Shown: in pieces, positions 1 to 64,000 of the stretch
How the letters are laid out: each line of letters starts with the position of its first letter
Numbering within the stretch: the first letter of the stretch is position 1
Assembly (NCBI RefSeq): GCF_022348185.1
Contig: NZ_JAKRFD010000007.1
Location: 62,001 to 126,000, forward strand
From: Epibacterium sp. Ofav1-8
GTDB lineage: Bacteria > Pseudomonadota > Alphaproteobacteria > Rhodobacterales > Rhodobacteraceae
Direction of reading: 5' to 3'
DNA: 64,000 bases
Program-made: the position numbers and the translations under genes
The notes under the pieces: generated by a model
Told to the model about the DNA's origin: nothing
Databases searched by the model: none
What the model saw: only the letters and a program-made list of their open reading frames with translations

Positions 1-124
1 CGAGTGGCTCAACCCCTCCAATACGCTCGCCGCCCAGACCTACATGATCATCTTCATCATCATTTTCATCCAGTTCCGGCCCCGCGGCATCATCGCCCTC
101 AAAGGCCGCGCAGCAGGAGATTGA
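1..124 (+). CDS. urtB: Urea ABC transporter permease UrtB, C-terminal end (partial)
   Basis: The reading frame is open from the left edge (first full codon at 2) to a TGA at 122-124. It encodes a hydrophobic helix followed by FRPRGIIALKGRAAGD, the usual C-terminus of LivH/UrtB-type permeases. UrtB is one of two inner-membrane permeases of the urea/short-chain-amide importer. The complete urtC, urtD and urtE genes follow on the same strand, which fixes the identity. Only about 40 residues lie in the window. Confidence 0.85.
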   Translation, partial: EWLNPSNTLAAQTYMIIFIIIFIQFRPRGIIALKGRAAGD

Positions 125-166
125 CCGCCATGACCCTTCATCTTTTTCCAAGTACCTCGGGGGGGA

Positions 167-184
167 CGGGGGGCTGGCCCCCCG
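167..184 (+). other. Intercistronic GC hairpin between urtB and urtC
   Basis: A perfect 7-bp stem (CGGGGGG / CCCCCCG) with a 4-nt loop sits directly before the urtC ribosome-binding site, in the 78-bp gap between urtB and urtC. There is no T-tract, so it is not a standard terminator. It could stabilise the upstream message or limit urtC translation; that is inference. Confidence 0.4.
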
Positions 185-202
185 CCGCAGGAGAGCCGCG
201 CC

Positions 203-1369
203 ATGCGTAGATCCTTTGTCGCCCAAAACCCCTCGGTGCTGGTTTTCCTCCTGGGCCTCGCGGCCTTCACCCTCGGCGTCAGCCTCCTGGCCGAAGGGTT
301 TGGCATCGGTCTCATTTCCACCTCTTTCATCAAGACATTGGGCAAAACGCTCTGCCTCTGTCTTGTGGCCATCGCGATGGACCTGATCTGGGGCTATTGC
401 GGCATCCTGTCCTTGGGCCATTTCGCCTTCTTTGGTCTCGGCGGTTATATGATCGGCATGTGGCTGATGTATGCCCGCACCGAGATCATCGTGGAGGCCT
501 CGCTTGCCCAGGGCGTGATCCCGCCGACCCCGCAAGAGGTGATCGACGGCATTGGCAGCCAGATCTTTGGCGTCGTGGGCGCGTCGGACTTTCCGGTGAT
601 CTGGATGTTCGCCGACAGTCTGACGCTGCAGCTTGCTCTGGTTCCGCTGGTGCCCGCGATCCTGGCGCTGGTCTTTGGCTGGTTGGCGTTCCGCAGCCGC
701 GTCACCGGCGTGTATCTGTCGATCCTGACCCAGGCGATGACGCTGGCGCTGGCGCTTTACCTGTTCCAGAACGACTCCGGCCTGCGTGGCAACAATGGCC
801 TTTCGGGCTTGCAGAACCTGCCCGGTGTCACAGCGCCGCAATCGGCGATTTCGCTCTGGTTCTTCTGGGCCTCGGCGCTGGCCCTCGGGCTGGGCTATCT
901 CCTCAGCGCCTGGGTGGTCTCCGGCAAATTCGGCTCCGTCATCCGCGGCATTCGCGACAACGAAGCCCGCGTGCGCTTCCTCGGCTACCCGGTCGAAAGC
1001 TTCAAGCTGATGCTGTTCACTCTGACCGCGATGATCGCGGCCATCGCCGGCGCGCTCTATTATCCGCAGGCGGGGATCATCAACCCGGCCGAGATTGCCC
1101 CCATCGCCTCGATCTACCTGGCGGTCTGGGTCGCCATCGGTGGGCGGGGGCGGCTCTATGGCGCGGTTCTGGGTGCGGGGTTTGTCAGCCTTGTCTCCAC
1201 CTGGTTCACCGGCGGGCAAGCGCCCGACATCAATCTGGGGTTCTACACCCTGCAATGGGTGGACTGGTGGCAGGTGATCCTTGGGCTGTCCTTCGTGCTT
1301 GTCACGCTGTTTGCGCCCAAGGGCATCGGCGGTCTGTTTGACCTTCTGAACCGCGGGGACAAGGCATGA
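203..1369 (+). CDS. urtC: Urea ABC transporter permease UrtC
   Basis: 388-residue inner-membrane permease with about ten hydrophobic segments and the LivM/UrtC signature region (IWGYCGILSLGHFAFFGLGG, about residues 62-81). The central part (SGLRGNNGLSGLQNLPGV) is typical of UrtC rather than LivM. With UrtB it forms the channel of the high-affinity urea importer UrtABCDE, which feeds nitrogen assimilation in marine bacteria. The ATG at 203 follows a GGAGAG ribosome-binding site. The stop overlaps urtD by four bases (ATGA), so the two are translationally coupled. No urease gene is in the window. Confidence 0.93.
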   Translation: MRRSFVAQNPSVLVFLLGLAAFTLGVSLLAEGFGIGLISTSFIKTLGKTLCLCLVAIAMDLIWGYCGILSLGHFAFFGLGGYMIGMWLMYARTEIIVEASLAQGVIPPTPQEVIDGIGSQIFGVVGASDFPVIWMFADSLTLQLALVPLVPAILALVFGWLAFRSRVTGVYLSILTQAMTLALALYLFQNDSGLRGNNGLSGLQNLPGVTAPQSAISLWFFWASALALGLGYLLSAWVVSGKFGSVIRGIRDNEARVRFLGYPVESFKLMLFTLTAMIAAIAGALYYPQAGIINPAEIAPIASIYLAVWVAIGGRGRLYGAVLGAGFVSLVSTWFTGGQAPDINLGFYTLQWVDWWQVILGLSFVLVTLFAPKGIGGLFDLLNRGDKA

Positions 1370-2115
1370 GCCAGATGAATACGCTTCTGGAGGTATCCGG
1401 TGTCTCCGTGTCCTTTGACGGGTTCAAGGCGATCAACAACCTGTCGTTTCAGATTGGCCCGGCGGAACTGCGCGCGGTGATCGGCCCCAATGGCGCGGGC
1501 AAGACCACCTTCATGGATATCGTCACCGGCAAGACCCGACCCGACGCGGGGCGGGTGCTCTTTGGTGAAAAATCCATCTCTTTGCTCACTCTGTCCGAAG
1601 CGCAGATCGCGCAGGCGGGGGTGGGGCGCAAGTTTCAGAAACCCACGGTGTTTGAGGATCAAACCATCCGGGAAAATCTGATGATGGCGCTGAAGGCTCC
1701 GCGCAGATGGTGGTCGGTCCTGACCTTCCGGGCAGCGGACACCCATCTCGCACGTGTTTCGGAGCTGGCCGAGGAGGTTGGTCTGTCGGACCAGCTTGAT
1801 CGCATCGCGGGAGAACTGTCGCATGGGCAAAAACAATGGCTGGAGATCGGCATGCTGCTGGCGCAGGAGCCGCGCCTTCTGCTGGTCGACGAACCTGCTG
1901 CCGGCATGACGCCGGAAGAGCGCGCGCATACCACCGATCTGCTGGTCGAGGCCGCCCGCACCCGCGCCGTGGTTGTGGTCGAACATGACATGGAGTTCGT
2001 GCGCCGCCTCAATTGCAAGGTCACGGTCCTGCATGAAGGGGCGGTTCTGGCCGAGGGCGGTCTGGACCACGTCACGGCTGATCCGCATGTCATCGACGTG
2101 TATCTGGGGCGCTGA
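1366..2115 (+). CDS. urtD: Urea ABC transporter ATP-binding protein UrtD
   Basis: 249-residue cytoplasmic ABC ATPase of the LivG/UrtD type. Visible motifs are Walker A GPNGAGKT (residues 40-47), signature LSHGQ (151-155) and Walker B LLLVDE (171-176), followed by AAGMTPEE and the H-loop in VVVEHDMEFV. The FKAINNLSF start and the non-standard LSHGQ signature are typical of UrtD. It pairs with UrtE to power urea import. It starts inside the urtC stop and is followed four bases later by urtE. Confidence 0.94.
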   Translation: MSQMNTLLEVSGVSVSFDGFKAINNLSFQIGPAELRAVIGPNGAGKTTFMDIVTGKTRPDAGRVLFGEKSISLLTLSEAQIAQAGVGRKFQKPTVFEDQTIRENLMMALKAPRRWWSVLTFRAADTHLARVSELAEEVGLSDQLDRIAGELSHGQKQWLEIGMLLAQEPRLLLVDEPAAGMTPEERAHTTDLLVEAARTRAVVVVEHDMEFVRRLNCKVTVLHEGAVLAEGGLDHVTADPHVIDVYLGR

Positions 2116-2119
2116 ACAT

Positions 2120-2815
2120 ATGCTGGAATTGAACGATATCACATTGCACTATGGCCATAGCCAGATCCTGAACGGGGTCTCGATGACTGCCGAGGTGGGC
2201 GAGGTGACCTGCGTGATGGGCTGCAACGGGGTCGGTAAGACCTCGTTGATGAAGGCGATCACCGGCACCCATGCGCGCTCGGGCGGAGGGGTGACGCTGG
2301 ACGGTGAGGTGCTGGGGGTGCTGCCGGCGCATGTATTGGCGCAGAAAGGCATCGCCTATGTGCCGCAGGGTCGCGATATTTTTCCGCTGTTGACGGTCAA
2401 GGAAAACCTGGAGACCGGCTTTGCCTGCCTGCCCAAGAGCGCGCATCACATCCCGGATCATATTTTTGATCTGTTCCCGGTGCTGAAGGAGATGATCTCG
2501 CGTCGGGGTGGGGATCTGTCGGGCGGTCAGCAGCAGCAGTTGGCCATCGCGCGTGCACTGATCACGCGGCCCAAGCTGCTGGTGCTGGATGAACCGACCG
2601 AGGGCATTCAGCCCAATATCATCACCCAAATCGGCGAGGTCATCAAACTGCTGCGCGATCAGGGCGAAATGGCGATCGTGCTGGTCGAGCAGTATTTCGA
2701 CTTTGCCTATGCGCTGGCGGATCGTTTTGTGGTGTTGCGCCGGGGCGATGTGGTGATCGCGGGCAAAAAGGGTGAGGTCGAACGCGCGGCGCTGCTGGAC
2801 GGTGTGTCCGTCTAA
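2120..2815 (+). CDS. urtE: Urea ABC transporter ATP-binding protein UrtE
   Basis: 231-residue LivF/UrtE-type ATPase. Walker A is GCNGVGKT (residues 34-41), the signature is LSGGQ (133-137), Walker B is LLVLDE (153-158), followed by the PTEGIQPNI segment characteristic of UrtE. The ATG at 2120 was chosen because the protein then begins MLELNDITLHYG, the normal family start; an earlier in-frame start at 1973 would overlap urtD extensively. It is the last gene of the urt operon. The 208 bp to the next gene hold no other coding signal. Confidence 0.93.
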   Translation: MLELNDITLHYGHSQILNGVSMTAEVGEVTCVMGCNGVGKTSLMKAITGTHARSGGGVTLDGEVLGVLPAHVLAQKGIAYVPQGRDIFPLLTVKENLETGFACLPKSAHHIPDHIFDLFPVLKEMISRRGGDLSGGQQQQLAIARALITRPKLLVLDEPTEGIQPNIITQIGEVIKLLRDQGEMAIVLVEQYFDFAYALADRFVVLRRGDVVIAGKKGEVERAALLDGVSV

Positions 2816-3023
2816 GCGGGGTCTAGGCCGGGGGCAAGAAGGGTGCGCTCCCGCCCGGTTTGCATGCATTGAAAATGCCGTCAAACCCGTTGGGCCCGGC
2901 AGCGCACCTGCGATGCGCTGGGGCAGGCGTGCCGTGTCGTCTCCGCGCAATGGGATTGGCCTTTGGCGATCGGGTCGGCTATGCAAGGGACCAAAGTGTT
3001 TAACTTGCAAAGGACATTCCAGC

Positions 3024-4136
3024 ATGACTCCGCTTCAAGGTCTCAAGGTGGTGGAACTCGCCCGTATTCTCGCCGGTCCGTGGATTGGGCAAGCCTTGGC
3101 GGATCTGGGGGCGGAGGTCGTGAAGGTCGAAAGCCCCGAAGGCGATGACACGCGTCGCTGGGGGCCGCCCTTTGTAGAGCGGGACGGAGACAAGACCGCC
3201 GCCTATTACTATGCCGCCAACCGGGGCAAAACATGTGTCACCGCAGATTTTCGCACGCCAGAGGGGCAGGCCAAGGTCCGCGATCTGGTTGCGGGCGCAG
3301 ATATCCTGATCGAGAACTTCAAGGTCGGCGGGTTGGCGAAATATGGCCTTGATTACGAAAGCCTCGCTGAGGTGAACCCGCGGCTCATTTATTGCTCGGT
3401 CACGGGGTTTGGGCAGGATGGGCCTTATGCCAGCCGTGCCGGTTATGATTTCTTGCTGCAAGGCATGTCGGGGCTGATGTCGATCACCGGCGCAGCTGAG
3501 GGTGAGCCGCAAAAGGTGGGCGTCGCGATCACGGATGTGGTGACAGGGCTATACGGCAGCATCGGCATTCTGGCCGCAGTCGAGCAACGGCACCGGACCG
3601 GACGGGGACAGCATATCGATATGTCCCTGCTGGATTGTGCCACGGCCATGCTGGCGAACCAGAATATGAACTATCTGGTGACGGGCGACAGCCCCACCCG
3701 CATGGGCAATGAGCACCCCAATATTGCGCCCTATCAGGTGATGGCGGTGCGCGACGGGCATGTGATCCTTGCGGTCGGCAATGACGGTCAGTTCACGCGG
3801 CTGTGCGATGTGCTCAACCTCGGAGGTCTCAAGGATGATCCCCGTTTTCTCACCAACCAGCTGCGGGTCGCAAACCGGGGTGATCTGACGCCGATGCTGA
3901 CGGCGGCGCTGGCACAGTGGAGCCAGGCGGATCTGCTTGCCGCATTGGAGGCCGCGACCGTTCCGGCGGGGCCGATCAACACCATCGGGCAGGCGTTCGA
4001 CGACGCGCAGATCAAACATCGACAGATGCAGATCGCGCCCGAAGGCGTGCCGGGCGTGCGGGGACCTTGGGTGTTTTCGGATGCGGAACTGGCGCTTGAT
4101 CGCTCGGCGCCCGTATTGCCGCGCAAGGCAGACTAA
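3024..4136 (+). CDS. CaiB/BaiF family (family III) CoA-transferase
   Basis: 370-residue family III CoA-transferase, the usual monomer length. The N-terminus (LKVVELARILAGPW) and the ADILIENFKVGGLAKYGLDY block are family hallmarks. By comparison with formyl-CoA transferase, Asp171 in VGVAITDVVTG matches the catalytic aspartate that carries the acyl anhydride. These enzymes move CoA between organic acids such as carnitine, oxalate, succinate or mesaconate; the substrate cannot be read from sequence. The ATG at 3024 follows an AAGGA box. The stop overlaps the convergent regulator's stop codon by two bases. It may belong with the regulator-hydrolase pair downstream, but nothing proves this. Confidence 0.85.
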   Translation: MTPLQGLKVVELARILAGPWIGQALADLGAEVVKVESPEGDDTRRWGPPFVERDGDKTAAYYYAANRGKTCVTADFRTPEGQAKVRDLVAGADILIENFKVGGLAKYGLDYESLAEVNPRLIYCSVTGFGQDGPYASRAGYDFLLQGMSGLMSITGAAEGEPQKVGVAITDVVTGLYGSIGILAAVEQRHRTGRGQHIDMSLLDCATAMLANQNMNYLVTGDSPTRMGNEHPNIAPYQVMAVRDGHVILAVGNDGQFTRLCDVLNLGGLKDDPRFLTNQLRVANRGDLTPMLTAALAQWSQADLLAALEAATVPAGPINTIGQAFDDAQIKHRQMQIAPEGVPGVRGPWVFSDAELALDRSAPVLPRKAD

Positions 4137-4933
4137 CTGGGCGGATAGGCGTCGAGCGTCACACTTAAAGGCACCTCATCGCCAAGCAGACGTCGCACCT
4201 TGGGGTCGAGGCGCGCGCTATCCTTTGGCAGGGCACCCACATCAGCAAGAGCCTCGCGCGCAGTGCGTTTTTCCTCAAGCCGCACCCAGACCGTGCGGGT
4301 GGAAAACGGGCGCCGATTGGCCCCGGCAGAGACCCCCAGGACCAGCCCTTGCAGATAAGAGATCTGATGCGGGTGTTCCGGCATCAGGATCGTCTCTGAA
4401 AGAGCGCCAACGGTGTTGCGGGGGCGTTCTGTCAGGCACAACCGTCCGCCACGTTCTGCAACCAGGCCCAGATAGGTGCTGCGTTGGCGGATACTGCCGT
4501 CACTTGCGTGGGCGCGCTCGAATGTGTGGCTTACCACATAGCCATCGACCTCTTTGAGATGGATCAGCGATCGCAGCACCTGTCCGGGCCATGTGGGCGT
4601 GCAAAAATACCCATGATAGGTGCCGAGAAACCGGCGCAGGGGGCGGGCCTGATCGGCAAAACCCGTGCCGATGTGCCAAAGCGGCGCGGGGAGCTTGGGC
4701 GCGGTGGTCGGGCGACGCGCGGCTGCGAAGTGATCGGGGTCGGTAAAAAGATCGGCCTCTCCTACGTTGAAATGACGCGCGATGCGGCGCAGGTTATGCG
4801 CCGAGGGGAGTCCGGCTCCTGAAAGGTAGCGGTTGAACTGTTGCCGGTTGAGGCCGATCTCGCGGCAGATCTGCGCGATCGAGGGGGCCTCGGCGCAGAG
4901 AAACCGTAAATTCTGACTGAAGGCCGTGCGCAT
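4133..4933 (-). CDS. XRE-family helix-turn-helix transcriptional regulator
   Basis: 266-residue cytoplasmic regulator. The first 60 residues form an XRE-type helix-turn-helix (SIAQICREIGLNRQQFNRYL, then HNLRRIARHFNVGEADLF). The remaining 200 residues have no motif I recognise and may be a ligand-sensing domain. The start at 4933 gives MRTAFSQNLRFLC, a typical XRE beginning; upstream in-frame starts reach 5083 and would run across the divergent hydrolase start. It is divergent from the CocE/NonD hydrolase (127-bp shared spacer), so control of that gene and of itself is the simplest guess. Confidence 0.75.
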   Translation of the reverse strand: MRTAFSQNLRFLCAEAPSIAQICREIGLNRQQFNRYLSGAGLPSAHNLRRIARHFNVGEADLFTDPDHFAAARRPTTAPKLPAPLWHIGTGFADQARPLRRFLGTYHGYFCTPTWPGQVLRSLIHLKEVDGYVVSHTFERAHASDGSIRQRSTYLGLVAERGGRLCLTERPRNTVGALSETILMPEHPHQISYLQGLVLGVSAGANRRPFSTRTVWVRLEEKRTAREALADVGALPKDSARLDPKVRRLLGDEVPLSVTLDAYPPS

Positions 4934-5060
4934 GGTCCGAGCTTTCGCGATGTGACGCGACTGTGCGTACATCTGCATCATCCCGCGTACAAGTGCGCAG
5001 TTTCGCCCTGTCCGGAATTCGCGCACACTCTGCCCAAACGCATAAGGAAACGAGGCCGAC

Positions 5061-7085
5061 ATGTCCGCGCAGACTCCCATCACCGTGACCGAACACCTGT
5101 GGATCCCGCTGCCCGATGGCCGCAGGCTTGCGGCGCGGATGTGGCAGCCCGCGGGCGCAGGTCCGGCTCCGGTGATCCTTGAATATCTGCCCTACCGCAA
5201 ACGCGATGGCACGGCCCCACGGGACGCCACCACGCATCCGGTGTTTGCAGCCCATGGCTATGCCTGTGTGCGGGTGGATATTACGGGCTCCGGTGACAGC
5301 GATGGGCGCTTTGATGACGAATACTCCGAGCAGGAACTCTCGGATGGTGAGGCGGTGCTGGAGTGGATCGCGCAGCAGCCCTGGTCGACGGGCAAGGTCG
5401 GCATGATCGGGATTTCCTGGGGCGGGTTCAATGGCTTGCAACTGGCGTACCGCCGACCGGAGGCCTTGAAAGCGGTAGTTTCGGTGGCCTCTACCGTGGA
5501 TCGCTATGCTGACGATATCCACTATATGGGGGGCTGCCTGCTCAGCGATAACAAGAACTGGGCGAGCCAGATGTTCGCCTATATGACCCGGCCGCTGGAT
5601 CCGAAGCTGCGCCCGGATTGGCGCGAGGAGTGGTTGGGCCGGATCAATGATCTGCCCTTTATGGCGGCGGATTGGCTGCGCCATCAGACGCGAGATGCGT
5701 TCTGGAAACATGGCTCGGTCTGTGAAGACTGGTCCGTGATCGAGGCGCCGGTGCTGGCAATCACCGGCTGGGCCGATGCCTATGTGAACGCTCCGCCGGC
5801 GCTGGCTGCAAAGATGACCGGCGCGCCGGCCAAGGCCTTGATGGGGCCGTGGGAACACCGCTATGCCCATATCTCTCAGATTGAGGCGGCGGATTTTCAT
5901 GGCGAGGTGCTGCGCTGGTTTGATCAATACCTCAAAGGGGAGGACGTCGGGGCAGAGGCCTTGCCCGACTACCGGGTCTTTATGCAGGAGTTCACCGCGC
6001 CAAGCCCGAAGAACCTGCCGCAGAACGGCCGTTGGGTGGCCGAAGCGCAGTGGCCCTCGCCCAATGTCACGGACGTGGAGTGGCCGCTGGCCGAGGAGGG
6101 ATTTGCACCCGAGCCGCAGGCGGGCACGGCGAGGGTAAAAAGCCTCGCGACGGTTGGGCAGGCGAGCGGCTATTTCTGCCCCGGTATCCGGATCGACAAT
6201 GAACGCCCCGGCGACCAGAGCGCGGATGACCGGGCCTCGACCTGTTTTGACAGCACCGCGTTGCTCGCCCCGATGGAGATCCTAGGCCGTCCGCGTGTGC
6301 GACTGGCCTTTAGTGTCGACAAACCCGTCGCGCAGGTGGTGGCGCGGTTGTGCGATGTTGCGCCCTCGGGTCAGTCGCAGCGCATCACCTATCGCCCCCG
6401 CAACCTGTGCCATGACGACAGCCATGAGGTGGCAACGCGGCTGGAGCCGGGCAAGCGGTACGAGGTGGAGTTTGAGCTGAATGAATGCGCGCATCGGGTG
6501 CTGGCGGGGCATCAATTGCGGCTGGCGCTGTCGACCTCCTATTGGCCGATTGTCTGGCCCGCGCCGGAGGCTGCCGAGATCACGCTGCATCTGGACGGGT
6601 GCGCGCTGATCTTGCCGGAGCGCCGCGTCGAGGTTGAGATTGAGGCCCAGGCTCCGTGCGCGGCGCGTGACTACCCGAAGTATCAGGCCGAGGTGTTGGA
6701 AACACCCTGGGGCGAGGCCGAGACACGCATTGAAGCGGACGGGACTCATGTGCTGGAGAGCTTTGACAGCTATGGCGCGGCGCAGGATCTGACCCATGGC
6801 CAGCGTGTCGCCAGTAACGTGCGGATGCGCTATGCGATCCACCCCGATGATCCGGCCAGCGCGCGGTTTGACTGCGCTTGGGTCTTCAACTTTGGCCGGG
6901 ATGGCGATGGCGATGGCGATGGCGAAGGCGATCAGGAGGACTGGGGCGTGCGGATCGAGACCGACAGTTCGATGCATTGCGACACCGAGAATTTCACCCT
7001 CTGGCGGGGGATCAAAGCCTATGAGGGCGAAGAGGTGGTGCTGACGCGCGAGTGGACCGAGGTCATCCCGCGCGGCTGTCTCTGA
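5061..7085 (+). CDS. CocE/NonD family alpha/beta hydrolase
   Basis: 674-residue serine hydrolase. The N-terminal alpha/beta-hydrolase domain (about 1-290) carries the nucleophile elbow GISWGG with Ser119. A likely acid lies in GWADAY and the likely His in GPWEHRY. A beta-sandwich X-Pro dipeptidyl-peptidase C-terminal-like domain follows (about 300-560). Relatives hydrolyse cocaine esters, acyl amides or dipeptidyl substrates; this substrate is unknown. No signal peptide is seen, so it is probably cytoplasmic. Near the C-terminus a short GGCGAT-type repeat (about 6901-6932) encodes an Asp/Gly run. It diverges from the XRE regulator. Confidence 0.85.
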   Translation: MSAQTPITVTEHLWIPLPDGRRLAARMWQPAGAGPAPVILEYLPYRKRDGTAPRDATTHPVFAAHGYACVRVDITGSGDSDGRFDDEYSEQELSDGEAVLEWIAQQPWSTGKVGMIGISWGGFNGLQLAYRRPEALKAVVSVASTVDRYADDIHYMGGCLLSDNKNWASQMFAYMTRPLDPKLRPDWREEWLGRINDLPFMAADWLRHQTRDAFWKHGSVCEDWSVIEAPVLAITGWADAYVNAPPALAAKMTGAPAKALMGPWEHRYAHISQIEAADFHGEVLRWFDQYLKGEDVGAEALPDYRVFMQEFTAPSPKNLPQNGRWVAEAQWPSPNVTDVEWPLAEEGFAPEPQAGTARVKSLATVGQASGYFCPGIRIDNERPGDQSADDRASTCFDSTALLAPMEILGRPRVRLAFSVDKPVAQVVARLCDVAPSGQSQRITYRPRNLCHDDSHEVATRLEPGKRYEVEFELNECAHRVLAGHQLRLALSTSYWPIVWPAPEAAEITLHLDGCALILPERRVEVEIEAQAPCAARDYPKYQAEVLETPWGEAETRIEADGTHVLESFDSYGAAQDLTHGQRVASNVRMRYAIHPDDPASARFDCAWVFNFGRDGDGDGDGEGDQEDWGVRIETDSSMHCDTENFTLWRGIKAYEGEEVVLTREWTEVIPRGCL

Positions 7086-7131
7086 CGGTGGGCCCAAAGG
7101 GGCCACCCAGTTGAACCAACGCGCGCGCCCG

Positions 7132-7680
7132 TCAGGATTGCGGCAGGGCGCGCGGGTCGAATTGGCACATCTCGCCCGCTTTGGCCAAGGCCTGATCCAG
7201 CCCGGAGAGGGAAAAACCACCGTAGAGCCAGGTTTCCCCTTCGGCTGCGCGATCCACCGCAAAGCCAAAGTCGCCCTTGGCGGCAAGCATGGCGCTGATC
7301 AATTCCGAGATGAAGCCCGGTGTCAGGCTCGCACCATAGGTGAAGCCCGGTGCGGTGTAGAAAAACATCTCGTCACCAAACCACACCGGCTCATCCCCCA
7401 GATAAAGCGTCACACTATCTGCTGCCTCATCCCAGGGGGCTTCGACCTCATCAGGGCCGTAAGGCGTGTAGATATAGTCGAAGGTGGCATTCAGACCGTT
7501 GTTTTCGAACGTGAACTCCAGATAGCCGGAGGTGTCGCGCGCGGAGGAGAGCGTATAGACGTGGCAGGTTTTGCCCTTGTAGACCGCCGCCCAATTGCCG
7601 GCCTCAAGGAACAGCGTCGAGGCCTGCGCGAGGCCACCCATAAGAGACAAGGCGAGCGCCGCAGCGATAGATTTCAGCAT
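7132..7680 (-). CDS. Small secreted protein of unknown function
   Basis: 182 residues. With the start at 7680 the protein begins MLKSIAAALALSLMGGLAQA, a clear Sec signal peptide with AXA-type cleavage near residue 20. An AGGA ribosome-binding site lies about 8 bases upstream; an upstream start at 7713 would bury the signal. The mature part is acidic and rich in aromatic residues, with two cysteines that could form a disulfide. I recognise no family. It is the last gene before the convergent hydrolase; the 46-bp gap holds a GGTGG-GCCC/GGGGCCACC hairpin that may end transcription from both sides. Confidence 0.7.
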   Translation of the reverse strand: MLKSIAAALALSLMGGLAQASTLFLEAGNWAAVYKGKTCHVYTLSSARDTSGYLEFTFENNGLNATFDYIYTPYGPDEVEAPWDEAADSVTLYLGDEPVWFGDEMFFYTAPGFTYGASLTPGFISELISAMLAAKGDFGFAVDRAAEGETWLYGGFSLSGLDQALAKAGEMCQFDPRALPQS

Positions 7681-7783
7681 GAAAGATGTCCTAAACAAAC
7701 GTGGTTGGCGCAAAGCTACTGCGCAATAGATGCGGAAACCTTAATGCGTTATCGCGTTTGGTGCTCGCCGGGGACACCGTGGT

Positions 7784-8260
7784 TCAGTCGTCTGTCACAT
7801 GGATCGCGAATTGCTCGAGCCCCGCGGATTGGGCTTCGATCACGCGGAAACTCTCGCGCACGCCAGCCTCGGTCAGGTCTCGCGCCACTGTCAGCAGCGT
7901 GTTGGGGGCGTGATCCTCGCAAAGCTCTGCCATATGGTCGATCTCGGCTTCGGCCACGGGGCGGGCGCTGGCCATATCCGGCGCGCCATAGATCTCCATG
8001 AAATGCCGGGCGAGCTGTTCGATCAGTGTGGTGACTTCTTCGGCCTCGATCTGGGTCACGGCGACAAATGTCACCCGACCCGCGGTCTCCAGCCCCATCC
8101 AGCCATTGGCAAAGGCCTGACGCTGCTTGCCAACAAGGTCGCCCTCGCTCCAGTTGGAGAACTCGAACCCGCCGGAAATACACCATTCCCCGGTGCGGGC
8201 GGGGCTGGCAAAGACGTTCATGTCGCTTTCGTCAAAATGAATGGCACGGGCCAGTTTCAT
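7784..8260 (-). CDS. DUF6505-like protein of the formate dehydrogenase region
   Basis: 158 residues, soluble, acidic, with no signal peptide or cysteine cluster. It starts MKLARAIHFDESDMNVF and contains GEWCISGGFEFSNW. From memory this matches a domain of unknown function (DUF6505) seen in Rhodobacterales next to formate dehydrogenase accessory genes; I could not search to confirm it. It lies 15 bp downstream of the ligase-like gene on the same strand, so it is probably the last cistron of the Mrp operon. A role in formate dehydrogenase assembly is an inference from position only. Confidence 0.6.
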   Translation of the reverse strand: MKLARAIHFDESDMNVFASPARTGEWCISGGFEFSNWSEGDLVGKQRQAFANGWMGLETAGRVTFVAVTQIEAEEVTTLIEQLARHFMEIYGAPDMASARPVAEAEIDHMAELCEDHAPNTLLTVARDLTEAGVRESFRVIEAQSAGLEQFAIHVTDD

Positions 8261-8275
8261 CGCGTCTTTCTCCTG

Positions 8276-8980
8276 TCAGTCCTGCACCAGAACAGTGGTG
8301 AGCGGGATCAGATGGGTTGTTGTGTCGTCGCGCAGGAGCATGCCGAAATCCTCATCGACGCCAAGGAAGGTACCGCTCAGCCCGGCTTGCTGGCGATCTT
8401 CGCCGATGCCATGCGCAAGCCCGCGCCATTCTGCATGAAGCGTTTTGAGTTCGCCTTCGTCCCATCGGTTGATCCAATGCAGGCAGTGGCGGGTCCAGCT
8501 TTCCAGCAGGCGCGGCGCAGCCACATCGGCGCAGCCTTCGGCATAGAGCGCGGTTTGATCCGGGGTGTCGCCCCCGTCGCCTGCAGGCCAGAGCGGCAGG
8601 TCCAAGCCCACAACCAGCCAGTCCGGCTGGGCGTCGGGCGCATCGGTACTGGCCGCGACGCGAAGGCGTCCGCATCGCGCGCCATTGATCAACAGACCAC
8701 CGTCCCAGTCCAGATGTACGGCAACTTCGGGCGGGGCGAGCGCGCCAAGGGCGTTCTGAAAGCCCAGGCCGCACACGGGCAGCATCGCCATGGCCTTGGC
8801 CAGCGGCACTTCGGGCGCGAGCACCAGTGCGGCACGCAAGATGTCAGTGCCGAGGTCATAGACGACAAGCCCCGCATCGACGCCCAGCTCGGCCTTCTGG
8901 CAGGCGAGATCAAACGGCTCCTGTCCCGGACCTGCGGCCTCGCCCGTCATCAGAGGGGGGAAGGTGACGGTATCGCTCAT
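8276..8980 (-). CDS. Biotin/lipoate-protein ligase-like protein
   Basis: 234 residues resembling the biotin/lipoate A/B ligase fold: LDWDGGLLINGARCGRLRV looks like the central sheet region that binds the acyl-adenylate, and the start FPPLMTGEAAGP suits the divergent BPL_LplA_LipB_2 subfamily. The canonical BirA GRGRxG loop is not evident, so ligase activity is uncertain. It overlaps mrp by four bases and precedes the DUF6505-like gene. Placement in an Fe-S/formate dehydrogenase accessory operon, rather than next to a carboxylase or dehydrogenase complex, suggests a specialised role. Confidence 0.65.
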   Translation of the reverse strand: MSDTVTFPPLMTGEAAGPGQEPFDLACQKAELGVDAGLVVYDLGTDILRAALVLAPEVPLAKAMAMLPVCGLGFQNALGALAPPEVAVHLDWDGGLLINGARCGRLRVAASTDAPDAQPDWLVVGLDLPLWPAGDGGDTPDQTALYAEGCADVAAPRLLESWTRHCLHWINRWDEGELKTLHAEWRGLAHGIGEDRQQAGLSGTFLGVDEDFGMLLRDDTTTHLIPLTTVLVQD

Positions 8981-10041
8981 ACGACGCCGCGCTCCACGAG
9001 GGCTGCGGCGATGTCCTGAAAGGCACGTGCCTGTGTGCTGTCGGGTTTGGAGACCACGATGGGCGCGCCGCCATCCGCCGCCAAGCGGACATCCAGATGC
9101 AAGGGCACCTCTGCCAGGAGCGGTACGTTCAGTTTCTCAGCCTCTGCCGAAACGCCGCCATGGCCAAAGATATGCTCCTCATGGCCACAGTTGGAACAGA
9201 TGTGGGTCGACATGTTTTCAATGAGGCCGAGGATCGGCACGTTCAGCTTGTGGAACATATCAATACCTTTGCGGGCATCAATCAGGGCCACATCCTGCGG
9301 GGTGGAGACCACAATCGCCCCGTCCACCTGCGCCTTTTGCGCCAGCGTCATCTGCACGTCGCCGGTGCCCGGCGGCAGGTCCACGATCAGCACATCGAGC
9401 GCGCCCCATTGCACCTGCATCATCATCTGTTGCAACGCCCCCATGAGCATCGGGCCGCGCCAGACCACGGCCTGATCGTCATTGGTCATCAGACCGATCG
9501 ACATCATGGTGACGCCGTGATTCCGCAGCGGCAGGATGGTCTTGCCGTCGGGGCTGGCCGGGCGGCCAGAGACACCCAGCATGCGCGGCTGCGAGGGGCC
9601 GTAGACATCCGCATCCAAGAGACCCACGCGTTTCCCAGCCTGCGCGAGGGCACAGGCAAGGTTGGCCGAAACGGTGGATTTCCCGACGCCGCCCTTGCCC
9701 GAGGCGACCGCGATGATCTTTGCGACGCCGGGGATCTTTTGCGGGCCTTGTGGCTCTGCGGGTTTGTTGGGTTTGAGATCCGGCGGGGCTTTGGTGCTAT
9801 GGGCCGTCATCAGGGCTGAGACTTTCTCAACACCCGCGAGGTCGCTCACCAGGGCCTCGGCCTGATCGCGCACTGGCGCGTAGGCCTCGGATTTGGCCGG
9901 GTCAATTTCCAGCACAAACCGTACATTACTGCCCTCAATGGTGAGGGCGCGGATGATGCCTGCGGCGACGATATCGCTGCCGCTCACGGGGTCTTTCAGG
10001 GTCTTCAGGGCGTCGAGGACGGCGTCGCGGGTGATGGACAC
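8977..10041 (-). CDS. mrp: Mrp/NBP35 (ApbC) family Fe-S cluster carrier ATPase
   Basis: 354-residue P-loop ATPase. An N-terminal MIP18-like domain (about 1-85) is followed by the deviant Walker A ASGKGGVGKST (about residue 112). Further motifs are DADVYGPSQPRML and VIVDLPPGTGD. Near the C-terminus CSNCG supplies the CXXC that holds a bridging [4Fe-4S] cluster in dimers of this family. It delivers Fe-S clusters to apo-proteins in the cytosol; here the adjacent poly-ferredoxin and formate dehydrogenase subunits are natural clients. It starts 107 bp downstream of the poly-ferredoxin gene and overlaps the ligase-like gene by ATGA. Confidence 0.92.
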   Translation of the reverse strand: MSITRDAVLDALKTLKDPVSGSDIVAAGIIRALTIEGSNVRFVLEIDPAKSEAYAPVRDQAEALVSDLAGVEKVSALMTAHSTKAPPDLKPNKPAEPQGPQKIPGVAKIIAVASGKGGVGKSTVSANLACALAQAGKRVGLLDADVYGPSQPRMLGVSGRPASPDGKTILPLRNHGVTMMSIGLMTNDDQAVVWRGPMLMGALQQMMMQVQWGALDVLIVDLPPGTGDVQMTLAQKAQVDGAIVVSTPQDVALIDARKGIDMFHKLNVPILGLIENMSTHICSNCGHEEHIFGHGGVSAEAEKLNVPLLAEVPLHLDVRLAADGGAPIVVSKPDSTQARAFQDIAAALVERGVV

Positions 10042-10148
10042 GCGGGTCTACTCCTTGGTTGGTCTGGTGGTTGGCCTGGTCAGGTCACGCGGCTGCATGG
10101 TGCCTGCTGCGCGCGCGGGTTTAAAGGGCTCAGTGGCGCAAGTTTGCG

Positions 10149-12107
10149 TCAATGGTCGCGCCGCGTGCTGAGATAATCCTCAGTGGTGCGCACGCGGGGA
10201 CGTTCCTTGCCCGCAAAGGGGGAATCCTTTTGGTGGAATTGCGCGTTCACGCGGCAGTCATCGCACATCTGGATCATCCTGGCGGCATCCGGATTGGCAA
10301 ACATCGCATGATTGCCCGCAAGCTTTTCCATGATCCGCTCGACGGTGGATTTGACCCCAAAGAGGCTGCCACATTCGATGCAGGCAAAGGGCTCTTCTTC
10401 ATTCAGAACCACCTGATCCAGCGCCGAGGCGGCAAGGTTCAGGCGCGGCTCATAGGTGATGGCATCCTCCGGGCAGACAGTGGCGCAAAGACCGCATTGC
10501 AGGCAGGCATCTTCTTGAAAGCGCAGCTGCGGCAGGTCCGGGTTGTCCCCCAACGCCCCCGACGGGCAGAGCGACACGCAGGACAGGCACAGGGTACAGG
10601 CATCCTGATCGACCAGTACCGCGCCATAGGGCGCACCCTCTGGCAGCGGCAATTCTGTGTCAGCGGCGTTCAGGGCCAAGGCGGCCTGTCGGGTGATCTG
10701 GCGGCGGGTGCCCATGGGGCGCTGGACCGTCGCGGGGGCTGCGGGCAGATCGCGGGTCTCGTAGAGTGCATCACACAGCGCCTCGGGCTCTGCCGCGTGC
10801 AGCAGGCGCGCGGCATCAGCGGAAATCGCATTGGCCAGATCAACCTCACGCGTTTGAACCTCAAGATCGGCGCGCGGCCCGGGCAGCAGGCAGACCTCGC
10901 GGAACCCAGCGGCACGCGCCGCGAGGATTTCTGCATGGCCAAAGGTGTTGAAGGCCTCGACCTCCAGCGGAATGACGCTTGCGGGGAGGCCACGGTCAAA
11001 CCGCGCGGCGAGGCGGATCATCTCGGCACCATGGGCGTCCACCACCAGCAGCCGGGGCGTATCGCCGCCCGCCGCCAGGTAGGCCTTGGCGAGGGTTTGA
11101 ACACGCAGAAACAGGCTCTCGGCCGGGGGCGCATCATAGGTGATGGCGCTGGACGGGCAGAGCGAAGCACAGGCGCCGCAGCCTGCGCAAATCATCGGAT
11201 CAATGGCAACGCTGTCGCCATTGGGCGTGATCGCACCGGTGGGGCAGGCATCCAGGCAGCGGGTGCATCCGGTCTGACGCGCGCGGGAATGGGCGCAAAG
11301 CAGCGGCTCCGCCTTCACGTAGAGCGGTTTTTCAAAAGTGCCGACCATCTGGCTGGCGGCCAGCACCGCGTCCGCCACCGCAACCGGCGATTTCGGGTCT
11401 GCGCGCAGGTAGCCTTCGCGTTTCTCGGGGGCCGGGAACAGGGGGGCGTCACCGCGCAGGTCGAGGATGATATCGCACGCGGAGCGGCCTGCGTCGCGGG
11501 GCGCGCTCCACGTCCAGTCACGCCCGGTGACGTCAAGCGATTGCAGCGCGTCCACCGTCACCTCGAAACTGCCAAGCGCCCCGCGCGCGCTGCGCAGCTG
11601 CCCTCGGATTGCGTCGAACCCGCGGCTGAGCGGCGGCGCGGCGTCATCGGTCAGCAGGACCGTAACACCAAGGATATCCTGTAGCTTCTCGGCGGCAGGC
11701 AGCGCCACATCCGCAGTTCCGACGATCAGGCACAGACCTTCGCTGATCACATCGACGCTCTTGGCGGGGCGGATATCCAGCTGCGCCTCGGCCACCAAGG
11801 CGGACATTTTGGGTAGTACATCGCCTGCAGTCTGCGCCTCTTGGGACCATCCGGCCCGGTCCCGCAGGTCGAGGAACCGGGGGGCCTCCCGACCCAATTC
11901 CTCAGCCAGGGCGGTGAAAAAGCGGCTTTCCTGGCCGCAACAAAAAATTGCATCCGGGTCCTGAAGGGCTGCGACTGCGGCATCGGTTTGGGTTGTGCAG
12001 AGGCTGGAATGCACCTTTGAACACGGCAGCCCCGAGGCGGCGCTAAGCGCCTCTGAATCGAGCGGCTGTGATCCGGAACAATCACACAATATCAACTGCT
12101 TGGGCAT
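10149..12107 (-). CDS. Multi-cluster 4Fe-4S binding protein (poly-ferredoxin)
   Basis: 652 residues, cytoplasmic. Two paired ferredoxin modules are visible. The first (about 270-325) has CTRCLDACPTGAI and CAGCGACASLCPSSAI; the second lies about 180 residues on with CTLCLSCVSLCPSGAL and CLQCGLCATVCPEDAI. That predicts four [4Fe-4S] clusters. Extra pairs include FCCGQ, CIECGS and CDDCR, and the N-terminus (LILCDCSGSQ) resembles the start of HdrA-like proteins. The ATG at 12107 was chosen over 12176 because AGCGAGG precedes it. Divergent from the formate dehydrogenase operon, it could pass electrons between a cytosolic donor and that system; partners are unknown. Confidence 0.8.
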   Translation of the reverse strand: MPKQLILCDCSGSQPLDSEALSAASGLPCSKVHSSLCTTQTDAAVAALQDPDAIFCCGQESRFFTALAEELGREAPRFLDLRDRAGWSQEAQTAGDVLPKMSALVAEAQLDIRPAKSVDVISEGLCLIVGTADVALPAAEKLQDILGVTVLLTDDAAPPLSRGFDAIRGQLRSARGALGSFEVTVDALQSLDVTGRDWTWSAPRDAGRSACDIILDLRGDAPLFPAPEKREGYLRADPKSPVAVADAVLAASQMVGTFEKPLYVKAEPLLCAHSRARQTGCTRCLDACPTGAITPNGDSVAIDPMICAGCGACASLCPSSAITYDAPPAESLFLRVQTLAKAYLAAGGDTPRLLVVDAHGAEMIRLAARFDRGLPASVIPLEVEAFNTFGHAEILAARAAGFREVCLLPGPRADLEVQTREVDLANAISADAARLLHAAEPEALCDALYETRDLPAAPATVQRPMGTRRQITRQAALALNAADTELPLPEGAPYGAVLVDQDACTLCLSCVSLCPSGALGDNPDLPQLRFQEDACLQCGLCATVCPEDAITYEPRLNLAASALDQVVLNEEEPFACIECGSLFGVKSTVERIMEKLAGNHAMFANPDAARMIQMCDDCRVNAQFHQKDSPFAGKERPRVRTTEDYLSTRRDH

Positions 12108-12444
12108 GTTTTCCTCGCTGGCGGTCAGGCTGGCATTCAGGGCTCTGCGCTGGGTCTTGAGGTATACCCTAGGCATGTTTTTGCCAGAACGTAAACCGCC
12201 GCGGAGACGCGGTTTCTGGCTGCGTCGACCACGTTCTGCGGGGTGATTCGCCGAGCGATCAGAAAAACTGAATGCCTGATAAAAAAACTAGAAATAGACA
12301 ATTCGTCCGCTTCGGCGGGTTGCTCTGCGATGGCGCCGCCAAATTGTCCAGTGATGGCCAAAATCCGGGCAGGTGGTGAACTGCTCGCTTTTGTCCACGG
12401 TGTGGTTTGCGGCAAGCTTACGCAACAAAAGTCAGGGATGGGTC
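12108..12444. promoter_or_regulatory. Divergent spacer of the two formate-region operons
   Basis: 337 bp without a convincing gene, between the start of the poly-ferredoxin gene (left) and of the DUF3305 gene (right). It must hold promoters for both operons. The part around 12265-12305 is AT-rich compared with its surroundings (run of seven A). A bulged inverted repeat, GCCAGAA/ACCGC against GCGGTT/TCTGGC at 12183-12220, lies in the leader on the poly-ferredoxin side. I see no clear FNR box or sigma-54 (GG-N10-GC) element. Confidence 0.5.
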
Positions 12445-13008
12445 GTGGACCAGAACTACGCAAAGATGGACGTGATGCCGCTTGGGGTCGTGATCCGGCG
12501 CACGCCGGGGGTGACACCCTGGGCGCGTTGGGCGTGGCGTGTGGTGGCGGTGCTGCCCGGAGCCGCTGATGCCGACTGGAGCCTGATGCGCGAGGAAGGC
12601 GAGGCCTGCGAGTTTCACGCAGCCACGCTGCCGCTCGAATTGCACCGCGCCGATGCCGAGGCCTACATGCAGGGTCTCACGGCCAGTCCGCCGAGTATCT
12701 ACGTGGTGATGCGACCGGGGCCGGATGCCCGCCCGTCGGTGACGCTGGTCACGGCCTCGCCGTTTGAGGCGCAGGATTATGCCGACACCGGCGAGGACCA
12801 GGTCGAGAAGGTCGAGATGCCTGCGGGTCTGGTGGCATGGGTGCGCGACTTCACCCTCGCGCATTTCAAGGAAGAAGAGTTCAAGAAGCGCCGTCGTGAC
12901 CGCCAGCGCGTGGATCTGGAAGAGGACGGCGTGGGCGATGCGCGCATTCCGCAACTGACGGATGTGTATCGCGCCCCGGCCAAGGCCCGGAAGGAGCGCC
13001 TGCAATGA
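12445..13008 (+). CDS. DUF3305 domain protein
   Basis: 187 residues from a GTG at 12445, chosen because AGGGA lies six bases before it; an ATG at 12466 is the main alternative and leaves MDVMPLGVVIRRTPG. The conserved core (MPLGVVIRRTPGVTPWARWAW) is the DUF3305 signature as I know it. This family is found almost only next to formate dehydrogenase genes of alpha- and betaproteobacteria and has no known activity. It is soluble and without cysteine pairs. It overlaps the DUF3306 gene by four bases and opens the formate dehydrogenase operon. Confidence 0.82.
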   Translation: MDQNYAKMDVMPLGVVIRRTPGVTPWARWAWRVVAVLPGAADADWSLMREEGEACEFHAATLPLELHRADAEAYMQGLTASPPSIYVVMRPGPDARPSVTLVTASPFEAQDYADTGEDQVEKVEMPAGLVAWVRDFTLAHFKEEEFKKRRRDRQRVDLEEDGVGDARIPQLTDVYRAPAKARKERLQ

Positions 13009-13655
13009 GTGCGCAGGATTTCTGGTCCCGCCGTCGCGCCGCGGTTGAGGCGGAAGAGGCGCAGGAAGCCCGCGCGCTCGAGGAAGCCGAAGCGCAGGCG
13101 CGGGACGCTGAACTGGCAGAGCGCAGCGATGCAGAGCTTCTCGCCGAGTTGGATCTGCCGGACCCCGATACGCTGGGGCCGGGGGATGATTTCAAGGCTT
13201 TTCTCACCGAAGCCGTTCCCGCACGTCTCAAGACACGCGCGTTGCGTCGGCTCTGGGTCACCAACCCGGTTCTGGCAAATGTCGACGGGCTGATCGACTA
13301 TGGTGAGGATTTCACAGATGCGGCGATGGCGGTGAAAAACATCCAGACCGCCTATCAGGTCGGCAAAGGCATGACCGCCCATGTGGAAGAGCTGGCCCGT
13401 CAGGCAGAGCGTGAAGCTGCAGCACAAGACGCCGATGACGTGGCACCGGACGTTGCAGCCTCTGATGTGCATGAGGACACCATCGCGTTGGAGGACGCAG
13501 CGGATGCAGATCCTGCGCCGGACGCCTCTGCCGAGGTCGCAACGGTGCAAACCGATGAGTCGGCGCACAGCGATGTGCAGGTCGAAGATACCCCGCCACA
13601 GGTGACATCGCGCCGAATGCGCTTTGTCTTTGAGGATGCGGAGGCAACAATATGA
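13005..13655 (+). CDS. DUF3306 domain protein
   Basis: 216 residues. The N-terminus FWSRRRAAVEAEE followed by a charged coiled-coil-like stretch, then FLTEAVPARLKTRALRRLW and YGEDFTDAAMAV, matches DUF3306, the usual partner of DUF3305 in formate dehydrogenase loci. The last 80 residues are low-complexity Ala/Asp/Glu and probably disordered. No signal or membrane segment is seen. It is coupled by ATGA overlaps to DUF3305 upstream and to the TorD-like gene downstream. A role in formate dehydrogenase assembly is inferred from conserved position. Confidence 0.82.
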   Translation: MSAQDFWSRRRAAVEAEEAQEARALEEAEAQARDAELAERSDAELLAELDLPDPDTLGPGDDFKAFLTEAVPARLKTRALRRLWVTNPVLANVDGLIDYGEDFTDAAMAVKNIQTAYQVGKGMTAHVEELARQAEREAAAQDADDVAPDVAASDVHEDTIALEDAADADPAPDASAEVATVQTDESAHSDVQVEDTPPQVTSRRMRFVFEDAEATI

Positions 13656-14278
13656 CACAGGAGAGCCCGATGACAGACGCCGCCGTGACCACAGAGCGGG
13701 TCAGCGAAGAAGATCGGCTGCGCGCGGATCTCTACAACTACCTTGGCCTGATGCTGGCCGCGCCGCCGAGCGAGATGCTGCTGGAACAGACGGCTGGGCT
13801 CTCCGGGGATGAGACGCCGCTGGGGCAGGCGATCACCCAACTGGCACGGGTGGCCAAACGCACCAAACCCGCCGGAGCCGAACGCGAGTTCAACGCGCTG
13901 TTCATCGGTCTGGGTCGGGGGGAGTTGCTGCCCTATGCGAGCTATTACCTCACTGGTTTCCTGAATGAGAAACCGCTGGCAGCGCTGCGCAAGGACATGA
14001 GCGCGCGGGGCCTGAGCCGCGCGCCCAATGTGTTTGAACCCGAAGACAACATTGCCTCCCTGATGGAGATGATGGGGGCGATGATCGTGGGCCGGTTTGG
14101 TGCCGCCACACCGCTGGCGGAGCAGAAAACCTTTTTCAACAAGCACATCGGCCCTTGGGCTGCGCATTTCTTTGCCGACCTCGAGGGCGCAAAGAACTCG
14201 GTGCTGTATGCCTCGGTCGGCGCGGTGGGGCGGGCCTTTATGGAGATTGAGGCTGAAGGATTTCGGATGGGGGGCTGA
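13652..14278 (+). CDS. TorD-like molecular chaperone for formate dehydrogenase
   Basis: 208 residues, all-helical, of the TorD/DmsD/NarJ family. The start (EEDRLRADLYNYLGLMLAAPP), the EFNALFIGLGRGELLPYASYY block and HIGPWAAHFFADLEGA are characteristic. These cytosolic chaperones bind the Tat signal of a molybdo- or tungsto-enzyme and hold back export until the cofactor is in place. The client here is almost certainly the Tat-signalled alpha subunit encoded 400 bp downstream, perhaps also the small Tat protein between them. It overlaps DUF3306 by four bases. Confidence 0.88.
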   Translation: MTQESPMTDAAVTTERVSEEDRLRADLYNYLGLMLAAPPSEMLLEQTAGLSGDETPLGQAITQLARVAKRTKPAGAEREFNALFIGLGRGELLPYASYYLTGFLNEKPLAALRKDMSARGLSRAPNVFEPEDNIASLMEMMGAMIVGRFGAATPLAEQKTFFNKHIGPWAAHFFADLEGAKNSVLYASVGAVGRAFMEIEAEGFRMGG

Positions 14279-14383
14279 GCTCTCTGATCCATGACGATGC
14301 GCCCGCAGGAGGCAGGTGCAGGGCAGGGCGGCCCGGACGCCCGAACGACTGGACCTGAAGACCAAAAGAGGAGGAGGATCCAC

Positions 14384-14572
14384 ATGTCACGGAAAGAGGA
14401 TGGCGCAAGCCGCCGCGACTTTCTGAAACTGGCTGCAACCACCACGCCCGCAGCGGCGGTGGCCCTTGCAACCACCGGAGGCGAGGCCGAGGCCGCAACC
14501 CCGGATCTGTCATCGAACAAGATGCAGGATACCGCGCATACCCGCGCCTATTACGACAGCACCCGGTTCTGA
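14384..14572 (+). CDS. Small Tat-signal protein of formate dehydrogenase loci
   Basis: 62 residues from the ATG at 14384, preceded by GAGGAGG. Nearly half is a twin-arginine signal, ASRRDFLKLAATTTPAAAVA, leaving only about 25 mature residues ending in TRAYYDSTRF. It fits the 'formate dehydrogenase region TAT target' family. Function is unknown; it may be a bound partner of the alpha subunit exported by piggy-back, or a small structural subunit. The 113 bp to fdhA hold no further gene. Confidence 0.82.
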   Translation: MSRKEDGASRRDFLKLAATTTPAAAVALATTGGEAEAATPDLSSNKMQDTAHTRAYYDSTRF

Positions 14573-14685
14573 CCGGATGCCTTTCATGCCTGAGCCGACT
14601 GGTTGCGTGACGCCCGACTGAGCACAGGTTTCTCAATAAACCCAGCGCGTTCCTGACTGCAGGGACAAGCAAGGGAGGTTTTAAA

Positions 14686-17580
14686 ATGCTTAGGAAAAAG
14701 ACCAACGGGGTAGCGCGACGCCCCCAGCGGACCAGTATCCTGTCCAAGGTTGGCGACACAGCCGTCGACCGCCGCGCGTTCCTGCGCGGATCTGGCCTCG
14801 CCATCGGCGGGCTTGCGGCGATCAGCGCCACCGGCGGAACGGTGACGCAGGCCAATGCCGCGGCCTCTGCGACTGGTGAGGTTGAAATCATCAAATCCGT
14901 CTGCACCCACTGCTCTGTCGGCTGCACGGTCCTGGCAGAAGTGCAGGATGGTGTCTGGACCGGTCAGGAGCCGGGTTGGGACAGCCCCTTCAATCTCGGG
15001 TCGCACTGCGCCAAGGGCGCATCGGTGCGCGAGCACGCCCACGGCGAGCGCCGCCTGAAGTACCCGATGAAGAAAGAAGGCGGTGAGTGGAAGCGCATCA
15101 GCTGGGAACAGGCCATCGACGAGATCGGCGACCAGATGATGTCGATCCGCGATGAAAGCGGCCCCGACAGCGTCTATTGGCTCGGCTCGGCCAAGCACAA
15201 CAACGAACAGGCCTACCTGTTCCGCAAGTTCGCCGCCTACTGGGGCACCAACAACGTGGATCACCAGGCGCGGATCTGTCACTCCACCACGGTTGCGGGT
15301 GTTGCCAACACATGGGGCTACGGCGCCATGACCAACAGCTACAACGACATCCATAACTCCAAGGCGATCTTCATCATCGGCGGCAACCCGGCGGAGGCGC
15401 ATCCCGTCTCGCTGTTGCATGTGCTGAAGGCCAAGGAGCAAAACAACGCGCCGCTGATCGTGTGTGACCCGCGTTTTACCCGCACGGCGGCCCATGCGGA
15501 CGAGTATGTGCGCTTCCGTCCCGGCACCGACGTGGCGCTGGTCTGGGGGATCCTGTGGCACATCTTTGAAAACGGCTGGGAGGACAAGGAGTTCATCCGC
15601 ACCCGTGTCTGGGGTATGGACCAGATCCGCACCGAAGTGGCCAAATGGACACCCGAAGAGGTCGAGCGCGTGACCGGCACCCCGGGTAGCCAGCTCAAGC
15701 GCGTGGCGCGGACCCTGGTGAACAACCGTCCCGGCACCGTGATCTGGTGTATGGGCGGCACCCAGCACACCAACGGCAACAACAACACCCGCGCCTACTG
15801 CATCCTGCAGCTTGCACTGGGCAACATGGGCACCTCCGGCGGCGGCACCAACATCTTCCGCGGTCACGACAACGTGCAGGGGGCAACCGACCTTGGCGTT
15901 CTGAGCCACACGCTGCCGGGCTATTATGGTCTGTCGGCTGGCGCATGGGGCCACTGGGGCCGCGTCTGGGGCGAAGACATGGACTGGCTCAAGGGGCAGT
16001 TCGAAACCGTCAAATCCGCCGACGGCAAGGACAAGAACCTGATGAACCTGACGGGCATTCCGGTGTCCCGCTGGATCGATGGGATCCTTGAGGACAAGGA
16101 GAACATGGATCAGCCCAACAATGTGCGGGCCATGGTTCTCTGGGGCCACGCGCCGAACTCTCAGACCCGGATGACGGAGATGAAGACGGCGATGGAAAAA
16201 CTCGACATGCTGGTCGTGGTGGACCCCTATCCGACCGTCTCTGCCGTGCTGCATGACCGCACCGATGGCGTCTACCTGCTGCCCGCCTGTACTCAGTTTG
16301 AGACACGTGGCTCGGTCACGGCGTCGAACCGGTCGCTGCAGTGGCGCGACAAGGTGGTGGACCCGCTGTTCGAGAGCCTGCCGGATCACGTGATCATGGC
16401 CAAGTTCGCCAATAAGTTCGGCTGGGCAGATCGTCTCTTCCGCAATATCGAGATGGAAGACGCCGAGACCCCCAACATCGAGAGCATCACCCGCGAGTTC
16501 AATGCGGGCATGTGGACGGTGGGCTATACGGGTCAAAGCCCGGAGCGTATCAAACTCCATATGGCGAACCAGCACACGTTTGACCGCACCACGCTTCAGG
16601 CCGTTGGTGGCCCGGCGGATGGCGATTACTACGGGATGCCCTGGCCCTGCTGGGGCACACCGGAGATGAAGCATCCGGGCACGCCGAACCTTTATGATAT
16701 GTCCAAACCGGTGGCCGAAGGTGGCCTGTGTTTCCGCGCCCGTTTCGGGGTGGAACGCGATGGTGACAATCTGCTGGCCGAGGGGGTCTCGAACCCCGGT
16801 GCGGAAATTCAGGACGGCTATCCTGAGTTCACCATGCAGATGCTCATGGATCTGGGCTGGGACGGCGACCTGACGGACGAGGAACGCGCGGCGATCGATG
16901 CGGTTGCTGGTCCGTCGACCAACTGGAAAACCGACCTCTCCGGCGGGATCCAGCGGGTTGCGATCAAGCATGGCTGCGCCCCGTTTGGCAACGCCAAGGC
17001 CCGTGCCGTGGTGTGGACCTTCCCGGATCCGGTGCCGCTGCACCGCGAGCCGCTCTACACCAACCGGCGGGATCTGGTGGCGGATTATCCGACCTATGAG
17101 GATCGGAAATTCTACCGTCTGCCCACTATGTATGCCTCGATCCAGAAGAACGACGTCTCCAAGGAGTATCCGATCATCCTCACCTCCGGTCGTCTGGTCG
17201 AATATGAGGGCGGCGGGGATGAGACCCGTTCGAACCCATGGCTTGCGGAATTGCAGCAGGACATGTTCGTCGAGATCCACCCGCGCGATGCCAATGACAT
17301 CGGCGTGCGGGATGGGGCTCAGGTCTGGGTCGAAGGCCCGGAAGGCGGCAAGGTCAAGGTGATGGCCATGGTGACAGAACGGGTGGGTGAGGGCGTTGCC
17401 TTCATGCCGTTCCACTTTGGCGGGCACTTCCAAGGTAAGGACCTGCGGGAGAAATATCCCGATGGTGCGGACCCCTATGTGCTGGGCGAAAGCACCAACA
17501 CCGCGCAGACATATGGCTATGACTCGGTCACTCAGATGCAAGAGACCAAAGCCACCCTCTGCAAAATCATGCCAGCGTAA
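14686..17580 (+). CDS. fdhA: Formate dehydrogenase alpha (catalytic) subunit, Cys type
   Basis: 964 residues. A Tat signal (DRRAFLRGSGLAIGG, about 28-42) predicts an active site facing the periplasm. Cys73, Cys76, Cys80 (CTHCSVGC) and Cys108 bind the [4Fe-4S] cluster. The residue that is selenocysteine in E. coli FdnG is a normal TGT Cys198 here (ARICHSTTVAG), followed by the conserved WGYGAMTNSYNDI region. A molydopterin-dinucleotide-binding domain fills the C-terminus. It oxidises formate to CO2 and passes electrons to the beta subunit. GGGAGG precedes the ATG. The mobA/fdhD-type cofactor genes are not in this window. Confidence 0.95.
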   Translation: MLRKKTNGVARRPQRTSILSKVGDTAVDRRAFLRGSGLAIGGLAAISATGGTVTQANAAASATGEVEIIKSVCTHCSVGCTVLAEVQDGVWTGQEPGWDSPFNLGSHCAKGASVREHAHGERRLKYPMKKEGGEWKRISWEQAIDEIGDQMMSIRDESGPDSVYWLGSAKHNNEQAYLFRKFAAYWGTNNVDHQARICHSTTVAGVANTWGYGAMTNSYNDIHNSKAIFIIGGNPAEAHPVSLLHVLKAKEQNNAPLIVCDPRFTRTAAHADEYVRFRPGTDVALVWGILWHIFENGWEDKEFIRTRVWGMDQIRTEVAKWTPEEVERVTGTPGSQLKRVARTLVNNRPGTVIWCMGGTQHTNGNNNTRAYCILQLALGNMGTSGGGTNIFRGHDNVQGATDLGVLSHTLPGYYGLSAGAWGHWGRVWGEDMDWLKGQFETVKSADGKDKNLMNLTGIPVSRWIDGILEDKENMDQPNNVRAMVLWGHAPNSQTRMTEMKTAMEKLDMLVVVDPYPTVSAVLHDRTDGVYLLPACTQFETRGSVTASNRSLQWRDKVVDPLFESLPDHVIMAKFANKFGWADRLFRNIEMEDAETPNIESITREFNAGMWTVGYTGQSPERIKLHMANQHTFDRTTLQAVGGPADGDYYGMPWPCWGTPEMKHPGTPNLYDMSKPVAEGGLCFRARFGVERDGDNLLAEGVSNPGAEIQDGYPEFTMQMLMDLGWDGDLTDEERAAIDAVAGPSTNWKTDLSGGIQRVAIKHGCAPFGNAKARAVVWTFPDPVPLHREPLYTNRRDLVADYPTYEDRKFYRLPTMYASIQKNDVSKEYPIILTSGRLVEYEGGGDETRSNPWLAELQQDMFVEIHPRDANDIGVRDGAQVWVEGPEGGKVKVMAMVTERVGEGVAFMPFHFGGHFQGKDLREKYPDGADPYVLGESTNTAQTYGYDSVTQMQETKATLCKIMPA

Positions 17581-17592
17581 GGAGACGGACAT

Positions 17593-18186
17593 ATGGCACG
17601 AGCTAAATTCCTGTGCGACGCCGAACGCTGCATCGAGTGCAACGCCTGCGTCACCGCTTGTAAGAACGAGCACGAAGTCCCTTGGGGTATCAACCGTCGC
17701 CGTGTTGTGACCATCAATGATGGCAAGCCCGGCGAGCGGTCGATCTCTGTCGCCTGTATGCATTGTTCCGATGCACCCTGCATGGCGGTCTGCCCGGTGG
17801 ACTGTTTCTATCAGACCGAGGACGGGGTGGTTCTGCACTCCAAGGACCTCTGCATCGGCTGTGGCTACTGCTTCTACGCCTGTCCCTTTGGGGCACCGCA
17901 GTATCCGCAGGCGGGCAACTTCGGCTCTCGCGGCAAGATGGACAAATGTACCTTCTGCGCCGGTGGTCCTGAGGAAAACAACTCTCAGGCCGAGTTCCAG
18001 AAGTACGGGCGCAACCGGATCGCAGAAGGCAAATTGCCGATCTGCGCCGAGATGTGCTCCACCAAAGCGCTGTTGGCCGGCGATGGCGACACAGTCTCCG
18101 CTGTCTACCGCGAGCGTGTGGTGGCCCGTGGCTTTGGCTCCGGCGCCTGGGGCTGGGGAACCGCTTACGATCAAAAGGGCGGCTGA
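17593..18186 (+). CDS. fdh3B: Formate dehydrogenase beta subunit (FDH3 type), 4Fe-4S protein
   Basis: 197 residues with four ferredoxin-type cysteine groups: CIECNACVTACK (from residue 13), CMHCSDAPCMAVCP, CIGCGYCFYACP and CTFC with a distant CAEMC. Four [4Fe-4S] clusters are predicted, giving an electron wire between FdhA and the cytochrome b subunit. It is shorter than E. coli FdnH (about 290 residues) and lacks its C-terminal membrane helix, as in the compact FDH3 type. It starts 12 bp after fdhA with an AAGGAG box. No signal peptide is seen, so export is presumably with FdhA. Confidence 0.93.
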   Translation: MARAKFLCDAERCIECNACVTACKNEHEVPWGINRRRVVTINDGKPGERSISVACMHCSDAPCMAVCPVDCFYQTEDGVVLHSKDLCIGCGYCFYACPFGAPQYPQAGNFGSRGKMDKCTFCAGGPEENNSQAEFQKYGRNRIAEGKLPICAEMCSTKALLAGDGDTVSAVYRERVVARGFGSGAWGWGTAYDQKGG

Positions 18187-18222
18187 CGCCCACTTTTGAT
18201 CCCAATACGCCTACTATGAGGC

Positions 18223-18243
18223 GGCCCGCCATTGTGGCGGGCC
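18223..18243 (+). other. Hairpin between fdh3B and the gamma-subunit gene
   Basis: A perfect 8-bp stem (GGCCCGCC / GGCGGGCC, loop ATTGT) lies about 36 bases after the beta-subunit stop in the 113-bp gap. No T-run follows, so full termination is unlikely. It may protect the alpha-beta message or lower expression of the gamma subunit. Confidence 0.4.
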
Positions 18244-18299
18244 CCTCCTTCTATGCGCACGTTTCCTTTCTCAAATCCGGCTCAACGGGAGGTCCATCC

Positions 18300-19520
18300 A
18301 TGCCGCGCCTGATTTTCGTATTCGTCCTTAAACTGGCCCTGCTCTGCGGCCTGTCTGCCCATGCGCAGGACGCACCCCCCGTGGCAGTGGCACCTGATCG
18401 TTCCGCCACCGGTGGGGCGCAGACACTGGAGGACATTCTCGCGCGGCAACGTGGCGAGGCGCTGGACGACAGTTTCCGCAGCGATGCGACGGGTGATCCT
18501 GACAGCGCCGCTGGGATTGCACAGCAGCTGGGCACCCTGGGTGGCCAGTCCGATCCCGAACTCTGGCGGGCGTTGCGCTACAACTCCGCCGATATTCGCG
18601 TCTCTGCCGGGGGCGATGTGGCCACGGTTCTGGTGCAGGACGGCGGTATGAACTGGCTGTCCGTCCGGGCGGGCCCGTTGCGGCAATATGGTGGCTGGCT
18701 CCTGCTGGGCACGATTGCCGCGCTGGCGGTGTTCTTCCTGCTGCGGGGCCGTATCCGTGTCGACGGGGAAAAGACCGGGCGCACGGTGACCCGTTTTGCC
18801 TTTGTCGAGCGGATGACCCACTGGACCCTTGCCGGATCTTTCATCCTGCTTGGTCTGACCGGGCTTCTGACGCTCTTTGGTCGGGTGGCGATCCAGCCAT
18901 ATCTGGGCAAGGACGTGAATTCGGTGCTGCTCATCGGCTCCAAATGGATTCACAATTCCGTCTCTTGGGCCTTCATGCTGGCGCTCATTTTGGTGTTTGT
19001 CATGTGGGTTGCGCATAACATCCCGAACAAGCTGGATCTGGTCTGGATCAAGCAGTTCGGTGGCATCATCGGCAAGAAACACCCCCCCGCAAAGAAGTTC
19101 AACGCCGGTCAAAAGGTGATTTTCTGGTCGGTCATCCTGTTCGGGGCCTCGATCTCCGTCTCCGGCCTGTCGCTGCTGTTCCCGTTTGAACTGCCGCTCT
19201 TTGCCAAGACCTTTGCCATTCTCAATGACACCGGCATCCCGCAGTGGCTTGGCTACGGCGTCTTGCCCACCGAGCTTGCCCCGCAAGAGGAGATGCAGCT
19301 TGCCCAGCTCTGGCACGCGATCGTCGCCTTTGTGCTGATGGCGATCATCATCGCGCATATCTACATCGGCACGCTTGGCATGGAAGGCGCTTATGACGCC
19401 ATGGGCTCTGGCGAGGTGGATGAGGCCTGGGCGCATCAGCACCACTCGATCTGGCTCGAGGAAGTGCAGAAGAAAGAGAGCGCCAAGGCTGAAAACACAG
19501 GCGCCACCCCGGCGGAGTGA
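18300..19520 (+). CDS. fdhC: Formate dehydrogenase gamma subunit, cytochrome b556 with N-terminal extension
   Basis: 406 residues from the ATG at 18300, preceded by GGGAGG and beginning with a Sec signal (about 1-22). A periplasmic region of about 110 residues precedes five hydrophobic segments (about 131-148, 175-193, 218-238, 273-295, 338-357). His174, His218, His339 and His353 are candidates for two b-hemes. Compared with E. coli FdnI (about 217 residues) the long N-terminal domain is extra, as in many FDH3 clusters. It should anchor the complex and pass electrons either to quinone or to the c-type cytochrome encoded next. Confidence 0.9.
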   Translation: MPRLIFVFVLKLALLCGLSAHAQDAPPVAVAPDRSATGGAQTLEDILARQRGEALDDSFRSDATGDPDSAAGIAQQLGTLGGQSDPELWRALRYNSADIRVSAGGDVATVLVQDGGMNWLSVRAGPLRQYGGWLLLGTIAALAVFFLLRGRIRVDGEKTGRTVTRFAFVERMTHWTLAGSFILLGLTGLLTLFGRVAIQPYLGKDVNSVLLIGSKWIHNSVSWAFMLALILVFVMWVAHNIPNKLDLVWIKQFGGIIGKKHPPAKKFNAGQKVIFWSVILFGASISVSGLSLLFPFELPLFAKTFAILNDTGIPQWLGYGVLPTELAPQEEMQLAQLWHAIVAFVLMAIIIAHIYIGTLGMEGAYDAMGSGEVDEAWAHQHHSIWLEEVQKKESAKAENTGATPAE

Positions 19521-19524
19521 CGTG

Positions 19525-20811
19525 ATGCGGCGACTGGCGCTAAGCCTTGCGCTCTGTGCTGCGCCCGTCTGGGGCGCGGGGGCAGAGGAATTCGTGACCC
19601 TCAAAGGACACGGCGGGCCGATCATGGCGCTTGCCGTGGATGATGCGGATCGCGTGGCCAGCGCCAGTTTCGACAATACCGCTGCCATTTGGCAGGGAGG
19701 CAGCGCTACGTGGTTGGAGGCCCATGACGCGGCCACCACCGCAGTGACCTTTGGCCCGCGCGGGGCGCTGTTCAGCGGTGGTGATGATTTTGCGATCTAT
19801 CGCTGGCAGCAGGGACAGCCGCAGCACATCGGGCGTCATGCGGGCAAGATCCGCGCGCTGGATGTCTCGTCGGATGGGGCGTTTCTGGCCTCAGCCAGTT
19901 GGGACGGCACCATCGGTCTTTGGTCGCTGAACGGCGGTGCCGGGCAGCAGATCAAGGTGGGCGCAGGTGTCAACGATGTGCGCTTTGATGCCCAAGGGCG
20001 CCTGTTCGCCGCGACCATGGCCGGGCAGGTGCATGTCTATGACACGCTCGACGCCACCCCCCGGCTGTTGGCCGAACAGGGGTTTGGCATCAACCGTCTG
20101 GTGCTGTCGCAAGAGGGCTGGCTTGCCTATGGCGCGGTGGATGGCGGCACCCGGGTGATCGACATGGAAACCGGCGCGCAGATTGCCGATTTCACCCTCG
20201 ACCGCCGCCCGATCCTCGCCTTGGCCTATCATGCGCAAAGCCAGCAGATCGCGGTTGGCGACGGTCATGGCTACATCATGATGATCGATACCCGCAATTG
20301 GACCATTGCCCGCGATTTCAGGGCGATGCGCGAGGGGCCGGTCTGGGCATTGGCGTTTTCGCGCGATGGCAGCCGCATCTGGGCCGGGGGCATTCACGAT
20401 GTGATCTATGGCTGGCCCATTGCGCTGATGGACAGCCATCAGGCCGCAGGAAACGAGACACGCAGTTTTCTGCAAGCCCCCGAAACCATGAGCAACGGCG
20501 AGCGCCAGTTCATGCGCAAATGCTCCATCTGTCACGATTTGAACGATGCCGGGCAGCGCCGGGCCGGGCCGCATCTGGCAGGTCTGTTCGGGCGCGCGGC
20601 GGGCAGCCTGCCGGGCTACCGCTATTCCCGGACATTGCTGCAATCCGACCTGATCTGGACGGACGAGACCATTGATGCCCTGTTCGACCAAGGGCCTGAC
20701 CACTATATTCCGGGGTCCAAGATGCCGATGCAACGCATCACCGCCCCCACGGATCGCCAGGATCTGATAGACTATCTGAAAACCGCGACAAAACTTCCGG
20801 AGGACGACTGA
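19525..20811 (+). CDS. Secreted WD40 beta-propeller fused to a class I cytochrome c
   Basis: 428 residues from the ATG at 19525; an upstream in-frame start would extend back into fdhC. Residues 1-19 are a Sec signal. Residues 25-300 hold repeated WD40 blades (FVTLKGHGGPIMALAVDD, ASASFDNTAAIW, ASASWDGTIGLW, GPVWALAFSRDGS). The last 110 residues are a small cytochrome c: heme motif CSICH at 333-337, AGPHLAGLFGR, and a Met ligand near GSKMPM (about 400). It lies four bases after the gamma gene, so it probably accepts electrons from, or scaffolds, the periplasmic side of the formate dehydrogenase. Confidence 0.87.
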   Translation: MRRLALSLALCAAPVWGAGAEEFVTLKGHGGPIMALAVDDADRVASASFDNTAAIWQGGSATWLEAHDAATTAVTFGPRGALFSGGDDFAIYRWQQGQPQHIGRHAGKIRALDVSSDGAFLASASWDGTIGLWSLNGGAGQQIKVGAGVNDVRFDAQGRLFAATMAGQVHVYDTLDATPRLLAEQGFGINRLVLSQEGWLAYGAVDGGTRVIDMETGAQIADFTLDRRPILALAYHAQSQQIAVGDGHGYIMMIDTRNWTIARDFRAMREGPVWALAFSRDGSRIWAGGIHDVIYGWPIALMDSHQAAGNETRSFLQAPETMSNGERQFMRKCSICHDLNDAGQRRAGPHLAGLFGRAAGSLPGYRYSRTLLQSDLIWTDETIDALFDQGPDHYIPGSKMPMQRITAPTDRQDLIDYLKTATKLPEDD

Positions 20812-20812
20812 A

Positions 20813-20938
20813 ATGAAAGCCATGCTGACAGGCTTTGCCCTCATTGCCGCAATCGCGGTGGGCGCTGACTTTGCGCTGGAGCGTGCAGGATTTTCCGCGC
20901 AGGACCAGAACTCCGGTGCTGCCGTGCGCCTGAACTGA
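20813..20938 (+). CDS. 41-residue single-pass membrane or secreted peptide
   Basis: A short frame starting one base after the WD40-cytochrome stop encodes MKAMLTGFALIAAIAVGADF, a hydrophobic segment, then a short polar tail ending in GAAVRLN. GGAGG lies ten bases before the ATG, inside the preceding gene, and the next gene begins eight bases after the stop, so it fits an operon without gaps. It may be a small subunit of the electron-transfer complex. I recognise no family. Confidence 0.6.
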   Translation: MKAMLTGFALIAAIAVGADFALERAGFSAQDQNSGAAVRLN

Positions 20939-20946
20939 CGCGCCAA

Positions 20947-22299
20947 ATGAACGTCTCCGCCACCATCCGCGACGAATACTCAGAATCGCTGTCGTCCGCA
21001 TCGATCCTCGTGATTGATGACGAACCCGGCATGCGTCACTTCATGACCAAGATCCTGGAACCTCGCTGCAAACGCGTGGAACAGGCAGCCTCCGCGGCAG
21101 ACGCCTCTGATATTCTCGACAAGGCCCATTTCGACCTGATCGTGCTGGATAACATCATGCCGGGGAAAACCGGGCTGGACTGGGTGGCTGAACAGCGCCG
21201 GGTGGGGCTGTTTGCCGACACTATTCTGGTGACCGCCTATGCGGATCTCGATACGGCCATTCAGGCGCTCAGGATCGGGATTGCGGATTTTGTGCTCAAA
21301 CCCTTTCGCGCCAATCAGATCCTCAACGCGGTAGCGCGCGCCCTCGACCGCAAGTATCTGCGGCGGGAAAATTACCTGCTGAAACACGAGCTTTCAGCCG
21401 AGCAATCCGGCGCGCGTGGCCGCCTTTTGGGCAAATCCGCCGCCATCGAAAAGGTGCGCCAGATGTTGCAGCGGTTGGCCCCCTTGCCGACGCCGGTGCT
21501 GTTTACCGGCGCGTCTGGTACGGGCAAGGAAATCGCCGCCCGCACGTTGCATTCGCTCTCGGATCGGGCGGAAAAACCCTTTGTCGCCGTGAACTGTGCC
21601 AGCCTGTCGCCGGAGCGGCTGGCGGAAGAGCTGTTCGGGGTGATCGAGGAGCACGAGCGTCGGCGCGACGGTCTGTTTCTGCATGCAGATGGCGGCACAT
21701 TGTTCCTCGACGAGGTCGCGCAGATGCCGGAACAGGTGCAGGCGGCGCTGCTGCGGGTGCTCGAAGATCAGAAAGTACGCCCCGTGGGGGCAGAGCGCGA
21801 CATCCCGTTGAATCTGCGCTTTTTCTTTGCCACCAACATGGATTTGCAGCAAGCAGTGGCGGAGGGGCGCTTTCGCGCGGATCTCTACCACCGCATCAAT
21901 GTCGTCAATATCGAGATGCCACCGCTGAAGGAGCGGGTCGAGGATATCGTCGAACTGGCCGCGCAATTCATGGAGCAGTTCTCGCTCAGTCTGGGCATGC
22001 CGGCGCTTGAAATGGACGAAGAGACTCTGTTGAAATTTGCCCGATACGACTGGCCGGGCAATGTGCGGGAACTGCGCAACCTGATCGAACGTTCGGTGAT
22101 CCTGGGCGCGTTTCCAGAGGCCTTTTCCGGTACCGGCTCGGTGACGGGCGTGGCTGCGGTCGAGAATCTGGATCTGGTGATGCAGCGCCATATCATGCAT
22201 GTGCTTGACGCCTGCGATGGCAACCGTGCCGAGGCGGCGCGCCGGCTCGGGGTGTCCCGCAAGACCATCGACCGCAAATGTGCCAGCTGGGGCGTCTGA
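20947..22299 (+). CDS. NtrC-family response regulator without the GAFTGA loop
   Basis: 450 residues. The receiver domain (about 18-135) has acidic pocket Asp24/Asp25 and phospho-acceptor Asp68 (LIVLDNIMPG). The AAA+ domain has Walker A GASGTGKE and Walker B GGTLFLDEV, with the arginine-finger region FRADLYHRIN. A Fis-type helix-turn-helix (NRAEAARRLGVSRKTIDRK) ends it. Between ELFG and the DGLF segment only about ten residues occur and the sigma-54-contacting GAFTGA loop is absent. It lies eight bases after the formate dehydrogenase genes, so it is likely co-transcribed with them and pairs with the convergent kinase. Confidence 0.9.
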   Translation: MNVSATIRDEYSESLSSASILVIDDEPGMRHFMTKILEPRCKRVEQAASAADASDILDKAHFDLIVLDNIMPGKTGLDWVAEQRRVGLFADTILVTAYADLDTAIQALRIGIADFVLKPFRANQILNAVARALDRKYLRRENYLLKHELSAEQSGARGRLLGKSAAIEKVRQMLQRLAPLPTPVLFTGASGTGKEIAARTLHSLSDRAEKPFVAVNCASLSPERLAEELFGVIEEHERRRDGLFLHADGGTLFLDEVAQMPEQVQAALLRVLEDQKVRPVGAERDIPLNLRFFFATNMDLQQAVAEGRFRADLYHRINVVNIEMPPLKERVEDIVELAAQFMEQFSLSLGMPALEMDEETLLKFARYDWPGNVRELRNLIERSVILGAFPEAFSGTGSVTGVAAVENLDLVMQRHIMHVLDACDGNRAEAARRLGVSRKTIDRKCASWGV

Positions 22300-22340
22300 T
22301 CCGGGGTCGCGCGGGCTGATCCCGGGGATGCATGCGCGCA

Positions 22341-24341
22341 TCAGACTGGCGCTGCTGCGGGCGGGATGCCGGGTGCGGGGGCGTCAGATGCCTGATCCGG
22401 GCCGGGCAGCCAGATCAGGAACTCGGCGCCCCGGGCGCGCCGGTTCCGGACGCTGATGTGGCCGCCCGCTCTTTGTATCAGGGTTTGGCTGATCGACAGT
22501 CCCAATCCGGTCCCTTCGCCCTGTTTGGTCGTGAAGAACGGATCGAAGATCTGGCCAATCCGGTCGGCGGGAATGCCCGGTCCGGTATCCGCGATGCGCA
22601 GGGCAACGCCTGCATGGCCATTCCTGCTCTCGCCCGCGACAGAGAGCGCAAGCGTGCCTTGCCCGTCCATCGCCTGACTTGCGTTGATGATGAGATTGAT
22701 GATGACCTGTTGCAGCTCGCCGGGGTCGATACGCACACAGGGCGCGTCATCAAACTGCGTCAGGACGCGGATTTCCTGTTTGGAGATCACATGGTCCACC
22801 AGCACCAGGCAGTCTCGGACCACGGCCGCCACATCCACATGTTCCGCAAAGGTGCCGAATTCCGACGGGCGGGCGAATTGCAACAGTTTGCCCACAATGG
22901 CCCCGATCCGCATCACCTGATTGTCGATCAGGTCAAGCTCGGTGCGCACAGGCTCTGCCCCGTCACCCAGCGTCATCCGCATCACGTCCACATTGCCCTG
23001 GATCACCGCGACGGGATTGTTGATCTCATGCGCGACCCCGGCGGTGATTTCACCGATCGAGGCGAGCTTTTCGCTCATCACCAACTGGCGAAAGGTCTCT
23101 TCGAGTTTTTCATTGGCGATCTTCAGCTCGCGGGTGCGTTCCTCGACACGGGTGTTCAGTTCATCCGCCCAGTTTCGCAACCGCCGGTCCCGTTCCTGCA
23201 CCTGATCGAGCAGCGTATCGAGGTGATCGGCAACCTGCCCGATTTCGTCGTGGCGCCCGATGGTGCCATTTCGCGCGGTGAGGTCGCCGCGTTCAACCCG
23301 CGCCATGGTGCGGGTCATGCGTTCAAGCGGGGCAAAGATCCCCTTTGCCAGCCACAGGAACAATGGCGCGGACAGGGCAATGACCAGCGCAAATGCGCCA
23401 ACGACAATCCAGTAGGCTTCCCGTTTTGCGGTTTGATAGGGGGCCTCCAGAAACCCGACGTAGAGCATGCCGACACGTGTGCCAAAGCTGTTGGTCAACG
23501 GCAGATAGCCCGAAATATACCAGTCATCGACCACAAAGGCGCGATCCAGCCAGGTCTTGCCCTGGCCCAGAACCGCCTCACGCACCGCGGCAGAGACCCG
23601 AGTCCCCAGCGCGCGGACATCTTCGAACAGACGCACATTGGTGGACACACGGGTGTCGTCCAGAAACAGCGTTGCGGTGCCCTGGCGACTGACATCGGAT
23701 TGCCCATGCAGGTAGACCAGCGCGTTGATGGTATCGATGAAATCGAGGTTTCGGTTCAGCAGCATCCCACCGACCAGCACCCCCCGGTGCCCCTCGACCC
23801 GGATGGGCGCGGCGGAATGCACCACCATGCCGCGATCCTCGACGCGGCGGTCGGTCGGCGCGGCGGCTTCGGTTTCGATCAGCTCGATGCGGGCACGGGC
23901 TGCCAGCGTGGGGGAAACCGCCTCCAGCTCGGCGGCTGGAAAGATGTCGATCTCGGAGGCCATCCGACCCGCGGCAGCCTCGTGAACCACGGGCCATTTG
24001 GCCTTTTCCCGTGTCAGGGCATCGCCTTGCAACAGGTAAAGAAAATCAAGTTGCAGCGCCTCGCGCTGGGTGTCGAGAAACCGCGCGGGCGGAGCGCCGT
24101 CAGACAGGACCCGGGCCAGCCGTGCGGAACTGGCAAGCTCTTGCAGGGCGCGCGCGGAATTGGCCTGCAGCTGGCCCAGATATTGCTCGGCAATGCGCAG
24201 ATCGCTTTCGACATTGGCGATCAGAACCTTGTCGTAATCGGCGTTCCAGCGCGCCATGGCCAGCACCATCAGCAGCGGCATCAAAACGATGAGCGGCAGG
24301 AGCGCAAGCAGCAGCAGGCGCAGGCGGACAGATTTGAGCAC
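22341..24341 (-). CDS. Sensor histidine kinase with periplasmic Cache-like domain and HAMP
   Basis: 666 residues from a GTG at 24341, chosen because AGGAGGGAGG lies 9-18 bases upstream and the first helix then starts at residue 7. It has a transmembrane helix (7-29), a periplasmic region of about 285 residues resembling a double Cache domain, a second helix (about 315-338), HAMP, and a coiled coil. The dimerisation box is VAHEINNPVAVIQGN with the phospho-accepting His. The ATPase core has NLIINASQAM, DTGPGIP and GTGLGLSI. It converges on the NtrC-type regulator (41-bp gap) and is its likely partner. The ligand, perhaps a small carboxylate, is unknown. Confidence 0.88.
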   Translation of the reverse strand: MLKSVRLRLLLLALLPLIVLMPLLMVLAMARWNADYDKVLIANVESDLRIAEQYLGQLQANSARALQELASSARLARVLSDGAPPARFLDTQREALQLDFLYLLQGDALTREKAKWPVVHEAAAGRMASEIDIFPAAELEAVSPTLAARARIELIETEAAAPTDRRVEDRGMVVHSAAPIRVEGHRGVLVGGMLLNRNLDFIDTINALVYLHGQSDVSRQGTATLFLDDTRVSTNVRLFEDVRALGTRVSAAVREAVLGQGKTWLDRAFVVDDWYISGYLPLTNSFGTRVGMLYVGFLEAPYQTAKREAYWIVVGAFALVIALSAPLFLWLAKGIFAPLERMTRTMARVERGDLTARNGTIGRHDEIGQVADHLDTLLDQVQERDRRLRNWADELNTRVEERTRELKIANEKLEETFRQLVMSEKLASIGEITAGVAHEINNPVAVIQGNVDVMRMTLGDGAEPVRTELDLIDNQVMRIGAIVGKLLQFARPSEFGTFAEHVDVAAVVRDCLVLVDHVISKQEIRVLTQFDDAPCVRIDPGELQQVIINLIINASQAMDGQGTLALSVAGESRNGHAGVALRIADTGPGIPADRIGQIFDPFFTTKQGEGTGLGLSISQTLIQRAGGHISVRNRRARGAEFLIWLPGPDQASDAPAPGIPPAAAPV

Positions 24342-24521
24342 GTCTGGCGTCCTCCCTCCTGGCGCCGGAATAGGGGCATGTCTGCCGCCCAATGTCGCCG
24401 GTTCTCGATCCGGGTGCAAGGTCCCAGACAGTGGGCAATTGGTATGACCTGCAATTGCAGCACGCCGTCGGAGGGGTGATCACGGGCGGGGGAATGCGCG
24501 CTGGCGGCACGTCGCCGCCGC

Positions 24522-25262
24522 TCAGGCCGGCACCTCTGCGCCAGCCCAATCAAACTGTTTGCCGCTGTCCGCCTGCCCCAATCCGGCAAGGACCGATACC
24601 AGGCGGTCCGCTGCATAGTGCGCGGTGAATAGTTTACCGTCCGGCACATTGGCCTGAAACGGCGCAGAAAGGGCGGTGTCCACGGTTCCGGGATGCAGGC
24701 AGACACAGATCGCGTCGCGGTTCTTGCGTGCAACTTCGATGGCGTAGTTGCGCATCAGCATGCACAGCGCCGCCTTTGAGGCGCGATAGGCATGCCAGCC
24801 GCCCAGCTGGTTGTCGCTGATCGATCCCACCCGCGCCGCCAGCGCGGCAAACACGCTGCGCCCTTCGCGGGGCATCCGGCCGAGGATGTGTTTTGCGACC
24901 AATGCGGGCCCGAAGGTGTTGATGCGGAACACCTGCTCAAACGCAGCCATATCCTGATGGCGGTAGCTTTTTTCGGGGGCGAGTCCGGTCTCCGGATCGG
25001 TCAGCAGGCCGGTGGCGAGGATCACCAGATCCGGCGTGCCGACCTGCGCGGCCAGGGCCTCGATGTCGGCTTCGGATGTGATGTCTGCCTGATGCTGCTG
25101 GATTTTGGCCAGCGCTGCCTGAGCGCCCGAAAAGGCAAGGTTCCCACGGCGTGCAACAGCATGAACGCGCTCGACAGTCGCCATCCCGGCATAAGCCTCG
25201 ACCAGAGCGCGGCCAATGCCGCCGGACGCCCCAAAGATCAACACGTTGCGCGGTTCAGTCAT
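24522..25262 (-). CDS. SDR family oxidoreductase (last gene of the sigma-E operon)
   Basis: 246-residue Rossmann enzyme. The start at 25262 gives MTEPRNVLIFGASGGIGRAL, the glycine-rich NAD(P) motif at the usual position; its ATG overlaps the upstream SDR stop. YRASK supplies the catalytic Tyr and Lys, and LHPGTVDTAL follows. The sequence resembles C-factor (CsgA)-type SDRs. The substrate is unknown. Being the last of eight tightly packed genes below the sigma-E promoter, it is probably induced by photo-oxidative stress. Confidence 0.85.
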   Translation of the reverse strand: MTEPRNVLIFGASGGIGRALVEAYAGMATVERVHAVARRGNLAFSGAQAALAKIQQHQADITSEADIEALAAQVGTPDLVILATGLLTDPETGLAPEKSYRHQDMAAFEQVFRINTFGPALVAKHILGRMPREGRSVFAALAARVGSISDNQLGGWHAYRASKAALCMLMRNYAIEVARKNRDAICVCLHPGTVDTALSAPFQANVPDGKLFTAHYAADRLVSVLAGLGQADSGKQFDWAGAEVPA

Positions 25263-25981
25263 ATCAGCCTCGTAATCCATTTGCGGGGCAGATGCGCGGC
25301 GATGCGGAACACCCAGGAAAACGGCGCGGGAAAGGAGCTCTGAAAGCGGTTCGAGCGCAGCGCCTTCATGCAGCAGGCGGCGGCCTGTTCCGGGGTTTGG
25401 ATCATCGGCATCTTGAAATCGTTCTTGGCCGTGAGCCGGGTCTTGATAAAGCCCGGGTTGATTACCTGCACCTTCACATCGGTGTCGCGCAGGTCGCGGT
25501 GCAGGTTCTCGCCCAGATGCATGACGGCGGCCTTGGACGCGCCATAGCCAATGGCGCCGGGCAGGCCGGTAAACCCGGCCAGAGAGCCGATCAGCACGAT
25601 ATGTCCCTGTCCGCGGCGCGCCATGCGCGGGGCAACCCGGCCCATCACCCGCATCGCGCCCATGAAATTGACCTCGCAAATCGCCTCTGCCGCTTCCGGC
25701 TCCCAGTCCTGCACCGTCATCGGATCATAAAGACCCGCACAATAGATGACGCCATCGACGTCATTTGCCTGCCTTGAGGCCGCCACCACGGACCCCGGAT
25801 CGGTGACATCCATCGGCAGCGCCTGCGCATCGCGCAATGTCTCAGCGAGCGCGTTCAGCCGATCTGCACCGCGTGCCGACAGGATCAGGGATGCGCCCTC
25901 CTTGTCCAGCGCCTCTGCAAGCGCCCGCCCGAGACCTTCGCTGGCGCCGATGATCCACCATGTCTGGCCATTGAACCTCAT
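25259..25981 (-). CDS. SDR family oxidoreductase
   Basis: 240 residues, start at 25981 giving MRFNGQTWWIIGASEGLGRAL with the coenzyme-binding GASEGLG at 12-18. The catalytic site is Ser in VLIGSLAGF with YGASK. The C-terminus has a basic, hydrophobic tail (FSWVFRIAAHLPRKW) that may sit at the membrane. It overlaps DUF3833 upstream and the second SDR downstream by four bases each. Similar SDRs lie in the RpoE-regulated operon of R. sphaeroides; the reaction is unknown. Confidence 0.86.
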   Translation of the reverse strand: MRFNGQTWWIIGASEGLGRALAEALDKEGASLILSARGADRLNALAETLRDAQALPMDVTDPGSVVAASRQANDVDGVIYCAGLYDPMTVQDWEPEAAEAICEVNFMGAMRVMGRVAPRMARRGQGHIVLIGSLAGFTGLPGAIGYGASKAAVMHLGENLHRDLRDTDVKVQVINPGFIKTRLTAKNDFKMPMIQTPEQAAACCMKALRSNRFQSSFPAPFSWVFRIAAHLPRKWITRLI

Positions 25982-26547
25982 GGCTGCGCCTCGGATGCGC
26001 CATCCGGGGCAGGGCGGATGGTGGCGATCAGCTCGGCCACCTTGATGCCGAATTTGCGCATCTCGGAACGGTTCATGATGGTGCCGTTTTCCATCAGATA
26101 CATCCAGTCGGTGACATCCAGCACATGCCCGCCAGCATCCTCCGGCAAGCGCAGCCGGTAGCGAAGCTGTACCGTCGCGCCTGTGTGCTGTCCCGTGCCG
26201 GTGCCGATAATATCCTCGGCAGTGGCGGTGAACCGGCCGTTCTCGCCGACCTCCAGCATCCACTGGCGGGCCTGTGTGCCGCCGCCCGCGTAGGCAAAAT
26301 CCTCCGTCAGCGTGCCCGTGGTGCCCTCCCAGCTGCCGTTCATTTCGGCCACGAACCGGGACACCACGCGCCCGGTGGGCCCATAGATCATGCCCTCGGA
26401 AATAAAGCGCCCGTTCAGGTGCTTGCGAATGTCAAAGGCGGGATCGGTGTTGCCATAGTCTGACGGGCGCTGCGCGCGAAACCCGAAACCGGGGCGCAAC
26501 AGCGCCAGGAGCAGCACGAGGATGGTGATGCCGAGGAGCAGTTTCAT
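25978..26547 (-). CDS. DUF3833 family lipocalin-like protein
   Basis: 189 residues with an N-terminal hydrophobic segment (LLLGITILVLLLALLRPGFG) that is an uncleaved anchor or signal. The rest has a repetitive beta pattern: FDIRKHLNGRFISEGMIYGP, VVSRFVAEMNGSWEG, VLDVTDWMYLMENGTIMNRS. This matches DUF3833, a small family I know from alpha- and gammaproteobacterial CFA-synthase operons. It probably acts at the periplasmic face of the inner membrane, perhaps on lipids. It overlaps the MFS gene and the SDR by four bases each. Confidence 0.8.
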   Translation of the reverse strand: MKLLLGITILVLLLALLRPGFGFRAQRPSDYGNTDPAFDIRKHLNGRFISEGMIYGPTGRVVSRFVAEMNGSWEGTTGTLTEDFAYAGGGTQARQWMLEVGENGRFTATAEDIIGTGTGQHTGATVQLRYRLRLPEDAGGHVLDVTDWMYLMENGTIMNRSEMRKFGIKVAELIATIRPAPDGASEAQP

Positions 26548-27761
26548 ACATGGACCTCTTCACGGGGGAGTTGCAGCGCCAGCGCGATGGCGGCGCATTT
26601 GATGAGACAAGGAAGAACCGCATACCCGAGGGTGAGGGTCGTGAGCGCGGCCTCGGAGTTTTCGGCACCGGGGCGGTAGCCGCTCAGTTCCAGCAGCGGC
26701 AGCAGCAGGATGGCGGCGCTCGCCAAGGCAAGTTTCGCGGCAAAGGACCACAGCCCGAAGGCACGCCCTGCCTGGAGCCCTGCGCGGTCCAGAGCGCCTG
26801 CAAAGAGTGCGGGCAGGATCACCATATCCGCACCCAGGGCCGCGCCGGAGCCGAGACAGATCAGGGCAAAGCCGACCGCGGCCCCCGCAGGCAGCAGCGC
26901 GGCGCCGATAAAGGCAAGGATCGCCAGGCACATCGCAAGGATTAGGGTCCGCGCGGCGCCGTTCCGCGTCGCAGCGCGGGTCCAGAAGGGGACAGAAAGA
27001 CCTGCCGCCACAAAGAACAGGATCAGGAACGGCCCCGCCAGATCCGGCAGCCCAAGCCGGTCTTCGACAAAGAACAGAAACAGCGTCGAGGTGATCGCCA
27101 CCGGCAATGCGTTGACAAACGCCAGCGCCAAAAGGCCCAGCCCGCCAGAGGCCCGCAGCTCTGCAAGCGACAGTGGAGACTGCGCAGGCGCCGAGACACG
27201 CCACAGCGGTCGACTGACCCAGAGCGCGATCAGGCACACACCGGCCAGCACTCCGCCAAAGGCCGCATAGCCGCTGCCCGTGGCCCCCAGCATCACAAGC
27301 ACCGCGGGCGCGCTGGCCGCAAGGATGATGCCACCCAATGTGCCCGCCTCGCGGTAGCCGGCCAGATGGATCAGCCCATCGGTTTGTGCGGCAAGGGCCG
27401 CGCTTTGGCCGTAAAACAGAATGGTTCCAAGGCTATAGGAGGTGAACACCAGCACAAGGGCCGCGATGAACCACCATAAGCCGCCGCCGTCGGGGCGCAG
27501 CGTGTAGAGCATCACAAATCCCAGCGCCATTCCCAGGGCGGCAGAGGTTGCAAAGGCGGTTTTTTTGTCCGGGTAGCGATCCACCAGCCAGCCCAATGCG
27601 GGATCTTGCGCAAAATCCATCACCCGGATGGCTGCAAGGATCACGCCAAGGGTTGCAAGGCTCATCCGCAGTTCGCCGGTCGCGTAGCGCGGCAAATGGA
27701 TATAGAGCGGCAGCCCCGCCGCAGCCAGCATCAGCGCATATGTGCTGACCCGCCAGTGCAT
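26544..27761 (-). CDS. MFS transporter
   Basis: 405 residues, about twelve membrane segments, resembling GPH/MelB-like members of the major facilitator superfamily (DFAQDPALGWLVDRYPDKK corresponds to the 2-3 loop motif). The ATG at 27761 has GAG five bases upstream; a GTG at 27767 overlapping the preceding stop is the alternative. It is embedded in the sigma-E operon between the chalcone-isomerase-like and DUF3833 genes, all overlapping. The cargo is unknown; a lipid or lipid-derived metabolite would fit the neighbours. Confidence 0.83.
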   Translation of the reverse strand: MHWRVSTYALMLAAAGLPLYIHLPRYATGELRMSLATLGVILAAIRVMDFAQDPALGWLVDRYPDKKTAFATSAALGMALGFVMLYTLRPDGGGLWWFIAALVLVFTSYSLGTILFYGQSAALAAQTDGLIHLAGYREAGTLGGIILAASAPAVLVMLGATGSGYAAFGGVLAGVCLIALWVSRPLWRVSAPAQSPLSLAELRASGGLGLLALAFVNALPVAITSTLFLFFVEDRLGLPDLAGPFLILFFVAAGLSVPFWTRAATRNGAARTLILAMCLAILAFIGAALLPAGAAVGFALICLGSGAALGADMVILPALFAGALDRAGLQAGRAFGLWSFAAKLALASAAILLLPLLELSGYRPGAENSEAALTTLTLGYAVLPCLIKCAAIALALQLPREEVHV

Positions 27762-27763
27762 GT

Positions 27764-28306
27764 TCACTCGCCCCGCAACTGTGCCGACAGGCGCGCGGAA
27801 CGGCTGTTGGGGGACAGCCAGATGCCGAGGAACCGCCTGCGCAGATCAGGGTGCGACACCCGGCAGGTGCGTTGGCCATTGAGGCGCATTTCCACCGTAT
27901 CCGGATCGGTCGCGATGGCCACGTAACTATCACCCTGTTGGACAGGGCGGTAACAAGTGGCCAGTTTTTGCAACATCTCGGGCAGGTCGGGCTGCGTGCC
28001 CTCGATGCGTTGCAATTCCTTCTGCGTGCCTTGCAGGAGTTCCTGATTGGAAAAGCTGCGCGCGTAGTCCAGGCGCAGCGACAGAGGCTGATCCCAGCTG
28101 AACCGCTGCGCGCCTTCTGTATGAAGCGTCGCCGTGTAGACCTCGAACCCCAGAAAACGCAGTGTGGCCTGACCCAGTTGCACCGGCGCCTTGAGGCCGG
28201 TGGCGCTGGAGCTTGCCAATAAGGGCGGCGCCAGCGACAGGGCGGCCAGCAGCGACAGCCCCGCGATCAGCGAGAGGACAGTTGCAAGGCCGGTTTCAGG
28301 TCGCAT
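27764..28306 (-). CDS. Chalcone isomerase-like (CHI-fold) secreted protein
   Basis: 180 residues with an N-terminal signal or anchor (about 8-32). The body, LRFLGFEVYTATLHTEG, LRLDYARSFSNQELLQGTQKEL and CRPVQQGDSYVAIATDPDTVEMRLNGQ in segments, fits the bacterial chalcone-isomerase-like family. Members share the plant chalcone isomerase fold but are ancestral, non-flavonoid proteins, and some relatives bind fatty acids. In this operon a fatty-acid-binding or lipid-handling role in the periplasm is plausible. It overlaps the methyltransferase gene by eleven bases. Confidence 0.75.
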   Translation of the reverse strand: MRPETGLATVLSLIAGLSLLAALSLAPPLLASSSATGLKAPVQLGQATLRFLGFEVYTATLHTEGAQRFSWDQPLSLRLDYARSFSNQELLQGTQKELQRIEGTQPDLPEMLQKLATCYRPVQQGDSYVAIATDPDTVEMRLNGQRTCRVSHPDLRRRFLGIWLSPNSRSARLSAQLRGE

Positions 28307-29456
28307 GGGTCAGCTCCACCTGCACCACATCGGTCTGGCGGGTCTCAAAGGATGCCGCGCAAATCTGCAGGTAGAACTGCCAGTTGCGCAGGAACCCCTG
28401 ATCGTAACCCAGGCCCATCACCTTGTCCGAGGCCGCACTCAGGCGCTCTGACCACATCCGGCAGGTGCGGGCATAGTCCTGACCAAAGCCAAAGTTGTCG
28501 GTGACCTTCAGCCCCGCCCTGGCGGCGTGATGCGCGATCATGGCATCCGACAACAGCATGCCGCCGGGAAAGGTATATTGCCGGATATAGTCCGATCCCT
28601 TGCGGTAGATGTCGAAATAGGCATCCGGCACGGTGATTGCCTGCACCACGGCCCGACCGCCCTCGGCCAGACGGTCCTTCAGCATCTCGAAATACTGCGG
28701 CCAGTACCGTTCGCCCACGGCTTCGATCATCTCGATCGAGACGATGCCGTCGAATTTGCCCTTGGTATCGCGATAGTCACAGAGCTGGATTTCCGCGCGC
28801 CCATCAAGGCGTGCATCGGCAAACCCGTGTTGGCTCGGGGAAATGGTGATGCCGGTCACGTGGCGTCCGCGATCAGCAGCTCGCTCTGCAAACCCGCCCC
28901 AGCCACAGCCGACCTCCAGAATGCGTTCGGCATCGCTGGCGCGGTTCAGGATGCGGTCGTATTTGCGGTATTGCGCATCCTCCAACGTCTTGTCGCCGGG
29001 GGCAAACAGGGCCGAGGAATAGGTCATGCTTTCATCGAGCCAGAGCTGGTAGAACTCATTGCCGACGTCATAATGCGCCTTGATATTGCGGCTGGCCCCG
29101 GCGCGGGAATTGGCGCGCAGGATGCGGTCCACGAGGCGAAACTTCAGCGTGGCAAGGCGGCTCGGGTAGGCAAAGGCCTCAAGATAGTCGAGGTTCAGGA
29201 GCGCCACTTGCGTCACGGCCTCGATCGACGGTGTGTCCCACAGCCCGGCCACATAGGTTTCGCCCAGCCCGATGTCCCCGCGAGAGGCCAGTGCGGTCAC
29301 CACGCCCCAGTCGTTGATCTGCATCTCGGCCGCAGGTTCACCCTGGCCAAAATCATGCACTTCGCCTTCGGGGGTGATCAGCCGCAGGCTGCCCCGTCGG
29401 ATCCGTGCGCAACTGTCGAGAAAATCGCGTTTCACGCGGTTGGTAATGAACAGCAT
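28296..29456 (-). CDS. Cyclopropane-fatty-acid-synthase-family methyltransferase
   Basis: 386 residues, start at 29456 (TGATG overlap with the upstream stop). The family core is present: AHYDVGNEFYQLWLDESMTY, then the S-adenosylmethionine loop ILEVGCGWGGFAE, and YIRQYTFPGGMLLSD. These enzymes methylate the double bond of phospholipid acyl chains in the membrane. In R. sphaeroides a homologue regulated by RpoE makes methylated and furan fatty acids, which quench singlet oxygen; the partners DUF1365 and FAD oxidoreductase just upstream support this over plain cyclopropane synthesis. Confidence 0.88.
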   Translation of the reverse strand: MLFITNRVKRDFLDSCARIRRGSLRLITPEGEVHDFGQGEPAAEMQINDWGVVTALASRGDIGLGETYVAGLWDTPSIEAVTQVALLNLDYLEAFAYPSRLATLKFRLVDRILRANSRAGASRNIKAHYDVGNEFYQLWLDESMTYSSALFAPGDKTLEDAQYRKYDRILNRASDAERILEVGCGWGGFAERAADRGRHVTGITISPSQHGFADARLDGRAEIQLCDYRDTKGKFDGIVSIEMIEAVGERYWPQYFEMLKDRLAEGGRAVVQAITVPDAYFDIYRKGSDYIRQYTFPGGMLLSDAMIAHHAARAGLKVTDNFGFGQDYARTCRMWSERLSAASDKVMGLGYDQGFLRNWQFYLQICAASFETRQTDVVQVELTHAT

Positions 29457-30229
29457 CAGCTTACCTCCTGTTCGGGCGGAAGCGGGCGTCTTCTGTAGCG
29501 CGCGCCCTTGAGTTTGAGTTTCAGGGCCTGCCAATAGATCAGCGCAACAGTGCGCAGCGCGCCGAGCGGGCGGCGCAGGCTGGCTTTGATCAGGCGGGCG
29601 TTGTTCAGGTTGTGTACATCGCCCACCAAAGTGGCGATCACGCCTTCCGCGCCGTTTTCATGGGCGATGCGGATGGCGATCCGTGACTTCGTTATATCAA
29701 AGGTAAACCGATACGCGCCCGCGACCTCCTGAAAGGGCGAGACGTGAAAGATTTTCTGCGCGGTCAGGCAGGTTTTGGCCGTGATCGGCGTGAAATCCGG
29801 CTGCGCGCAGAGATAACTGTGACGGTCCCCGAAGGTGTTTGAGACCTCTGCGATCACCGCGCGCAGGTCATCGCCGTCATAGGCAAGCCAAAAGCTCACG
29901 GGGTTGAAAATATAGCCAAGGAAGCTCGGTTGCGTCAGCAGCAGGATGGTTAGGTCGTCCGGGGCAAGCCCTGCGCCTTCAAAGACCTCTTTCGCCCACG
30001 TCAGCCCGCGTCCCTGTTTTGGGGCGCCGCCGTGATTGCGATCCATGACGGAGGCAAGATTCCAGCGGTTGCGCGAAAACAGCAGTGGCCCCCGCGTCGA
30101 GTTTGGGTCGAGCAGCACATAGTCCACCCCGTAGCGAAAGGCATTTTGGATGCCGCCACGTCGCGCATGGGTGGTGGTGCCCGCCAGATAGTGCGGCCAG
30201 CGCGGGGTATGGTCGCCGGGCGTGCTCAT
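29456..30229 (-). CDS. DUF1365 family protein
   Basis: 257 residues without signal or membrane helix. Typical DUF1365 features are the basic N-terminal region (THARRGGIQNAFRYGVDYVLLD), FLGYIFNPVSFWLAYDG, NTFGDRHSYL and the C-terminal HVSPF. The family almost always sits between an FAD-dependent oxidoreductase and a CFA-synthase-like methyltransferase, as here. Its role in fatty-acid modification is accepted from context, but the reaction is not established to my knowledge. It overlaps both neighbours. Confidence 0.87.
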   Translation of the reverse strand: MSTPGDHTPRWPHYLAGTTTHARRGGIQNAFRYGVDYVLLDPNSTRGPLLFSRNRWNLASVMDRNHGGAPKQGRGLTWAKEVFEGAGLAPDDLTILLLTQPSFLGYIFNPVSFWLAYDGDDLRAVIAEVSNTFGDRHSYLCAQPDFTPITAKTCLTAQKIFHVSPFQEVAGAYRFTFDITKSRIAIRIAHENGAEGVIATLVGDVHNLNNARLIKASLRRPLGALRTVALIYWQALKLKLKGARYRRRPLPPEQEVS

Positions 30230-31536
30230 GCGAGCAGCTCTGCCGCGTCGCGATTGCTGTGATAGCGGGCGTCGATGCTGCGCGCGACGCGTACTGCGCT
30301 GGCAAAGCCGTCCTCATGGAAACCGTGGCGCAGATAGGCCCCCGCAAACCATGTGTGGTTCTGCCCCTGCATCGCCTGTACCGCCCCCTGTGCCCGGATC
30401 GCGGCGCGATCAAACACCGGGTGGCGAAAGGTCTTGTCGTCATAGATCAGCTGCGGGTTTACGTCCTGCACCGGGTTGAGAGAGACAAACAGCGGATCGT
30501 TTTCCGGCAGGTTCTGCAAGCGGTTCATCCAATAGGTGACGCCGATCGCCGGGCGGTTGTCACGCTGATCCGCCTTGTAGACCCAGGACGACCAGCAGGC
30601 GCGGCGGCGGGGCATCTGGCCCGCATCCCGGTGCAGGATCATGTGATTGTCCTGATAACGCATCACCCCGAGAGTGGCCTGTTCCTGGGGCGTGGGGCGG
30701 GCCAGCAGGCGCAGGGTATCATCCGAATGGCAGGCAAAGATCACCTCGTCAAAACCCTCAGCCTGCCCATCCGGCAGGCGCAGGGTGACGCCATCCTCAG
30801 TGCGCTCGACCGATTGCACCGGGCAGGCTGCGCGCAGATCCACGCCGATCTTTTGCAGATGTTGGGTCAGGCGGCGGACATATTCGCGGCTGCCGCCTTT
30901 GACCGTCCACCATTGATGCTGACCCGAGGCCGAAAGCAGCGCGTGGTTGCGAAAGAACCGCACCAAAGAGCGTGCCGGGAATTCGCGGATCTCTTCGGGT
31001 GGGGTGGACCAGATCGCGCCGCATATGGGCATCAGGTAATAGCGCTGGAACCAGTCCCCCAGAGACAGTTCCTGCACCATCTCGCCAATGGTGGTGCTGT
31101 CATCATGGGCCACGCCCTCGGCGCGGGCGTTGAAGCGCAGAATGTCGCGCACCATGCCAAAAAATGCGGGCCGGCCAAGGTTGCGGCGCTGACCAAACAG
31201 TGCGGCGATGTCCTTCAGCCCATATTCCACGGCCCCGTTCTGGATTGTTGCACCAAAGGACATGTCACTGCGCACCACCGGCACATCCAGCGCGTTGAAC
31301 ATGCGCGTCAGATGCGGGTAGTTCACATAGTTGAACACGATGAACCCGGTATCCACCGGCTGATCGCCGCGAATGCCTGCCGTCACCGTGCGTGCATGCC
31401 CGCCAAGCCGCGCGGAGGCCTCAAACAGGGTCACATCATGACGTGGACCAAGGAGCCATGCGGCAGCCAGACCGGATATGCCACCGCCGACAATGGCGAT
31501 CCGGCGGCGCTGAGAGGGCAGGGCATCAAATGACAT
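30226..31536 (-). CDS. NAD(P)/FAD-dependent oxidoreductase of the fatty-acid-modification operon
   Basis: 436 residues, an amine-oxidase-like flavoprotein: dinucleotide motif IAIVGGGISGLAAAWLL, then LFEASARLGGHARTV, and near the C-terminus HTWFAGAYLRHGFHEDG. It is probably the flavin-dependent acyl-chain desaturase/oxidase step acting with the methyltransferase, as for the furan-fatty-acid genes of R. sphaeroides (inference from gene order). The ATG at 31536 has GGAG five bases upstream; a start at 31557 would add seven residues. It is the first gene of the eight-gene operon and faces rpoE across a 246-bp spacer. Confidence 0.85.
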   Translation of the reverse strand: MSFDALPSQRRRIAIVGGGISGLAAAWLLGPRHDVTLFEASARLGGHARTVTAGIRGDQPVDTGFIVFNYVNYPHLTRMFNALDVPVVRSDMSFGATIQNGAVEYGLKDIAALFGQRRNLGRPAFFGMVRDILRFNARAEGVAHDDSTTIGEMVQELSLGDWFQRYYLMPICGAIWSTPPEEIREFPARSLVRFFRNHALLSASGQHQWWTVKGGSREYVRRLTQHLQKIGVDLRAACPVQSVERTEDGVTLRLPDGQAEGFDEVIFACHSDDTLRLLARPTPQEQATLGVMRYQDNHMILHRDAGQMPRRRACWSSWVYKADQRDNRPAIGVTYWMNRLQNLPENDPLFVSLNPVQDVNPQLIYDDKTFRHPVFDRAAIRAQGAVQAMQGQNHTWFAGAYLRHGFHEDGFASAVRVARSIDARYHSNRDAAELLA

Positions 31537-31558
31537 GTATTCTCCATCGGTTTTCATA

Positions 31559-31589
31559 AGCTTACGAGGCGACGGGCGAGAACGGATCA
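31559..31589 (-). promoter_or_regulatory. Predicted sigma-E (RpoE) promoter of the eight-gene operon
   Basis: Reading leftward, TGATCC (31589-31584) is followed after 19 bases by TAAGCT (31564-31559). This fits the RpoE consensus of R. sphaeroides as I recall it (TGATCC, 17-19 bases, TAAG). It lies 23 bases before the FAD oxidoreductase start, so transcription would begin very near the gene. Confidence 0.75.
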
Positions 31590-31646
31590 AAAAAGTGGAA
31601 ATTCCCGAGACAATGACGGGTTTTTGCGATCCAGCGGCATTTTTTG

Positions 31647-31676
31647 TGATCCACCGGTCCCAACGCTGCGTACCCC
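31647..31676 (+). promoter_or_regulatory. Predicted autoregulatory sigma-E promoter of rpoE-chrR
   Basis: Reading rightward, TGATCC (31647-31652) is followed after 18 bases by TACCCC (31671-31676). The -35 element is perfect and the -10 keeps only the first two bases of TAAG, so it should be the weaker of the two divergent promoters. It is about 107 bases before the rpoE start codon. Confidence 0.6.
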
Positions 31677-31782
31677 GATCATGTTTGAAGCTCCTGCCGT
31701 TCTCTGCGATGACAGCCTTGAAGACCCCGTCGCGCCCGCTAGGGTGAGCGGGGGCGCAGGCAGTTGCCGGGAGAGCGACAGA

Positions 31783-32340
31783 GTGACAGGTGAGGCATAT
31801 TCCGAGACGACGGTCTGGATGCTGGCAGTGCGGGATCAGCGCGACAAGGTGGCCTTTGGTCGCCTGTTTGATCACTTTGCACCGCGGCTCAAAGGCGTCA
31901 TTTGCCGCTCGGGGCTGCCGCCTGCGCAGGCGGAAGACATTGTGCAGGACGTGATGCTCACGGTCTGGCGCAAGGCGCATATGTTTGACCCCGGTCGCGC
32001 GCAGGTCTCTGCGTGGATCTACCAGATCGCCCGTAACCGGCAAATCGACATATTGCGCAAGGAAAAGCGACCGGTGCCGGAAGAACTGAAGCCGGTCGAG
32101 GATACAGAGGAAGACGCGTCACAGGTGGTGGCGCTGGAACAGGAAACGCAGGCTTTGCGCGCGGCGCTCAAGACGCTGAAACCCGCGCAGCGCGAAATGG
32201 TGGAACGCGCCTATCTGGGCGAGCTGACCCATGCGGAGATCAAGGCCGAGACCGGCCTGCCGCTGGGCACCATCAAATCGCGCATCCGGCTGGGGCTGGA
32301 GAAGCTGCGTCACGAGTTGAAGGGAACGGAACGCACATGA
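31783..32340 (+). CDS. rpoE: ECF sigma factor RpoE (ChrR-controlled, singlet-oxygen response)
   Basis: 185 residues from a GTG at 31783 with GGGAG upstream, close to the 182 residues I recall for R. sphaeroides RpoE; longer in-frame starts (31624, 31681) overlap the promoter. Region 2 includes AFGRLFDHFAPRLKG, EDIVQDVMLTVWRKA and WIYQIARNRQIDIL. Region 4 is PAQREMVERAYLGELTHAEI followed by GLPLGTIKSRIRLGLEKL. It directs transcription of photo-oxidative stress genes, probably including the divergent operon and itself. It overlaps chrR by four bases, so sigma and anti-sigma are made together. Confidence 0.92.
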   Translation: MTGEAYSETTVWMLAVRDQRDKVAFGRLFDHFAPRLKGVICRSGLPPAQAEDIVQDVMLTVWRKAHMFDPGRAQVSAWIYQIARNRQIDILRKEKRPVPEELKPVEDTEEDASQVVALEQETQALRAALKTLKPAQREMVERAYLGELTHAEIKAETGLPLGTIKSRIRLGLEKLRHELKGTERT

Positions 32341-32972
32341 CGGGCATTACGCACCACATCCCTGATGAGTTGCTGATCGCCTATGCGGCAGGCAACCTGC
32401 CAAAGGCTTTTTCGCTGGTGGTGGCCGCGCATGTGTCCATGTGCGACGAGTGCCGCGCTCGGCTCGGCGCGCATGAGGCTCTGGGCGGCGCGCTGCTGGA
32501 TGACATGCCGGCGACGGATGTGTCGTCGGACCTGAAGGGGCGGCTGTTCGATGCCCTGGACGATCCGATCTCGGTCGAGCAACGCTATGATCGTGCGGGT
32601 ATTTTCCCGGCGCCTGTCATGGAGGCACTGGGCGGTCTGCCGCCGAAATGGTCCCCGCTGGGGCTGGGTGTGCGGCAGATGATCCTGGATCATGACCGCA
32701 GCGGCAGCGTGCGGTTGCTGTATATCCCCGGCGGCCAAGGGGTGCCGGATCATGGCCACAATGGCCTGGAGCTGACGCTGGTCTTGCAGGGCGCCTTTCG
32801 CGACGAGACCGGGCGCTTCGGGGTGGGGGATCTCGAGATCGCCGATGGCGATCTCGAGCATGAACCGATTGCCGAGGTTGGTCCCGCCTGCATTTGCCTG
32901 GCGGCGACGGATGCATCGCTGCGGTTCCGGTCGCTTGTCCCCCGGCTGCTTCAACCTCTTTTCCGGATCTGA
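32337..32972 (+). CDS. chrR: ChrR-family zinc anti-sigma factor
   Basis: 211 residues in two domains. The N-terminal anti-sigma domain (about 1-85) binds zinc: His6/His7, His32, Cys36 and Cys39 in AAHVSMCDEC. The C-terminal cupin domain (about 110-195) carries the metal ligands in HGHNGLELTLVLQGAF and a later His. In R. sphaeroides ChrR holds RpoE inactive and is degraded after singlet oxygen or organic peroxide. Co-transcription and ATGA overlap with rpoE, and the full set of expected ligands, make the assignment strong. The end overlaps the convergent YjhX-like gene by 22 bases. Confidence 0.93.
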   Translation: MTGITHHIPDELLIAYAAGNLPKAFSLVVAAHVSMCDECRARLGAHEALGGALLDDMPATDVSSDLKGRLFDALDDPISVEQRYDRAGIFPAPVMEALGGLPPKWSPLGLGVRQMILDHDRSGSVRLLYIPGGQGVPDHGHNGLELTLVLQGAFRDETGRFGVGDLEIADGDLEHEPIAEVGPACICLAATDASLRFRSLVPRLLQPLFRI

Positions 32973-33223
32973 TTGTCCAATTGTGCCCGCACGGTCTGCC
33001 GCCCTTTTTGCGAGATCTGATAGGGGCTTGAGAACCGGCTCTGGATCAGTCGCTTGCGTCTGAGGCTTTGAAAGATTTCCAGCGTGCAATTGGACAGGAT
33101 CATCCCGTCGTGGGTGTAGCAGGTCACCGAGGTGATCCGGCCGTTGGCCGCGCGTTCATAGAGGACACGACCGCCCTGTGCCAGCGCGTGCAGCACGCGC
33201 TGTTCGTTCTTCGAGATATTCAT
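32951..33223 (-). CDS. YjhX/TopAI-like small protein (UPF0386)
   Basis: 90 residues from the ATG at 33223. It aligns by eye along its whole length with E. coli YjhX: MNISKNEQRVLHALAQGGRV, then ITSVTCYTHDGMILSNCTLE, and the C-terminal YQISQKGRQTVRAQLDNQ. E. coli YjhX (TopAI) is a topoisomerase I inhibitor paired with the GNAT-type antitoxin YjhQ. No antitoxin-like gene is adjacent here, so toxicity is doubtful; many alphaproteobacteria carry solitary copies. It converges on chrR and overlaps its 3' end by 22 bases. Confidence 0.85.
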   Translation of the reverse strand: MNISKNEQRVLHALAQGGRVLYERAANGRITSVTCYTHDGMILSNCTLEIFQSLRRKRLIQSRFSSPYQISQKGRQTVRAQLDNQIRKRG

Positions 33224-33406
33224 TGGATATTGCCTGTGATTGAACCATGTCAAACCGGCACGCGCACGCCAAACGGCCGCGCTTGCGCGGGGGGACAGGT
33301 TTCGGGACTGCCGAACCTGTCACTGCGTGGTTGCAATCTCCAACATCAACAATTCCATTGTCTGAATGGACGGGTGCCTGTGCTTACCACGCTCGCAGGA
33401 TGGAAT

Positions 33407-35149
33407 TCAATCACGGTTCGTGATCCAGCGGCACTGATAAGGCGCAAGTGTGATTTCCAGATCGCCCCTGAATGCATCGCCCGACAGCAGGTCGTGCCAG
33501 GTTTCGCCTTCGATCAGGTTCAGCGCGCCCGGCGGCAAGCTGACGCTGTCACCGCTGACATTGTGCAGGGCAAAGATCGATTGCGCGCGATCCAGAGACT
33601 GGCGCCAGAGCGCAAAGACCCGATCATCCAGATGCAGCGTGAATTGCGTGGCGTTGGGGTGGAACGCCGCCTGTTCTGCCCTGATTTTCAAGCGCGACGA
33701 CAACGCCGAGAACACCTGCGCCTGATCCGTTTCGGGATCGGCCAATCGCCGGGTCAGCTCCGGGTAGTCCCAGCGGTGGCGGTTGATCGCCCGGTTCATG
33801 CCCCGGCGCGCCACGGCGGCGTGATCGTTGGCGGTTGCCAGCAGCGCATGAATGTAGAAGGCAGGAATTCCCTCCAGGCTCATCGGGATGGTTTGCGAGC
33901 AGACAAACCGCGCGATCTTTTGGTCGTCCGCGCCCCGCAGCGTCCGGGTCATGGCATCAAAGAAGGTGCAGTTCACCTCGTAGGGGGCCTCACCACCTCC
34001 CGGCAGCGAGCGCATGGACACCAGCCCGCCGCTTTCCCTGACGCAGGCGATCATACCGTCGATCTCCTGTTGTGGCAGAACCCCCTCGGCGGGGCGCATG
34101 CCGATGCCGTCATGGCTGGCGGTAAAGTTCAGATAGGCACAGCCCAGCGGGGCAGGGGGCATTGCACGCGCCCATTTCAGCAGAAAACGCGCCGACCCGG
34201 CCAGCATCGCATGCAGGATCAGCGGCGGCAGCGGGAAGTTGTAGACAACATGCGCCTCGTTGCGGTTGCCGAAATAACTCAGGTTCTCGGTCCGCGGGAC
34301 ATTGGTTTCGGTCAACACCACCACGGTTTCGGTCGCGTAATCCGCCAACAGCCGCAAGAGCTGCACGATCGCATGCGTCTCCGGCAGGTGGATGGAGGAG
34401 GTTCCGGCCCGTTTCCAGATGAAGGCCACCGCATCAAGCCGGATGATCCGCACCCCCTGGTCGATGTGCAGGCGGATGATCCGCAGGATTTCCAGCAGCA
34501 CGTCCGGGTTTTCGAAATTCAGATCCACCTGATCGTGGCTGAAAGTGCACCAGACATGCTTGGGTCCGTTTGCCGTATCGACCAGTTGCAACAGCGGCGT
34601 GGTTCTGGGGCGCACCACATCCGAGAGGTCGTCATCGGGACTGGCCTCATAGAAAAAACGATCATAGGGCGCCTGGCCCTGGCGGTAGGCGTTGAACCAG
34701 GGGCTCTGTGACGACACATGATTGAGCACCATGTCCGACATCAGGTGAAAGGCCTCGCCGATCCGTCGAATGTCGGCCCAATCCCCCAGTTCCGGGTTGA
34801 CCTTGCGATAGTCGGTGACCGCAAACCCGTCGTCAGAGGTATAGGGAAAGAACGGCAGGATATGCACGCCGTCCACCACGCCCTGCATATGGGTGAGCAG
34901 GAAGTCATGCAGCAGGTCCAGCGGCTTGTGCGTGCCGTCGATCAGCGTGTTGCCGTAGGTGATCATCAGCGCATCGCGCTCCGACCAGAGCGTATTTCCG
35001 GGCACCCGCGGCCGTTTGCGCCGGTGTGTGCCATCCGGCCAGAAGGCCTCCACGACCTGCGAACCGAGGATTTCGCAATCGACGTCCGGGTAGATCCTGG
35101 TCAGGAGCCGCGACAGGCGGGCTCCGAAAGATGCGCTTCCTTGCGCCAT
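33407..35149 (-). CDS. GH13 sucrose-phosphorylase-like enzyme, probable glucosylglycerate phosphorylase
   Basis: 580 residues from the ATG at 35149 (GAGGGAG upstream; a GTG at 35167 is an alternative). It belongs to the GH13_18 sucrose-phosphorylase group: early strand GVHILPFFPYTSDDGFAVTDY, nucleophile Asp239 in IIRLDAVAF, acid/base Glu281 in LTETN, stabiliser Asp347 in TASHDGIG. Members act on sucrose, glucosylglycerol or glucosylglycerate and conserve the bond energy as glucose-1-phosphate. The nearby transferase and phosphatase for glucosylglycerate favour that substrate. Cytoplasmic. Sucrose phosphorylase itself cannot be excluded. Confidence 0.8.
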   Translation of the reverse strand: MAQGSASFGARLSRLLTRIYPDVDCEILGSQVVEAFWPDGTHRRKRPRVPGNTLWSERDALMITYGNTLIDGTHKPLDLLHDFLLTHMQGVVDGVHILPFFPYTSDDGFAVTDYRKVNPELGDWADIRRIGEAFHLMSDMVLNHVSSQSPWFNAYRQGQAPYDRFFYEASPDDDLSDVVRPRTTPLLQLVDTANGPKHVWCTFSHDQVDLNFENPDVLLEILRIIRLHIDQGVRIIRLDAVAFIWKRAGTSSIHLPETHAIVQLLRLLADYATETVVVLTETNVPRTENLSYFGNRNEAHVVYNFPLPPLILHAMLAGSARFLLKWARAMPPAPLGCAYLNFTASHDGIGMRPAEGVLPQQEIDGMIACVRESGGLVSMRSLPGGGEAPYEVNCTFFDAMTRTLRGADDQKIARFVCSQTIPMSLEGIPAFYIHALLATANDHAAVARRGMNRAINRHRWDYPELTRRLADPETDQAQVFSALSSRLKIRAEQAAFHPNATQFTLHLDDRVFALWRQSLDRAQSIFALHNVSGDSVSLPPGALNLIEGETWHDLLSGDAFRGDLEITLAPYQCRWITNRD

Positions 35150-35410
35150 CTGGCTACACTCCCTCACCTGTGCGGATTGATTTCCACTTTGCCGTCAATT
35201 GCTTCGCGCTCGGGTGGTTCGAGGATCAGCCTATCCGCGTCGGTGCAGGGGCGTAAACCGCCGAGCCGTGTCCACAGCCTGGACCCCGGCTGAAATGACC
35301 ATTTAACGGGCAGATGCGCGACATGGGACGGGTCCGCGCTATCTTGAGATGTCGGAGTTCCGTCGCGCATGCAGGTCACCTCTGGTGCGACGGGGCTTGA
35401 TCGCCAGCGT

Positions 35411-35424
35411 CGTTAGCGATAACG
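35411..35424. promoter_or_regulatory. LacI-family operator candidate 1 upstream of gap
   Basis: CGTTAGCGATAACG: CGTTA and TAACG form a perfect inverted repeat around GCGA, close to the general LacI-family operator TGTTAGCGCTAACA. No LacI gene lies next to it. Confidence 0.55.
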
Positions 35425-35435
35425 ATTGCCGCGAG

Positions 35436-35449
35436 TGATAGCGGTACCA
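35436..35449. promoter_or_regulatory. LacI-family operator candidate 2 upstream of gap
   Basis: TGATAGCGGTACCA matches 12 of 14 bases of the LacI-type palindrome TGATAGCGCTATCA. Its centre is 25 bp from that of candidate 1, suggesting that two dimers bind side by side or that the sites serve different regulators. Confidence 0.5.
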
Positions 35450-35491
35450 TCAGGGTGCCGTGCCCGGAAACCGAACCGGAGTTATTGGCAA

Positions 35492-36496
35492 ATGACCCTT
35501 AAGATCGCGATCAATGGATTTGGCCGGATTGGCCGCAACGTGCTGCGTGCCCTGCTGGAGAATGACACCACGGATGTGGAAGTCGTGGCCATCAACGACC
35601 TGGCGCCGCCGGCCACCCAGGTCCACCTGCTGAAGTATGACAGCGTGCATGGCCGCCTTGGGGCGGATGTGGTTGTCGAAGGCGACACCATGAAAGTGGG
35701 CCGTCACGAGATCCGCCTGACCGCGATCCGCAATCCAGAAGAGCTGCCCTGGTCCGATGTGGACATCGCCTATGAGTGCACCGGCCTCTTCACCACCCGC
35801 GAGGCTGCGGCCCGCCATCTGGAGAACGGCGCGCAGCGGGTGCTGATCTCCGCGCCCGGCAAGGAAGTCGACCGGACCGTGGTGTTTGGCGTCAACGACG
35901 GTGACCTGACTGCGGATGACGTCATCGTGTCCAACGCCTCCTGCACCACAAACTGCCTGGCGCCTGTGGCCAAGGTTCTGGATGACGCCTTTGGCATCAA
36001 GACCGGCTACATGACCACCATTCATGCCTATACCGGCGACCAACCGACTCACGACACCACCCACAAGGACCTGTATCGGGCCCGCGCTGCGGCTTTGTCG
36101 ATGATCCCGACCTCCACCGGCGCAGCCCGGGCGATCTCCGAGGTGTTGCCGCATCTGAAGGGCCGCCTCGAAGGGTCTGCAATCCGGGTGCCGACACCGA
36201 ATGTCTCGGTTGTGGACCTGACATTCCAGCCGGAGAAGGCGGCCTCGGTCGAGGCGATCAATGCAGCGATCCAGGCGGCCGCGACAGATGGACCTCTGAA
36301 GGGCATTCTGGGATACGAAGAAGAGCCGCTGGTCTCGATCGACTTCAACCATGATCGCCGATCGTCGATCTTTGCCGCACCGCAGACCGCAGTCACCTCG
36401 GAAGGGCTGGTGCGTGTTGTCAGCTGGTATGACAACGAGTGGGGCTTCTCCAACCGCATGATCGACACCGGTCGCGCGATGGGCAAGTTTCTCTGA
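35492..36496 (+). CDS. gap: Glyceraldehyde-3-phosphate dehydrogenase
   Basis: 334 residues, the normal class I length. The NAD site is INGFGRIGRN (7-16), the catalytic Cys151 lies in SNASCTTNC and the catalytic His in MTTIHAYTGDQ. SWYDNEWGFSNRM near the end is the family signature. It converts glyceraldehyde-3-phosphate to 1,3-bisphosphoglycerate in lower glycolysis and the reverse in gluconeogenesis. The ATG at 35492 has GGAG about eleven bases upstream. It is monocistronic, with two LacI-type operators before it and a strong terminator after it. Confidence 0.95.
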   Translation: MTLKIAINGFGRIGRNVLRALLENDTTDVEVVAINDLAPPATQVHLLKYDSVHGRLGADVVVEGDTMKVGRHEIRLTAIRNPEELPWSDVDIAYECTGLFTTREAAARHLENGAQRVLISAPGKEVDRTVVFGVNDGDLTADDVIVSNASCTTNCLAPVAKVLDDAFGIKTGYMTTIHAYTGDQPTHDTTHKDLYRARAAALSMIPTSTGAARAISEVLPHLKGRLEGSAIRVPTPNVSVVDLTFQPEKAASVEAINAAIQAAATDGPLKGILGYEEEPLVSIDFNHDRRSSIFAAPQTAVTSEGLVRVVSWYDNEWGFSNRMIDTGRAMGKFL

Positions 36497-36523
36497 GCCA
36501 CAGCGCAGTCGATATGAGATACC

Positions 36524-36555
36524 AAAGGGCCGTGGCATCAGCCGCGGCCTTTTTG
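36524..36555 (+). terminator. Rho-independent terminator of gap
   Basis: A 13-bp stem with two G-T wobbles (AAAGGGCCGTGGC / GCCGCGGCCTTTT, loop ATCA) ends in a run of five T, 28 bases after the gap stop codon. Confidence 0.9.
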
Positions 36556-36658
36556 ATTGTCTGCACTTTGGGTGGGCGCGGCACACTGTGGACATGCCCT
36601 GCGCGTCTTTGCTCAAGTATCAGACCAGAGACCGCGTTGACACGGGCACGAGGGAGCC

Positions 36659-37153
36659 ATGAAAATACGCAAAGAAAGACGCGGGGATGAATCCGCCATT
36701 CACGCACTTACCGTGGCTGCGTTCAGGGGGCATCCCTACAGAGACGGCACGGAGCCCGGGATCATATCCGATTTGCGCAGCGCCGGTGCATTGTCCCTGT
36801 CTCTGGTCGCGGCGGATAGGGACGAGGTGGTCGGTCACGTCGCCTTTTCTCCGGTGACTATCGATGGTGCCGACTGCGGTTGGTTTGGCCTCGGGCCGAT
36901 TTCGGTCACCCCGGATCGGCAGCGGCAGGGGATCGGCTCCCTGTTGATCCGCGACGGTCTGAAACGGCTTTCGGCGCTGGGGGCCAAGGGTGTCGTGCTG
37001 TTGGGGGATCCCGCCTATTACACGCGGTTTGGCTTTGCCTGCCACGCAGGTTTGGTGCTGCCGAATGTCCCCGTCGAATATTTCATGGCCCGCACCTTGC
37101 AGGGCCCGAACCCAACGGGCGAAGTCGCCTATCATGCGGCCTTTGGCAGCTGA
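36659..37153 (+). CDS. GNAT family N-acetyltransferase (YhbS-like)
   Basis: 164 residues. The acetyl-CoA loop is VTPDRQRQGIGSLLIRDGLK (about 87-106), preceded by FGLGPISV, and GDPAYYTRFGFA is the strand-helix end typical of YhbS-type acetyltransferases. The substrate is unknown. It stands alone between the gap terminator and the convergent transferase gene (26-bp gap). Confidence 0.88.
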   Translation: MKIRKERRGDESAIHALTVAAFRGHPYRDGTEPGIISDLRSAGALSLSLVAADRDEVVGHVAFSPVTIDGADCGWFGLGPISVTPDRQRQGIGSLLIRDGLKRLSALGAKGVVLLGDPAYYTRFGFACHAGLVLPNVPVEYFMARTLQGPNPTGEVAYHAAFGS

Positions 37154-37179
37154 GGCGCATATTTCGCACGGCCCCCCGG

Positions 37180-38406
37180 TTATTCCGGGACAAACTCGGC
37201 CTCATCCGCCAGTGCCGCCGCCTTCAGATCGCCGAGAAAGCTCGGGTTGGCGGAATGGATGCGGTTCCAGTTGGGAATAAAGGGCGTCTCGTGCGGGTTT
37301 TCGAGAAAGACCTGCCCCGCGGTCATGATGTTGTTGGCAAACATCTCCACCATCTTTTCCTCGCCATGACGGTCCATTTCCAGGCCGTTCATGATCGCGT
37401 CGTGAGAATAGGCCTCCAGCAGGTCCAGCGCCGAGCGATAGTAGGTCGCCTTGAGCGTGCGAAAGACATTGGGCGTGAACACGGTGCCGTCCGCCGCGAG
37501 CTTGCGGAAAATGGCCTTGCAGATGTCGGTGGACATGCGGTTGAGACCGGCAGAGGCATCCTCGGGGCTCAGGGACTGGTGTTTGTGATCGTAGTTGTCG
37601 GCGATTTCCACCTGGCACACCGCCTTGCGGCCGAGGTTCCGCCAGGCCTCTGACAGGACGCCGATCTCCAGCCCCCAATCGGAGGGAATGCGTAGGTCCG
37701 GCAACAGCGGCGCCCGCAGGGCCATCTCGCCGGAGAGCGGATAGCGGAAGCTGCGTAGATAGTCGATGTAGTCGCGATCCCCGATGGTGCGCTTGAGCGC
37801 GATCAGCAGCGGCGAGACCAGCAGGCGGGACACCCGACCGTTCAGCTTGCCGCCACCGACGCGGGCATAAAACCCCTTGGACAGCTGGTAGGAGAACGCC
37901 GGATGCGCCACCGGATAGACCAGCCGGGCCAGCATCTCCTTGGAATAGGTGGTGATATCGCAGTCATGGATCGCCACGACAGAGCTTTCGGCCTGGGCCA
38001 GCAGGTAGCCGATGCAGGACCACACGTTCTTGCCCTTGCCGGGTTCGGGCGGTGCCAGCCCCTGTTCGGCAAGCCGCGCACCAAGCGCGCGCATCCGCGG
38101 GCTGTCGTTCCAGAGCACCCTGTGGTTCTGCGGCAGCGAGGAAAAATACTGCCGGGCGTGGCGATACTCCGCCTCCGTGGCCCGGTCGAGGCCGATCACG
38201 ATGTGGTGCAGATACGGCACCCGCGCCAGCTCATCCAGGATGTGGCGCAGGGCTGGCCCTTCCAGCTCCGAATACAGACAGGGCAGGATCAACGAGATCT
38301 TGCGGGTCTGGGCAAAGGTTGACAGTTCGTATTCCAGTTCTTCCACCGGGCGGCAGCGCAGATCGTGAAATTGGGCAATGTTGCCGTTCTGGTGGAAGTC
38401 AGCCAT
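37180..38406 (-). CDS. Glycosyltransferase, probable glucosyl-3-phosphoglycerate synthase
   Basis: 408 residues, a GT-A enzyme with metal-binding DCD at 148-150 (VAIHDCDIT), a donor-site start SLILPCLYSELEG and the acceptor-side region IPSDWGLEIGVLSEAWRNL. This architecture matches GpgS/mannosyl-phosphoglycerate-synthase-like enzymes that join a nucleotide sugar to 3-phosphoglycerate. The next gene upstream is the matching HAD phosphatase and overlaps it by eight bases, forming a two-step pathway to glucosylglycerate (or mannosylglycerate), an osmolyte of nitrogen-poor marine bacteria. The sugar donor cannot be decided from sequence. Confidence 0.8.
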   Translation of the reverse strand: MADFHQNGNIAQFHDLRCRPVEELEYELSTFAQTRKISLILPCLYSELEGPALRHILDELARVPYLHHIVIGLDRATEAEYRHARQYFSSLPQNHRVLWNDSPRMRALGARLAEQGLAPPEPGKGKNVWSCIGYLLAQAESSVVAIHDCDITTYSKEMLARLVYPVAHPAFSYQLSKGFYARVGGGKLNGRVSRLLVSPLLIALKRTIGDRDYIDYLRSFRYPLSGEMALRAPLLPDLRIPSDWGLEIGVLSEAWRNLGRKAVCQVEIADNYDHKHQSLSPEDASAGLNRMSTDICKAIFRKLAADGTVFTPNVFRTLKATYYRSALDLLEAYSHDAIMNGLEMDRHGEEKMVEMFANNIMTAGQVFLENPHETPFIPNWNRIHSANPSFLGDLKAAALADEAEFVPE

Positions 38407-39178
38407 GCGTGGCGGTTCCTTTCTGTTCCTGATCCCAGTCTGAGAGAAGTTGCATCACCGCTGCGTACCAGCCGTCGGGACCGGAGTGCTCTGTGCGCAA
38501 AATGCGGTGTTCATGTTGAAACGGGGGCAGGTCCGGGCTGTGCGGGTTGCGGATCACCACGCCGCGGTCCGCCGCAGCGATCATGTCAAAATCATTGGGT
38601 GCATCCCCGATCGCAATGGTGAAACAGCCGCGATAGCGCTGCCGCAGTTTCATCATCTGATCGGCCTTGGTCGCCCCAAAGGACAGGGTCAGGAACCGCC
38701 CGCCCCGGCTGGCATTGATCCCGTGCCGCGCCAGGGCGGCCAGAAACGCGGCGTGCTGATGGGCATCACCCTGCCATAATCCGGGTTCGCTGAATTGCCG
38801 GGCCTTGGCGCGCTCGGCCTGAAGATGGGACAGGCCGGTCTGGGCACTGACTTCGGCAACACTCATGTCGCCAAAGCCGCGAAACGGGGCGTTCAGGGTG
38901 CTCAACACCTGCCGAATGGCGCGATAATCGGCGGTCTTGCTGCCAATACCCTCGGGCGAGACACAGGCGGCGCCGTTCTCGACAATCATCGGCGTATCGC
39001 CCAGGCCCAGATCATGATGAAGCGGCAGCATCTCTGCCGCGGTCTTTGAACTGGCAAGAACCAGTATCCCGCCGCGCGCGTAGATCTCGGCGATGGCGGG
39101 CAGCGCCGGAGTATAGTCATAGCTGTCGTGATCCAGCAGGCTGCCATCCAGATCACTGAAAACCAGAAGTCGTCGCAT
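38399..39178 (-). CDS. HAD-IIB phosphatase, mannosyl/glucosyl-3-phosphoglycerate phosphatase family
   Basis: 259 residues from the ATG at 39178, with AAGGAGG six bases upstream. HAD motif I is FSDLDGSLLDHD, motif II is LASSKTA, and motif IV is IAIGDAPNDFDMI. The cap and overall length fit the MpgP (mannosyl-3-phosphoglycerate phosphatase) family, which also handles the glucosyl analogue. It would remove the phosphate made by the co-transcribed transferase, giving the compatible solute. First gene of a two-gene operon; its leader lies in 39179-39250. Confidence 0.87.
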   Translation of the reverse strand: MRRLLVFSDLDGSLLDHDSYDYTPALPAIAEIYARGGILVLASSKTAAEMLPLHHDLGLGDTPMIVENGAACVSPEGIGSKTADYRAIRQVLSTLNAPFRGFGDMSVAEVSAQTGLSHLQAERAKARQFSEPGLWQGDAHQHAAFLAALARHGINASRGGRFLTLSFGATKADQMMKLRQRYRGCFTIAIGDAPNDFDMIAAADRGVVIRNPHSPDLPPFQHEHRILRTEHSGPDGWYAAVMQLLSDWDQEQKGTATHG

Positions 39179-39682
39179 TGCATGCCTCCTTGTCAGAGGG
39201 GCCATGTTCTGAGCTTAGGTCGCAGCGCGGATCAGGCAATCAGTGCTAATGCAGGTTTTATTTTAATTCGCACAGTTTTCGGAATTGCGCCTGCTTTTTA
39301 TGCAGGACTTTCGGCGTGAGGCGGCAAGCACGAATTGCGCGGGCTGGTCGGCGCAAGGAATGGCGCACCGGAACAGCAGCCCGCAACAGAGGTCTTCGGG
39401 GCGCGAGGATTCTCATCTTTGCGCAGCGCGCGTGAGGGGCGAATGCGGGTGGCATCTGCTTTGCGACGGCGGCCTTCAGAATTGCGACCTCTCCGGAAAA
39501 CAAGCCGACATTCAGTGACGTATTGCCGTCATTTCCTGTCGGATCGCCGTTGGCGGTTCGCGTGGCGAAACAGGAGGCTACGCAAATCCACCACATGCTT
39601 CCCAGGTTGGTGGCAACACAAAGGGCACATGCGATTCCTTGCCTCATGTGCCGAGAAAATAACAGAGAGGAATGTCAGTTTT
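39179..39682. other. Spacer between the phosphatase and BCCT genes
   Basis: 504 bp with no gene I can support. It holds the divergent promoters. An AT-rich patch (GGTTTTATTTTAATTC, about 39253-39268) is next to a small CCTGC/GCAGG hairpin (39290-39306). The long in-frame upstream extension of the BCCT frame has no resemblance to BCCT proteins and is taken as untranslated. Confidence 0.5.
39624..39652 (+). other. Leader hairpin before the BCCT gene
   Basis: Perfect 8-bp inverted repeat GGCACATG / CATGTGCC with a 13-nt loop, ending 30 bases before the start codon and just upstream of the GAGAGGA ribosome-binding site. It could modulate translation or be a protein site. Confidence 0.4.
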
Positions 39683-41350
39683 ATGTCTCTTAAACCTCCT
39701 TTGACGGAGCTCGAGATCAAAACCGCACAAAGCGGTTTTTACAAAGGGTTCACCAAAGACGTCACCATCACCGCCAAGATTCTCGTTGCGGCGCTGATCC
39801 TCTGGGCCGTTGCCTTTCCCACCCAGGCCGCCGACGTGTTGTCGCGGTTCAATACTCTCATTCTTGCCAGCTTCAATTACTGGTACATTTACGTCGTCGC
39901 CTTTTTTGTGATCGTCTGCCTCGGGCTCGCCATCTGGCCCAGTTCCGGCAATCTGCGACTGGGCAACGAGGATGAAAAGCCCGAATTCTCGGCCTTTTCC
40001 TGGTTCTCGATGATGTTCGGTGCGGGCATGGGGATCGGCGTGCTGACCTATGCCACCGGCGAACCGATCTACCACTTCCAAAACAACCCCGATGTGATCC
40101 AGGGGCTGGTCGAGGGAGCGAGCGCCGAGACGGTCCGCTCGGCCTACAAATGGTCCTTCCTGCACTGGGGCCTGTCCCCGTGGGGGGCCTACGCCTTGAC
40201 CGGGCTGGCGCTTGCGTTCTTTGCCTATCGCCGCGGTCTGCCGTTGACCATCCGCTCCGCCCTGACGCCGCTGTTTGGCGGGCGCCTGTCCGGCTATGTC
40301 GGGCACACGGTTGATGTTGTTGCGGTGATCGCAACGGTCCTCGGGGTGTCGCAGACGCTGGGCTATGGGGTCGAACAGTTCGTCGCCGGTCTGAACCGTA
40401 TCGGTCTTGGCGACTGGCTGCTGGTGACGGCTGCCGACGGATCGCAAAAGGCTTCGGTCGCGGCGGTCATCCTGTCGCTGGTGGTCATCATGGGGGCCTC
40501 GACCCTGTCCGCGCTGTCCGGTGTCGGCAAAGGTATCAAATGGCTCTCCAATATCAACATGGCGCTGAGCTTCTTTCTGCTGTTCTTCTTCCTGCTGTTC
40601 GGGTCCACGTTCTTTGGCCTGAATGCGCTGGCAACGGGGATCTATGACTATGTCGTGGCCCTCCCGAGCATGATGTTCACGGTCTGGAGCGACAATGGCA
40701 CCGAGGTCGGGGCTGCGCTCGAAGGCTGGCAAGGTGGCTGGACTGTCTTCTACTGGGCCTGGTGGATTGCATTTGCCCCCTTTGTCGGCCTGTTCCTGGC
40801 GCGGATTTCGCGGGGACGTACCATTCGCGAGTATGTCTTTGGGGCCATGCTGGTGCCATCGGTGATGTGTTTCGTCTGGTTCGCACTGGTCGGCGGCACC
40901 GCCATCGATCTGGAGCTGTCCGGCGTTGCGCAGAATGCGATTCTGGGAACCGGCCTGTCGGATCAGCTGTATGCAACCCTCGCAGTGTTGCTGAGCGATG
41001 GTCTGGCCTGGGTGTTCTCCGTGGTGGTTGCGGTTCTGCTGCTGACCTATCTGGTGACCTCGGCCGACTCGGCGGTGCTGATCATCAACACCATCAACGC
41101 AGCCGGTGACGAAGGGCCAAAGGCACGTCCGCATATCATCTTCTGGGGTGCGGCGCTGGCCCTGGTGGTCGGAGCGCTGCTGATCGTGGGCGGCCTCGGG
41201 GCCATCCAGACGGCCATGGTGATCGGCGCGCTGCCGTTCTCGGTGGTCATGGCGTTGATGGGCGTTGCCCTCATCAAGGCGATCATCAACGACAGCATTC
41301 GTGGCCGCGCGGGCCTGCCTGTGACCGCGGACGAGATCGCCGGAGAGTAA
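39683..41350 (+). CDS. BCCT family betaine/carnitine/choline transporter
   Basis: 555 residues with about twelve membrane segments. The glycine-rich third helix (FGAGMGIGVLTYATGEPIYHF) and the WTVFYWAWWIAFAPFVGLFL signature identify the BCCT family, which imports betaine, choline, carnitine or DMSP with sodium or protons. GMGIG suggests sodium coupling as in BetP. Long regulatory tails are absent, so osmotic gating is not indicated. The ATG at 39683 has GAGAGGA nine bases upstream. It neighbours osmolyte synthesis genes on one side and sarcosine oxidase genes on the other; both fit a glycine-betaine economy. Confidence 0.92.
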   Translation: MSLKPPLTELEIKTAQSGFYKGFTKDVTITAKILVAALILWAVAFPTQAADVLSRFNTLILASFNYWYIYVVAFFVIVCLGLAIWPSSGNLRLGNEDEKPEFSAFSWFSMMFGAGMGIGVLTYATGEPIYHFQNNPDVIQGLVEGASAETVRSAYKWSFLHWGLSPWGAYALTGLALAFFAYRRGLPLTIRSALTPLFGGRLSGYVGHTVDVVAVIATVLGVSQTLGYGVEQFVAGLNRIGLGDWLLVTAADGSQKASVAAVILSLVVIMGASTLSALSGVGKGIKWLSNINMALSFFLLFFFLLFGSTFFGLNALATGIYDYVVALPSMMFTVWSDNGTEVGAALEGWQGGWTVFYWAWWIAFAPFVGLFLARISRGRTIREYVFGAMLVPSVMCFVWFALVGGTAIDLELSGVAQNAILGTGLSDQLYATLAVLLSDGLAWVFSVVVAVLLLTYLVTSADSAVLIINTINAAGDEGPKARPHIIFWGAALALVVGALLIVGGLGAIQTAMVIGALPFSVVMALMGVALIKAIINDSIRGRAGLPVTADEIAGE

Positions 41351-41388
41351 TCTCGGCGGTCCACACCAGTTTCGGTGTTGCCAGACTG

Positions 41389-41426
41389 AAATCGCCCGCC
41401 GGACGTGCTGTCCGGCGGGCGATTTT
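41389..41426. terminator. Strong, probably bidirectional terminator between the BCCT gene and soxG
   Basis: A perfect inverted repeat of at least 15 bp (AATCGCCCGCCGGAC / GTCCGGCGGGCGATT, loop GTGCT) with T-run on the right and A-run on the left, midway between the convergent BCCT and soxG stops. Confidence 0.9.
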
Positions 41427-41473
41427 GCTTTGGTCCCGGGGAAACCGGCTCGGAATACCGGAATCGCAGCGGG

Positions 41474-42073
41474 TCAGGACATCGTTGACAGCGCCGCGAC
41501 ACTGCGCATGGCTGCGGTCACGGCGTGGTGCAGCGAGAGTGCAAAGGAGCGCGCGACAAGAATGTCATAGGCCTGATCCTGCTCTCGGCAGAGCAGGAAG
41601 ACGTTCATGTGCTCCAGAAGCAGGCGCTGGGCGCTGCCGTTGCTCAGGGCCCGGAGGTCTGTCATGACCAAACGCTCCAGCACCCGGATCACCCCGTCAC
41701 CTTGGAGCGTAAAGACCACCCAGCCATCATTCTGCTCCGTCACCGATGCGGTCATGCCCAGGTCGTCCGCCAGCGTCCGGGCGAGGTGCTCCTGTTCGGT
41801 GTGATCGGCGGTGACAAACCATTGCTGAAGAGCTGTTCCGAACACATCAACAGAGGGACCTCTGCGAAGCGTGCCGAGGTCCACAGGACCGGAGGCAAGC
41901 GTGGCGAGGGTCGCGGCAACTGCATCCTCATGCCCCTGACGCGCGGCCACGGAGGCAATGGCACGGTTCGGACACTCGGTCAGGGTCCAGGGGCCGATGG
42001 TCTCCACGCAGGGATGGTCGGCACCAAATGCGGTGCGGGCGATGAGGCGGGGGGCGGGGCTTTGATCAGGCAC
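41474..42073 (-). CDS. soxG: Sarcosine oxidase gamma subunit
   Basis: 199 residues. The start (PRLIARTAFG), TLTECPNRAIASVAARQG, and the C-terminal part with DLGTLRRGPSVDVFG and DILVARSFALSLHH fit the SoxG family, a small subunit of heterotetrameric sarcosine oxidase similar to the folate-binding end of aminomethyltransferases. The GTG at 42073 is the only sensible start and overlaps the soxA stop by eight bases. Last gene of soxBDAG, followed by the shared terminator. Confidence 0.88.
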   Translation of the reverse strand: MPDQSPAPRLIARTAFGADHPCVETIGPWTLTECPNRAIASVAARQGHEDAVAATLATLASGPVDLGTLRRGPSVDVFGTALQQWFVTADHTEQEHLARTLADDLGMTASVTEQNDGWVVFTLQGDGVIRVLERLVMTDLRALSNGSAQRLLLEHMNVFLLCREQDQAYDILVARSFALSLHHAVTAAMRSVAALSTMS

Positions 42074-45032
42074 GCAGACGCTCTCCTTCGGGATCGATGA
42101 AATGGGGGCTGACCACGCGGGCCTTCAGGCTCTGGCCTTGCAGCGGGTTGGCGACGGTAACGACCTCGCCCAGGCGGTCCTGTCCGCGTTCGAGAAAGCC
42201 AAGCGCGATGGATTTGCCCAGGTGTGGCGAATAGGCGGCGGAGGACAACCAGCCTTCGCTGGCCCCTTGCGCGGTTGCGGTGGTTGCAAAGAGGTGGCTG
42301 CCCGCGGGCAGGGTGGTCTCTCCGTCCAGTGCCTCAAACCCCATCAGCCGGACGCCTTCGGGGGCGTTCAGCCCGTCGCGCCGGGACAGCACCGCACCGA
42401 TGGAGTCCTTCTTCGTCGACACCATGCGCCCCATCCCGAGGTGATCGGCCGAGGTCTGGCCGTTCAGCTCATTGGCGGTGGCGTGACCTTTCTCGATCCG
42501 GAGCACGCCAAGGGCTTCGGTGCCATAGGGGGTGACGTCGAACTCCGCGCCCTCTGTCATCAGCTCGCGCATCAGGGCATCGCCATAGCGGGTCGGCACG
42601 GCGATCTCATAGGCCAGCTCGCCGGAAAACGAGATCCGGAACAGACGTGCGCGCAGGCCGCCGCAGATGGTGATCTCGCCGCAGCCCATAAAGGGGAAGG
42701 CCTCGTTGCTGATGTCATGACCGGGATCGACGAGTTTTTGCAACAGCTTCCGGGCATTGGGCCCCGCCACCGCATATTGCGCCCAGGCGTCGGTGGTGGA
42801 GATCAGCTGAACGTCCATCTCCGGCACCAGGCATTGGCGCACGAACTCCATGTGGCGGTAGACCGGGCCGGCATTGGCGGTGGTGGTGGTGACGACGAAG
42901 TGATCCTCGGCCAGGCGCGCGGCGGTGCCGTCGTCCATGGCGATCCCGTCCTCGCGCAGCATCACCCCGTAGCGGCATTTGCCGACCGGCAGCTTGGCAA
43001 ATCCATTGGCGTAGACAAGGTTCAGAAAGGCCGCCGCGTCCTTGCCCTGCACATCGATCTTGCCCAGCGTGGTGACGTCGCAGACGCCGACGGATCTGCG
43101 CACGGCAAGGGCCTCGCGGTCGACCGTCTGGCGCCAGTGGGTTTCGCCCTGGCGCGGGAAATACTGCGCGCGCAGCCACAGGCCGGCCTCGACAAAGACC
43201 GCACCCTGTTCCTCGGCCCAGTGGTGCGATGGGGTGAGGCGGGTCGGTTTGAAATCCTTGCCCGCAGCGCGCCCGGCCAGCGCCCCCATCGCGACGGGGG
43301 TATAGGGTGGGCGGAACATGGTGGTGCCGGTTTCGGCGATGCTCTGTCCGGTGGCCTCTGCCATCACCGCGAGCCCGCCGAGGTTGGAGGTCTTGCCCTG
43401 ATCGGTGGCCATGCCGAGGGTGGTGTAGCGCTTGAGATGCTCCACCGAGCGGAAACCCTCCTGATGGGCGAGCTTCACATCCTTGACGGTGACGTCGTTC
43501 TGGAAATCGAGCCATTTGCGGCCCTTGCCTTCGGCCACATACCAGAGGGGGGCGATGTCATAGGCGCCATCTTCGGCGCGCGGGCAGGGGAGCGCGGTGG
43601 TCTTGAGGTCGAGAGCCTCGAGCGCTGCACGCGCGGCGTCGATACCGGATTGCAAGGCCTCAGCAGTGGAGAACAGACCCGCTGCGGCGCCCGCCACACG
43701 CATCCCCTGCGGCAACTGCGCGCCGGGCACGAAGCTTGCGATCTGGTCGTTCCAGACCGGGCGGCCACGCTGGTGGCAGGTGAGGGAGACATTGGGGTTC
43801 CAACCGCCCGAGACACCAAGCGCCTGACAGGGCAGGGTCCGGGTGCTGCCGTCTGCGCGGCGGATCGTAACGCCGGTGAGGCCAAGCTTGCCCTTGGCGT
43901 CCACCACCTGCGCCCCGGCAAAGAGCGGGTAGTCGCCCAGAGCCGCAGAGGTCGCGGTGGCGCTGGGTCGACTGTCGATCACGCCGACGACGTCCACTCC
44001 CAGCGCGGCGAGATCGCGTGCCGTGCGGTGACCGTTGTCGGTGTTGGTGAAAACCGCCACCTGCTGTCCCGCCGTGACCGCCCAGCGGTTGGCATAGGCC
44101 CGCATCGCGCCAGCCATCATCACGCCGGGGCGGTCATTGTTCTGAAAGGCGATCATGCGTTCGGTCGCCCCGGCACACAGGAGGCTCTGGCGCGCATAGA
44201 TCCGCCACAGCGTCTGGCGCGGCATGTCTGGCGCAGGCGCGGCGACGTGGTCTGCGTTGCGCTCCAGCGCCGCATAGGTCCCGTGGTCAAAAGCGCCAAG
44301 CACCGTGGTGCGATGCATGAGACGCACATTGGGCAGGGTTTGCAGTTCGGCGACGGCAGTCGCGGCCCAGAGATGTGCGGGCGTGCCGTCGATTTCCTCG
44401 ACCTCGGCATTGAGGCGACCGCCAAGGGTGAAATCCTCATCCGCAAGGATCACCTGCGCGCCATTGCGCCCGGCGGTCAGCGCCGCGGCCAAACCTGCGG
44501 GGCCAGCACCGATGACAAGCAGATCGCAATGCAGGAACCCCTTGTCATAGGCATCCGGATCGGCCTCCATCGAGAGCGACCCGAGGCCCGCCGCGCGGCG
44601 GATGATCGGCTCGTAGAATTTCTCCCAAAAGGCGCGGGGCCACATGAAGGTCTTGTAGTAGAACCCGGCGGTGAGGACATTCGAGAACAGATCGTTCACG
44701 CCAAGCGCATCAAAGGCGAGCGACGGCCAGCGGTTCTGGCTCTGCGCGCTCAAGCCGTCGTACAACTCCGCCACGGTGGCGCGGGTGTTGGGCTCCTGCC
44801 GCGCGCCGGTGCGCAGCTCGACCAGCGCGTTGGGCTCTTCGGACCCGGCAGAGACCACCCCGCGCGGGCGGTGGTACTTGAAGCTACGGCCCATCAGGCG
44901 CACACCATTGGCCAGCAGCGCCGAGGCCAGCGTGTCGCCGGGATGGCCCGTGTAAGATCTGCCGTCGAAAGTGAACGTCAGGGGCCGGCTGCGATCAAGC
45001 TGGCCGCCGGAGAGACGGTTAATCTGGCTCAT
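42066..45032 (-). CDS. soxA: Sarcosine oxidase alpha subunit
   Basis: 988 residues. The N-terminal 2Fe-2S-ferredoxin-like fold lacking the cluster (FDGRSYTGHPGDTLASALLA) is followed by an FAD/NAD domain (LLVIGAGPAGLAAALTAGRN, about 172) and, in the C-terminal 380 residues, a GcvT-like tetrahydrofolate-binding domain (SVGVCDVTTLGKIDVQG, FDVTPYGTEALGVLRIEKGH in segments). The complex oxidises sarcosine to glycine and gives methylene-tetrahydrofolate and H2O2, the last step of betaine demethylation. It is linked to soxD and soxG by overlaps. Confidence 0.95.
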   Translation of the reverse strand: MSQINRLSGGQLDRSRPLTFTFDGRSYTGHPGDTLASALLANGVRLMGRSFKYHRPRGVVSAGSEEPNALVELRTGARQEPNTRATVAELYDGLSAQSQNRWPSLAFDALGVNDLFSNVLTAGFYYKTFMWPRAFWEKFYEPIIRRAAGLGSLSMEADPDAYDKGFLHCDLLVIGAGPAGLAAALTAGRNGAQVILADEDFTLGGRLNAEVEEIDGTPAHLWAATAVAELQTLPNVRLMHRTTVLGAFDHGTYAALERNADHVAAPAPDMPRQTLWRIYARQSLLCAGATERMIAFQNNDRPGVMMAGAMRAYANRWAVTAGQQVAVFTNTDNGHRTARDLAALGVDVVGVIDSRPSATATSAALGDYPLFAGAQVVDAKGKLGLTGVTIRRADGSTRTLPCQALGVSGGWNPNVSLTCHQRGRPVWNDQIASFVPGAQLPQGMRVAGAAAGLFSTAEALQSGIDAARAALEALDLKTTALPCPRAEDGAYDIAPLWYVAEGKGRKWLDFQNDVTVKDVKLAHQEGFRSVEHLKRYTTLGMATDQGKTSNLGGLAVMAEATGQSIAETGTTMFRPPYTPVAMGALAGRAAGKDFKPTRLTPSHHWAEEQGAVFVEAGLWLRAQYFPRQGETHWRQTVDREALAVRRSVGVCDVTTLGKIDVQGKDAAAFLNLVYANGFAKLPVGKCRYGVMLREDGIAMDDGTAARLAEDHFVVTTTTANAGPVYRHMEFVRQCLVPEMDVQLISTTDAWAQYAVAGPNARKLLQKLVDPGHDISNEAFPFMGCGEITICGGLRARLFRISFSGELAYEIAVPTRYGDALMRELMTEGAEFDVTPYGTEALGVLRIEKGHATANELNGQTSADHLGMGRMVSTKKDSIGAVLSRRDGLNAPEGVRLMGFEALDGETTLPAGSHLFATTATAQGASEGWLSSAAYSPHLGKSIALGFLERGQDRLGEVVTVANPLQGQSLKARVVSPHFIDPEGERLRA

Positions 45033-45316
45033 GCCGCGCCCCTCCGGGCCAGAGCCACATCGCGGGCAAGCTCCACCTTCAGGATTTCATGCGTGGTGGT
45101 GTCGCGCGTCACCACGAGCCAGGAGCGGTCGCCTTGTTCATGGAACCACAATTCGCGGTGCTGCCCGGCAGGGTTGTCGCGCAGGTAGAGATAATCGTGA
45201 AAGGCGCGTGCAGCGTCCTCCGACAGCCAATAGGGCCGGTTGATAAGCCCTGCATCGCCCAGATAGGTGAATTCTTGCGCGTCGCGGGGGCCGAGGAGCG
45301 GGTGGGGAATGATCAT
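45029..45316 (-). CDS. soxD: Sarcosine oxidase delta subunit, variant without the zinc cysteines
   Basis: 95 residues, standard SoxD length and fold markers (GPRDAQEFTYLGDA, YLYLRDNPAGQHRELWFHEQG, RDTTTHEIL). In characterised SoxD proteins the N-terminal CPXCG pair plus a His and a later Cys bind zinc. Here the N-terminus reads MIIPHPLLGPRD and the later site HEQGDRSW, so all three cysteines are missing and only the His remains. The subunit must be structural without zinc. It overlaps soxA by four bases. Confidence 0.9.
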   Translation of the reverse strand: MIIPHPLLGPRDAQEFTYLGDAGLINRPYWLSEDAARAFHDYLYLRDNPAGQHRELWFHEQGDRSWLVVTRDTTTHEILKVELARDVALARRGAA

Positions 45317-45350
45317 CGTTCTGTCCGGGTTTGTCTGTGGGCGTTTCGGG

Positions 45351-46601
45351 TCAGTGCAGGTTCGGCTGGGCGCCGACGCCTTTTTCGTCGATCATGCGAC
45401 CAGTCAGGGTGCGGTCGAGACGATAGGCCGTCGCCGTGTCATGCGGCTGGTCGGTGGCAAGGAGATGGGCAAAGGCATACCCAGACGCAGGCGTTGCCTT
45501 GAAGCCGCCGTAACACCAGCCGCCGTTGAAATAGAGCCCGTCGACAGCGGTGCGGTCGATGAAGGGCGAGCCATCCATCGACATGTCCATGATGCCGCCC
45601 CACATCCGCAGCAGCCGCGCGCGCCCGATCATCGGCATCAGCGCCATGCCGCCTTCGGCCACGTCCTCGACCACCGGCAGGTTGCCGCGCTGGGCGTAGG
45701 AGTTGTAGCCATCGATATCGCCGCCAAAGACCAGGCCGCCCTTGTCGGACTGGCTGACGTAGAAATGCCCGGCCCCAAAGGTGATGACGCCCGGGATCAC
45801 CGGTTTCAGCCCTTCGGAGACAAAGGCTTGCAACACGTGGCTCTCGATCGGCAGACGCATCCCGGCCATCGCCATGACCTTGGAGGAATTGCCCGCCACC
45901 GCCACGCCGACCTTTGTGGCACCGATATAGCCGCGCGAGGTCTCGACCCCTTTGATGCGGCCCTGTGCGATGTTAAAGCCGGTGACCTCGCAGTTCTGGA
46001 TTATGTCGACGCCGTGGCTGTCCGCCGACCGGGCATAGCCCCAGGCCACCGCATCGTGACGCACGGTGCCGCCACGGCGATGCACCAGCGCGCCCTTGAT
46101 CGGGAAGCGCGCATTGTCGAAGTTCAGGAATGGCGCTTCTTTGCGGACCTGTTCCGCATCCAGCAGTTCCGCATCCGAGCCTTGCAGGATCATCGCATTG
46201 CCGCGGCGGCGATAGGCGTCGCGCTGGCTGTCGGTATGGATCAGGTTCATGATGCCGCGCTGGCTGACCATCGCGTTGTAGTTCAGGTCCTGTTCCAGCC
46301 CCTCCCAGAGTTTCAGCGAGAACTCATAAAACGGCTCATTGCCGGGCAGCAGGTAGTTGGAGCGGATGATGGTGGTATTGCGTCCCACGTTGCCGCCGCC
46401 GATCCATCCCTTTTCAAGCACCGCAATACGGGCCTTGCCATAGACCTTGGACAGGTAGTGGGCGGTGGCGAGCCCATGCCCGCCGCCGCCGATGATGATG
46501 TAATCATAAACGGGCTGCGGGTCTGGGTCGCGCCATACAGGAGTCCAGCCCTTGTGTCCGGTCAGGGCTTCCTTGGCGATGCGGAGCGCGGAGTATCGCA
46601 T
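45351..46601 (-). CDS. soxB: Sarcosine oxidase beta subunit
   Basis: 416 residues from the ATG at 46601, the usual SoxB length; further upstream starts reach into the regulator. The FAD motif is YDYIIIGGGGHGLATAHYLS (about 31-50). GGTVRHDAVAWGYAR contains the conserved His expected to hold covalent FMN at the SoxA interface. The C-terminal WCYGGFKATPASGYAFAHLL is typical. It contains the sarcosine-oxidising active site. First gene of soxBDAG, divergent from a GlxA-type regulator. Confidence 0.95.
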   Translation of the reverse strand: MRYSALRIAKEALTGHKGWTPVWRDPDPQPVYDYIIIGGGGHGLATAHYLSKVYGKARIAVLEKGWIGGGNVGRNTTIIRSNYLLPGNEPFYEFSLKLWEGLEQDLNYNAMVSQRGIMNLIHTDSQRDAYRRRGNAMILQGSDAELLDAEQVRKEAPFLNFDNARFPIKGALVHRRGGTVRHDAVAWGYARSADSHGVDIIQNCEVTGFNIAQGRIKGVETSRGYIGATKVGVAVAGNSSKVMAMAGMRLPIESHVLQAFVSEGLKPVIPGVITFGAGHFYVSQSDKGGLVFGGDIDGYNSYAQRGNLPVVEDVAEGGMALMPMIGRARLLRMWGGIMDMSMDGSPFIDRTAVDGLYFNGGWCYGGFKATPASGYAFAHLLATDQPHDTATAYRLDRTLTGRMIDEKGVGAQPNLH

Positions 46602-46693
46602 GTGGTGTCTCGGGTCCTTGGCAACTGCTTTGCGTGACACTAGGCGTCTTGAAGGCTGTTGACTTTTCCAATTCAGTCGAATTTTTGTCACAT

Positions 46694-47659
46694 ATGGACA
46701 ATCCAGAGACACCCCGCCGATATGGCGTTTTGCTCGTCGACGGGTTTGCGCTGATGTCGGCGGCCTCCGCGGTTGAACCGTTCAGGGCTGCAAATCTCCT
46801 GAGCGGGACGGACCTCTACCGCCTCACGTTCCTGTCGCGACAGGGGGGGCGGGTCTGTGCGTCCTGCGGCGCCGGGTTCGACACGGAGCCGATCAGCAGC
46901 GGGGCCATGGCGGCTGGAGGGCCGCTTGACCTTGTGTTTGTGATCGCGGGCGGGGATCCGTTTGCAACGCTGGACCCTTTGGTGCTGGCGTGGCTGCGGC
47001 GACTACAAGCGGCGGGGGTGCCGCTGGGTGGCATTTCGGGCGGTGCGGTGCTGTTGGCCCGCGCGGGCGTGATGGCAAATCGCCGCTTCACCGTGCATTG
47101 GGAGCACTTCGACGCCCTGCGTGCGCTGTCGGAGGACTACCTGATGGAACGGCGGCTCTTCGTCATTGACCGGGATCGCTATACCTGCGCGGGGGGCGTG
47201 GCGCCACTGGACCTGATGCATGCGTTGATCCGCTCGGATCATGGGGCGGCGCTGGCCCGCAGGGTCAGCGATTGGTACATCCATACCGGCATTCGCGCCG
47301 CGGATGCTCCGCAACGTTCGGATCAGACGGAGGGGCTGCACCGGGCTGTGGCAGCCGCCCTGGCGCTGATGGAGACGCATCTGGCCGACCCCCTGACGCT
47401 GGAGCAACTGGCCCAGCTGGTGGGGCTCAGCCCCCGCAGTCTTTCGCGACAGTTTTCTGCCGACATCGGCCAGAGCGTGATGCGACACTACCTGGTGCAA
47501 CGGTTGGAAAAAGCCGACGACCTACTGCGCCAGACGCGCCTGCCGGTGTCGGAAGTGGCCTTGGCAACGGGGTTTGTCAGCCAGGCGCATTTCGCCAAGA
47601 GCTTTGGCGCGCACTTCGGCCACAGCCCGCGCGTCCGCCGAGCCGAGGCGCGTGGGTGA
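46694..47659 (+). CDS. GlxA family transcriptional regulator (amidase-like sensor plus AraC HTH)
   Basis: 321 residues from the ATG at 46694. The N-terminal DJ-1/PfpI-like domain (about 10-190; [15 protein letters not shown], with no catalytic Cys at the elbow) senses a ligand. The C-terminal AraC double helix-turn-helix includes [20 protein letters not shown] and [20 protein letters not shown]. The same architecture occurs in GbdR, CdhR and SouR of Pseudomonas, which respond to glycine betaine, carnitine and sarcosine. It diverges from soxB across 92 bp, so control of the sarcosine oxidase genes is likely. Confidence 0.87.
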
Positions 47660-47726
47660 CCGGGCCACTTGGCGCTGCGGCGCGAAATGGCTATCCCTGT
47701 CTCTGATGATCAGGAAAGGACTGCCC

Positions 47727-48425
47727 ATGCCCGCCGCCCATCCCGCATATGTTGTATCGCCCCCGCCACAAGCGGCCTTGCCCATCCTCGGGTCGCAGGC
47801 GCTGTTTCCGGTGCGGCGCGTCTATTGCATCGGCCGCAACTACGCCGCCCACGCGGTCGAAATGGGGCATGACCCGGAGCGCGCGCCGCCGTTCTTCTTT
47901 CAAAAAGCGCCGGATAGTCTCGATGCGTCCGGTGAATTTCCCTACCCCGTGATGAGTGCGGAGGTGCACCACGAGGCGGAGCTTCTCGTGGCCCTGGGCC
48001 AGGGCGGTCAGGACATCGCCGAGGCAGAGGCGCTGGAGCATGTCTGGGGCTATGGGCTCGCGCTCGATATGACGCGGCGCGACCTACAGGGGCAGGCCAA
48101 GGCTGCGGGTCGTCCCTGGGAGATCGGCAAATCCTTTGAACACGCAGCGCCGGTGGCGCCGCTCTTACCGGCCACAGAGATCGGCCACCCGCACGAGGGG
48201 GACTTGCGCCTGACGGTGAACGGAGACCTGCGGCAGCAGGGCAATCTCAACCAGATGATCTGGAAGATCCCGGAGATCATCGCCCATCTCTCGCGCTATT
48301 ACCGGCTTGCGGCAGGGGATGTGATCCTGACCGGCACACCTGCCGGGGTCGGGCCGGTGCAGCGCGGTGATGTGATGGAACTGTCCTGCCCCCCTCTGAC
48401 ATCCCTGCGTGTCGAGGTGGTCTGA
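47727..48425 (+). CDS. Fumarylacetoacetate hydrolase family protein
   Basis: 232 residues from the ATG at 47727 with AAAGGA upstream. [16 protein letters not shown] is the FAH start motif; the metal ligands are the Glu pair in [11 protein letters not shown] and the Asp in [24 protein letters not shown] ends the domain. Single-domain members cleave acylpyruvates such as fumarylpyruvate or act as oxaloacetate tautomerases; the substrate here is unknown. It stands downstream of the GlxA regulator (67-bp gap) and may be read with it. A GC hairpin follows. Confidence 0.88.
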
Positions 48426-48822
48426 AACCTGTCCGCGGGGGCGCGGCCGTCAGGCCGCGCCCCCGCGCTGGTCGGATGCGTCAGCATCCGAAACACCGCA
48501 CCCTGGTGACGGGTCGTCCGCCCTGGCTCTCCGGCTTGTCCAGGGTCTGCCGGCGCAACACGGGGTCGTTCTTTCCGACGCATGCGGAACAGAACCGCGA
48601 GCTCAGCGTTAAGCTTGCACCCCACCGGCGGAGCAACGGCATCCTGTCCATGGCACGAGATCGCGCAGGGTCCTCCGGGGCCGGGTTGGTCACCTGTCGG
48701 GCAAAATCCTCAGGTCTTGCCGTATTTGACAGGACCTCGGTCTTCACGGGTTCTTTTGGGGCGACAAACAACCTATGTCTGATCGGGGCCAATGCGGCGG
48801 ACGGACTGGAAATGAGGGGCAA
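48426..48822. other. Spacer with two hairpins, no gene seen
   Basis: 397 bp. It opens with a perfect 15-bp stem (48434-48448 / 48453-48467, loop GTCA, no T-run) and a second small stem GGATGC/GCATCC (48474-48489), probably ending transcription of the FAH gene. A possible -35 TTGACA at 48726-48731 lies before the phosphatase gene. Open frames in the rest have no family resemblance. Confidence 0.5.
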
Positions 48823-50280
48823 ATGACTTCAGAATTTGATGCGGCGCGTCTGGGGCCCATTCTCTATTATCGCGGGTTGGAGCAGGGCGGTTTGCGCCTG
48901 GCTGCGATGGTTCTTCTGCCGGCGGGGGAGCAGCCCGGTCCGCTGCAGGCCGATGGGCGCGCGCATGATCCTCTTCGACTGCGGCAGGTCGGCGAGAATG
49001 TGATCTGGCGCTATGATTTCACCCTCTCTCAGGACGCGGGCGGCTATCAGTTCGACGGCGAGACCTACCCGGTCCAGACCAGGGTCGACGGCGACCTGCG
49101 GATCGCCTTCGCCTCCTGCAACGGCGAGGAAGAGGGCGATCTCGACCGCGATCAGGAGGAGCGCAACAAGATGTGGGCGCATATGTGCGACGAGCACCGG
49201 CACGCCCCCTTTGCGCTGTTGTTGCAGGGCGGCGACCAGATCTATGCCGACGAGGCCACACTGGGCCATCCGCTGAGTGATGCCTGGCCGGATCAGGTGC
49301 CGCGCCCCCGAAATGCAGAGGAGCTCGAGGACCTGGCCGATCACCTGCGTGGACGCTTTGCCGCGCGCTATGTGCAGGCCCTGTTTGGCGCGGCCCCCAG
49401 CTGGATCATGGCGCGGGTGCCGACGCTTGCGATCTGGGACGATCATGACATCTGCGATGGCTGGGGCTCGCTCTATCGTCGCAAGACCCACTCCGAGGTC
49501 GGTCAATGCCTCTACCGGGTTGCCCGCGAGATGTATCTGCTGTTCCAGCATGCGGCGGTGGAGGCGGACATCCCGGATCTGTTCCTGGACAAGACCGGCA
49601 CCTCCCTGTCCTGGCAGCGCGCCTTGCCCGGGGTGCAGTTCCTGGCCCCAGATTTGCGTGCAGAACGTGGGCGACGTCAGGTGATGGGGGCCTATGGCTG
49701 GTCCGCCACCGAAGCCATGCAGCCGGGGACAGAGCACACGTTCCTGATTTCCAGCGTACCGCTGTTGGGGCCCCGCCTGTCATTGGTGGAACGTTTCATG
49801 CTGATGATCCCCACGATGCAGAAATACGAAGATGACCTGCGCGATCAATGGCAAAGCCGGGCCCACCGCGCGGAATGGGTTCGAATGCTGAAGCAGGTTC
49901 TGAAATGGCATGAAACCAGCCCGGTGACGGTGGTGTCCGGCGAGATCCATCTGGCCACGCGGGCCGAAATGCAGGCCCGGGAGGCGCCGGTGCAACAGCT
50001 TGTGGCCTCCGGCATTGCCCACCGGGCCCCGCCGCAAGCCTATGCGCGCGGACTGGGCACGCTGGCGGGGCTGGGGGACGCGCCGGTTCCGGGCCACCCG
50101 ATCCGTATCCACCCGCTGCCGGGGCAGAAGCATCGCTACGCGGCAGAGCGTAACTACCTGGAATTGAAGCGGGAAAATGGAACCTGGAGCGCCATCTGGC
50201 ATCTGGAGGACAGCGGCAGTACCGCGCCGATGGCGCTGGCCGAAGGGACGGGCTGCGCCGGATCCTCTTCACCTTTGTGA
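48823..50280 (+). CDS. PhoD-like alkaline phosphatase/metallophosphatase
   Basis: 485 residues from the ATG at 48823 with GAGGGG upstream. The phosphatase core has FASCNGEEEG, LLLQGGDQIYADE, LAIWDDHDICDGWGS and VVSGEIHLATRAE, which supply the metal and nucleophile region of PhoD-type enzymes. No Tat or Sec signal is seen, unlike secreted PhoD, so this is probably a cytoplasmic PhoD-like hydrolase. Single gene. No PHO box was recognised in its upstream region. Confidence 0.85.
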   Translation: MTSEFDAARLGPILYYRGLEQGGLRLAAMVLLPAGEQPGPLQADGRAHDPLRLRQVGENVIWRYDFTLSQDAGGYQFDGETYPVQTRVDGDLRIAFASCNGEEEGDLDRDQEERNKMWAHMCDEHRHAPFALLLQGGDQIYADEATLGHPLSDAWPDQVPRPRNAEELEDLADHLRGRFAARYVQALFGAAPSWIMARVPTLAIWDDHDICDGWGSLYRRKTHSEVGQCLYRVAREMYLLFQHAAVEADIPDLFLDKTGTSLSWQRALPGVQFLAPDLRAERGRRQVMGAYGWSATEAMQPGTEHTFLISSVPLLGPRLSLVERFMLMIPTMQKYEDDLRDQWQSRAHRAEWVRMLKQVLKWHETSPVTVVSGEIHLATRAEMQAREAPVQQLVASGIAHRAPPQAYARGLGTLAGLGDAPVPGHPIRIHPLPGQKHRYAAERNYLELKRENGTWSAIWHLEDSGSTAPMALAEGTGCAGSSSPL

Positions 50281-50451
50281 AATTTGTCTGAACTTTTCCT
50301 TGCAGTCCCGGCTTTCGTTAAGGGGAAGATTAACGCTCCTCGGGTCTTCTGTCTGCAACGCCGGGGTGGCGGAGTGGGAAGAAAACTGTGCGTGGATGGG
50401 GCGTCGGGGATGCCTTGTCCATACGCAGATCGAGTGGACCGGCGGCATCAG

Positions 50452-50859
50452 ATGACACAGCACAACAGGACCGCGATCACGCTGCAACGGGCGTCTGGCC
50501 CGGCATGGTGCCTCAAAGGGGCTGCGATACTGTGCACCTGTCTTCTGCTGTTGTCTCCGGGACAGGCGCATCTGCCCGATAGCCTGTCGGGGGACAGCTC
50601 GTTGATGCGGCAGTCTGCGCAAATCCGCACGCCGCTCCGCACGCCTGTTCAAGAACAGCTGCGGCGCGCGTCGATGAACTGGCGGTGTCAGGCGGTCTGT
50701 GACGAGACCGGGCGCCTGCGTCAGACCTGCCTGATGCTTGCGGATCCGCGCCTGAGCGGTTTGGGGCAGGGTTTGGATCACCTGTCAAAAGCGCAACCAG
50801 CGCAGAAATCACTCAGTGACCTCGGGCTGCTGGAGGGCCGTGATCGCCCAACCTGCTAG
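50452..50859 (+). CDS. Hypothetical secreted protein
   Basis: 135 residues from the ATG at 50452. A hydrophobic stretch (CLKGAAILCTCLLLLSPGQA, about 20-39) ends in a plausible signal-peptidase site. The mature part is polar with three cysteines (RCQAVCDE, then QTC). I recognise no family and no strong ribosome-binding site, so it could be a chance frame. It converges on galU. Confidence 0.4.
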   Translation: MTQHNRTAITLQRASGPAWCLKGAAILCTCLLLLSPGQAHLPDSLSGDSSLMRQSAQIRTPLRTPVQEQLRRASMNWRCQAVCDETGRLRQTCLMLADPRLSGLGQGLDHLSKAQPAQKSLSDLGLLEGRDRPTC

Positions 50860-50917
50860 GGCAGGCCTGCGCGGTGTCGATCCGGCATCCGGTCCGGCGC
50901 AGGCCGGCGCAGGGGAA

Positions 50918-51811
50918 TTACTCTGCCGCATTTGCGTTCAGCGCGATCTGATTGACATAGGCCATCAGATCGTCGCGCAAATCCTCCCGGGCGAGGGCAA
51001 AGGCGACCGTCGCACGCAGGAACCCGGCCTTGGAGCCGCAATCGAACCGTTTGCCGTCAAAGCGATAGCCGTATACGGGTTCACCCTGGCCGATGTCCTG
51101 AGCGATCGCATCGGTCAGCTGGATCTCGCCGCCCGCGCCTTTCTTCTTCTGTTGGAGGTTTCTCATCACCGAAGGGGACAGGATATACCGGCCGATCACC
51201 GCGAGGTTCGAGGGCGCATCCTCTGCCTTTGGTTTTTCGACCATCCCGTTGGCCGAAACCACTTTGCCCATGTCCTCTTTGACATCGAGTACACCATAGG
51301 ATGAGGTCTTCTCGGGCGCGACTTCCATCGCCGCCACCATATTGCCGCCGGTTTCCTCATAGGCTTCGACCATCTGCTGCAGGCAGGGTTTGTCCGCCGC
51401 GATCACATCGTCGGGCAGCATGACCGCAAAGGGTTCATTGCCGATCAACCGGCGCGCACACCATACGGCGTGCCCCAGACCAAGAGCCTGATGCTGGCGG
51501 ATATAGGCGATGGCGCCGGACTCCATATTGGTGTTCTTCAACACCGAGAGCAGCTCGTCCTTGCCTTTCTTGCGCAGCTCCTGCTCCAGCACCGGCGCAT
51601 GGTCGAAGTAATCCTCCAGCGCACCCTTGCCGCGCGAGGTGACAAAGATGAACTCCTTGATCCCCGCCGCGCGCGCCTCGTCGATGGCGTATTGCACCAG
51701 TGGCCGGTCGACCAGGGTCATGATTTCCTTGGGCACGGATTTGGTGGCCGGCAGAAACCGGGTCCCGAGACCCGCAACCGGAAAAATGGCTTTGGTTACT
51801 TTTCTACGCAT
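50918..51811 (-). CDS. galU: UTP-glucose-1-phosphate uridylyltransferase
   Basis: 297 residues, the typical GalU length. The nucleotide-binding motif is GLGTRFLPATKSVPKEIM (14-31), with VMLPDDVI and VEKPKAEDAPSNLAVIGRYI further on. It makes UDP-glucose for envelope polysaccharides; UDP-glucose is also a possible donor for the glucosylglycerate transferase in this window. It starts 184 bp downstream of mtlK on the same strand, behind a hairpin, so it is probably transcribed separately. Confidence 0.95.
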   Translation of the reverse strand: MRRKVTKAIFPVAGLGTRFLPATKSVPKEIMTLVDRPLVQYAIDEARAAGIKEFIFVTSRGKGALEDYFDHAPVLEQELRKKGKDELLSVLKNTNMESGAIAYIRQHQALGLGHAVWCARRLIGNEPFAVMLPDDVIAADKPCLQQMVEAYEETGGNMVAAMEVAPEKTSSYGVLDVKEDMGKVVSANGMVEKPKAEDAPSNLAVIGRYILSPSVMRNLQQKKKGAGGEIQLTDAIAQDIGQGEPVYGYRFDGKRFDCGSKAGFLRATVAFALAREDLRDDLMAYVNQIALNANAAE

Positions 51812-51940
51812 TCAATCACTCCACCAATGTTCTTATGCAGCCGCTGCAATTGCCTCGTGCGCCCCGGGTCCAAGACCGTGGCCCTTCCCACCAGCATAGT
51901 GGCAAATCCCGATCTTCCAAACACTCTGGCAAAAGATTGC

Positions 51941-51965
51941 AGGCGGCTCAAAGGGTGAGCCGCCT
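51941..51965 (-). terminator. Probable terminator after mtlK
   Basis: A perfect 10-bp stem (AGGCGGCTCA / TGAGCCGCCT) with a 5-nt loop lies 30 bases after the mtlK stop; reading leftward it is followed by GCAATCTTTT, a weak T-run. It would separate the polyol operon from galU. Confidence 0.65.
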
Positions 51966-51994
51966 ATACAAAAGAACAGGGTGTAGATGATGAA

Positions 51995-53470
51995 TTAACG
52001 GGCACTGTAATGCTGCAATGCGGCGCGCGTGCCCCGGTCCCAGACCATCCGGAGCCAATCGGCAAAGCAGGCCGCGAACCGGTCATTCCGCGACAGGTCC
52101 CCGTAGAGCCCGGGCTGTGCCAGCCACGCCCGAGGATCCTGGCGTGCCGCCTGAGCGTTCAGGGCGAGCGTCTCCCACCGCGGATCATTGGGCGAAATGT
52201 CGCTGCCGTCTTCGCGGGTGCCGGCGCACATGCGCGCCCACAGCGCCTCGACCAGAGCGATCCCGCTGATCGAACCACCGGCATCGAGCGCATCACGCAG
52301 CACTGGCAGGATAAATCCGGTGTGGCGCGACGATCCGTCAAACGCCACCCGGCGGGTGGTGTCGTGGATCGCAGCGTTGGAAAACCGCGCGGCAATCAGG
52401 GTTACGTAATCCGTCGGCGTGATCTCCGGCACCGGATGTACATAGGGGGCGATTTCCTCGGACTGGACCTTGTGAAAAAGCGCGGCGATGTCGGGATCCC
52501 TCATACAGTCCGCAATGGTTGCACAGGACAGCAGTTCGCCCGCATTGGCGATAACCTGATGGCCCGCGTTCAGAATGCGGATCTTCATGGTTTCATAGGC
52601 GTGCACCGCATCGGTGAAGGTCGCACCCACCGCATCCCAATCGGGGCGGCCCGCGCAGAAATCATCCTCGATCACCCACTGGCGGTAGGGCTCATGCGTG
52701 ACCGGCGCCGTGTCGGCAACACCCATCGCAGCAGCGCGGGCGATTTCGGCCGGGCCGGTCGCCGGCACGATGCAATCCACCATGGAATTGGGAAAGCTGC
52801 ACTGCGCGTCGATCCAGTCGGCCAGGTCGGCGTTGATCGCGCGGGCAAGGCCAAGCACGGTCTGACGGGTGATGTCCCCGTTGCCTTGCAGGTTGTCGCA
52901 GCTCTGCACGGTGAAGGGGCCGTGGCCCGCCGCGCGCCGTTGGCCAAGCGCAGCGACGATCGCGCCAAAGGCGGTACGCGGCGTGGCCGGGTTGGCGATG
53001 TCATGCTGGATATCCGTGTGGCCAAGATCAAAACCGCCGGCGTCGGGCTCCTGATAATAGCCGCCTTCGGTCACGGTCAGGGCGACAATGCGGATCTCGG
53101 GGCGGGCCATGGCGGCGATCAGCGCGCCGTTGCCATCCTCGATCGGCAGGTAGTCGATCATCGAGCCCACAATCTCCGCCGAGGTGGCGTCGGGCGACAG
53201 TTCGATCAGCGTGGTCAGGCAATCCTGCGCCAGCAGGCGGTCGCGCATGGCGGCGTCATAGGGGCGCACGCCGGCACCCAGGATCGCCCAGTCATGGGCC
53301 GCCCCCTGCTGCATGAGCCGATGCAGGTACCAGCTCTGATGGGCGCGGTGAAAATTGCCGAGCCCGATGTGGACGATGCCGGGTGTCAGGGCCGTGCGGT
53401 CGTAGGTGGGGCGGGCGATGGCCTCGGGGAGGGAGGCCAGCGTTGCATTCGAAAGAGACAGGGCGTTCAT
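51995..53470 (-). CDS. mtlK: Mannitol 2-dehydrogenase (long-chain polyol dehydrogenase)
   Basis: 491 residues of the mannitol dehydrogenase family. The N-terminal NAD site is VHIGLGNFHRAHQ (about 33-45). The catalytic KXXXXNXXH set is KIRILNAGHQ. It oxidises D-mannitol (or D-arabinitol) to the ketose in the cytosol. It shares bases with the smoS stop (TAATG) and is the last gene of the polyol operon. In R. sphaeroides the same order smoS-mtlK occurs, but there a sugar kinase gene also belongs to the locus; none is next to mtlK here. Confidence 0.92.
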   Translation of the reverse strand: MNALSLSNATLASLPEAIARPTYDRTALTPGIVHIGLGNFHRAHQSWYLHRLMQQGAAHDWAILGAGVRPYDAAMRDRLLAQDCLTTLIELSPDATSAEIVGSMIDYLPIEDGNGALIAAMARPEIRIVALTVTEGGYYQEPDAGGFDLGHTDIQHDIANPATPRTAFGAIVAALGQRRAAGHGPFTVQSCDNLQGNGDITRQTVLGLARAINADLADWIDAQCSFPNSMVDCIVPATGPAEIARAAAMGVADTAPVTHEPYRQWVIEDDFCAGRPDWDAVGATFTDAVHAYETMKIRILNAGHQVIANAGELLSCATIADCMRDPDIAALFHKVQSEEIAPYVHPVPEITPTDYVTLIAARFSNAAIHDTTRRVAFDGSSRHTGFILPVLRDALDAGGSISGIALVEALWARMCAGTREDGSDISPNDPRWETLALNAQAARQDPRAWLAQPGLYGDLSRNDRFAACFADWLRMVWDRGTRAALQHYSAR

Positions 53471-54240
53471 TAGCTCATCCAGTTCCCACCGTCGACATTA
53501 TAGGTCTGGGCCACCACGTAATCGGCGTCCTGACTGGCCAGAAAGATAGCCATGCCGGTCAGATCGTCTGCGGTGCCCATGCGGCCGAAGGGAACGGCGG
53601 CGCCGACCTCTTGCTTCTTCTGACCGGGGGCCTTGTTTTCATATTTGGCAAAGAAGGCATCGACGCCGTCCCAATGTTCGCCGTCCACCACGCCGGGGGC
53701 GATGGCGTTCACGTTGATGCCGTGCTGGATCAGGTTCAGCCCCGCCGATTGCGTCAGGCTGATGATCGCCGCCTTGGAGGCGCAATAGACCGCCACCAGC
53801 GGCTCTCCCCTGCGCCCGGCCTGGCTGGCCATATTGATGATCTTGCCGCCGCCGCCCCGGGCGATCATGTGTTTTGCCACCGCCTTCATCATGAACAGTG
53901 TGCCGGACACATTGATATCGAAGGTACGGGCAAAATCCGCGCGGGTGATCTCGATCAGGGGGGCAGCGGTGAAGATCGCCGCGTTGTTGACCAGAATGTC
54001 GATGCGCCCCAGCGCCTCCGTCGTCCGCGCGATACAGGCGTCGATGCTCTCCTGCCGGGTCACGTCAAGCTCTACCGCAACGGCCTTGTCGCCAAGCTCG
54101 GCGGCGGTCTCGCGGGCACGCGCGGTGTCGATATCGGCGATGGCGACCTCGGCGCCCTCGCGGAGGTAGGCCTCGGCAAAGGCGCGACCGATGCCACGCG
54201 CCGCGCCGGTGATCAGGGCTTTCTTGCCATTCAGCCTCAT
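53470..54240 (-). CDS. smoS: Sorbitol dehydrogenase SmoS (SDR)
   Basis: 256 residues, a classical [12 protein letters not shown] (12-20), NNAAI, Ser in [14 protein letters not shown], and C-terminal NVDGGNWMS. It aligns by eye with R. sphaeroides sorbitol dehydrogenase SmoS, which oxidises D-sorbitol to fructose and galactitol to tagatose. It overlaps the transporter ATPase gene by four bases, so import and oxidation are co-expressed. Confidence 0.93.
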
Positions 54241-55244
54241 TGCGCGATCCTCAGACCCTGGGCGTCGAAACGATGGATCACGTCACTGCGCGGGGTCAGG
54301 CTGACCCGGTCACCGTGGCGAAAGCCCACTTCGCCATCGGCCCGCACGGTGATGGTTTCGGCCAGGCCCGTGTCGTGGATGTGAAAGAACGTGTCCGATC
54401 CCAGGTGCTCGGACACCGAGACCACACCGGACCAGGGCCCGTCCCCATCGCTGATGGAGATATGTTCGGGACGCACGCCGATGGTGTCGGCATCGTGTTT
54501 CGCCGCCTCGGGGCCGGTGATGAAGTTCATCTTGGGCGAGCCGATGAAGCCTGCGACAAAGAGGTTGCGCGGGCTGTGATAAAGCTCCAGCGGGCTGCCG
54601 ACCTGTTCGATGTGACCGGCACGCAGCACCACGATCTTGTCGGCCATCGTCATCGCCTCCACCTGATCATGGGTCACGTAGATCATGGTGGTCTTAAGCC
54701 GCTCGTGCAGTTCGGAGATCTCCAGCCGCATGCCGACACGCAGTGCCGCATCGAGGTTGGAAAGCGGCTCGTCAAACAGGAACGCCGCAGGTTCGCGCAC
54801 AATGGCACGGCCAATGGCGACGCGCTGGCGCTGACCACCCGAAAGCTGACCGGGTTTGCGTTCCAGATAGTCGGTGAGATTGAGCGCCTTGGCCGCGGAC
54901 TCGATCCGGCGGTTCTGTTCGGCTTCGTCGATGCCTGCCATTTTCATCGGAAAGGCGATGTTCTTGCGCACCGACATATGCGGATAGAGCGCATAGGATT
55001 GAAACACCATGGCAAGGCCGCGTTTGGCGGGCGGCGTCATGGTGGCATCCTGACCGTCGATGCGGATCTGGCCGGAGGACACGTCCTCAAGCCCCGCAAT
55101 CAGCCGCAGAAGCGTGGATTTACCGCAGCCCGAGGGGCCGACGAAAACTGTGAATTCGCCGTCTTCGATGGTCAGGTCCAGCGGCGGGATGACCTCTGTT
55201 GCACCAAAGCTCTTGGTGACTTTGTCGAGTGTAATACGTCCCAT
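54237..55244 (-). CDS. smoK: Polyol ABC transporter ATP-binding protein
   Basis: 335 residues, MalK/UgpC type. Walker A is GPSGCGKST, signature [14 protein letters not shown], Walker [15 protein letters not shown], and the C-terminal 100 residues form the OB-like regulatory domain ([13 protein letters not shown]). It powers uptake of sorbitol, mannitol and related polyols. It starts 12 bp after the second permease gene and overlaps smoS. Confidence 0.93.
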
Positions 55245-55256
55245 AGTTCGTCGTCC

Positions 55257-56087
55257 TTATTTCACAGCGCCAAAGGTCAGGCCGCGCACAAGTTGTTTCT
55301 GGCTGAACCAGCCAAGGATCAGGATCGGCGCGATGGCCATGGTGGAGGCCGCGCTGAGTTTTGCGTAAAACAGGCCCTCGGGGCTGGAGTAGCTGGCGAT
55401 AAAGGCCGTAAGAGGCGCGGCTTTGGCGGCTGTCAGGTTCAGCGTCCAGAAGGCCTCGTTCCACGCGAGGATGATGTTCAACAACAGCGTGGAGGCGATG
55501 CCGGGGATCGCCATCGGCGTCAGCACATAGAGGATTTCTTCTTTGAGGCCTGCGCCATCCATCCGCGCCGCTTCGAGAATTTCGCCGGGGATTTCCTTGA
55601 AATAGGTGTAGAGCATCCAGACGATGATCGGCAGGTTGCACAGCATCAGCACGATGATGAGGCCGGTGCGGCTGTCGAGCATTCCGAGGCGGATGAAGAT
55701 CAGATAGATCGGGTAGAGCACACCCACCGCAGGCAGCATCTTGGTCGAGAGCATCCACAGCAGGATATCCTTGGTGCGTTTGGAGGGCACAAAGGCCATC
55801 GACCACGCCGCCGGGATTGCGATGATGATGCCCAGCACGGTGGAGCCGCCCGCAATCGCGATCGAATTCCACAGAAAGCGCATGTAGTCGGAGCGCTCCT
55901 GCACCACGGCGTAGTTTTCCAGCGTCCAGTCAAAGAAGAAGAACAGCGGCGGGTCGTTGATCGCCTGCGCCTCGGTCTTGAAGGAGGTCAGGATGGTCCA
56001 GAGGATCGGGAAGAAGATCAAAAGACCAACCGCCCATGCGGCGACGGTGTTGATCGCCTTGCGTTGTTGGGTCACGGAACGTGCCAT
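55257..56087 (-). CDS. smoG: Polyol ABC transporter permease SmoG
   Basis: 276 residues, six hydrophobic segments, with the MalG-type EAA loop (EIPGEILEAARMDGAGLKEE). It forms the membrane channel with SmoF. It lies 15 bp after smoF and 12 bp before smoK in the usual order of carbohydrate importers. Confidence 0.92.
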   Translation of the reverse strand: MARSVTQQRKAINTVAAWAVGLLIFFPILWTILTSFKTEAQAINDPPLFFFFDWTLENYAVVQERSDYMRFLWNSIAIAGGSTVLGIIIAIPAAWSMAFVPSKRTKDILLWMLSTKMLPAVGVLYPIYLIFIRLGMLDSRTGLIIVLMLCNLPIIVWMLYTYFKEIPGEILEAARMDGAGLKEEILYVLTPMAIPGIASTLLLNIILAWNEAFWTLNLTAAKAAPLTAFIASYSSPEGLFYAKLSAASTMAIAPILILGWFSQKQLVRGLTFGAVK

Positions 56088-56102
56088 ATCGGTGGTCCTC
56101 CC

Positions 56103-56969
56103 TTACGCGTCGAGGTTCTTGCCGACGATGCGCATCAGGAATGCGGCAACGACATTGGCAAGGATGATGGCATAGACACCGCCGGCAGAGCCGAGGCCGA
56201 CGTTCTGGCTTTCCAGGACACGCTGGAAGATCAGATAGGTCAGGGTGCGGGTGCCAAAGGAGCCCTGGGTGGTCACAAAGATCTCGGCAAAGATCGACAA
56301 CAGGAAGATCGTCTGGATCAGAACCACAACGGTGATCGCCCGGCCAAGGTGGGGCAGGATGATATAGCCAAAGCGGGCGAGGGGGCTTGCGCCATCCATC
56401 TCTGCCGCCTCAAGCTGCTCGCTGTCGAGCGACTGGATCGCGGTCAGCAGGATCAGGGTCGCAAAGGGCAGCCACTGCCAGCTGACGATCAGGATGATCG
56501 ACTGCATCGACGCCTCGGAGAGCCAGGAGATCGGTTCCGCGCCGAAGAATGTCCAAAGATGCGCAAAGAGCCCGTTCACGGGGTCCATGAACATGTTCTT
56601 CCAGACCAGTGCCGACACGGTTGGCATCACGAAAAAGGGTGCAATTACAAGGATCCGCACGATCCCCTGTCCCCACATCGGCTGGTCCAGTAGCAGCGCC
56701 AGCAACACGCCAAAGACGACGGTGATGGCCAGAACGCCGCCGACGATCACAAGCGTCGCCTGCACGCTGGGCCAGAAGGCAGAGGACGAGACAAAACGAA
56801 CGTAATTGTCAAAGCCGACCCAACCCAGATCGCCGCCCCGCAGGGGGAGATACTTCTTGAACGAGAAAACAAGGGTCATTGTCAGCGGAACGAGCATCCA
56901 GCCGAGCAGCAGGATGACGGCCGGGGCCATCATGATGCGCGCGGCAGAGCGGGAATGCTGGGTTGCCAT
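56103..56969 (-). CDS. smoF: Polyol ABC transporter permease SmoF
   Basis: 288 residues, six hydrophobic segments, MalF-like, with the EAA loop QLEAAEMDGASPLARFGYII. It pairs with SmoG. It is separated from the binding-protein gene smoE by 105 bp that contain a terminator-like hairpin, so its expression is expected to be lower than that of smoE. Confidence 0.92.
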   Translation of the reverse strand: MATQHSRSAARIMMAPAVILLLGWMLVPLTMTLVFSFKKYLPLRGGDLGWVGFDNYVRFVSSSAFWPSVQATLVIVGGVLAITVVFGVLLALLLDQPMWGQGIVRILVIAPFFVMPTVSALVWKNMFMDPVNGLFAHLWTFFGAEPISWLSEASMQSIILIVSWQWLPFATLILLTAIQSLDSEQLEAAEMDGASPLARFGYIILPHLGRAITVVVLIQTIFLLSIFAEIFVTTQGSFGTRTLTYLIFQRVLESQNVGLGSAGGVYAIILANVVAAFLMRIVGKNLDA

Positions 56970-57018
56970 GGGGGACTCCTCATCAGACAGGCGGCACCCG
57001 TCCGAAGACTGCGATAGA

Positions 57019-57060
57019 GAAAAAAAGGGCCAGGGTTCGCGGGGTGCGAAAGCCCTGGCC
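57019..57060 (-). terminator. Intra-operon terminator between smoE and smoF
   Basis: Reading leftward, GGCCAGGGCTTTCGC pairs with GCGAACCCTGGCC (one mismatch) and is followed by seven T, 15 bases after the smoE stop. It is a full rho-independent terminator within the operon. Confidence 0.85.
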
Positions 57061-57074
57061 GAGGAGGAGTGACG

Positions 57075-58385
57075 TTAGTAGCCTGCGGCTTCCATTTCGT
57101 CGGTGGTGAGGGCCTGTGCTTTTTCAAGCGCCTCATCCACGGTTTGCTGACCGGCCAGCGCGGCAGAGAATTCCTGACCGACCTGCGTGCCGATGCCCGC
57201 AAATTCCGGGATCGCCACAAATTGCACGCCGGTATAGGGGACCGGGTCCACAGAGGGGTTGGTCGGGTCAGCGGCGTTGATCGAGTTCAGGGTCATCTCG
57301 GCAAAGGGTGCTGCGTCGAGATACTTCTGGTTCTCATAGAGCGAGGTGCGGGTGCCCGGAGGCACGTTGGCCCAGCCTTCCTTGGAGGCGACCAGCTCGG
57401 TGTAGCCCTTGGAGGTCGCCCATTCGATAAAGGTCTTGGCCTCATCGGTGGCGTCGGATCCGGCCGGAACCGCCAGCGTCCAGGCCCAGAGCCAGTTTCC
57501 GCGTTTGCCCAGGCCGTTGTCCGGTGCCAGTGCAAAACCGACCTTGTCGGCCACGGTGGAATCATTTGGGTTGGTCACAAAGGATGCCGCAACTGTAGCG
57601 TCGATCCACATGCCGCATTTGCCCTGCTGGAACAGCGACAGGTTTTCATTGAACCCGTTGGTGGACGCGCCCGGAGGGCCGTAGTTCGTCATCAGGTCCA
57701 TGTAGAAATCGAGGGTCGCCTTCCACGGCTCGGAGTCGAACTGCGGGGTCCAGTTCTCGTCGAACCACTTGGCGCCAAAGGAGTTGGACATGGCGGTCAG
57801 GAAGGCCATGTTCTCGCCCCAGCCGGCCTTGCCGCGCAGGCAGATGCCGTAGATGCCTTCGGCCTCGTCGGTCATCCCGGCGGCGGCTTCCCTGATGAAC
57901 TCCCACGTGGGGGCTTCGGGCATCTCGAGGCCCGCTTTTTCCATCAGGTCGGTGCGGTACATCACCATGGAGCTTTCGCCGTAGAACGGTGCCGCATACA
58001 GCTCGCCGTCAACGGTCAGACCACCGCGGATCGCGGGCAGGATGTCGTCGGCGTCCCAGTCCGATGGCATGTCGTTGAGCGAGACCAGCCAGTCATTCTT
58101 GGCCCAGATCGGAACCTCATAGGTGCCGATGGTCATCACATCGAACTGACCGCCCTTGGAGGCGATGTCCTGGGTGACACGTTGACGGAGCACGTTTTCC
58201 TCAAGCGTGACCCATTCCAGTTTGATATCGGGGTGTTGTGCGGTGAAATCGTCAGCCAGACCCTGCATGCGGATCATGTCGCCGTTGTTGACGGTGGCGA
58301 TGGTCACCGTGGTTTCGGCCTGAACGGCGCCAGCCGCCATGACTGCAAGTGCAGATGCCGCACAAAGTGCGTTTCTCAGGTACAT
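57075..58385 (-). CDS. smoE: Polyol-binding periplasmic protein SmoE
   Basis: 436 residues with a Sec signal (MYLRNALCAASALAVMAAGA, cleavage after VQA near residue 23). The mature protein is a family 1 extracellular solute-binding protein (TVTIATVNNGDMIRMQGLAD, later GKCGMWIDATVAASF). It captures sorbitol or mannitol and delivers it to SmoFG. It is the first transporter gene, directly downstream of a perfect LacI-type palindrome. Confidence 0.92.
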   Translation of the reverse strand: MYLRNALCAASALAVMAAGAVQAETTVTIATVNNGDMIRMQGLADDFTAQHPDIKLEWVTLEENVLRQRVTQDIASKGGQFDVMTIGTYEVPIWAKNDWLVSLNDMPSDWDADDILPAIRGGLTVDGELYAAPFYGESSMVMYRTDLMEKAGLEMPEAPTWEFIREAAAGMTDEAEGIYGICLRGKAGWGENMAFLTAMSNSFGAKWFDENWTPQFDSEPWKATLDFYMDLMTNYGPPGASTNGFNENLSLFQQGKCGMWIDATVAASFVTNPNDSTVADKVGFALAPDNGLGKRGNWLWAWTLAVPAGSDATDEAKTFIEWATSKGYTELVASKEGWANVPPGTRTSLYENQKYLDAAPFAEMTLNSINAADPTNPSVDPVPYTGVQFVAIPEFAGIGTQVGQEFSAALAGQQTVDEALEKAQALTTDEMEAAGY

Positions 58386-58453
58386 CCGTTTCCTCCCTAG
58401 TGTCTGGATGTTGTGCAGATACGGTAGGGGGAAGGTCCGGGTTTCGTCAATGA

Positions 58454-58475
58454 AATTTTTACGCGCGTAAAAATT
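58454..58475. promoter_or_regulatory. 22-bp perfect palindrome, operator of the polyol operon
   Basis: AATTTTTACGCGCGTAAAAATT, a perfect palindrome with the central CG expected for LacI-family sites. It lies about 70-90 bases before the smoE start and just downstream of the LacI regulator gene. Confidence 0.85.
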
Positions 58476-58514
58476 AAGCGGTGAGGTCGATTTCTCAACA
58501 GCTTAGCGGCATGA

Positions 58515-59546
58515 CTATGCTGAGCTGCGTTGGATCAGAGTACCGGAGAACAGGGTCGTGATCCGCGTTTCGGCCCGCTCGCCCGATTCGATCAGGTTCA
58601 GAATCGCCTCGACGCTGCGGGTCGCGATGGCGGCGTAATCCTGCGCGACGGTGGTCAGCGGCGGGCAGGTGAAACGTGCGTAGGGGTGGTCGTCGTGCCC
58701 GGCCACACGAAGCGCGCTGCCGTTGCCACGCCCGACCCGAAGCCCGCATTCATAAGCGGCCGCCAGGAAACCGATGGCCAGGCGGTCATTGGAGCAGAGC
58801 ACGGTGTTGGTGCCCAGCTCGCGCCCTTGTATGGCCTGCAACCCGCCCTGATACCCGATGTCCTCAAAGTTCCAGGTGTCGCCAGCCACCTGCACCAGCT
58901 GTGGCGTCTCGCCGAGGCGTTCCATCGTTTCGACATATGTGTTGCGCCGTTTGTAGGCGTTTGGGTTCGTAGGGGTCCGCATCTCGAAGAACACCGGCGG
59001 CTCTCCGGTGTCGCACAGGTATTTCACCATCATTCCAACGCTCTGCGGATTGTCCAAGCCAAAAAAGGCCTCGCCGAGGTCCCCAATGGAGTTGTCAAAG
59101 AGAACGGTCGGAACATCGGCGCAAAAGCGTTCGATCGCCTCCGCGTCAGAGGTGCGGCCCAGCGGTGCCAGCAGCACACCCGCCGGGCGGATCGAGCGCA
59201 GCGACTCCAGGTTGTCGTTTTCCTGTTCGGTTTCGCCGTGCGAACTGAGCAGGATCGGGCGGAAGCCCCCCGCGATGACCAGATTCTCGATCACGCGGGC
59301 GATTTCGGCAAAAAACGGATCAGCGAGGAATGGCACCACAATGCCGATGTTCTTGGTCAGTCGGCGGTTCTGGTTCATGGCGTAGATGTTCGGACGGTAG
59401 TCGTGCTTTTCCAGCGCCGCCTCGATCTTTTTGCGCGTGGAGGGACGCACACTGTCGGGATCATTGAAGTACTTCGACAGGGTTGGGCGGGAAATGCCGC
59501 TGACCGTGGCGAATTCTTCCATATTGCGGATTTTGGACTCCGACAT
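58515..59546 (-). CDS. LacI family transcriptional regulator of the polyol operon
   Basis: 343 residues from the ATG at 59546 (GGGAG eight bases upstream; a longer start at 59573 is possible). The N-terminal LacI helix-turn-helix is MEEFATVSGISRPTLSKYFN with the hinge region DYRPNIYAMNQNRRLT. The rest is a periplasmic-binding-protein-like sensor (NIGIVVPFLADPFFAEIA; RVAGHDDHPYARFTCPPLTT). It is upstream of and parallel to smoE, with a near-identical operator before its own gene, so it should control both. The ligand is presumably a polyol. Confidence 0.9.
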   Translation of the reverse strand: MSESKIRNMEEFATVSGISRPTLSKYFNDPDSVRPSTRKKIEAALEKHDYRPNIYAMNQNRRLTKNIGIVVPFLADPFFAEIARVIENLVIAGGFRPILLSSHGETEQENDNLESLRSIRPAGVLLAPLGRTSDAEAIERFCADVPTVLFDNSIGDLGEAFFGLDNPQSVGMMVKYLCDTGEPPVFFEMRTPTNPNAYKRRNTYVETMERLGETPQLVQVAGDTWNFEDIGYQGGLQAIQGRELGTNTVLCSNDRLAIGFLAAAYECGLRVGRGNGSALRVAGHDDHPYARFTCPPLTTVAQDYAAIATRSVEAILNLIESGERAETRITTLFSGTLIQRSSA

Positions 59547-59623
59547 GACATCATCTCCCGCTGGACGCCGCACTTCTTTCGGGCAATTTTGTGCTGTATG
59601 CCCGTTTAAAGTGCCGACAAATA

Positions 59624-59637
59624 TTTACGGGCGCAAA
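59624..59637. promoter_or_regulatory. Second operator-like site, before the LacI gene
   Basis: TTTACGGGCGCAAA matches 12 of 14 bases of the core of the smoE palindrome (TTTACGCGCGTAAA). It lies about 80 bases before the LacI start codon, suggesting autoregulation. Confidence 0.65.
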
Positions 59638-59711
59638 CTTAAGTTGCGCATCTAGTATAAGGTGATGTCCCTTTCCTGCAAAAAGCGCAAGCCGCGCGTG
59701 ACCCCGGAGGG

Positions 59712-62018
59712 TCAGGCGGTGCCGCTGCGCGTATCGGCGCCCGCCTCTGCGTCGTCTTCGTCTGCGGGGGGCGTTGCGACCTCTTCCCATGTGGCGGGGG
59801 CGTCCGCGCTCATGGGGGCGTCGATCTGGAAACGCGCTGTCACCTGGGTCAGCGTGTTGGCCTCGCTCTGCAGCAGCTGGCTGGCGGCCGAGGCCTCTTC
59901 GGCCATGGCGGTGTTCTGCTGGGTCACGGCGTCAAGCTCGCGCATGGCGCTGTTGATATCCTCGAGCCCCTGAGACTGGTGCTGGACACCGCCGGCGATC
60001 TCGGACACCAGGTCGCTCACATCCGTGACCTGCTGAATGATGCTGGTCAGGGCGTGGCCGGCGCGATCCACCATCGAGACCCCGTTGGCCACATGTTCTT
60101 CGCTGGCCGTGGTGAGGGCCTTGATCTCGCCTGCGGCTTCCGACGCGCGGCGCGCCAGATTGCGGACCTCGGAGGCCACAACCGCGAATCCCGCACCGGC
60201 AGATCCGGCCCGGGCGGCCTCCACCCCGGCGTTCAGTGCCAAGAGGTTGGTCTGAAAGGCAATATCGTCGATCATGTTGATGATCTTGGAGATCTCGGCA
60301 GAGGCCTGCTGGATCTGGTCCATGGCCGCAACGGCAGAGCGGACGACCTCGTTGCTCTGTTCCGCTTCGCGCCGGGTGCCGCGCATGGTGGTATCGACCT
60401 CGGTGGCCTTTTCCGCCGTGTCGCGCAGGCGCTTGGTCAGATCCTGCATTGCGGTTGCGGTCTTTTCCAGCGTCGCGCCCTGGCTTTCCGTGCGTTCTGC
60501 CATCTCATTGGCGGCGGCGCGCTGCTCCTGCGAGAACCGGTCCACGTGCTGCGCTGCCTCGACCACCTCCCGTAGGGAGTGGCGCAGGTTCTGCAGGCTG
60601 CGATTGTAGTTTTCCCGCAGGGTTTCATAATGGGCGGCAAAGGGACGCTGGATTTCACAGACAAGATTGCCGTCTTGCAGGTCCGACAGGGCCTGGCTCA
60701 TTTCCTCGACAACAAAGTCGGTCTCCTGCCGGGCTTCGATCTCGCGCGCGCTGGCCTCGTCCGCCGATTTGAGCTTGTCCCGGAAGGTATCCAGGCTGCG
60801 GGCCAGATCCCCGAACTCATCGCCGCGTCGCAGGCCGGTGATGTCGACGTCATAATCCTCACTCGCTAGCGCGTTGGTGACGTCCCGCAGGCTGTGGATC
60901 GGCCGTGTGACCCGATTGGCAGCCGCCCAGGACACGCCAATGGACACCACGATCGAGGCACCAATCAGTGTCAGCACCAGGGTGCGGATGCGATTCACCA
61001 TGGCAAAGGCGGTTTCCGCATCGGTCTCCATGACCAGGGACCAGTCAAACCCCTCGAGTTCCATGGGGATGACCACCGCAGTCGCATGCTCGCCGGAGGC
61101 GGTGATGACATCTTCGAACTGTCCGGCGGTTCCGGCGCGCGCAGCGGCGATATGCGGTGCGTCGGGCAGGGGGGCCAGCATCTCGAAGGCGTCCGGAACC
61201 ACGCTTGGGCTGCGGGCGACGCCATCCGGACTGACCAGGAAAATATTCTCATGCCCGCGATCACTGAGGTTTGCGGTGAGTGCGGCTTGCACCATATCGG
61301 TGGCGATCCGAACCGCAATCACACCAACCGATGCCCCGCGTTTGTTCAGAACGGGCGAGGCCAGGAAGGCATCGCTGCTGCCCACCGGGCTGTAGGGTTC
61401 AAAATCTGCGGCCACCACGGTGCCGGGGTCGGCGTCCAGGGCCGCGGCCGCCACCCGGGCCAGCGCGCTTCCTGACAGCACGTCCCCCGTGATCTCTTCG
61501 GCAAAATCAGCCTGCTTGCGGGTCGAATAGACCACAAGCCCGGCGGGCGTGATCAGATAGATATCGGCATAGCCATTCAGCTCGGCGGTTTGCACAAAGG
61601 TCGGGTGATAGGTCACATGGGATTGCGTGTAATAGGAGCCATCGCCCGGATCGACCAGATCTGCCCGCTGCTCAATGGCATTGGGGTTGTCGGCAACATA
61701 GTGCTGCTTGAGGAAGCCGATCGGGTCGTCATCCTCGATCATGCCGATCACACGTTCGAAGTTGTTCATGGCCCGGAATGTCGTCGGCTGGGCGGCAAGG
61801 TTGGCGACATCCCGTTGCGCCGCGCCAATGCTGAAGGCCAGGGCCTGGGCCCCCGCTTGCGCCTTGGAGGCCTGCGCCGTTGCGACATTCTCGCGAATGC
61901 TGCGATCTGCCAGTGTGTAGATCAGAAAAGAGACCGTGATCACAAAGGCGACCGTCAGCGCCACCATCAACAAGGGCAGTTTCAGCTTCAGTGACACGGT
62001 TGAGAATTTAGGCACCAC
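59712..62018 (-). CDS. Methyl-accepting chemotaxis protein with Cache-type sensor
   Basis: 768 residues from a GTG at 62018 (AAGGAGA upstream; the next codon is also GTG). One helix (about 13-35), a large periplasmic double-Cache-like domain (40-340; [20 protein letters not shown]), a second helix (about 345-365) and HAMP precede the signalling domain. The tip is [20 protein letters not shown] followed by [16 protein letters not shown], highly conserved in chemoreceptors. No C-terminal CheR-binding pentapeptide is seen. It probably detects small organic molecules and signals to CheA-CheW encoded elsewhere. Confidence 0.93.
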
Positions 62019-62402
62019 GTTGGGGTCTCCTTCGTAAAAGGCAGCGCACGACGCAACTATTAATGCCGGAAAAACGCTAATTTTGTGTTCGCAGAGCGTT
62101 TTGTATATATTTCAGCTGCTTATGGAGATTTGACGGAATGTCGGATGGGGCGACGTGCCATTTTGCGACAGGCAGACCTGGGCGGGGGGGGGCACGCAAG
62201 CCGGTGGCGATCACGAACAGCGGTGCCACACAGCGAGAGCAGCGCTTTATGCCAGCTTTGCTCGATGCAATGCGATCAGCGATACCGTAGCAGCGGGCCT
62301 GATGCTCAGGTCGATTCAGATCGAGGATGCACAGCCATAGCACTGTCGGCGCCGCTGCGCCTCTGTCGTACCATCTGTCTGGTAAGGTATATCCGGGAAG
62401 GG
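62019..62402. other. Spacer between chemoreceptor and tRNA-Met
   Basis: 384 bp without a gene that I can support. The left part holds the chemoreceptor promoter (AT-rich near 62084-62112). A run of nine G lies at about 62184-62192. Confidence 0.45.
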
Positions 62403-62479
62403 TGGTAGCGGAGGAGGGACTTGAACCCCCGACACGCGGATTATGATTCCGCTGCTCTAACCAACTGAGCTACTCCGCC
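62403..62479 (-). tRNA. tRNA-Met(CAT), elongator type
   Basis: On the minus strand GGCGGAGTAGCTCAG forms the acceptor and D-arm start. The anticodon stem GCGGA/TCCGC encloses ATCATAA with anticodon CAT. The T-loop is GTTCAAGTC, and CTCCGCT-A-CCA closes the acceptor with CCA encoded. The first pair is a G-T wobble, whereas initiator tRNAs have a mismatch; the anticodon stem also lacks the three G-C pairs of initiators. Confidence 0.95.
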
Positions 62480-62605
62480 GCTCGCTGTGTGGAGGCGATT
62501 TACGGAATGCCGCCGAGAGGGTCAAGGGCGAAATCAGCCAGAACCGGATTTTTGCAGGTTTTTTTTATTGCCGCTGTGTTTTGTTCATATTTTACAAAAG
62601 GATGG

Positions 62606-63442
62606 CTATGGGGCTGCGCGCAGTTGTTCTGTTGGTGGCAAGGGGTCTGCGGCCTCCAGATCACTCAGGTCCGGGCGGTCGAGCCGATCAAGGAGGGCAA
62701 AGACCTTCTGGCGGCAGGCCTCTCCGGCCCAATCGGCAGGATGAAAGCGCGGGGGCAGGCAGGGGTGGCGCAGGGCGATGCGGCGCCAGCGGTGTACGAT
62801 CAGGGTGCGCAGGCAGGCGCGGCGCAGGGGGTCCAGCTCCGGCGGCTGGCCGAGCGGTGCAAGCGCCGCGTTCAGCGCCGCGCAGCTGCGGCGCAGGGGG
62901 GCAGGGAACAGGTCATCCTGAAGCCAGGCGGGCACCTGCGCAATGTCGGCCCGTACCACAAGCATGTCCGACGGGGACGCGGTGTCGGCGCCGGAAGCAA
63001 GGCCAACCTGCCGATTGACCCGGATCAGGTGGTCGGGCGAGGTTTCCGAGAGGTGGTCCAGATGCTCCAGCCCTTCGGAGGTGCCGGCCACCAGAAGGTG
63101 CCAGTCCTTTGCGCTGCAGGGGGTGCGTGCATAGATGCGCGGCGTGACGCGGGCGGATTGGGCGCGACCATGCGGTGTCAACGCATGGCGAGACCCGCGG
63201 CCCTTGCGCTCGCTGTCGGTCCAGCCATCCTTGCGCAAGCGGTGCAGGGCGACGCGGATGGCCTCAGGCTTGATGCCGAGCGGGGTGATCACCCGGGTCA
63301 GCGCGGCGCTGCTGATACCGGCGTCTTCATCCTGCGCCATGTCACCGAGAAAGGAGATGATGATGGACCAGACCCTCTGGCCCTGCGGCTCTGCAAGCGC
63401 CGACAGCGCAGTGGAAAACCAGTCATGTGCGTCCAATGTCAT
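62606..63442 (-). CDS. paaX: PaaX-like transcriptional regulator
   Basis: 278 residues from the ATG at 63442. The N-terminal winged helix (ALTRVITPLGIKPEAIRVAL, HRLRKDGWTDSERKGRGSRH) is that of PaaX/DUF24-like repressors, and the C-terminal part (LRTLIVHRWRRIALRHPCLP) is a typical PaaX end. PaaX binds phenylacetyl-CoA and represses the phenylacetate degradation genes; paaZ begins the next leftward transcription unit at the window edge, supporting this role. No strong ribosome-binding site is visible before this ATG, so the start may be elsewhere. Confidence 0.85.
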   Translation of the reverse strand: MTLDAHDWFSTALSALAEPQGQRVWSIIISFLGDMAQDEDAGISSAALTRVITPLGIKPEAIRVALHRLRKDGWTDSERKGRGSRHALTPHGRAQSARVTPRIYARTPCSAKDWHLLVAGTSEGLEHLDHLSETSPDHLIRVNRQVGLASGADTASPSDMLVVRADIAQVPAWLQDDLFPAPLRRSCAALNAALAPLGQPPELDPLRRACLRTLIVHRWRRIALRHPCLPPRFHPADWAGEACRQKVFALLDRLDRPDLSDLEAADPLPPTEQLRAAP

Positions 63443-63519
63443 GGGATTACGATAGGGGCTGGCGCGGTGCAGCACCAGCCCCATCACAACATGGTGGCCT
63501 CACATGCGGGCGGGTGCGC

Positions 63520-64000
63520 TCAGAACGCAACCATCGTCAGCAGCTCATATTCCGCCACCAGTTCGTCGTCCTGATTGGTGAGCGTCACGTGCCAGCGGAT
63601 CTCGCCATATTCCTCGTTGCGCGGGGTCTTGGCCTTGACGGTGAGGCGCACCTTGATGCTGTCGCCGGGGACCACCGGTTTCATGAAGCGCAGGTTGTCG
63701 AGGCCGGTGTTGGCCAGAACCGGACCCTCGTCCGGCTGCACGAACATGCCCGCCGCAAAGGACAACAAGAGATAACCATGTGCGACGCGGCCCGGGAAGA
63801 ACGGGTTCCGTTCGGCGGCGGCGTCATCCATGTGGGCATAGAACGTATCACCCGTGAACTGCGCAAAATGGGCGATGTCGTCGCTGGTCACGGTGCGCGG
63901 TGCGGTGTGCAGCGTCTCGCCAATGGCCAAGTCGCCAAAGCGCCGGGTGAAGGGATGCGCCGGGCCGGTGGTCTCTGGGCTGCCGGGCACCCATTTACCG
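63520..64000 (-). CDS. paaZ: PaaZ, C-terminal MaoC-type hydratase domain (partial)
   Basis: The leftward frame is open from the right edge to the stop at 63520 (about 160 residues). It shows the MaoC hot-dog domain: HFAQFTGDTFYAHMDD with the hydratase Asp/His site, RVAHGYLLLSFAAGMFV, and LRFMKPVVPGDSIKVRLTVK. This matches the C-terminal hydratase domain of PaaZ, the bifunctional ring-opening hydrolase/aldehyde dehydrogenase of phenylacetate degradation; the dehydrogenase part would lie beyond the window. A stand-alone MaoC protein starting at 63990 (GTG) is the alternative, but the frame remains open upstream. Confidence 0.8.
   Translation of the reverse strand, partial: GKWVPGSPETTGPAHPFTRRFGDLAIGETLHTAPRTVTSDDIAHFAQFTGDTFYAHMDDAAAERNPFFPGRVAHGYLLLSFAAGMFVQPDEGPVLANTGLDNLRFMKPVVPGDSIKVRLTVKAKTPRNEEYGEIRWHVTLTNQDDELVAEYELLTMVAF

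Follow-up and report, generated by a model that had tools for sequence, protein, structure and literature searches.

What do four genes transcribed away from a formate dehydrogenase operon contribute to the enzyme encoded on the other side? The genes lie in the window, a 64,000-nucleotide stretch of Epibacterium sp. Ofav1-8 DNA, and Pfam and NCBIfam profiles identify their products as a DUF6505 protein, a biotin-ligase-like protein, an Mrp/ApbC ATPase and a polyferredoxin (7784-12107; Table 1). One intergenic region separates the unit from the divergent operon. Spacing along the unit is operon-like, with a 107-nt gap, a 4-nt overlap and a 15-nt gap, and a Shine-Dalgarno-like purine-rich stretch precedes the starts of at least the polyferredoxin, Mrp and DUF6505 genes. 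Profiles, coordinates and spacing thus bear out the single leftward unit of four that the sequence-only reading had described, and the arrangement is not due to chance, because the same row recurs in named loci. A promoter and terminator scan of 7600-12500 gave no excess over shuffled sequence. In the shared intergenic region, no sigma-54 or FNR-type site was found, with matches overall at 40 against 41.1 expected (sigma-54) and 3 against 4.3 (FNR-type).

The facing operon, which runs in the order listed in Table 1 from DUF3305 to the WD40-cytochrome c gene, encodes an FDH3-type formate dehydrogenase, as is evident from the beta equivalog and the gamma subunit, both of which score over cut-off. 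The alpha subunit, which reaches 477.3 bits against TIGR01591, under the cut-off of 666.25, carries a Tat motif, DRRAFL, and the active-site pair Cys198-His. In the four leftward-unit proteins, neither a Tat motif nor a clear membrane segment is seen.

Table 1. Features of the leftward unit and of the facing FDH3 operon (positions in the window).
Feature	Positions	Strand	Evidence and remarks
DUF6505 protein, 158 aa	7784..8260	-	PF20115 E=9e-81; in survey, FDH3 genomes only
Predicted biotin-protein-ligase-like pseudoenzyme, 234 aa, DUF4444 C-terminal domain	8276..8980	-	PF16917 2.1e-75 and PF14563; PDB 3bfm
Mrp/ApbC-type Fe-S carrier ATPase, 354 aa, FDH3-linked paralogue	8977..10041	-	PF10609, PF01883, NF008669
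Polyferredoxin, 652 aa, HdrA-like parts	10149..12107	-	Fer4 1.5e-21; Cys motifs
DUF3305 protein	12466..13008	+	PF11749 1.2e-44; ORF open from 12373, start 12466 inferred from domain beginning
DUF3306 protein	13005..13655	+	PF11748 1.9e-18
TorD/NarJ-like chaperone	13652..14278	+	PF02613 3.9e-30
Small Tat-signal protein of formate dehydrogenase operons	14291..14572	+	TIGR02811 39.4 bits (below cut-off 48.45); SRRDFL motif
Formate dehydrogenase alpha, Cys-type (Cys198-His)	14686..17580	+	PF00384 1.5e-50; DRRAFL; Cys198 in RICHST
FDH3 beta subunit	17593..18186	+	NF038355 347.1 bits, cut-off 240
FDH gamma, cytochrome b	18183..19520	+	TIGR01583 146.5 bits, cut-off 115.85; true start probably further in
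WD40 propeller and cytochrome c protein	19516..20811	+	PF00400, PF00034; recurrent in FDH3 clusters

The answer begins with distribution across 219 Pseudomonadota genomes, 36 with FDH3 and 183 lacking it. FDH3 calls were cleanly separated, the weakest match over the cut-off scoring 314.7 bits and the next 99.5. DUF3305 was present in all 36 FDH3 genomes and in none of the 183 others, the polyferredoxin in 36 and 1, DUF6505 in 20 and 0, and DUF6352 in 13 and 0. The ligase-like protein was found in 19 and 0, at a threshold of >150 bits chosen after the gap between 165.4 and 95.9 bits had been seen. Strict co-occurrence with the target enzyme therefore holds for these five families, and Mrp lies outside this set; DUF6494 is loosely tied to FDH3 (11/36 versus 2/183). 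The contrast persists within the window's own family, in which DUF6505 occurs in 7/7 FDH3 genomes and 0/7 of the others. The sole polyferredoxin in a genome lacking FDH3 (G186) adjoins another molybdopterin oxidoreductase and a weakly TorD-like ORF. Because the surveyed genomes are related, simple p-values overstate independence. The co-occurrence with formate dehydrogenase that the sequence-only reading had proposed to survey proved near-perfect and FDH3-specific; its absence, named there as the refuting outcome, was not observed, and the coupling of the module to FDH3 is shown by this distribution.

The partners need not be neighbors. G016 has its DUF3305 and FDH genes hundreds of kb away from DUF6505 and DUF6352 and about 31 kb away from the polyferredoxin; DUF6352 is likewise unlinked in G019, G175 and G194. 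G016 has DUF6505 and lacks the ligase-like gene, its match (95.9 bits) being canonical BirA, so it was rejected as a carrier. DUF6505 is absent from 16/36 and the ligase-like gene from 17/36 FDH3 genomes, among them an alphaproteobacterium with neither (G111), and both are therefore dispensable for FDH3 in general.

The four genes have not evolved as a single block. Every FDH3 in the survey comes with the polyferredoxin; DUF6505 and the ligase-like protein are markers of the alphaproteobacterial type and of a single family (f42) from another class. When presence of DUF6505 in the cluster is mapped on the FDH alpha tree, 2 changes are needed, against a shuffled mean of 12.7. On the same tree, f42 groups with the window's family (support 100/99), with the other alphaproteobacteria outside (99/98), and in f42 clusters the order of the ligase-like, DUF6505 and Mrp genes matches that in the window's family.

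The leftward operon is probably a cytosolic maturation module dedicated to a Tat-exported, possibly tungsten-using FDH3. Since the alpha subunit bears a Tat signal, its pterin cofactor and Fe-S clusters are loaded in the cytosol before export. During this loading, the polyferredoxin and the Mrp paralogue would deliver Fe-S clusters, reduce them or maintain the proper redox state. The ligase-like protein and DUF6505 might together bind or scaffold apo-FDH or its cofactor without catalysis, working alongside DUF3305, DUF3306 and TorD. Co-occurrence shows coupling and is not in itself proof of an assembly role; companion genes, namely FdhD, MoeA- or Mog-like genes, a MobA fusion and TupA-like genes, point to cofactor assembly. 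Of the dedicated maturation or electron-input module first put forward, gene association thus favors the maturation half, whereas the Tat motif on FDH alpha, with none on the four proteins, disfavors electron input.

The electron-transfer alternative, in which the polyferredoxin would act as a wire carrying electrons between FDH3 and a cytosolic pathway, appears unlikely. In its favor, 16 Cys residues of the polyferredoxin fall into two ferredoxin-like motif pairs, giving four predicted [4Fe-4S] sites, in agreement with the earlier estimate of about four; a further, C-terminal CX2C...CX2C site is kept in 37/37 aligned homologues. The best sequence match is FwdF (9.4e-20), the polyferredoxin of another enzyme, and the two-cluster ferredoxin domain aligns with HdrA residues 543-650 (HMMER, 5.8e-12). 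HdrA chains are also the best Foldseek matches of the polyferredoxin model (E=1.9e-11 to 5.1e-9 over about 750 columns), but whole chains superpose poorly (TM about 0.2, rmsd 27-31 Å). Moreover, the flavin-type GxGxxG/A motif in the Rossmann-like segment is present in just 5/41 homologues and absent from that segment of the window protein. Topology also weighs against a wire: FDH alpha has a Tat motif and gamma is a membrane cytochrome b, whereas the polyferredoxin lacks a Tat motif and shows one borderline hydrophobic window at most. Finally, electron transfer leaves the linkage with DUF3305, TorD, FdhD and TupA unexplained.

Within the favored maturation module, Mrp is the weakest link. The window protein is a clear family member (PF10609, 7.7e-102; PF01883, or DUF59, 3.2e-18; ApbC equivalog NF008669, 352.9 bits against a cut-off of 348) with the C-terminal CXXC that binds the bridging cluster in this family, here CSNC at residue 282. 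Cluster Mrp is set apart from general Mrp in a tree that carries a long-branch warning, and Mrp of the window's clade lies within the cluster in the window's family and in f42. The cluster Mrp of G174 and G185 (f8) is of separate origin. A single Mrp is encoded in 24/36 FDH3 genomes, and more than one also in 12/183 genomes lacking FDH3.

A regulatory or sensing role, in which the pseudo-ligase or DUF6505 would sense formate, metal or cofactor and control the FDH operon, is improbable. BirA-fold proteins can be regulators, and the two operons diverge across one intergenic region. However, Pfam detects no DNA-binding domain in either protein, and in G016 DUF6505 is retained with FDH3 despite being unlinked. 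Genomic hitch-hiking, by which the genes would ride with FDH3 on plasmids or islands with no action on it, is less probable still. The module does occur on plasmids, for example a 60.5-kb Tateyamaria plasmid and a Sinorhizobium plasmid, but co-occurrence outlasts linkage in G016, G019, G175 and G194, and clusters recur in divergent families with rearranged gene order.

The ligase-like protein retains homology to BPL/LplA/LipB proteins (PF16917), matches BirA by profile (6e-7 to 1.7e-6) and has a very close homologue in PDB 3bfm (E=9.6e-146), a structure deposited as function unknown. In active enzymes of this fold, GRGRxGRxW forms the adenylate-binding loop, and the Lys after the WPND...NG motif is catalytic. 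Across an alignment of 99 homologues (19 from the survey and 80 named sequences), the loop is missing from all 99, each having 1 residue in the 10 loop columns, and a separate alignment places a 15-column gap there. A GRG[RK] string occurs somewhere in two homologues, L109 and L063 (the latter with an ORF drawn too long at its start); neither has the loop. The catalytic column holds Lys in 3/99 (0/19 survey, 3/80 named) and R, S, A, L, V, T, E or D in the other 96, Arg in the window protein. With the loop missing and the Lys not conserved, an active ligase was rejected, and the protein is, as judged from sequence, a predicted pseudoenzyme, which supports the earlier suggestion of a ligase fold turned to a new purpose. 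That it is a true ligase, attaching biotin, lipoate or another acyl group to some acceptor of the formate system, is thus highly improbable despite its Pfam family name, its public annotation as a biotin/lipoate ligase, the BirA match and the three Lys-bearing homologues; the absence of a nearby lipoyl or biotinyl domain, noted at the outset, also held in a regex over the window's open frames of more than 150 codons, which returned three AMKI/AMKL matches, none convincing and one of them the DUF6505 start.

A more specific but doubtful version of the maturation reading has an inactivated biotin ligase serving as a cofactor chaperone. The former biotinyl-AMP pocket would hold the nucleotide end of W- or Mo-bis-MGD, or apo-FDH, and with DUF6505 the protein would place the cofactor in FDH3 ahead of Tat export; the clusters concerned mostly lack FdhD.

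Among the companion genes that point to cofactor assembly in general, FdhD occurs in 14/15 non-alphaproteobacterial FDH3 clusters; beside the ligase-like gene, counting clusters only, it occurs in 0/80 named and 3/19 survey loci. Replacement of FdhD by the ligase-like gene was rejected as a strict rule, since three f42 clusters carry both. MoeA- or Mog-like genes are found in a minority of clusters, MoeA being equally common beside either cluster type (4/19 and 3/15). DUF3305 is part of a curated MobA fusion model, NF011058, and the window protein partially matches the DUF3305 end of this model (69.4 bits against a cut-off of 820). No confident fold emerged for DUF6505, with five models at pLDDT 54.6 to 72.8 (AF2 72.8) and no PDB match at E<=0.001.

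TupA-like tungstate-binding proteins are encoded in 36/36 FDH3 genomes and 6/183 others, with no match passing the strict NCBIfam cut-off, and in 18/36 FDH3 genomes a TupA-like gene lies within 20 kb of a cluster gene. This linkage and co-occurrence suggests that the cofactor metal can be tungsten. AFOR_N was detected in 2 of the 27 FDH3 genomes scanned (of 36), and AOR was therefore rejected as an explanation of tungstate uptake in most of the scanned genomes. FDH1 of Methylorubrum extorquens is a soluble enzyme with its own tungsten maturation pathway. According to PMC13197769, this pathway comprises MoeA1, MobB and FdhD, with tupBCA; the likeness is that assembly genes specific for the metal of a formate dehydrogenase sit together with those of a tungstate transporter, and the difference that FDH1 is a heterodimeric alpha-beta enzyme. 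The paper also reports that, FDH1 aside, the formate dehydrogenases of M. extorquens kept their activity on molybdate, a point against obligate tungsten use; a term search of the paper returned no FDH3, Mrp, lipoate or DUF (PMC13197769).

Dedicated accessory proteins for formate dehydrogenases are also known in E. coli, in which FdhD sulfurates and carries the bis-pterin cofactor and FdhE is needed for the periplasmic enzymes (PMC10609526, in excerpt); the leftward-unit proteins, by Pfam, belong to unrelated families. The dmsD-fdhGHI operons with DUF3305 and DUF3306 are of the same type as the right-hand operon, and the accessible text names DUF3305, DUF3306 and a fer4 gene and not DUF6505, Mrp or the ligase-like gene (PMC4464133).

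The maturation reading offers a testable function for several families that have lacked one, namely DUF6505, DUF6352, DUF3305, DUF3306 and the DUF4444 ligase-like family of structure 3bfm. Furthermore, it connects tungstate-uptake genes with a formate dehydrogenase found in Alphaproteobacteria and other Pseudomonadota, and it identifies the genes likely to need joint transfer if FDH3 is to be made in another host. In the literature searched, which lay mostly outside subscription papers and preprints, no link of DUF6505, DUF6352, DUF6494 or the ligase-like family to formate dehydrogenase was apparent, and the names DUF6505, DUF4444, DUF6352 and DUF6494 did not occur. The name BPL_LplA_LipB_2 occurs in a Wolbachia paper (PMC10621080) and DUF3306 in PMC7160927. 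At the far end of the facing operon, the WD40-cytochrome c protein has homologues in 13 of 40 loci (L059-L098).

The four leftward genes of the window (G000:C35:62001-126000, within a 4.76-Mb genome) are coupled to the FDH3-type formate dehydrogenase (FDH3) whose operon they face, through a mechanism that we infer to be enzyme maturation. The sequence-only reading of a leftward four-gene unit opposite this operon is borne out by gene coordinates and family matches. From polyferredoxin to DUF6505, successive genes are spaced by 107 nt, a 4-nt overlap, and 15 nt. The facing operon encodes, in order, DUF3305, DUF3306, a TorD-like protein, a small Tat protein, and FDH alpha, FDH3 beta, and FDH gamma. 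After FDH gamma comes a WD40 beta-propeller fused to cytochrome c, which may act as an electron partner in the periplasm and whose homologues turn up in FDH3 clusters elsewhere (13 of 40 loci, L059-L098). No excess of sigma-54 promoters was found; a sigma-54-type response regulator gene follows the operon.

Features of the window and of related loci
Feature	Position	Strand	Remark
Polyferredoxin gene	10149-12107	leftward (-)	
Mrp gene	8977-10041	leftward (-)	
Ligase-like gene	8276-8980	leftward (-)	
DUF6505 gene	7784-8260	leftward (-)	
WD40-cytochrome c gene	19516-20811		directly after FDH gamma
Response regulator, sigma-54 type	within 20947-24419		after FDH operon
Large ORF	within 20947-24419	opposite to regulator	resembles sensor histidine kinase (by eye)
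TupA-like gene	G000:C11:87838-88620 (L202)		window's genome, another contig
DUF6352 gene	L068 7255-8262		other alphaproteobacterial family
DUF6494 gene	L201 12044-12235; L200 4507-4713		
CGRCH-protein gene	L201 11255-11986		plasmid

Each family was searched against the same 219 Pseudomonadota genomes, 36 of which carry FDH3 beta over the curated cut-off, with a clean gap beneath (314.7 to 99.5 bits). DUF3305 is confined to these 36 genomes and present in all of them, and polyferredoxin, at a threshold fixed beforehand (E<=1e-30), occurs in all 36 and in one genome without FDH3 (G186). DUF6505 is found in 20/36 genomes with FDH3 and 0/183 without, full-length ligase-like protein in 19/36 and 0/183, DUF6352 in 13/36 and 0/183, and DUF6494 in 11/36 and 2/183. 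Because kinship of the genomes inflates p-values, contrasts within families weigh more: DUF6505 is present in 7/7 FDH3 genomes and 0/7 others of the window's family (14 genomes), in 3/3 and 0/6 of family f2, and in 4/5 and 0/1 of family f8, where the FDH3 genome lacking it (G111) has a different FDH3 gene order. Linkage alone does not explain the tie, since partners are unlinked in four genomes: in G016, hundreds of kb separate DUF6505 and DUF6352, and about 31 kb separate polyferredoxin, from DUF3305 and the FDH genes, and in G019, G175, and G194, DUF6352 is far from FDH3. Co-occurrence specific to FDH3, which fits the proposal of a dedicated module, is seen for DUF6505, the ligase-like protein, and polyferredoxin. 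A single Mrp in 24/36 FDH3 genomes and more than one in 12/183 others speak against a general Mrp-FDH3 tie. In some single-Mrp genomes the gene is near the FDH3 cluster, at 96 bases (G175), 116 bases (G204), or 4.5 to 16.8 kb (five more); these seven were picked by eye and give an impression rather than a test.

The history of the module was traced on a maximum-likelihood tree of 37 FDH alpha proteins, labelled by cluster for DUF6505, with the second FDH3 copy of G174 scored as lacking it. DUF6505 presence needs 2 changes on this tree against a shuffled mean of 12.7. Family f42 (three members, outside the window's class) groups with the window's family (100/99), and the other alphaproteobacterial FDH3 branch outside the two (99/98). 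This position, together with an order of Mrp, ligase-like gene, and DUF6505 identical to that of the window's family, suggests that the module was transferred as a unit. A second, cluster-linked Mrp is present in 7/7 FDH3 genomes of the window's family, and 6/7 of its genomes without FDH3 have one Mrp. On a tree of 41 Mrp rows, which carries a long-branch warning, the linked copies from f42 and the window's family cluster together (94/87), separate from the general copies of the latter (99/97); under the same warning, the window-family linked copies on their own are weakly supported (84/48). The cluster Mrp of G174 and G185, both in f8, has a separate origin.

Species-representative genomes were also scanned with the ligase-like gene, and the best 80 of 554 loci come from what we take, from genus names, to be Rhodobacterales, plus one MAG titled only Alphaproteobacteria. 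Among these 80, Mrp adjoins the ligase-like gene in all, polyferredoxin and DUF6505 are each present in 79, and FDH alpha in 76; in the five loci with incomplete rows (L116, L131, L172, L176, and L178) the match is near a contig end. Being selected by the ligase-like gene, the 80 loci show synteny, not co-occurrence. The module is also plasmid-borne, on Sinorhizobium meliloti pB and a 60.5-kb Tateyamaria plasmid.

The ligase-like protein, a member of Pfam BPL_LplA_LipB_2, shares 97% identity with its Tritonibacter mobilis counterpart, which places the window in or near that genus. A near relative of solved structure, 3bfm, is titled biotin protein ligase-like protein of unknown function, and a PDB search with a profile built from 13 members recovers BirA (6e-7). 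The adenylate loop and catalytic lysine have established roles in the biotin ligase family, and their fate bears on the suggestion that the fold serves a new purpose. The loop is missing relative to one canonical ligase (15-column gap), and this loss extends to 99/99 homologues, 19 of them from the survey and 80 from the named loci (best 80 of 554). The lysine is not conserved: its column holds R 46, S 24, A 12, L 6, V 3, K 3, T 3, E 1, and D 1, with arginine in the window protein, and since 0/19 survey sequences have lysine there, the three lysines fall among the named loci. Judged from its sequence, the protein is a pseudoenzyme.

The polyferredoxin has four cluster sites with 16 cysteines (C271 counted), 15 of which are kept in 37/37 homologues; C310 is kept in 21/21 alphaproteobacterial and f42 rows and in 6/16 others. 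The C-terminal C576, C579, C615, and C618 are likewise kept in 37/37. Sequence likeness is limited to the ferredoxin parts (best match FwdF, 9.4e-20, then HdrA, 5.8e-12). The seven best Foldseek matches of its AF2 model (pLDDT 83.3) are HdrA chains (E 1.9e-11 to 5.1e-9, probability 1.00, about 750 alignment columns), with a whole-chain TM of about 0.2 and rmsd of 27-31 A, so an overall fold in common with HdrA is not established. A GxGxxG/A motif in a Rossmann-like segment occurs in 5/41 homologues and is absent from the window protein. In G186 (L094), the polyferredoxin homologue adjoins a weakly TorD-like ORF (71 bits by our own profile, no NCBIfam match) and is near a molybdopterin oxidoreductase that matches ArrA best among named models, though at a score far under the ArrA cut-off. 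This context hints at a family role with molybdoenzymes beyond formate.

Companion genes elsewhere point to cofactor assembly. FdhD is present in 14/15 non-alphaproteobacterial clusters (fetched 19 to 19.5 kb); at loci with the ligase-like gene it occurs in 3/19 from the survey (all f42) and 0/80 named (best 80 of 554), and may sit elsewhere in those genomes, as it may in G111 and G016, where the searched loci did not contain it. MoeA or Mog-like genes are found at a minority of loci, and DUF3305 gives a partial match to a curated model of a MobA-DUF3305 fusion, at the model's C-terminal part. At a threshold fixed in advance (E<=1e-35), tungstate-binding proteins of TupA-like type occur in 36/36 FDH3 genomes and 6/183 others, and none of them passes the strict NCBIfam cut-off. 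Their genes are <=20 kb from an FDH3 cluster gene in 18 genomes (in G016, from polyferredoxin); 10 genomes have them at a greater distance on that contig, and 8 on a different one. This distribution hints that FDH3 can use tungsten. AOR, the classical tungsten enzyme, was found in only 2 of the 27 FDH3 genomes scanned for it. Apart from FDH1, the formate dehydrogenases of Methylorubrum extorquens function with molybdate (PMC13197769, where FDH3 is not named); this counts against an obligate tungsten reading.

FDH alpha carries a Tat motif (DRRAFL) and Cys198-His. None of the four leftward proteins has a Tat motif, and only polyferredoxin has a hydrophobic window, a borderline one; the four are thus taken as cytosolic, meeting the enzyme before export. 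In the simplest model, tungstate or molybdate uptake would feed bis-MGD synthesis and then a dedicated team. This team would comprise DUF3305, DUF3306, TorD, and polyferredoxin, with Mrp in some families; the alphaproteobacterial type would add the pseudo-ligase and DUF6505, and DUF6352 outside the window's family. The team would load clusters and cofactor and then release the enzyme to Tat. Dedicated molybdoenzyme maturation proteins are a known kind, including FdhD, FdhE, and NarJ and TorD types (PMC10609526), and DUF3305 and DUF3306 beside dmsD-fdhGHI operons are already published (PMC4464133). Among the papers listed by literature searches, none appeared to connect formate dehydrogenase with DUF6505, DUF6352, DUF6494, or the ligase-like family. 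A specialist would find the pseudo-ligase and the tungstate link surprising, and both are simple to test.

Three further proteins accompany the module outside the window. DUF6352 comes after DUF6505 in L068 and its relatives, and in the survey is restricted to FDH3 genomes, sometimes unlinked. DUF6494, a small protein absent from the window's genome, is found in 50 of 81 loci (the window and the 80 named). Between DUF3305 and DUF6494/Mrp, the plasmid locus L201 encodes a protein that has a CGRCH haem motif but matches nothing in Pfam or NCBIfam; homologues occur in 52 of the same 81 loci (none in the window), and its N-terminal part resembles, by eye, a solute-binding protein.
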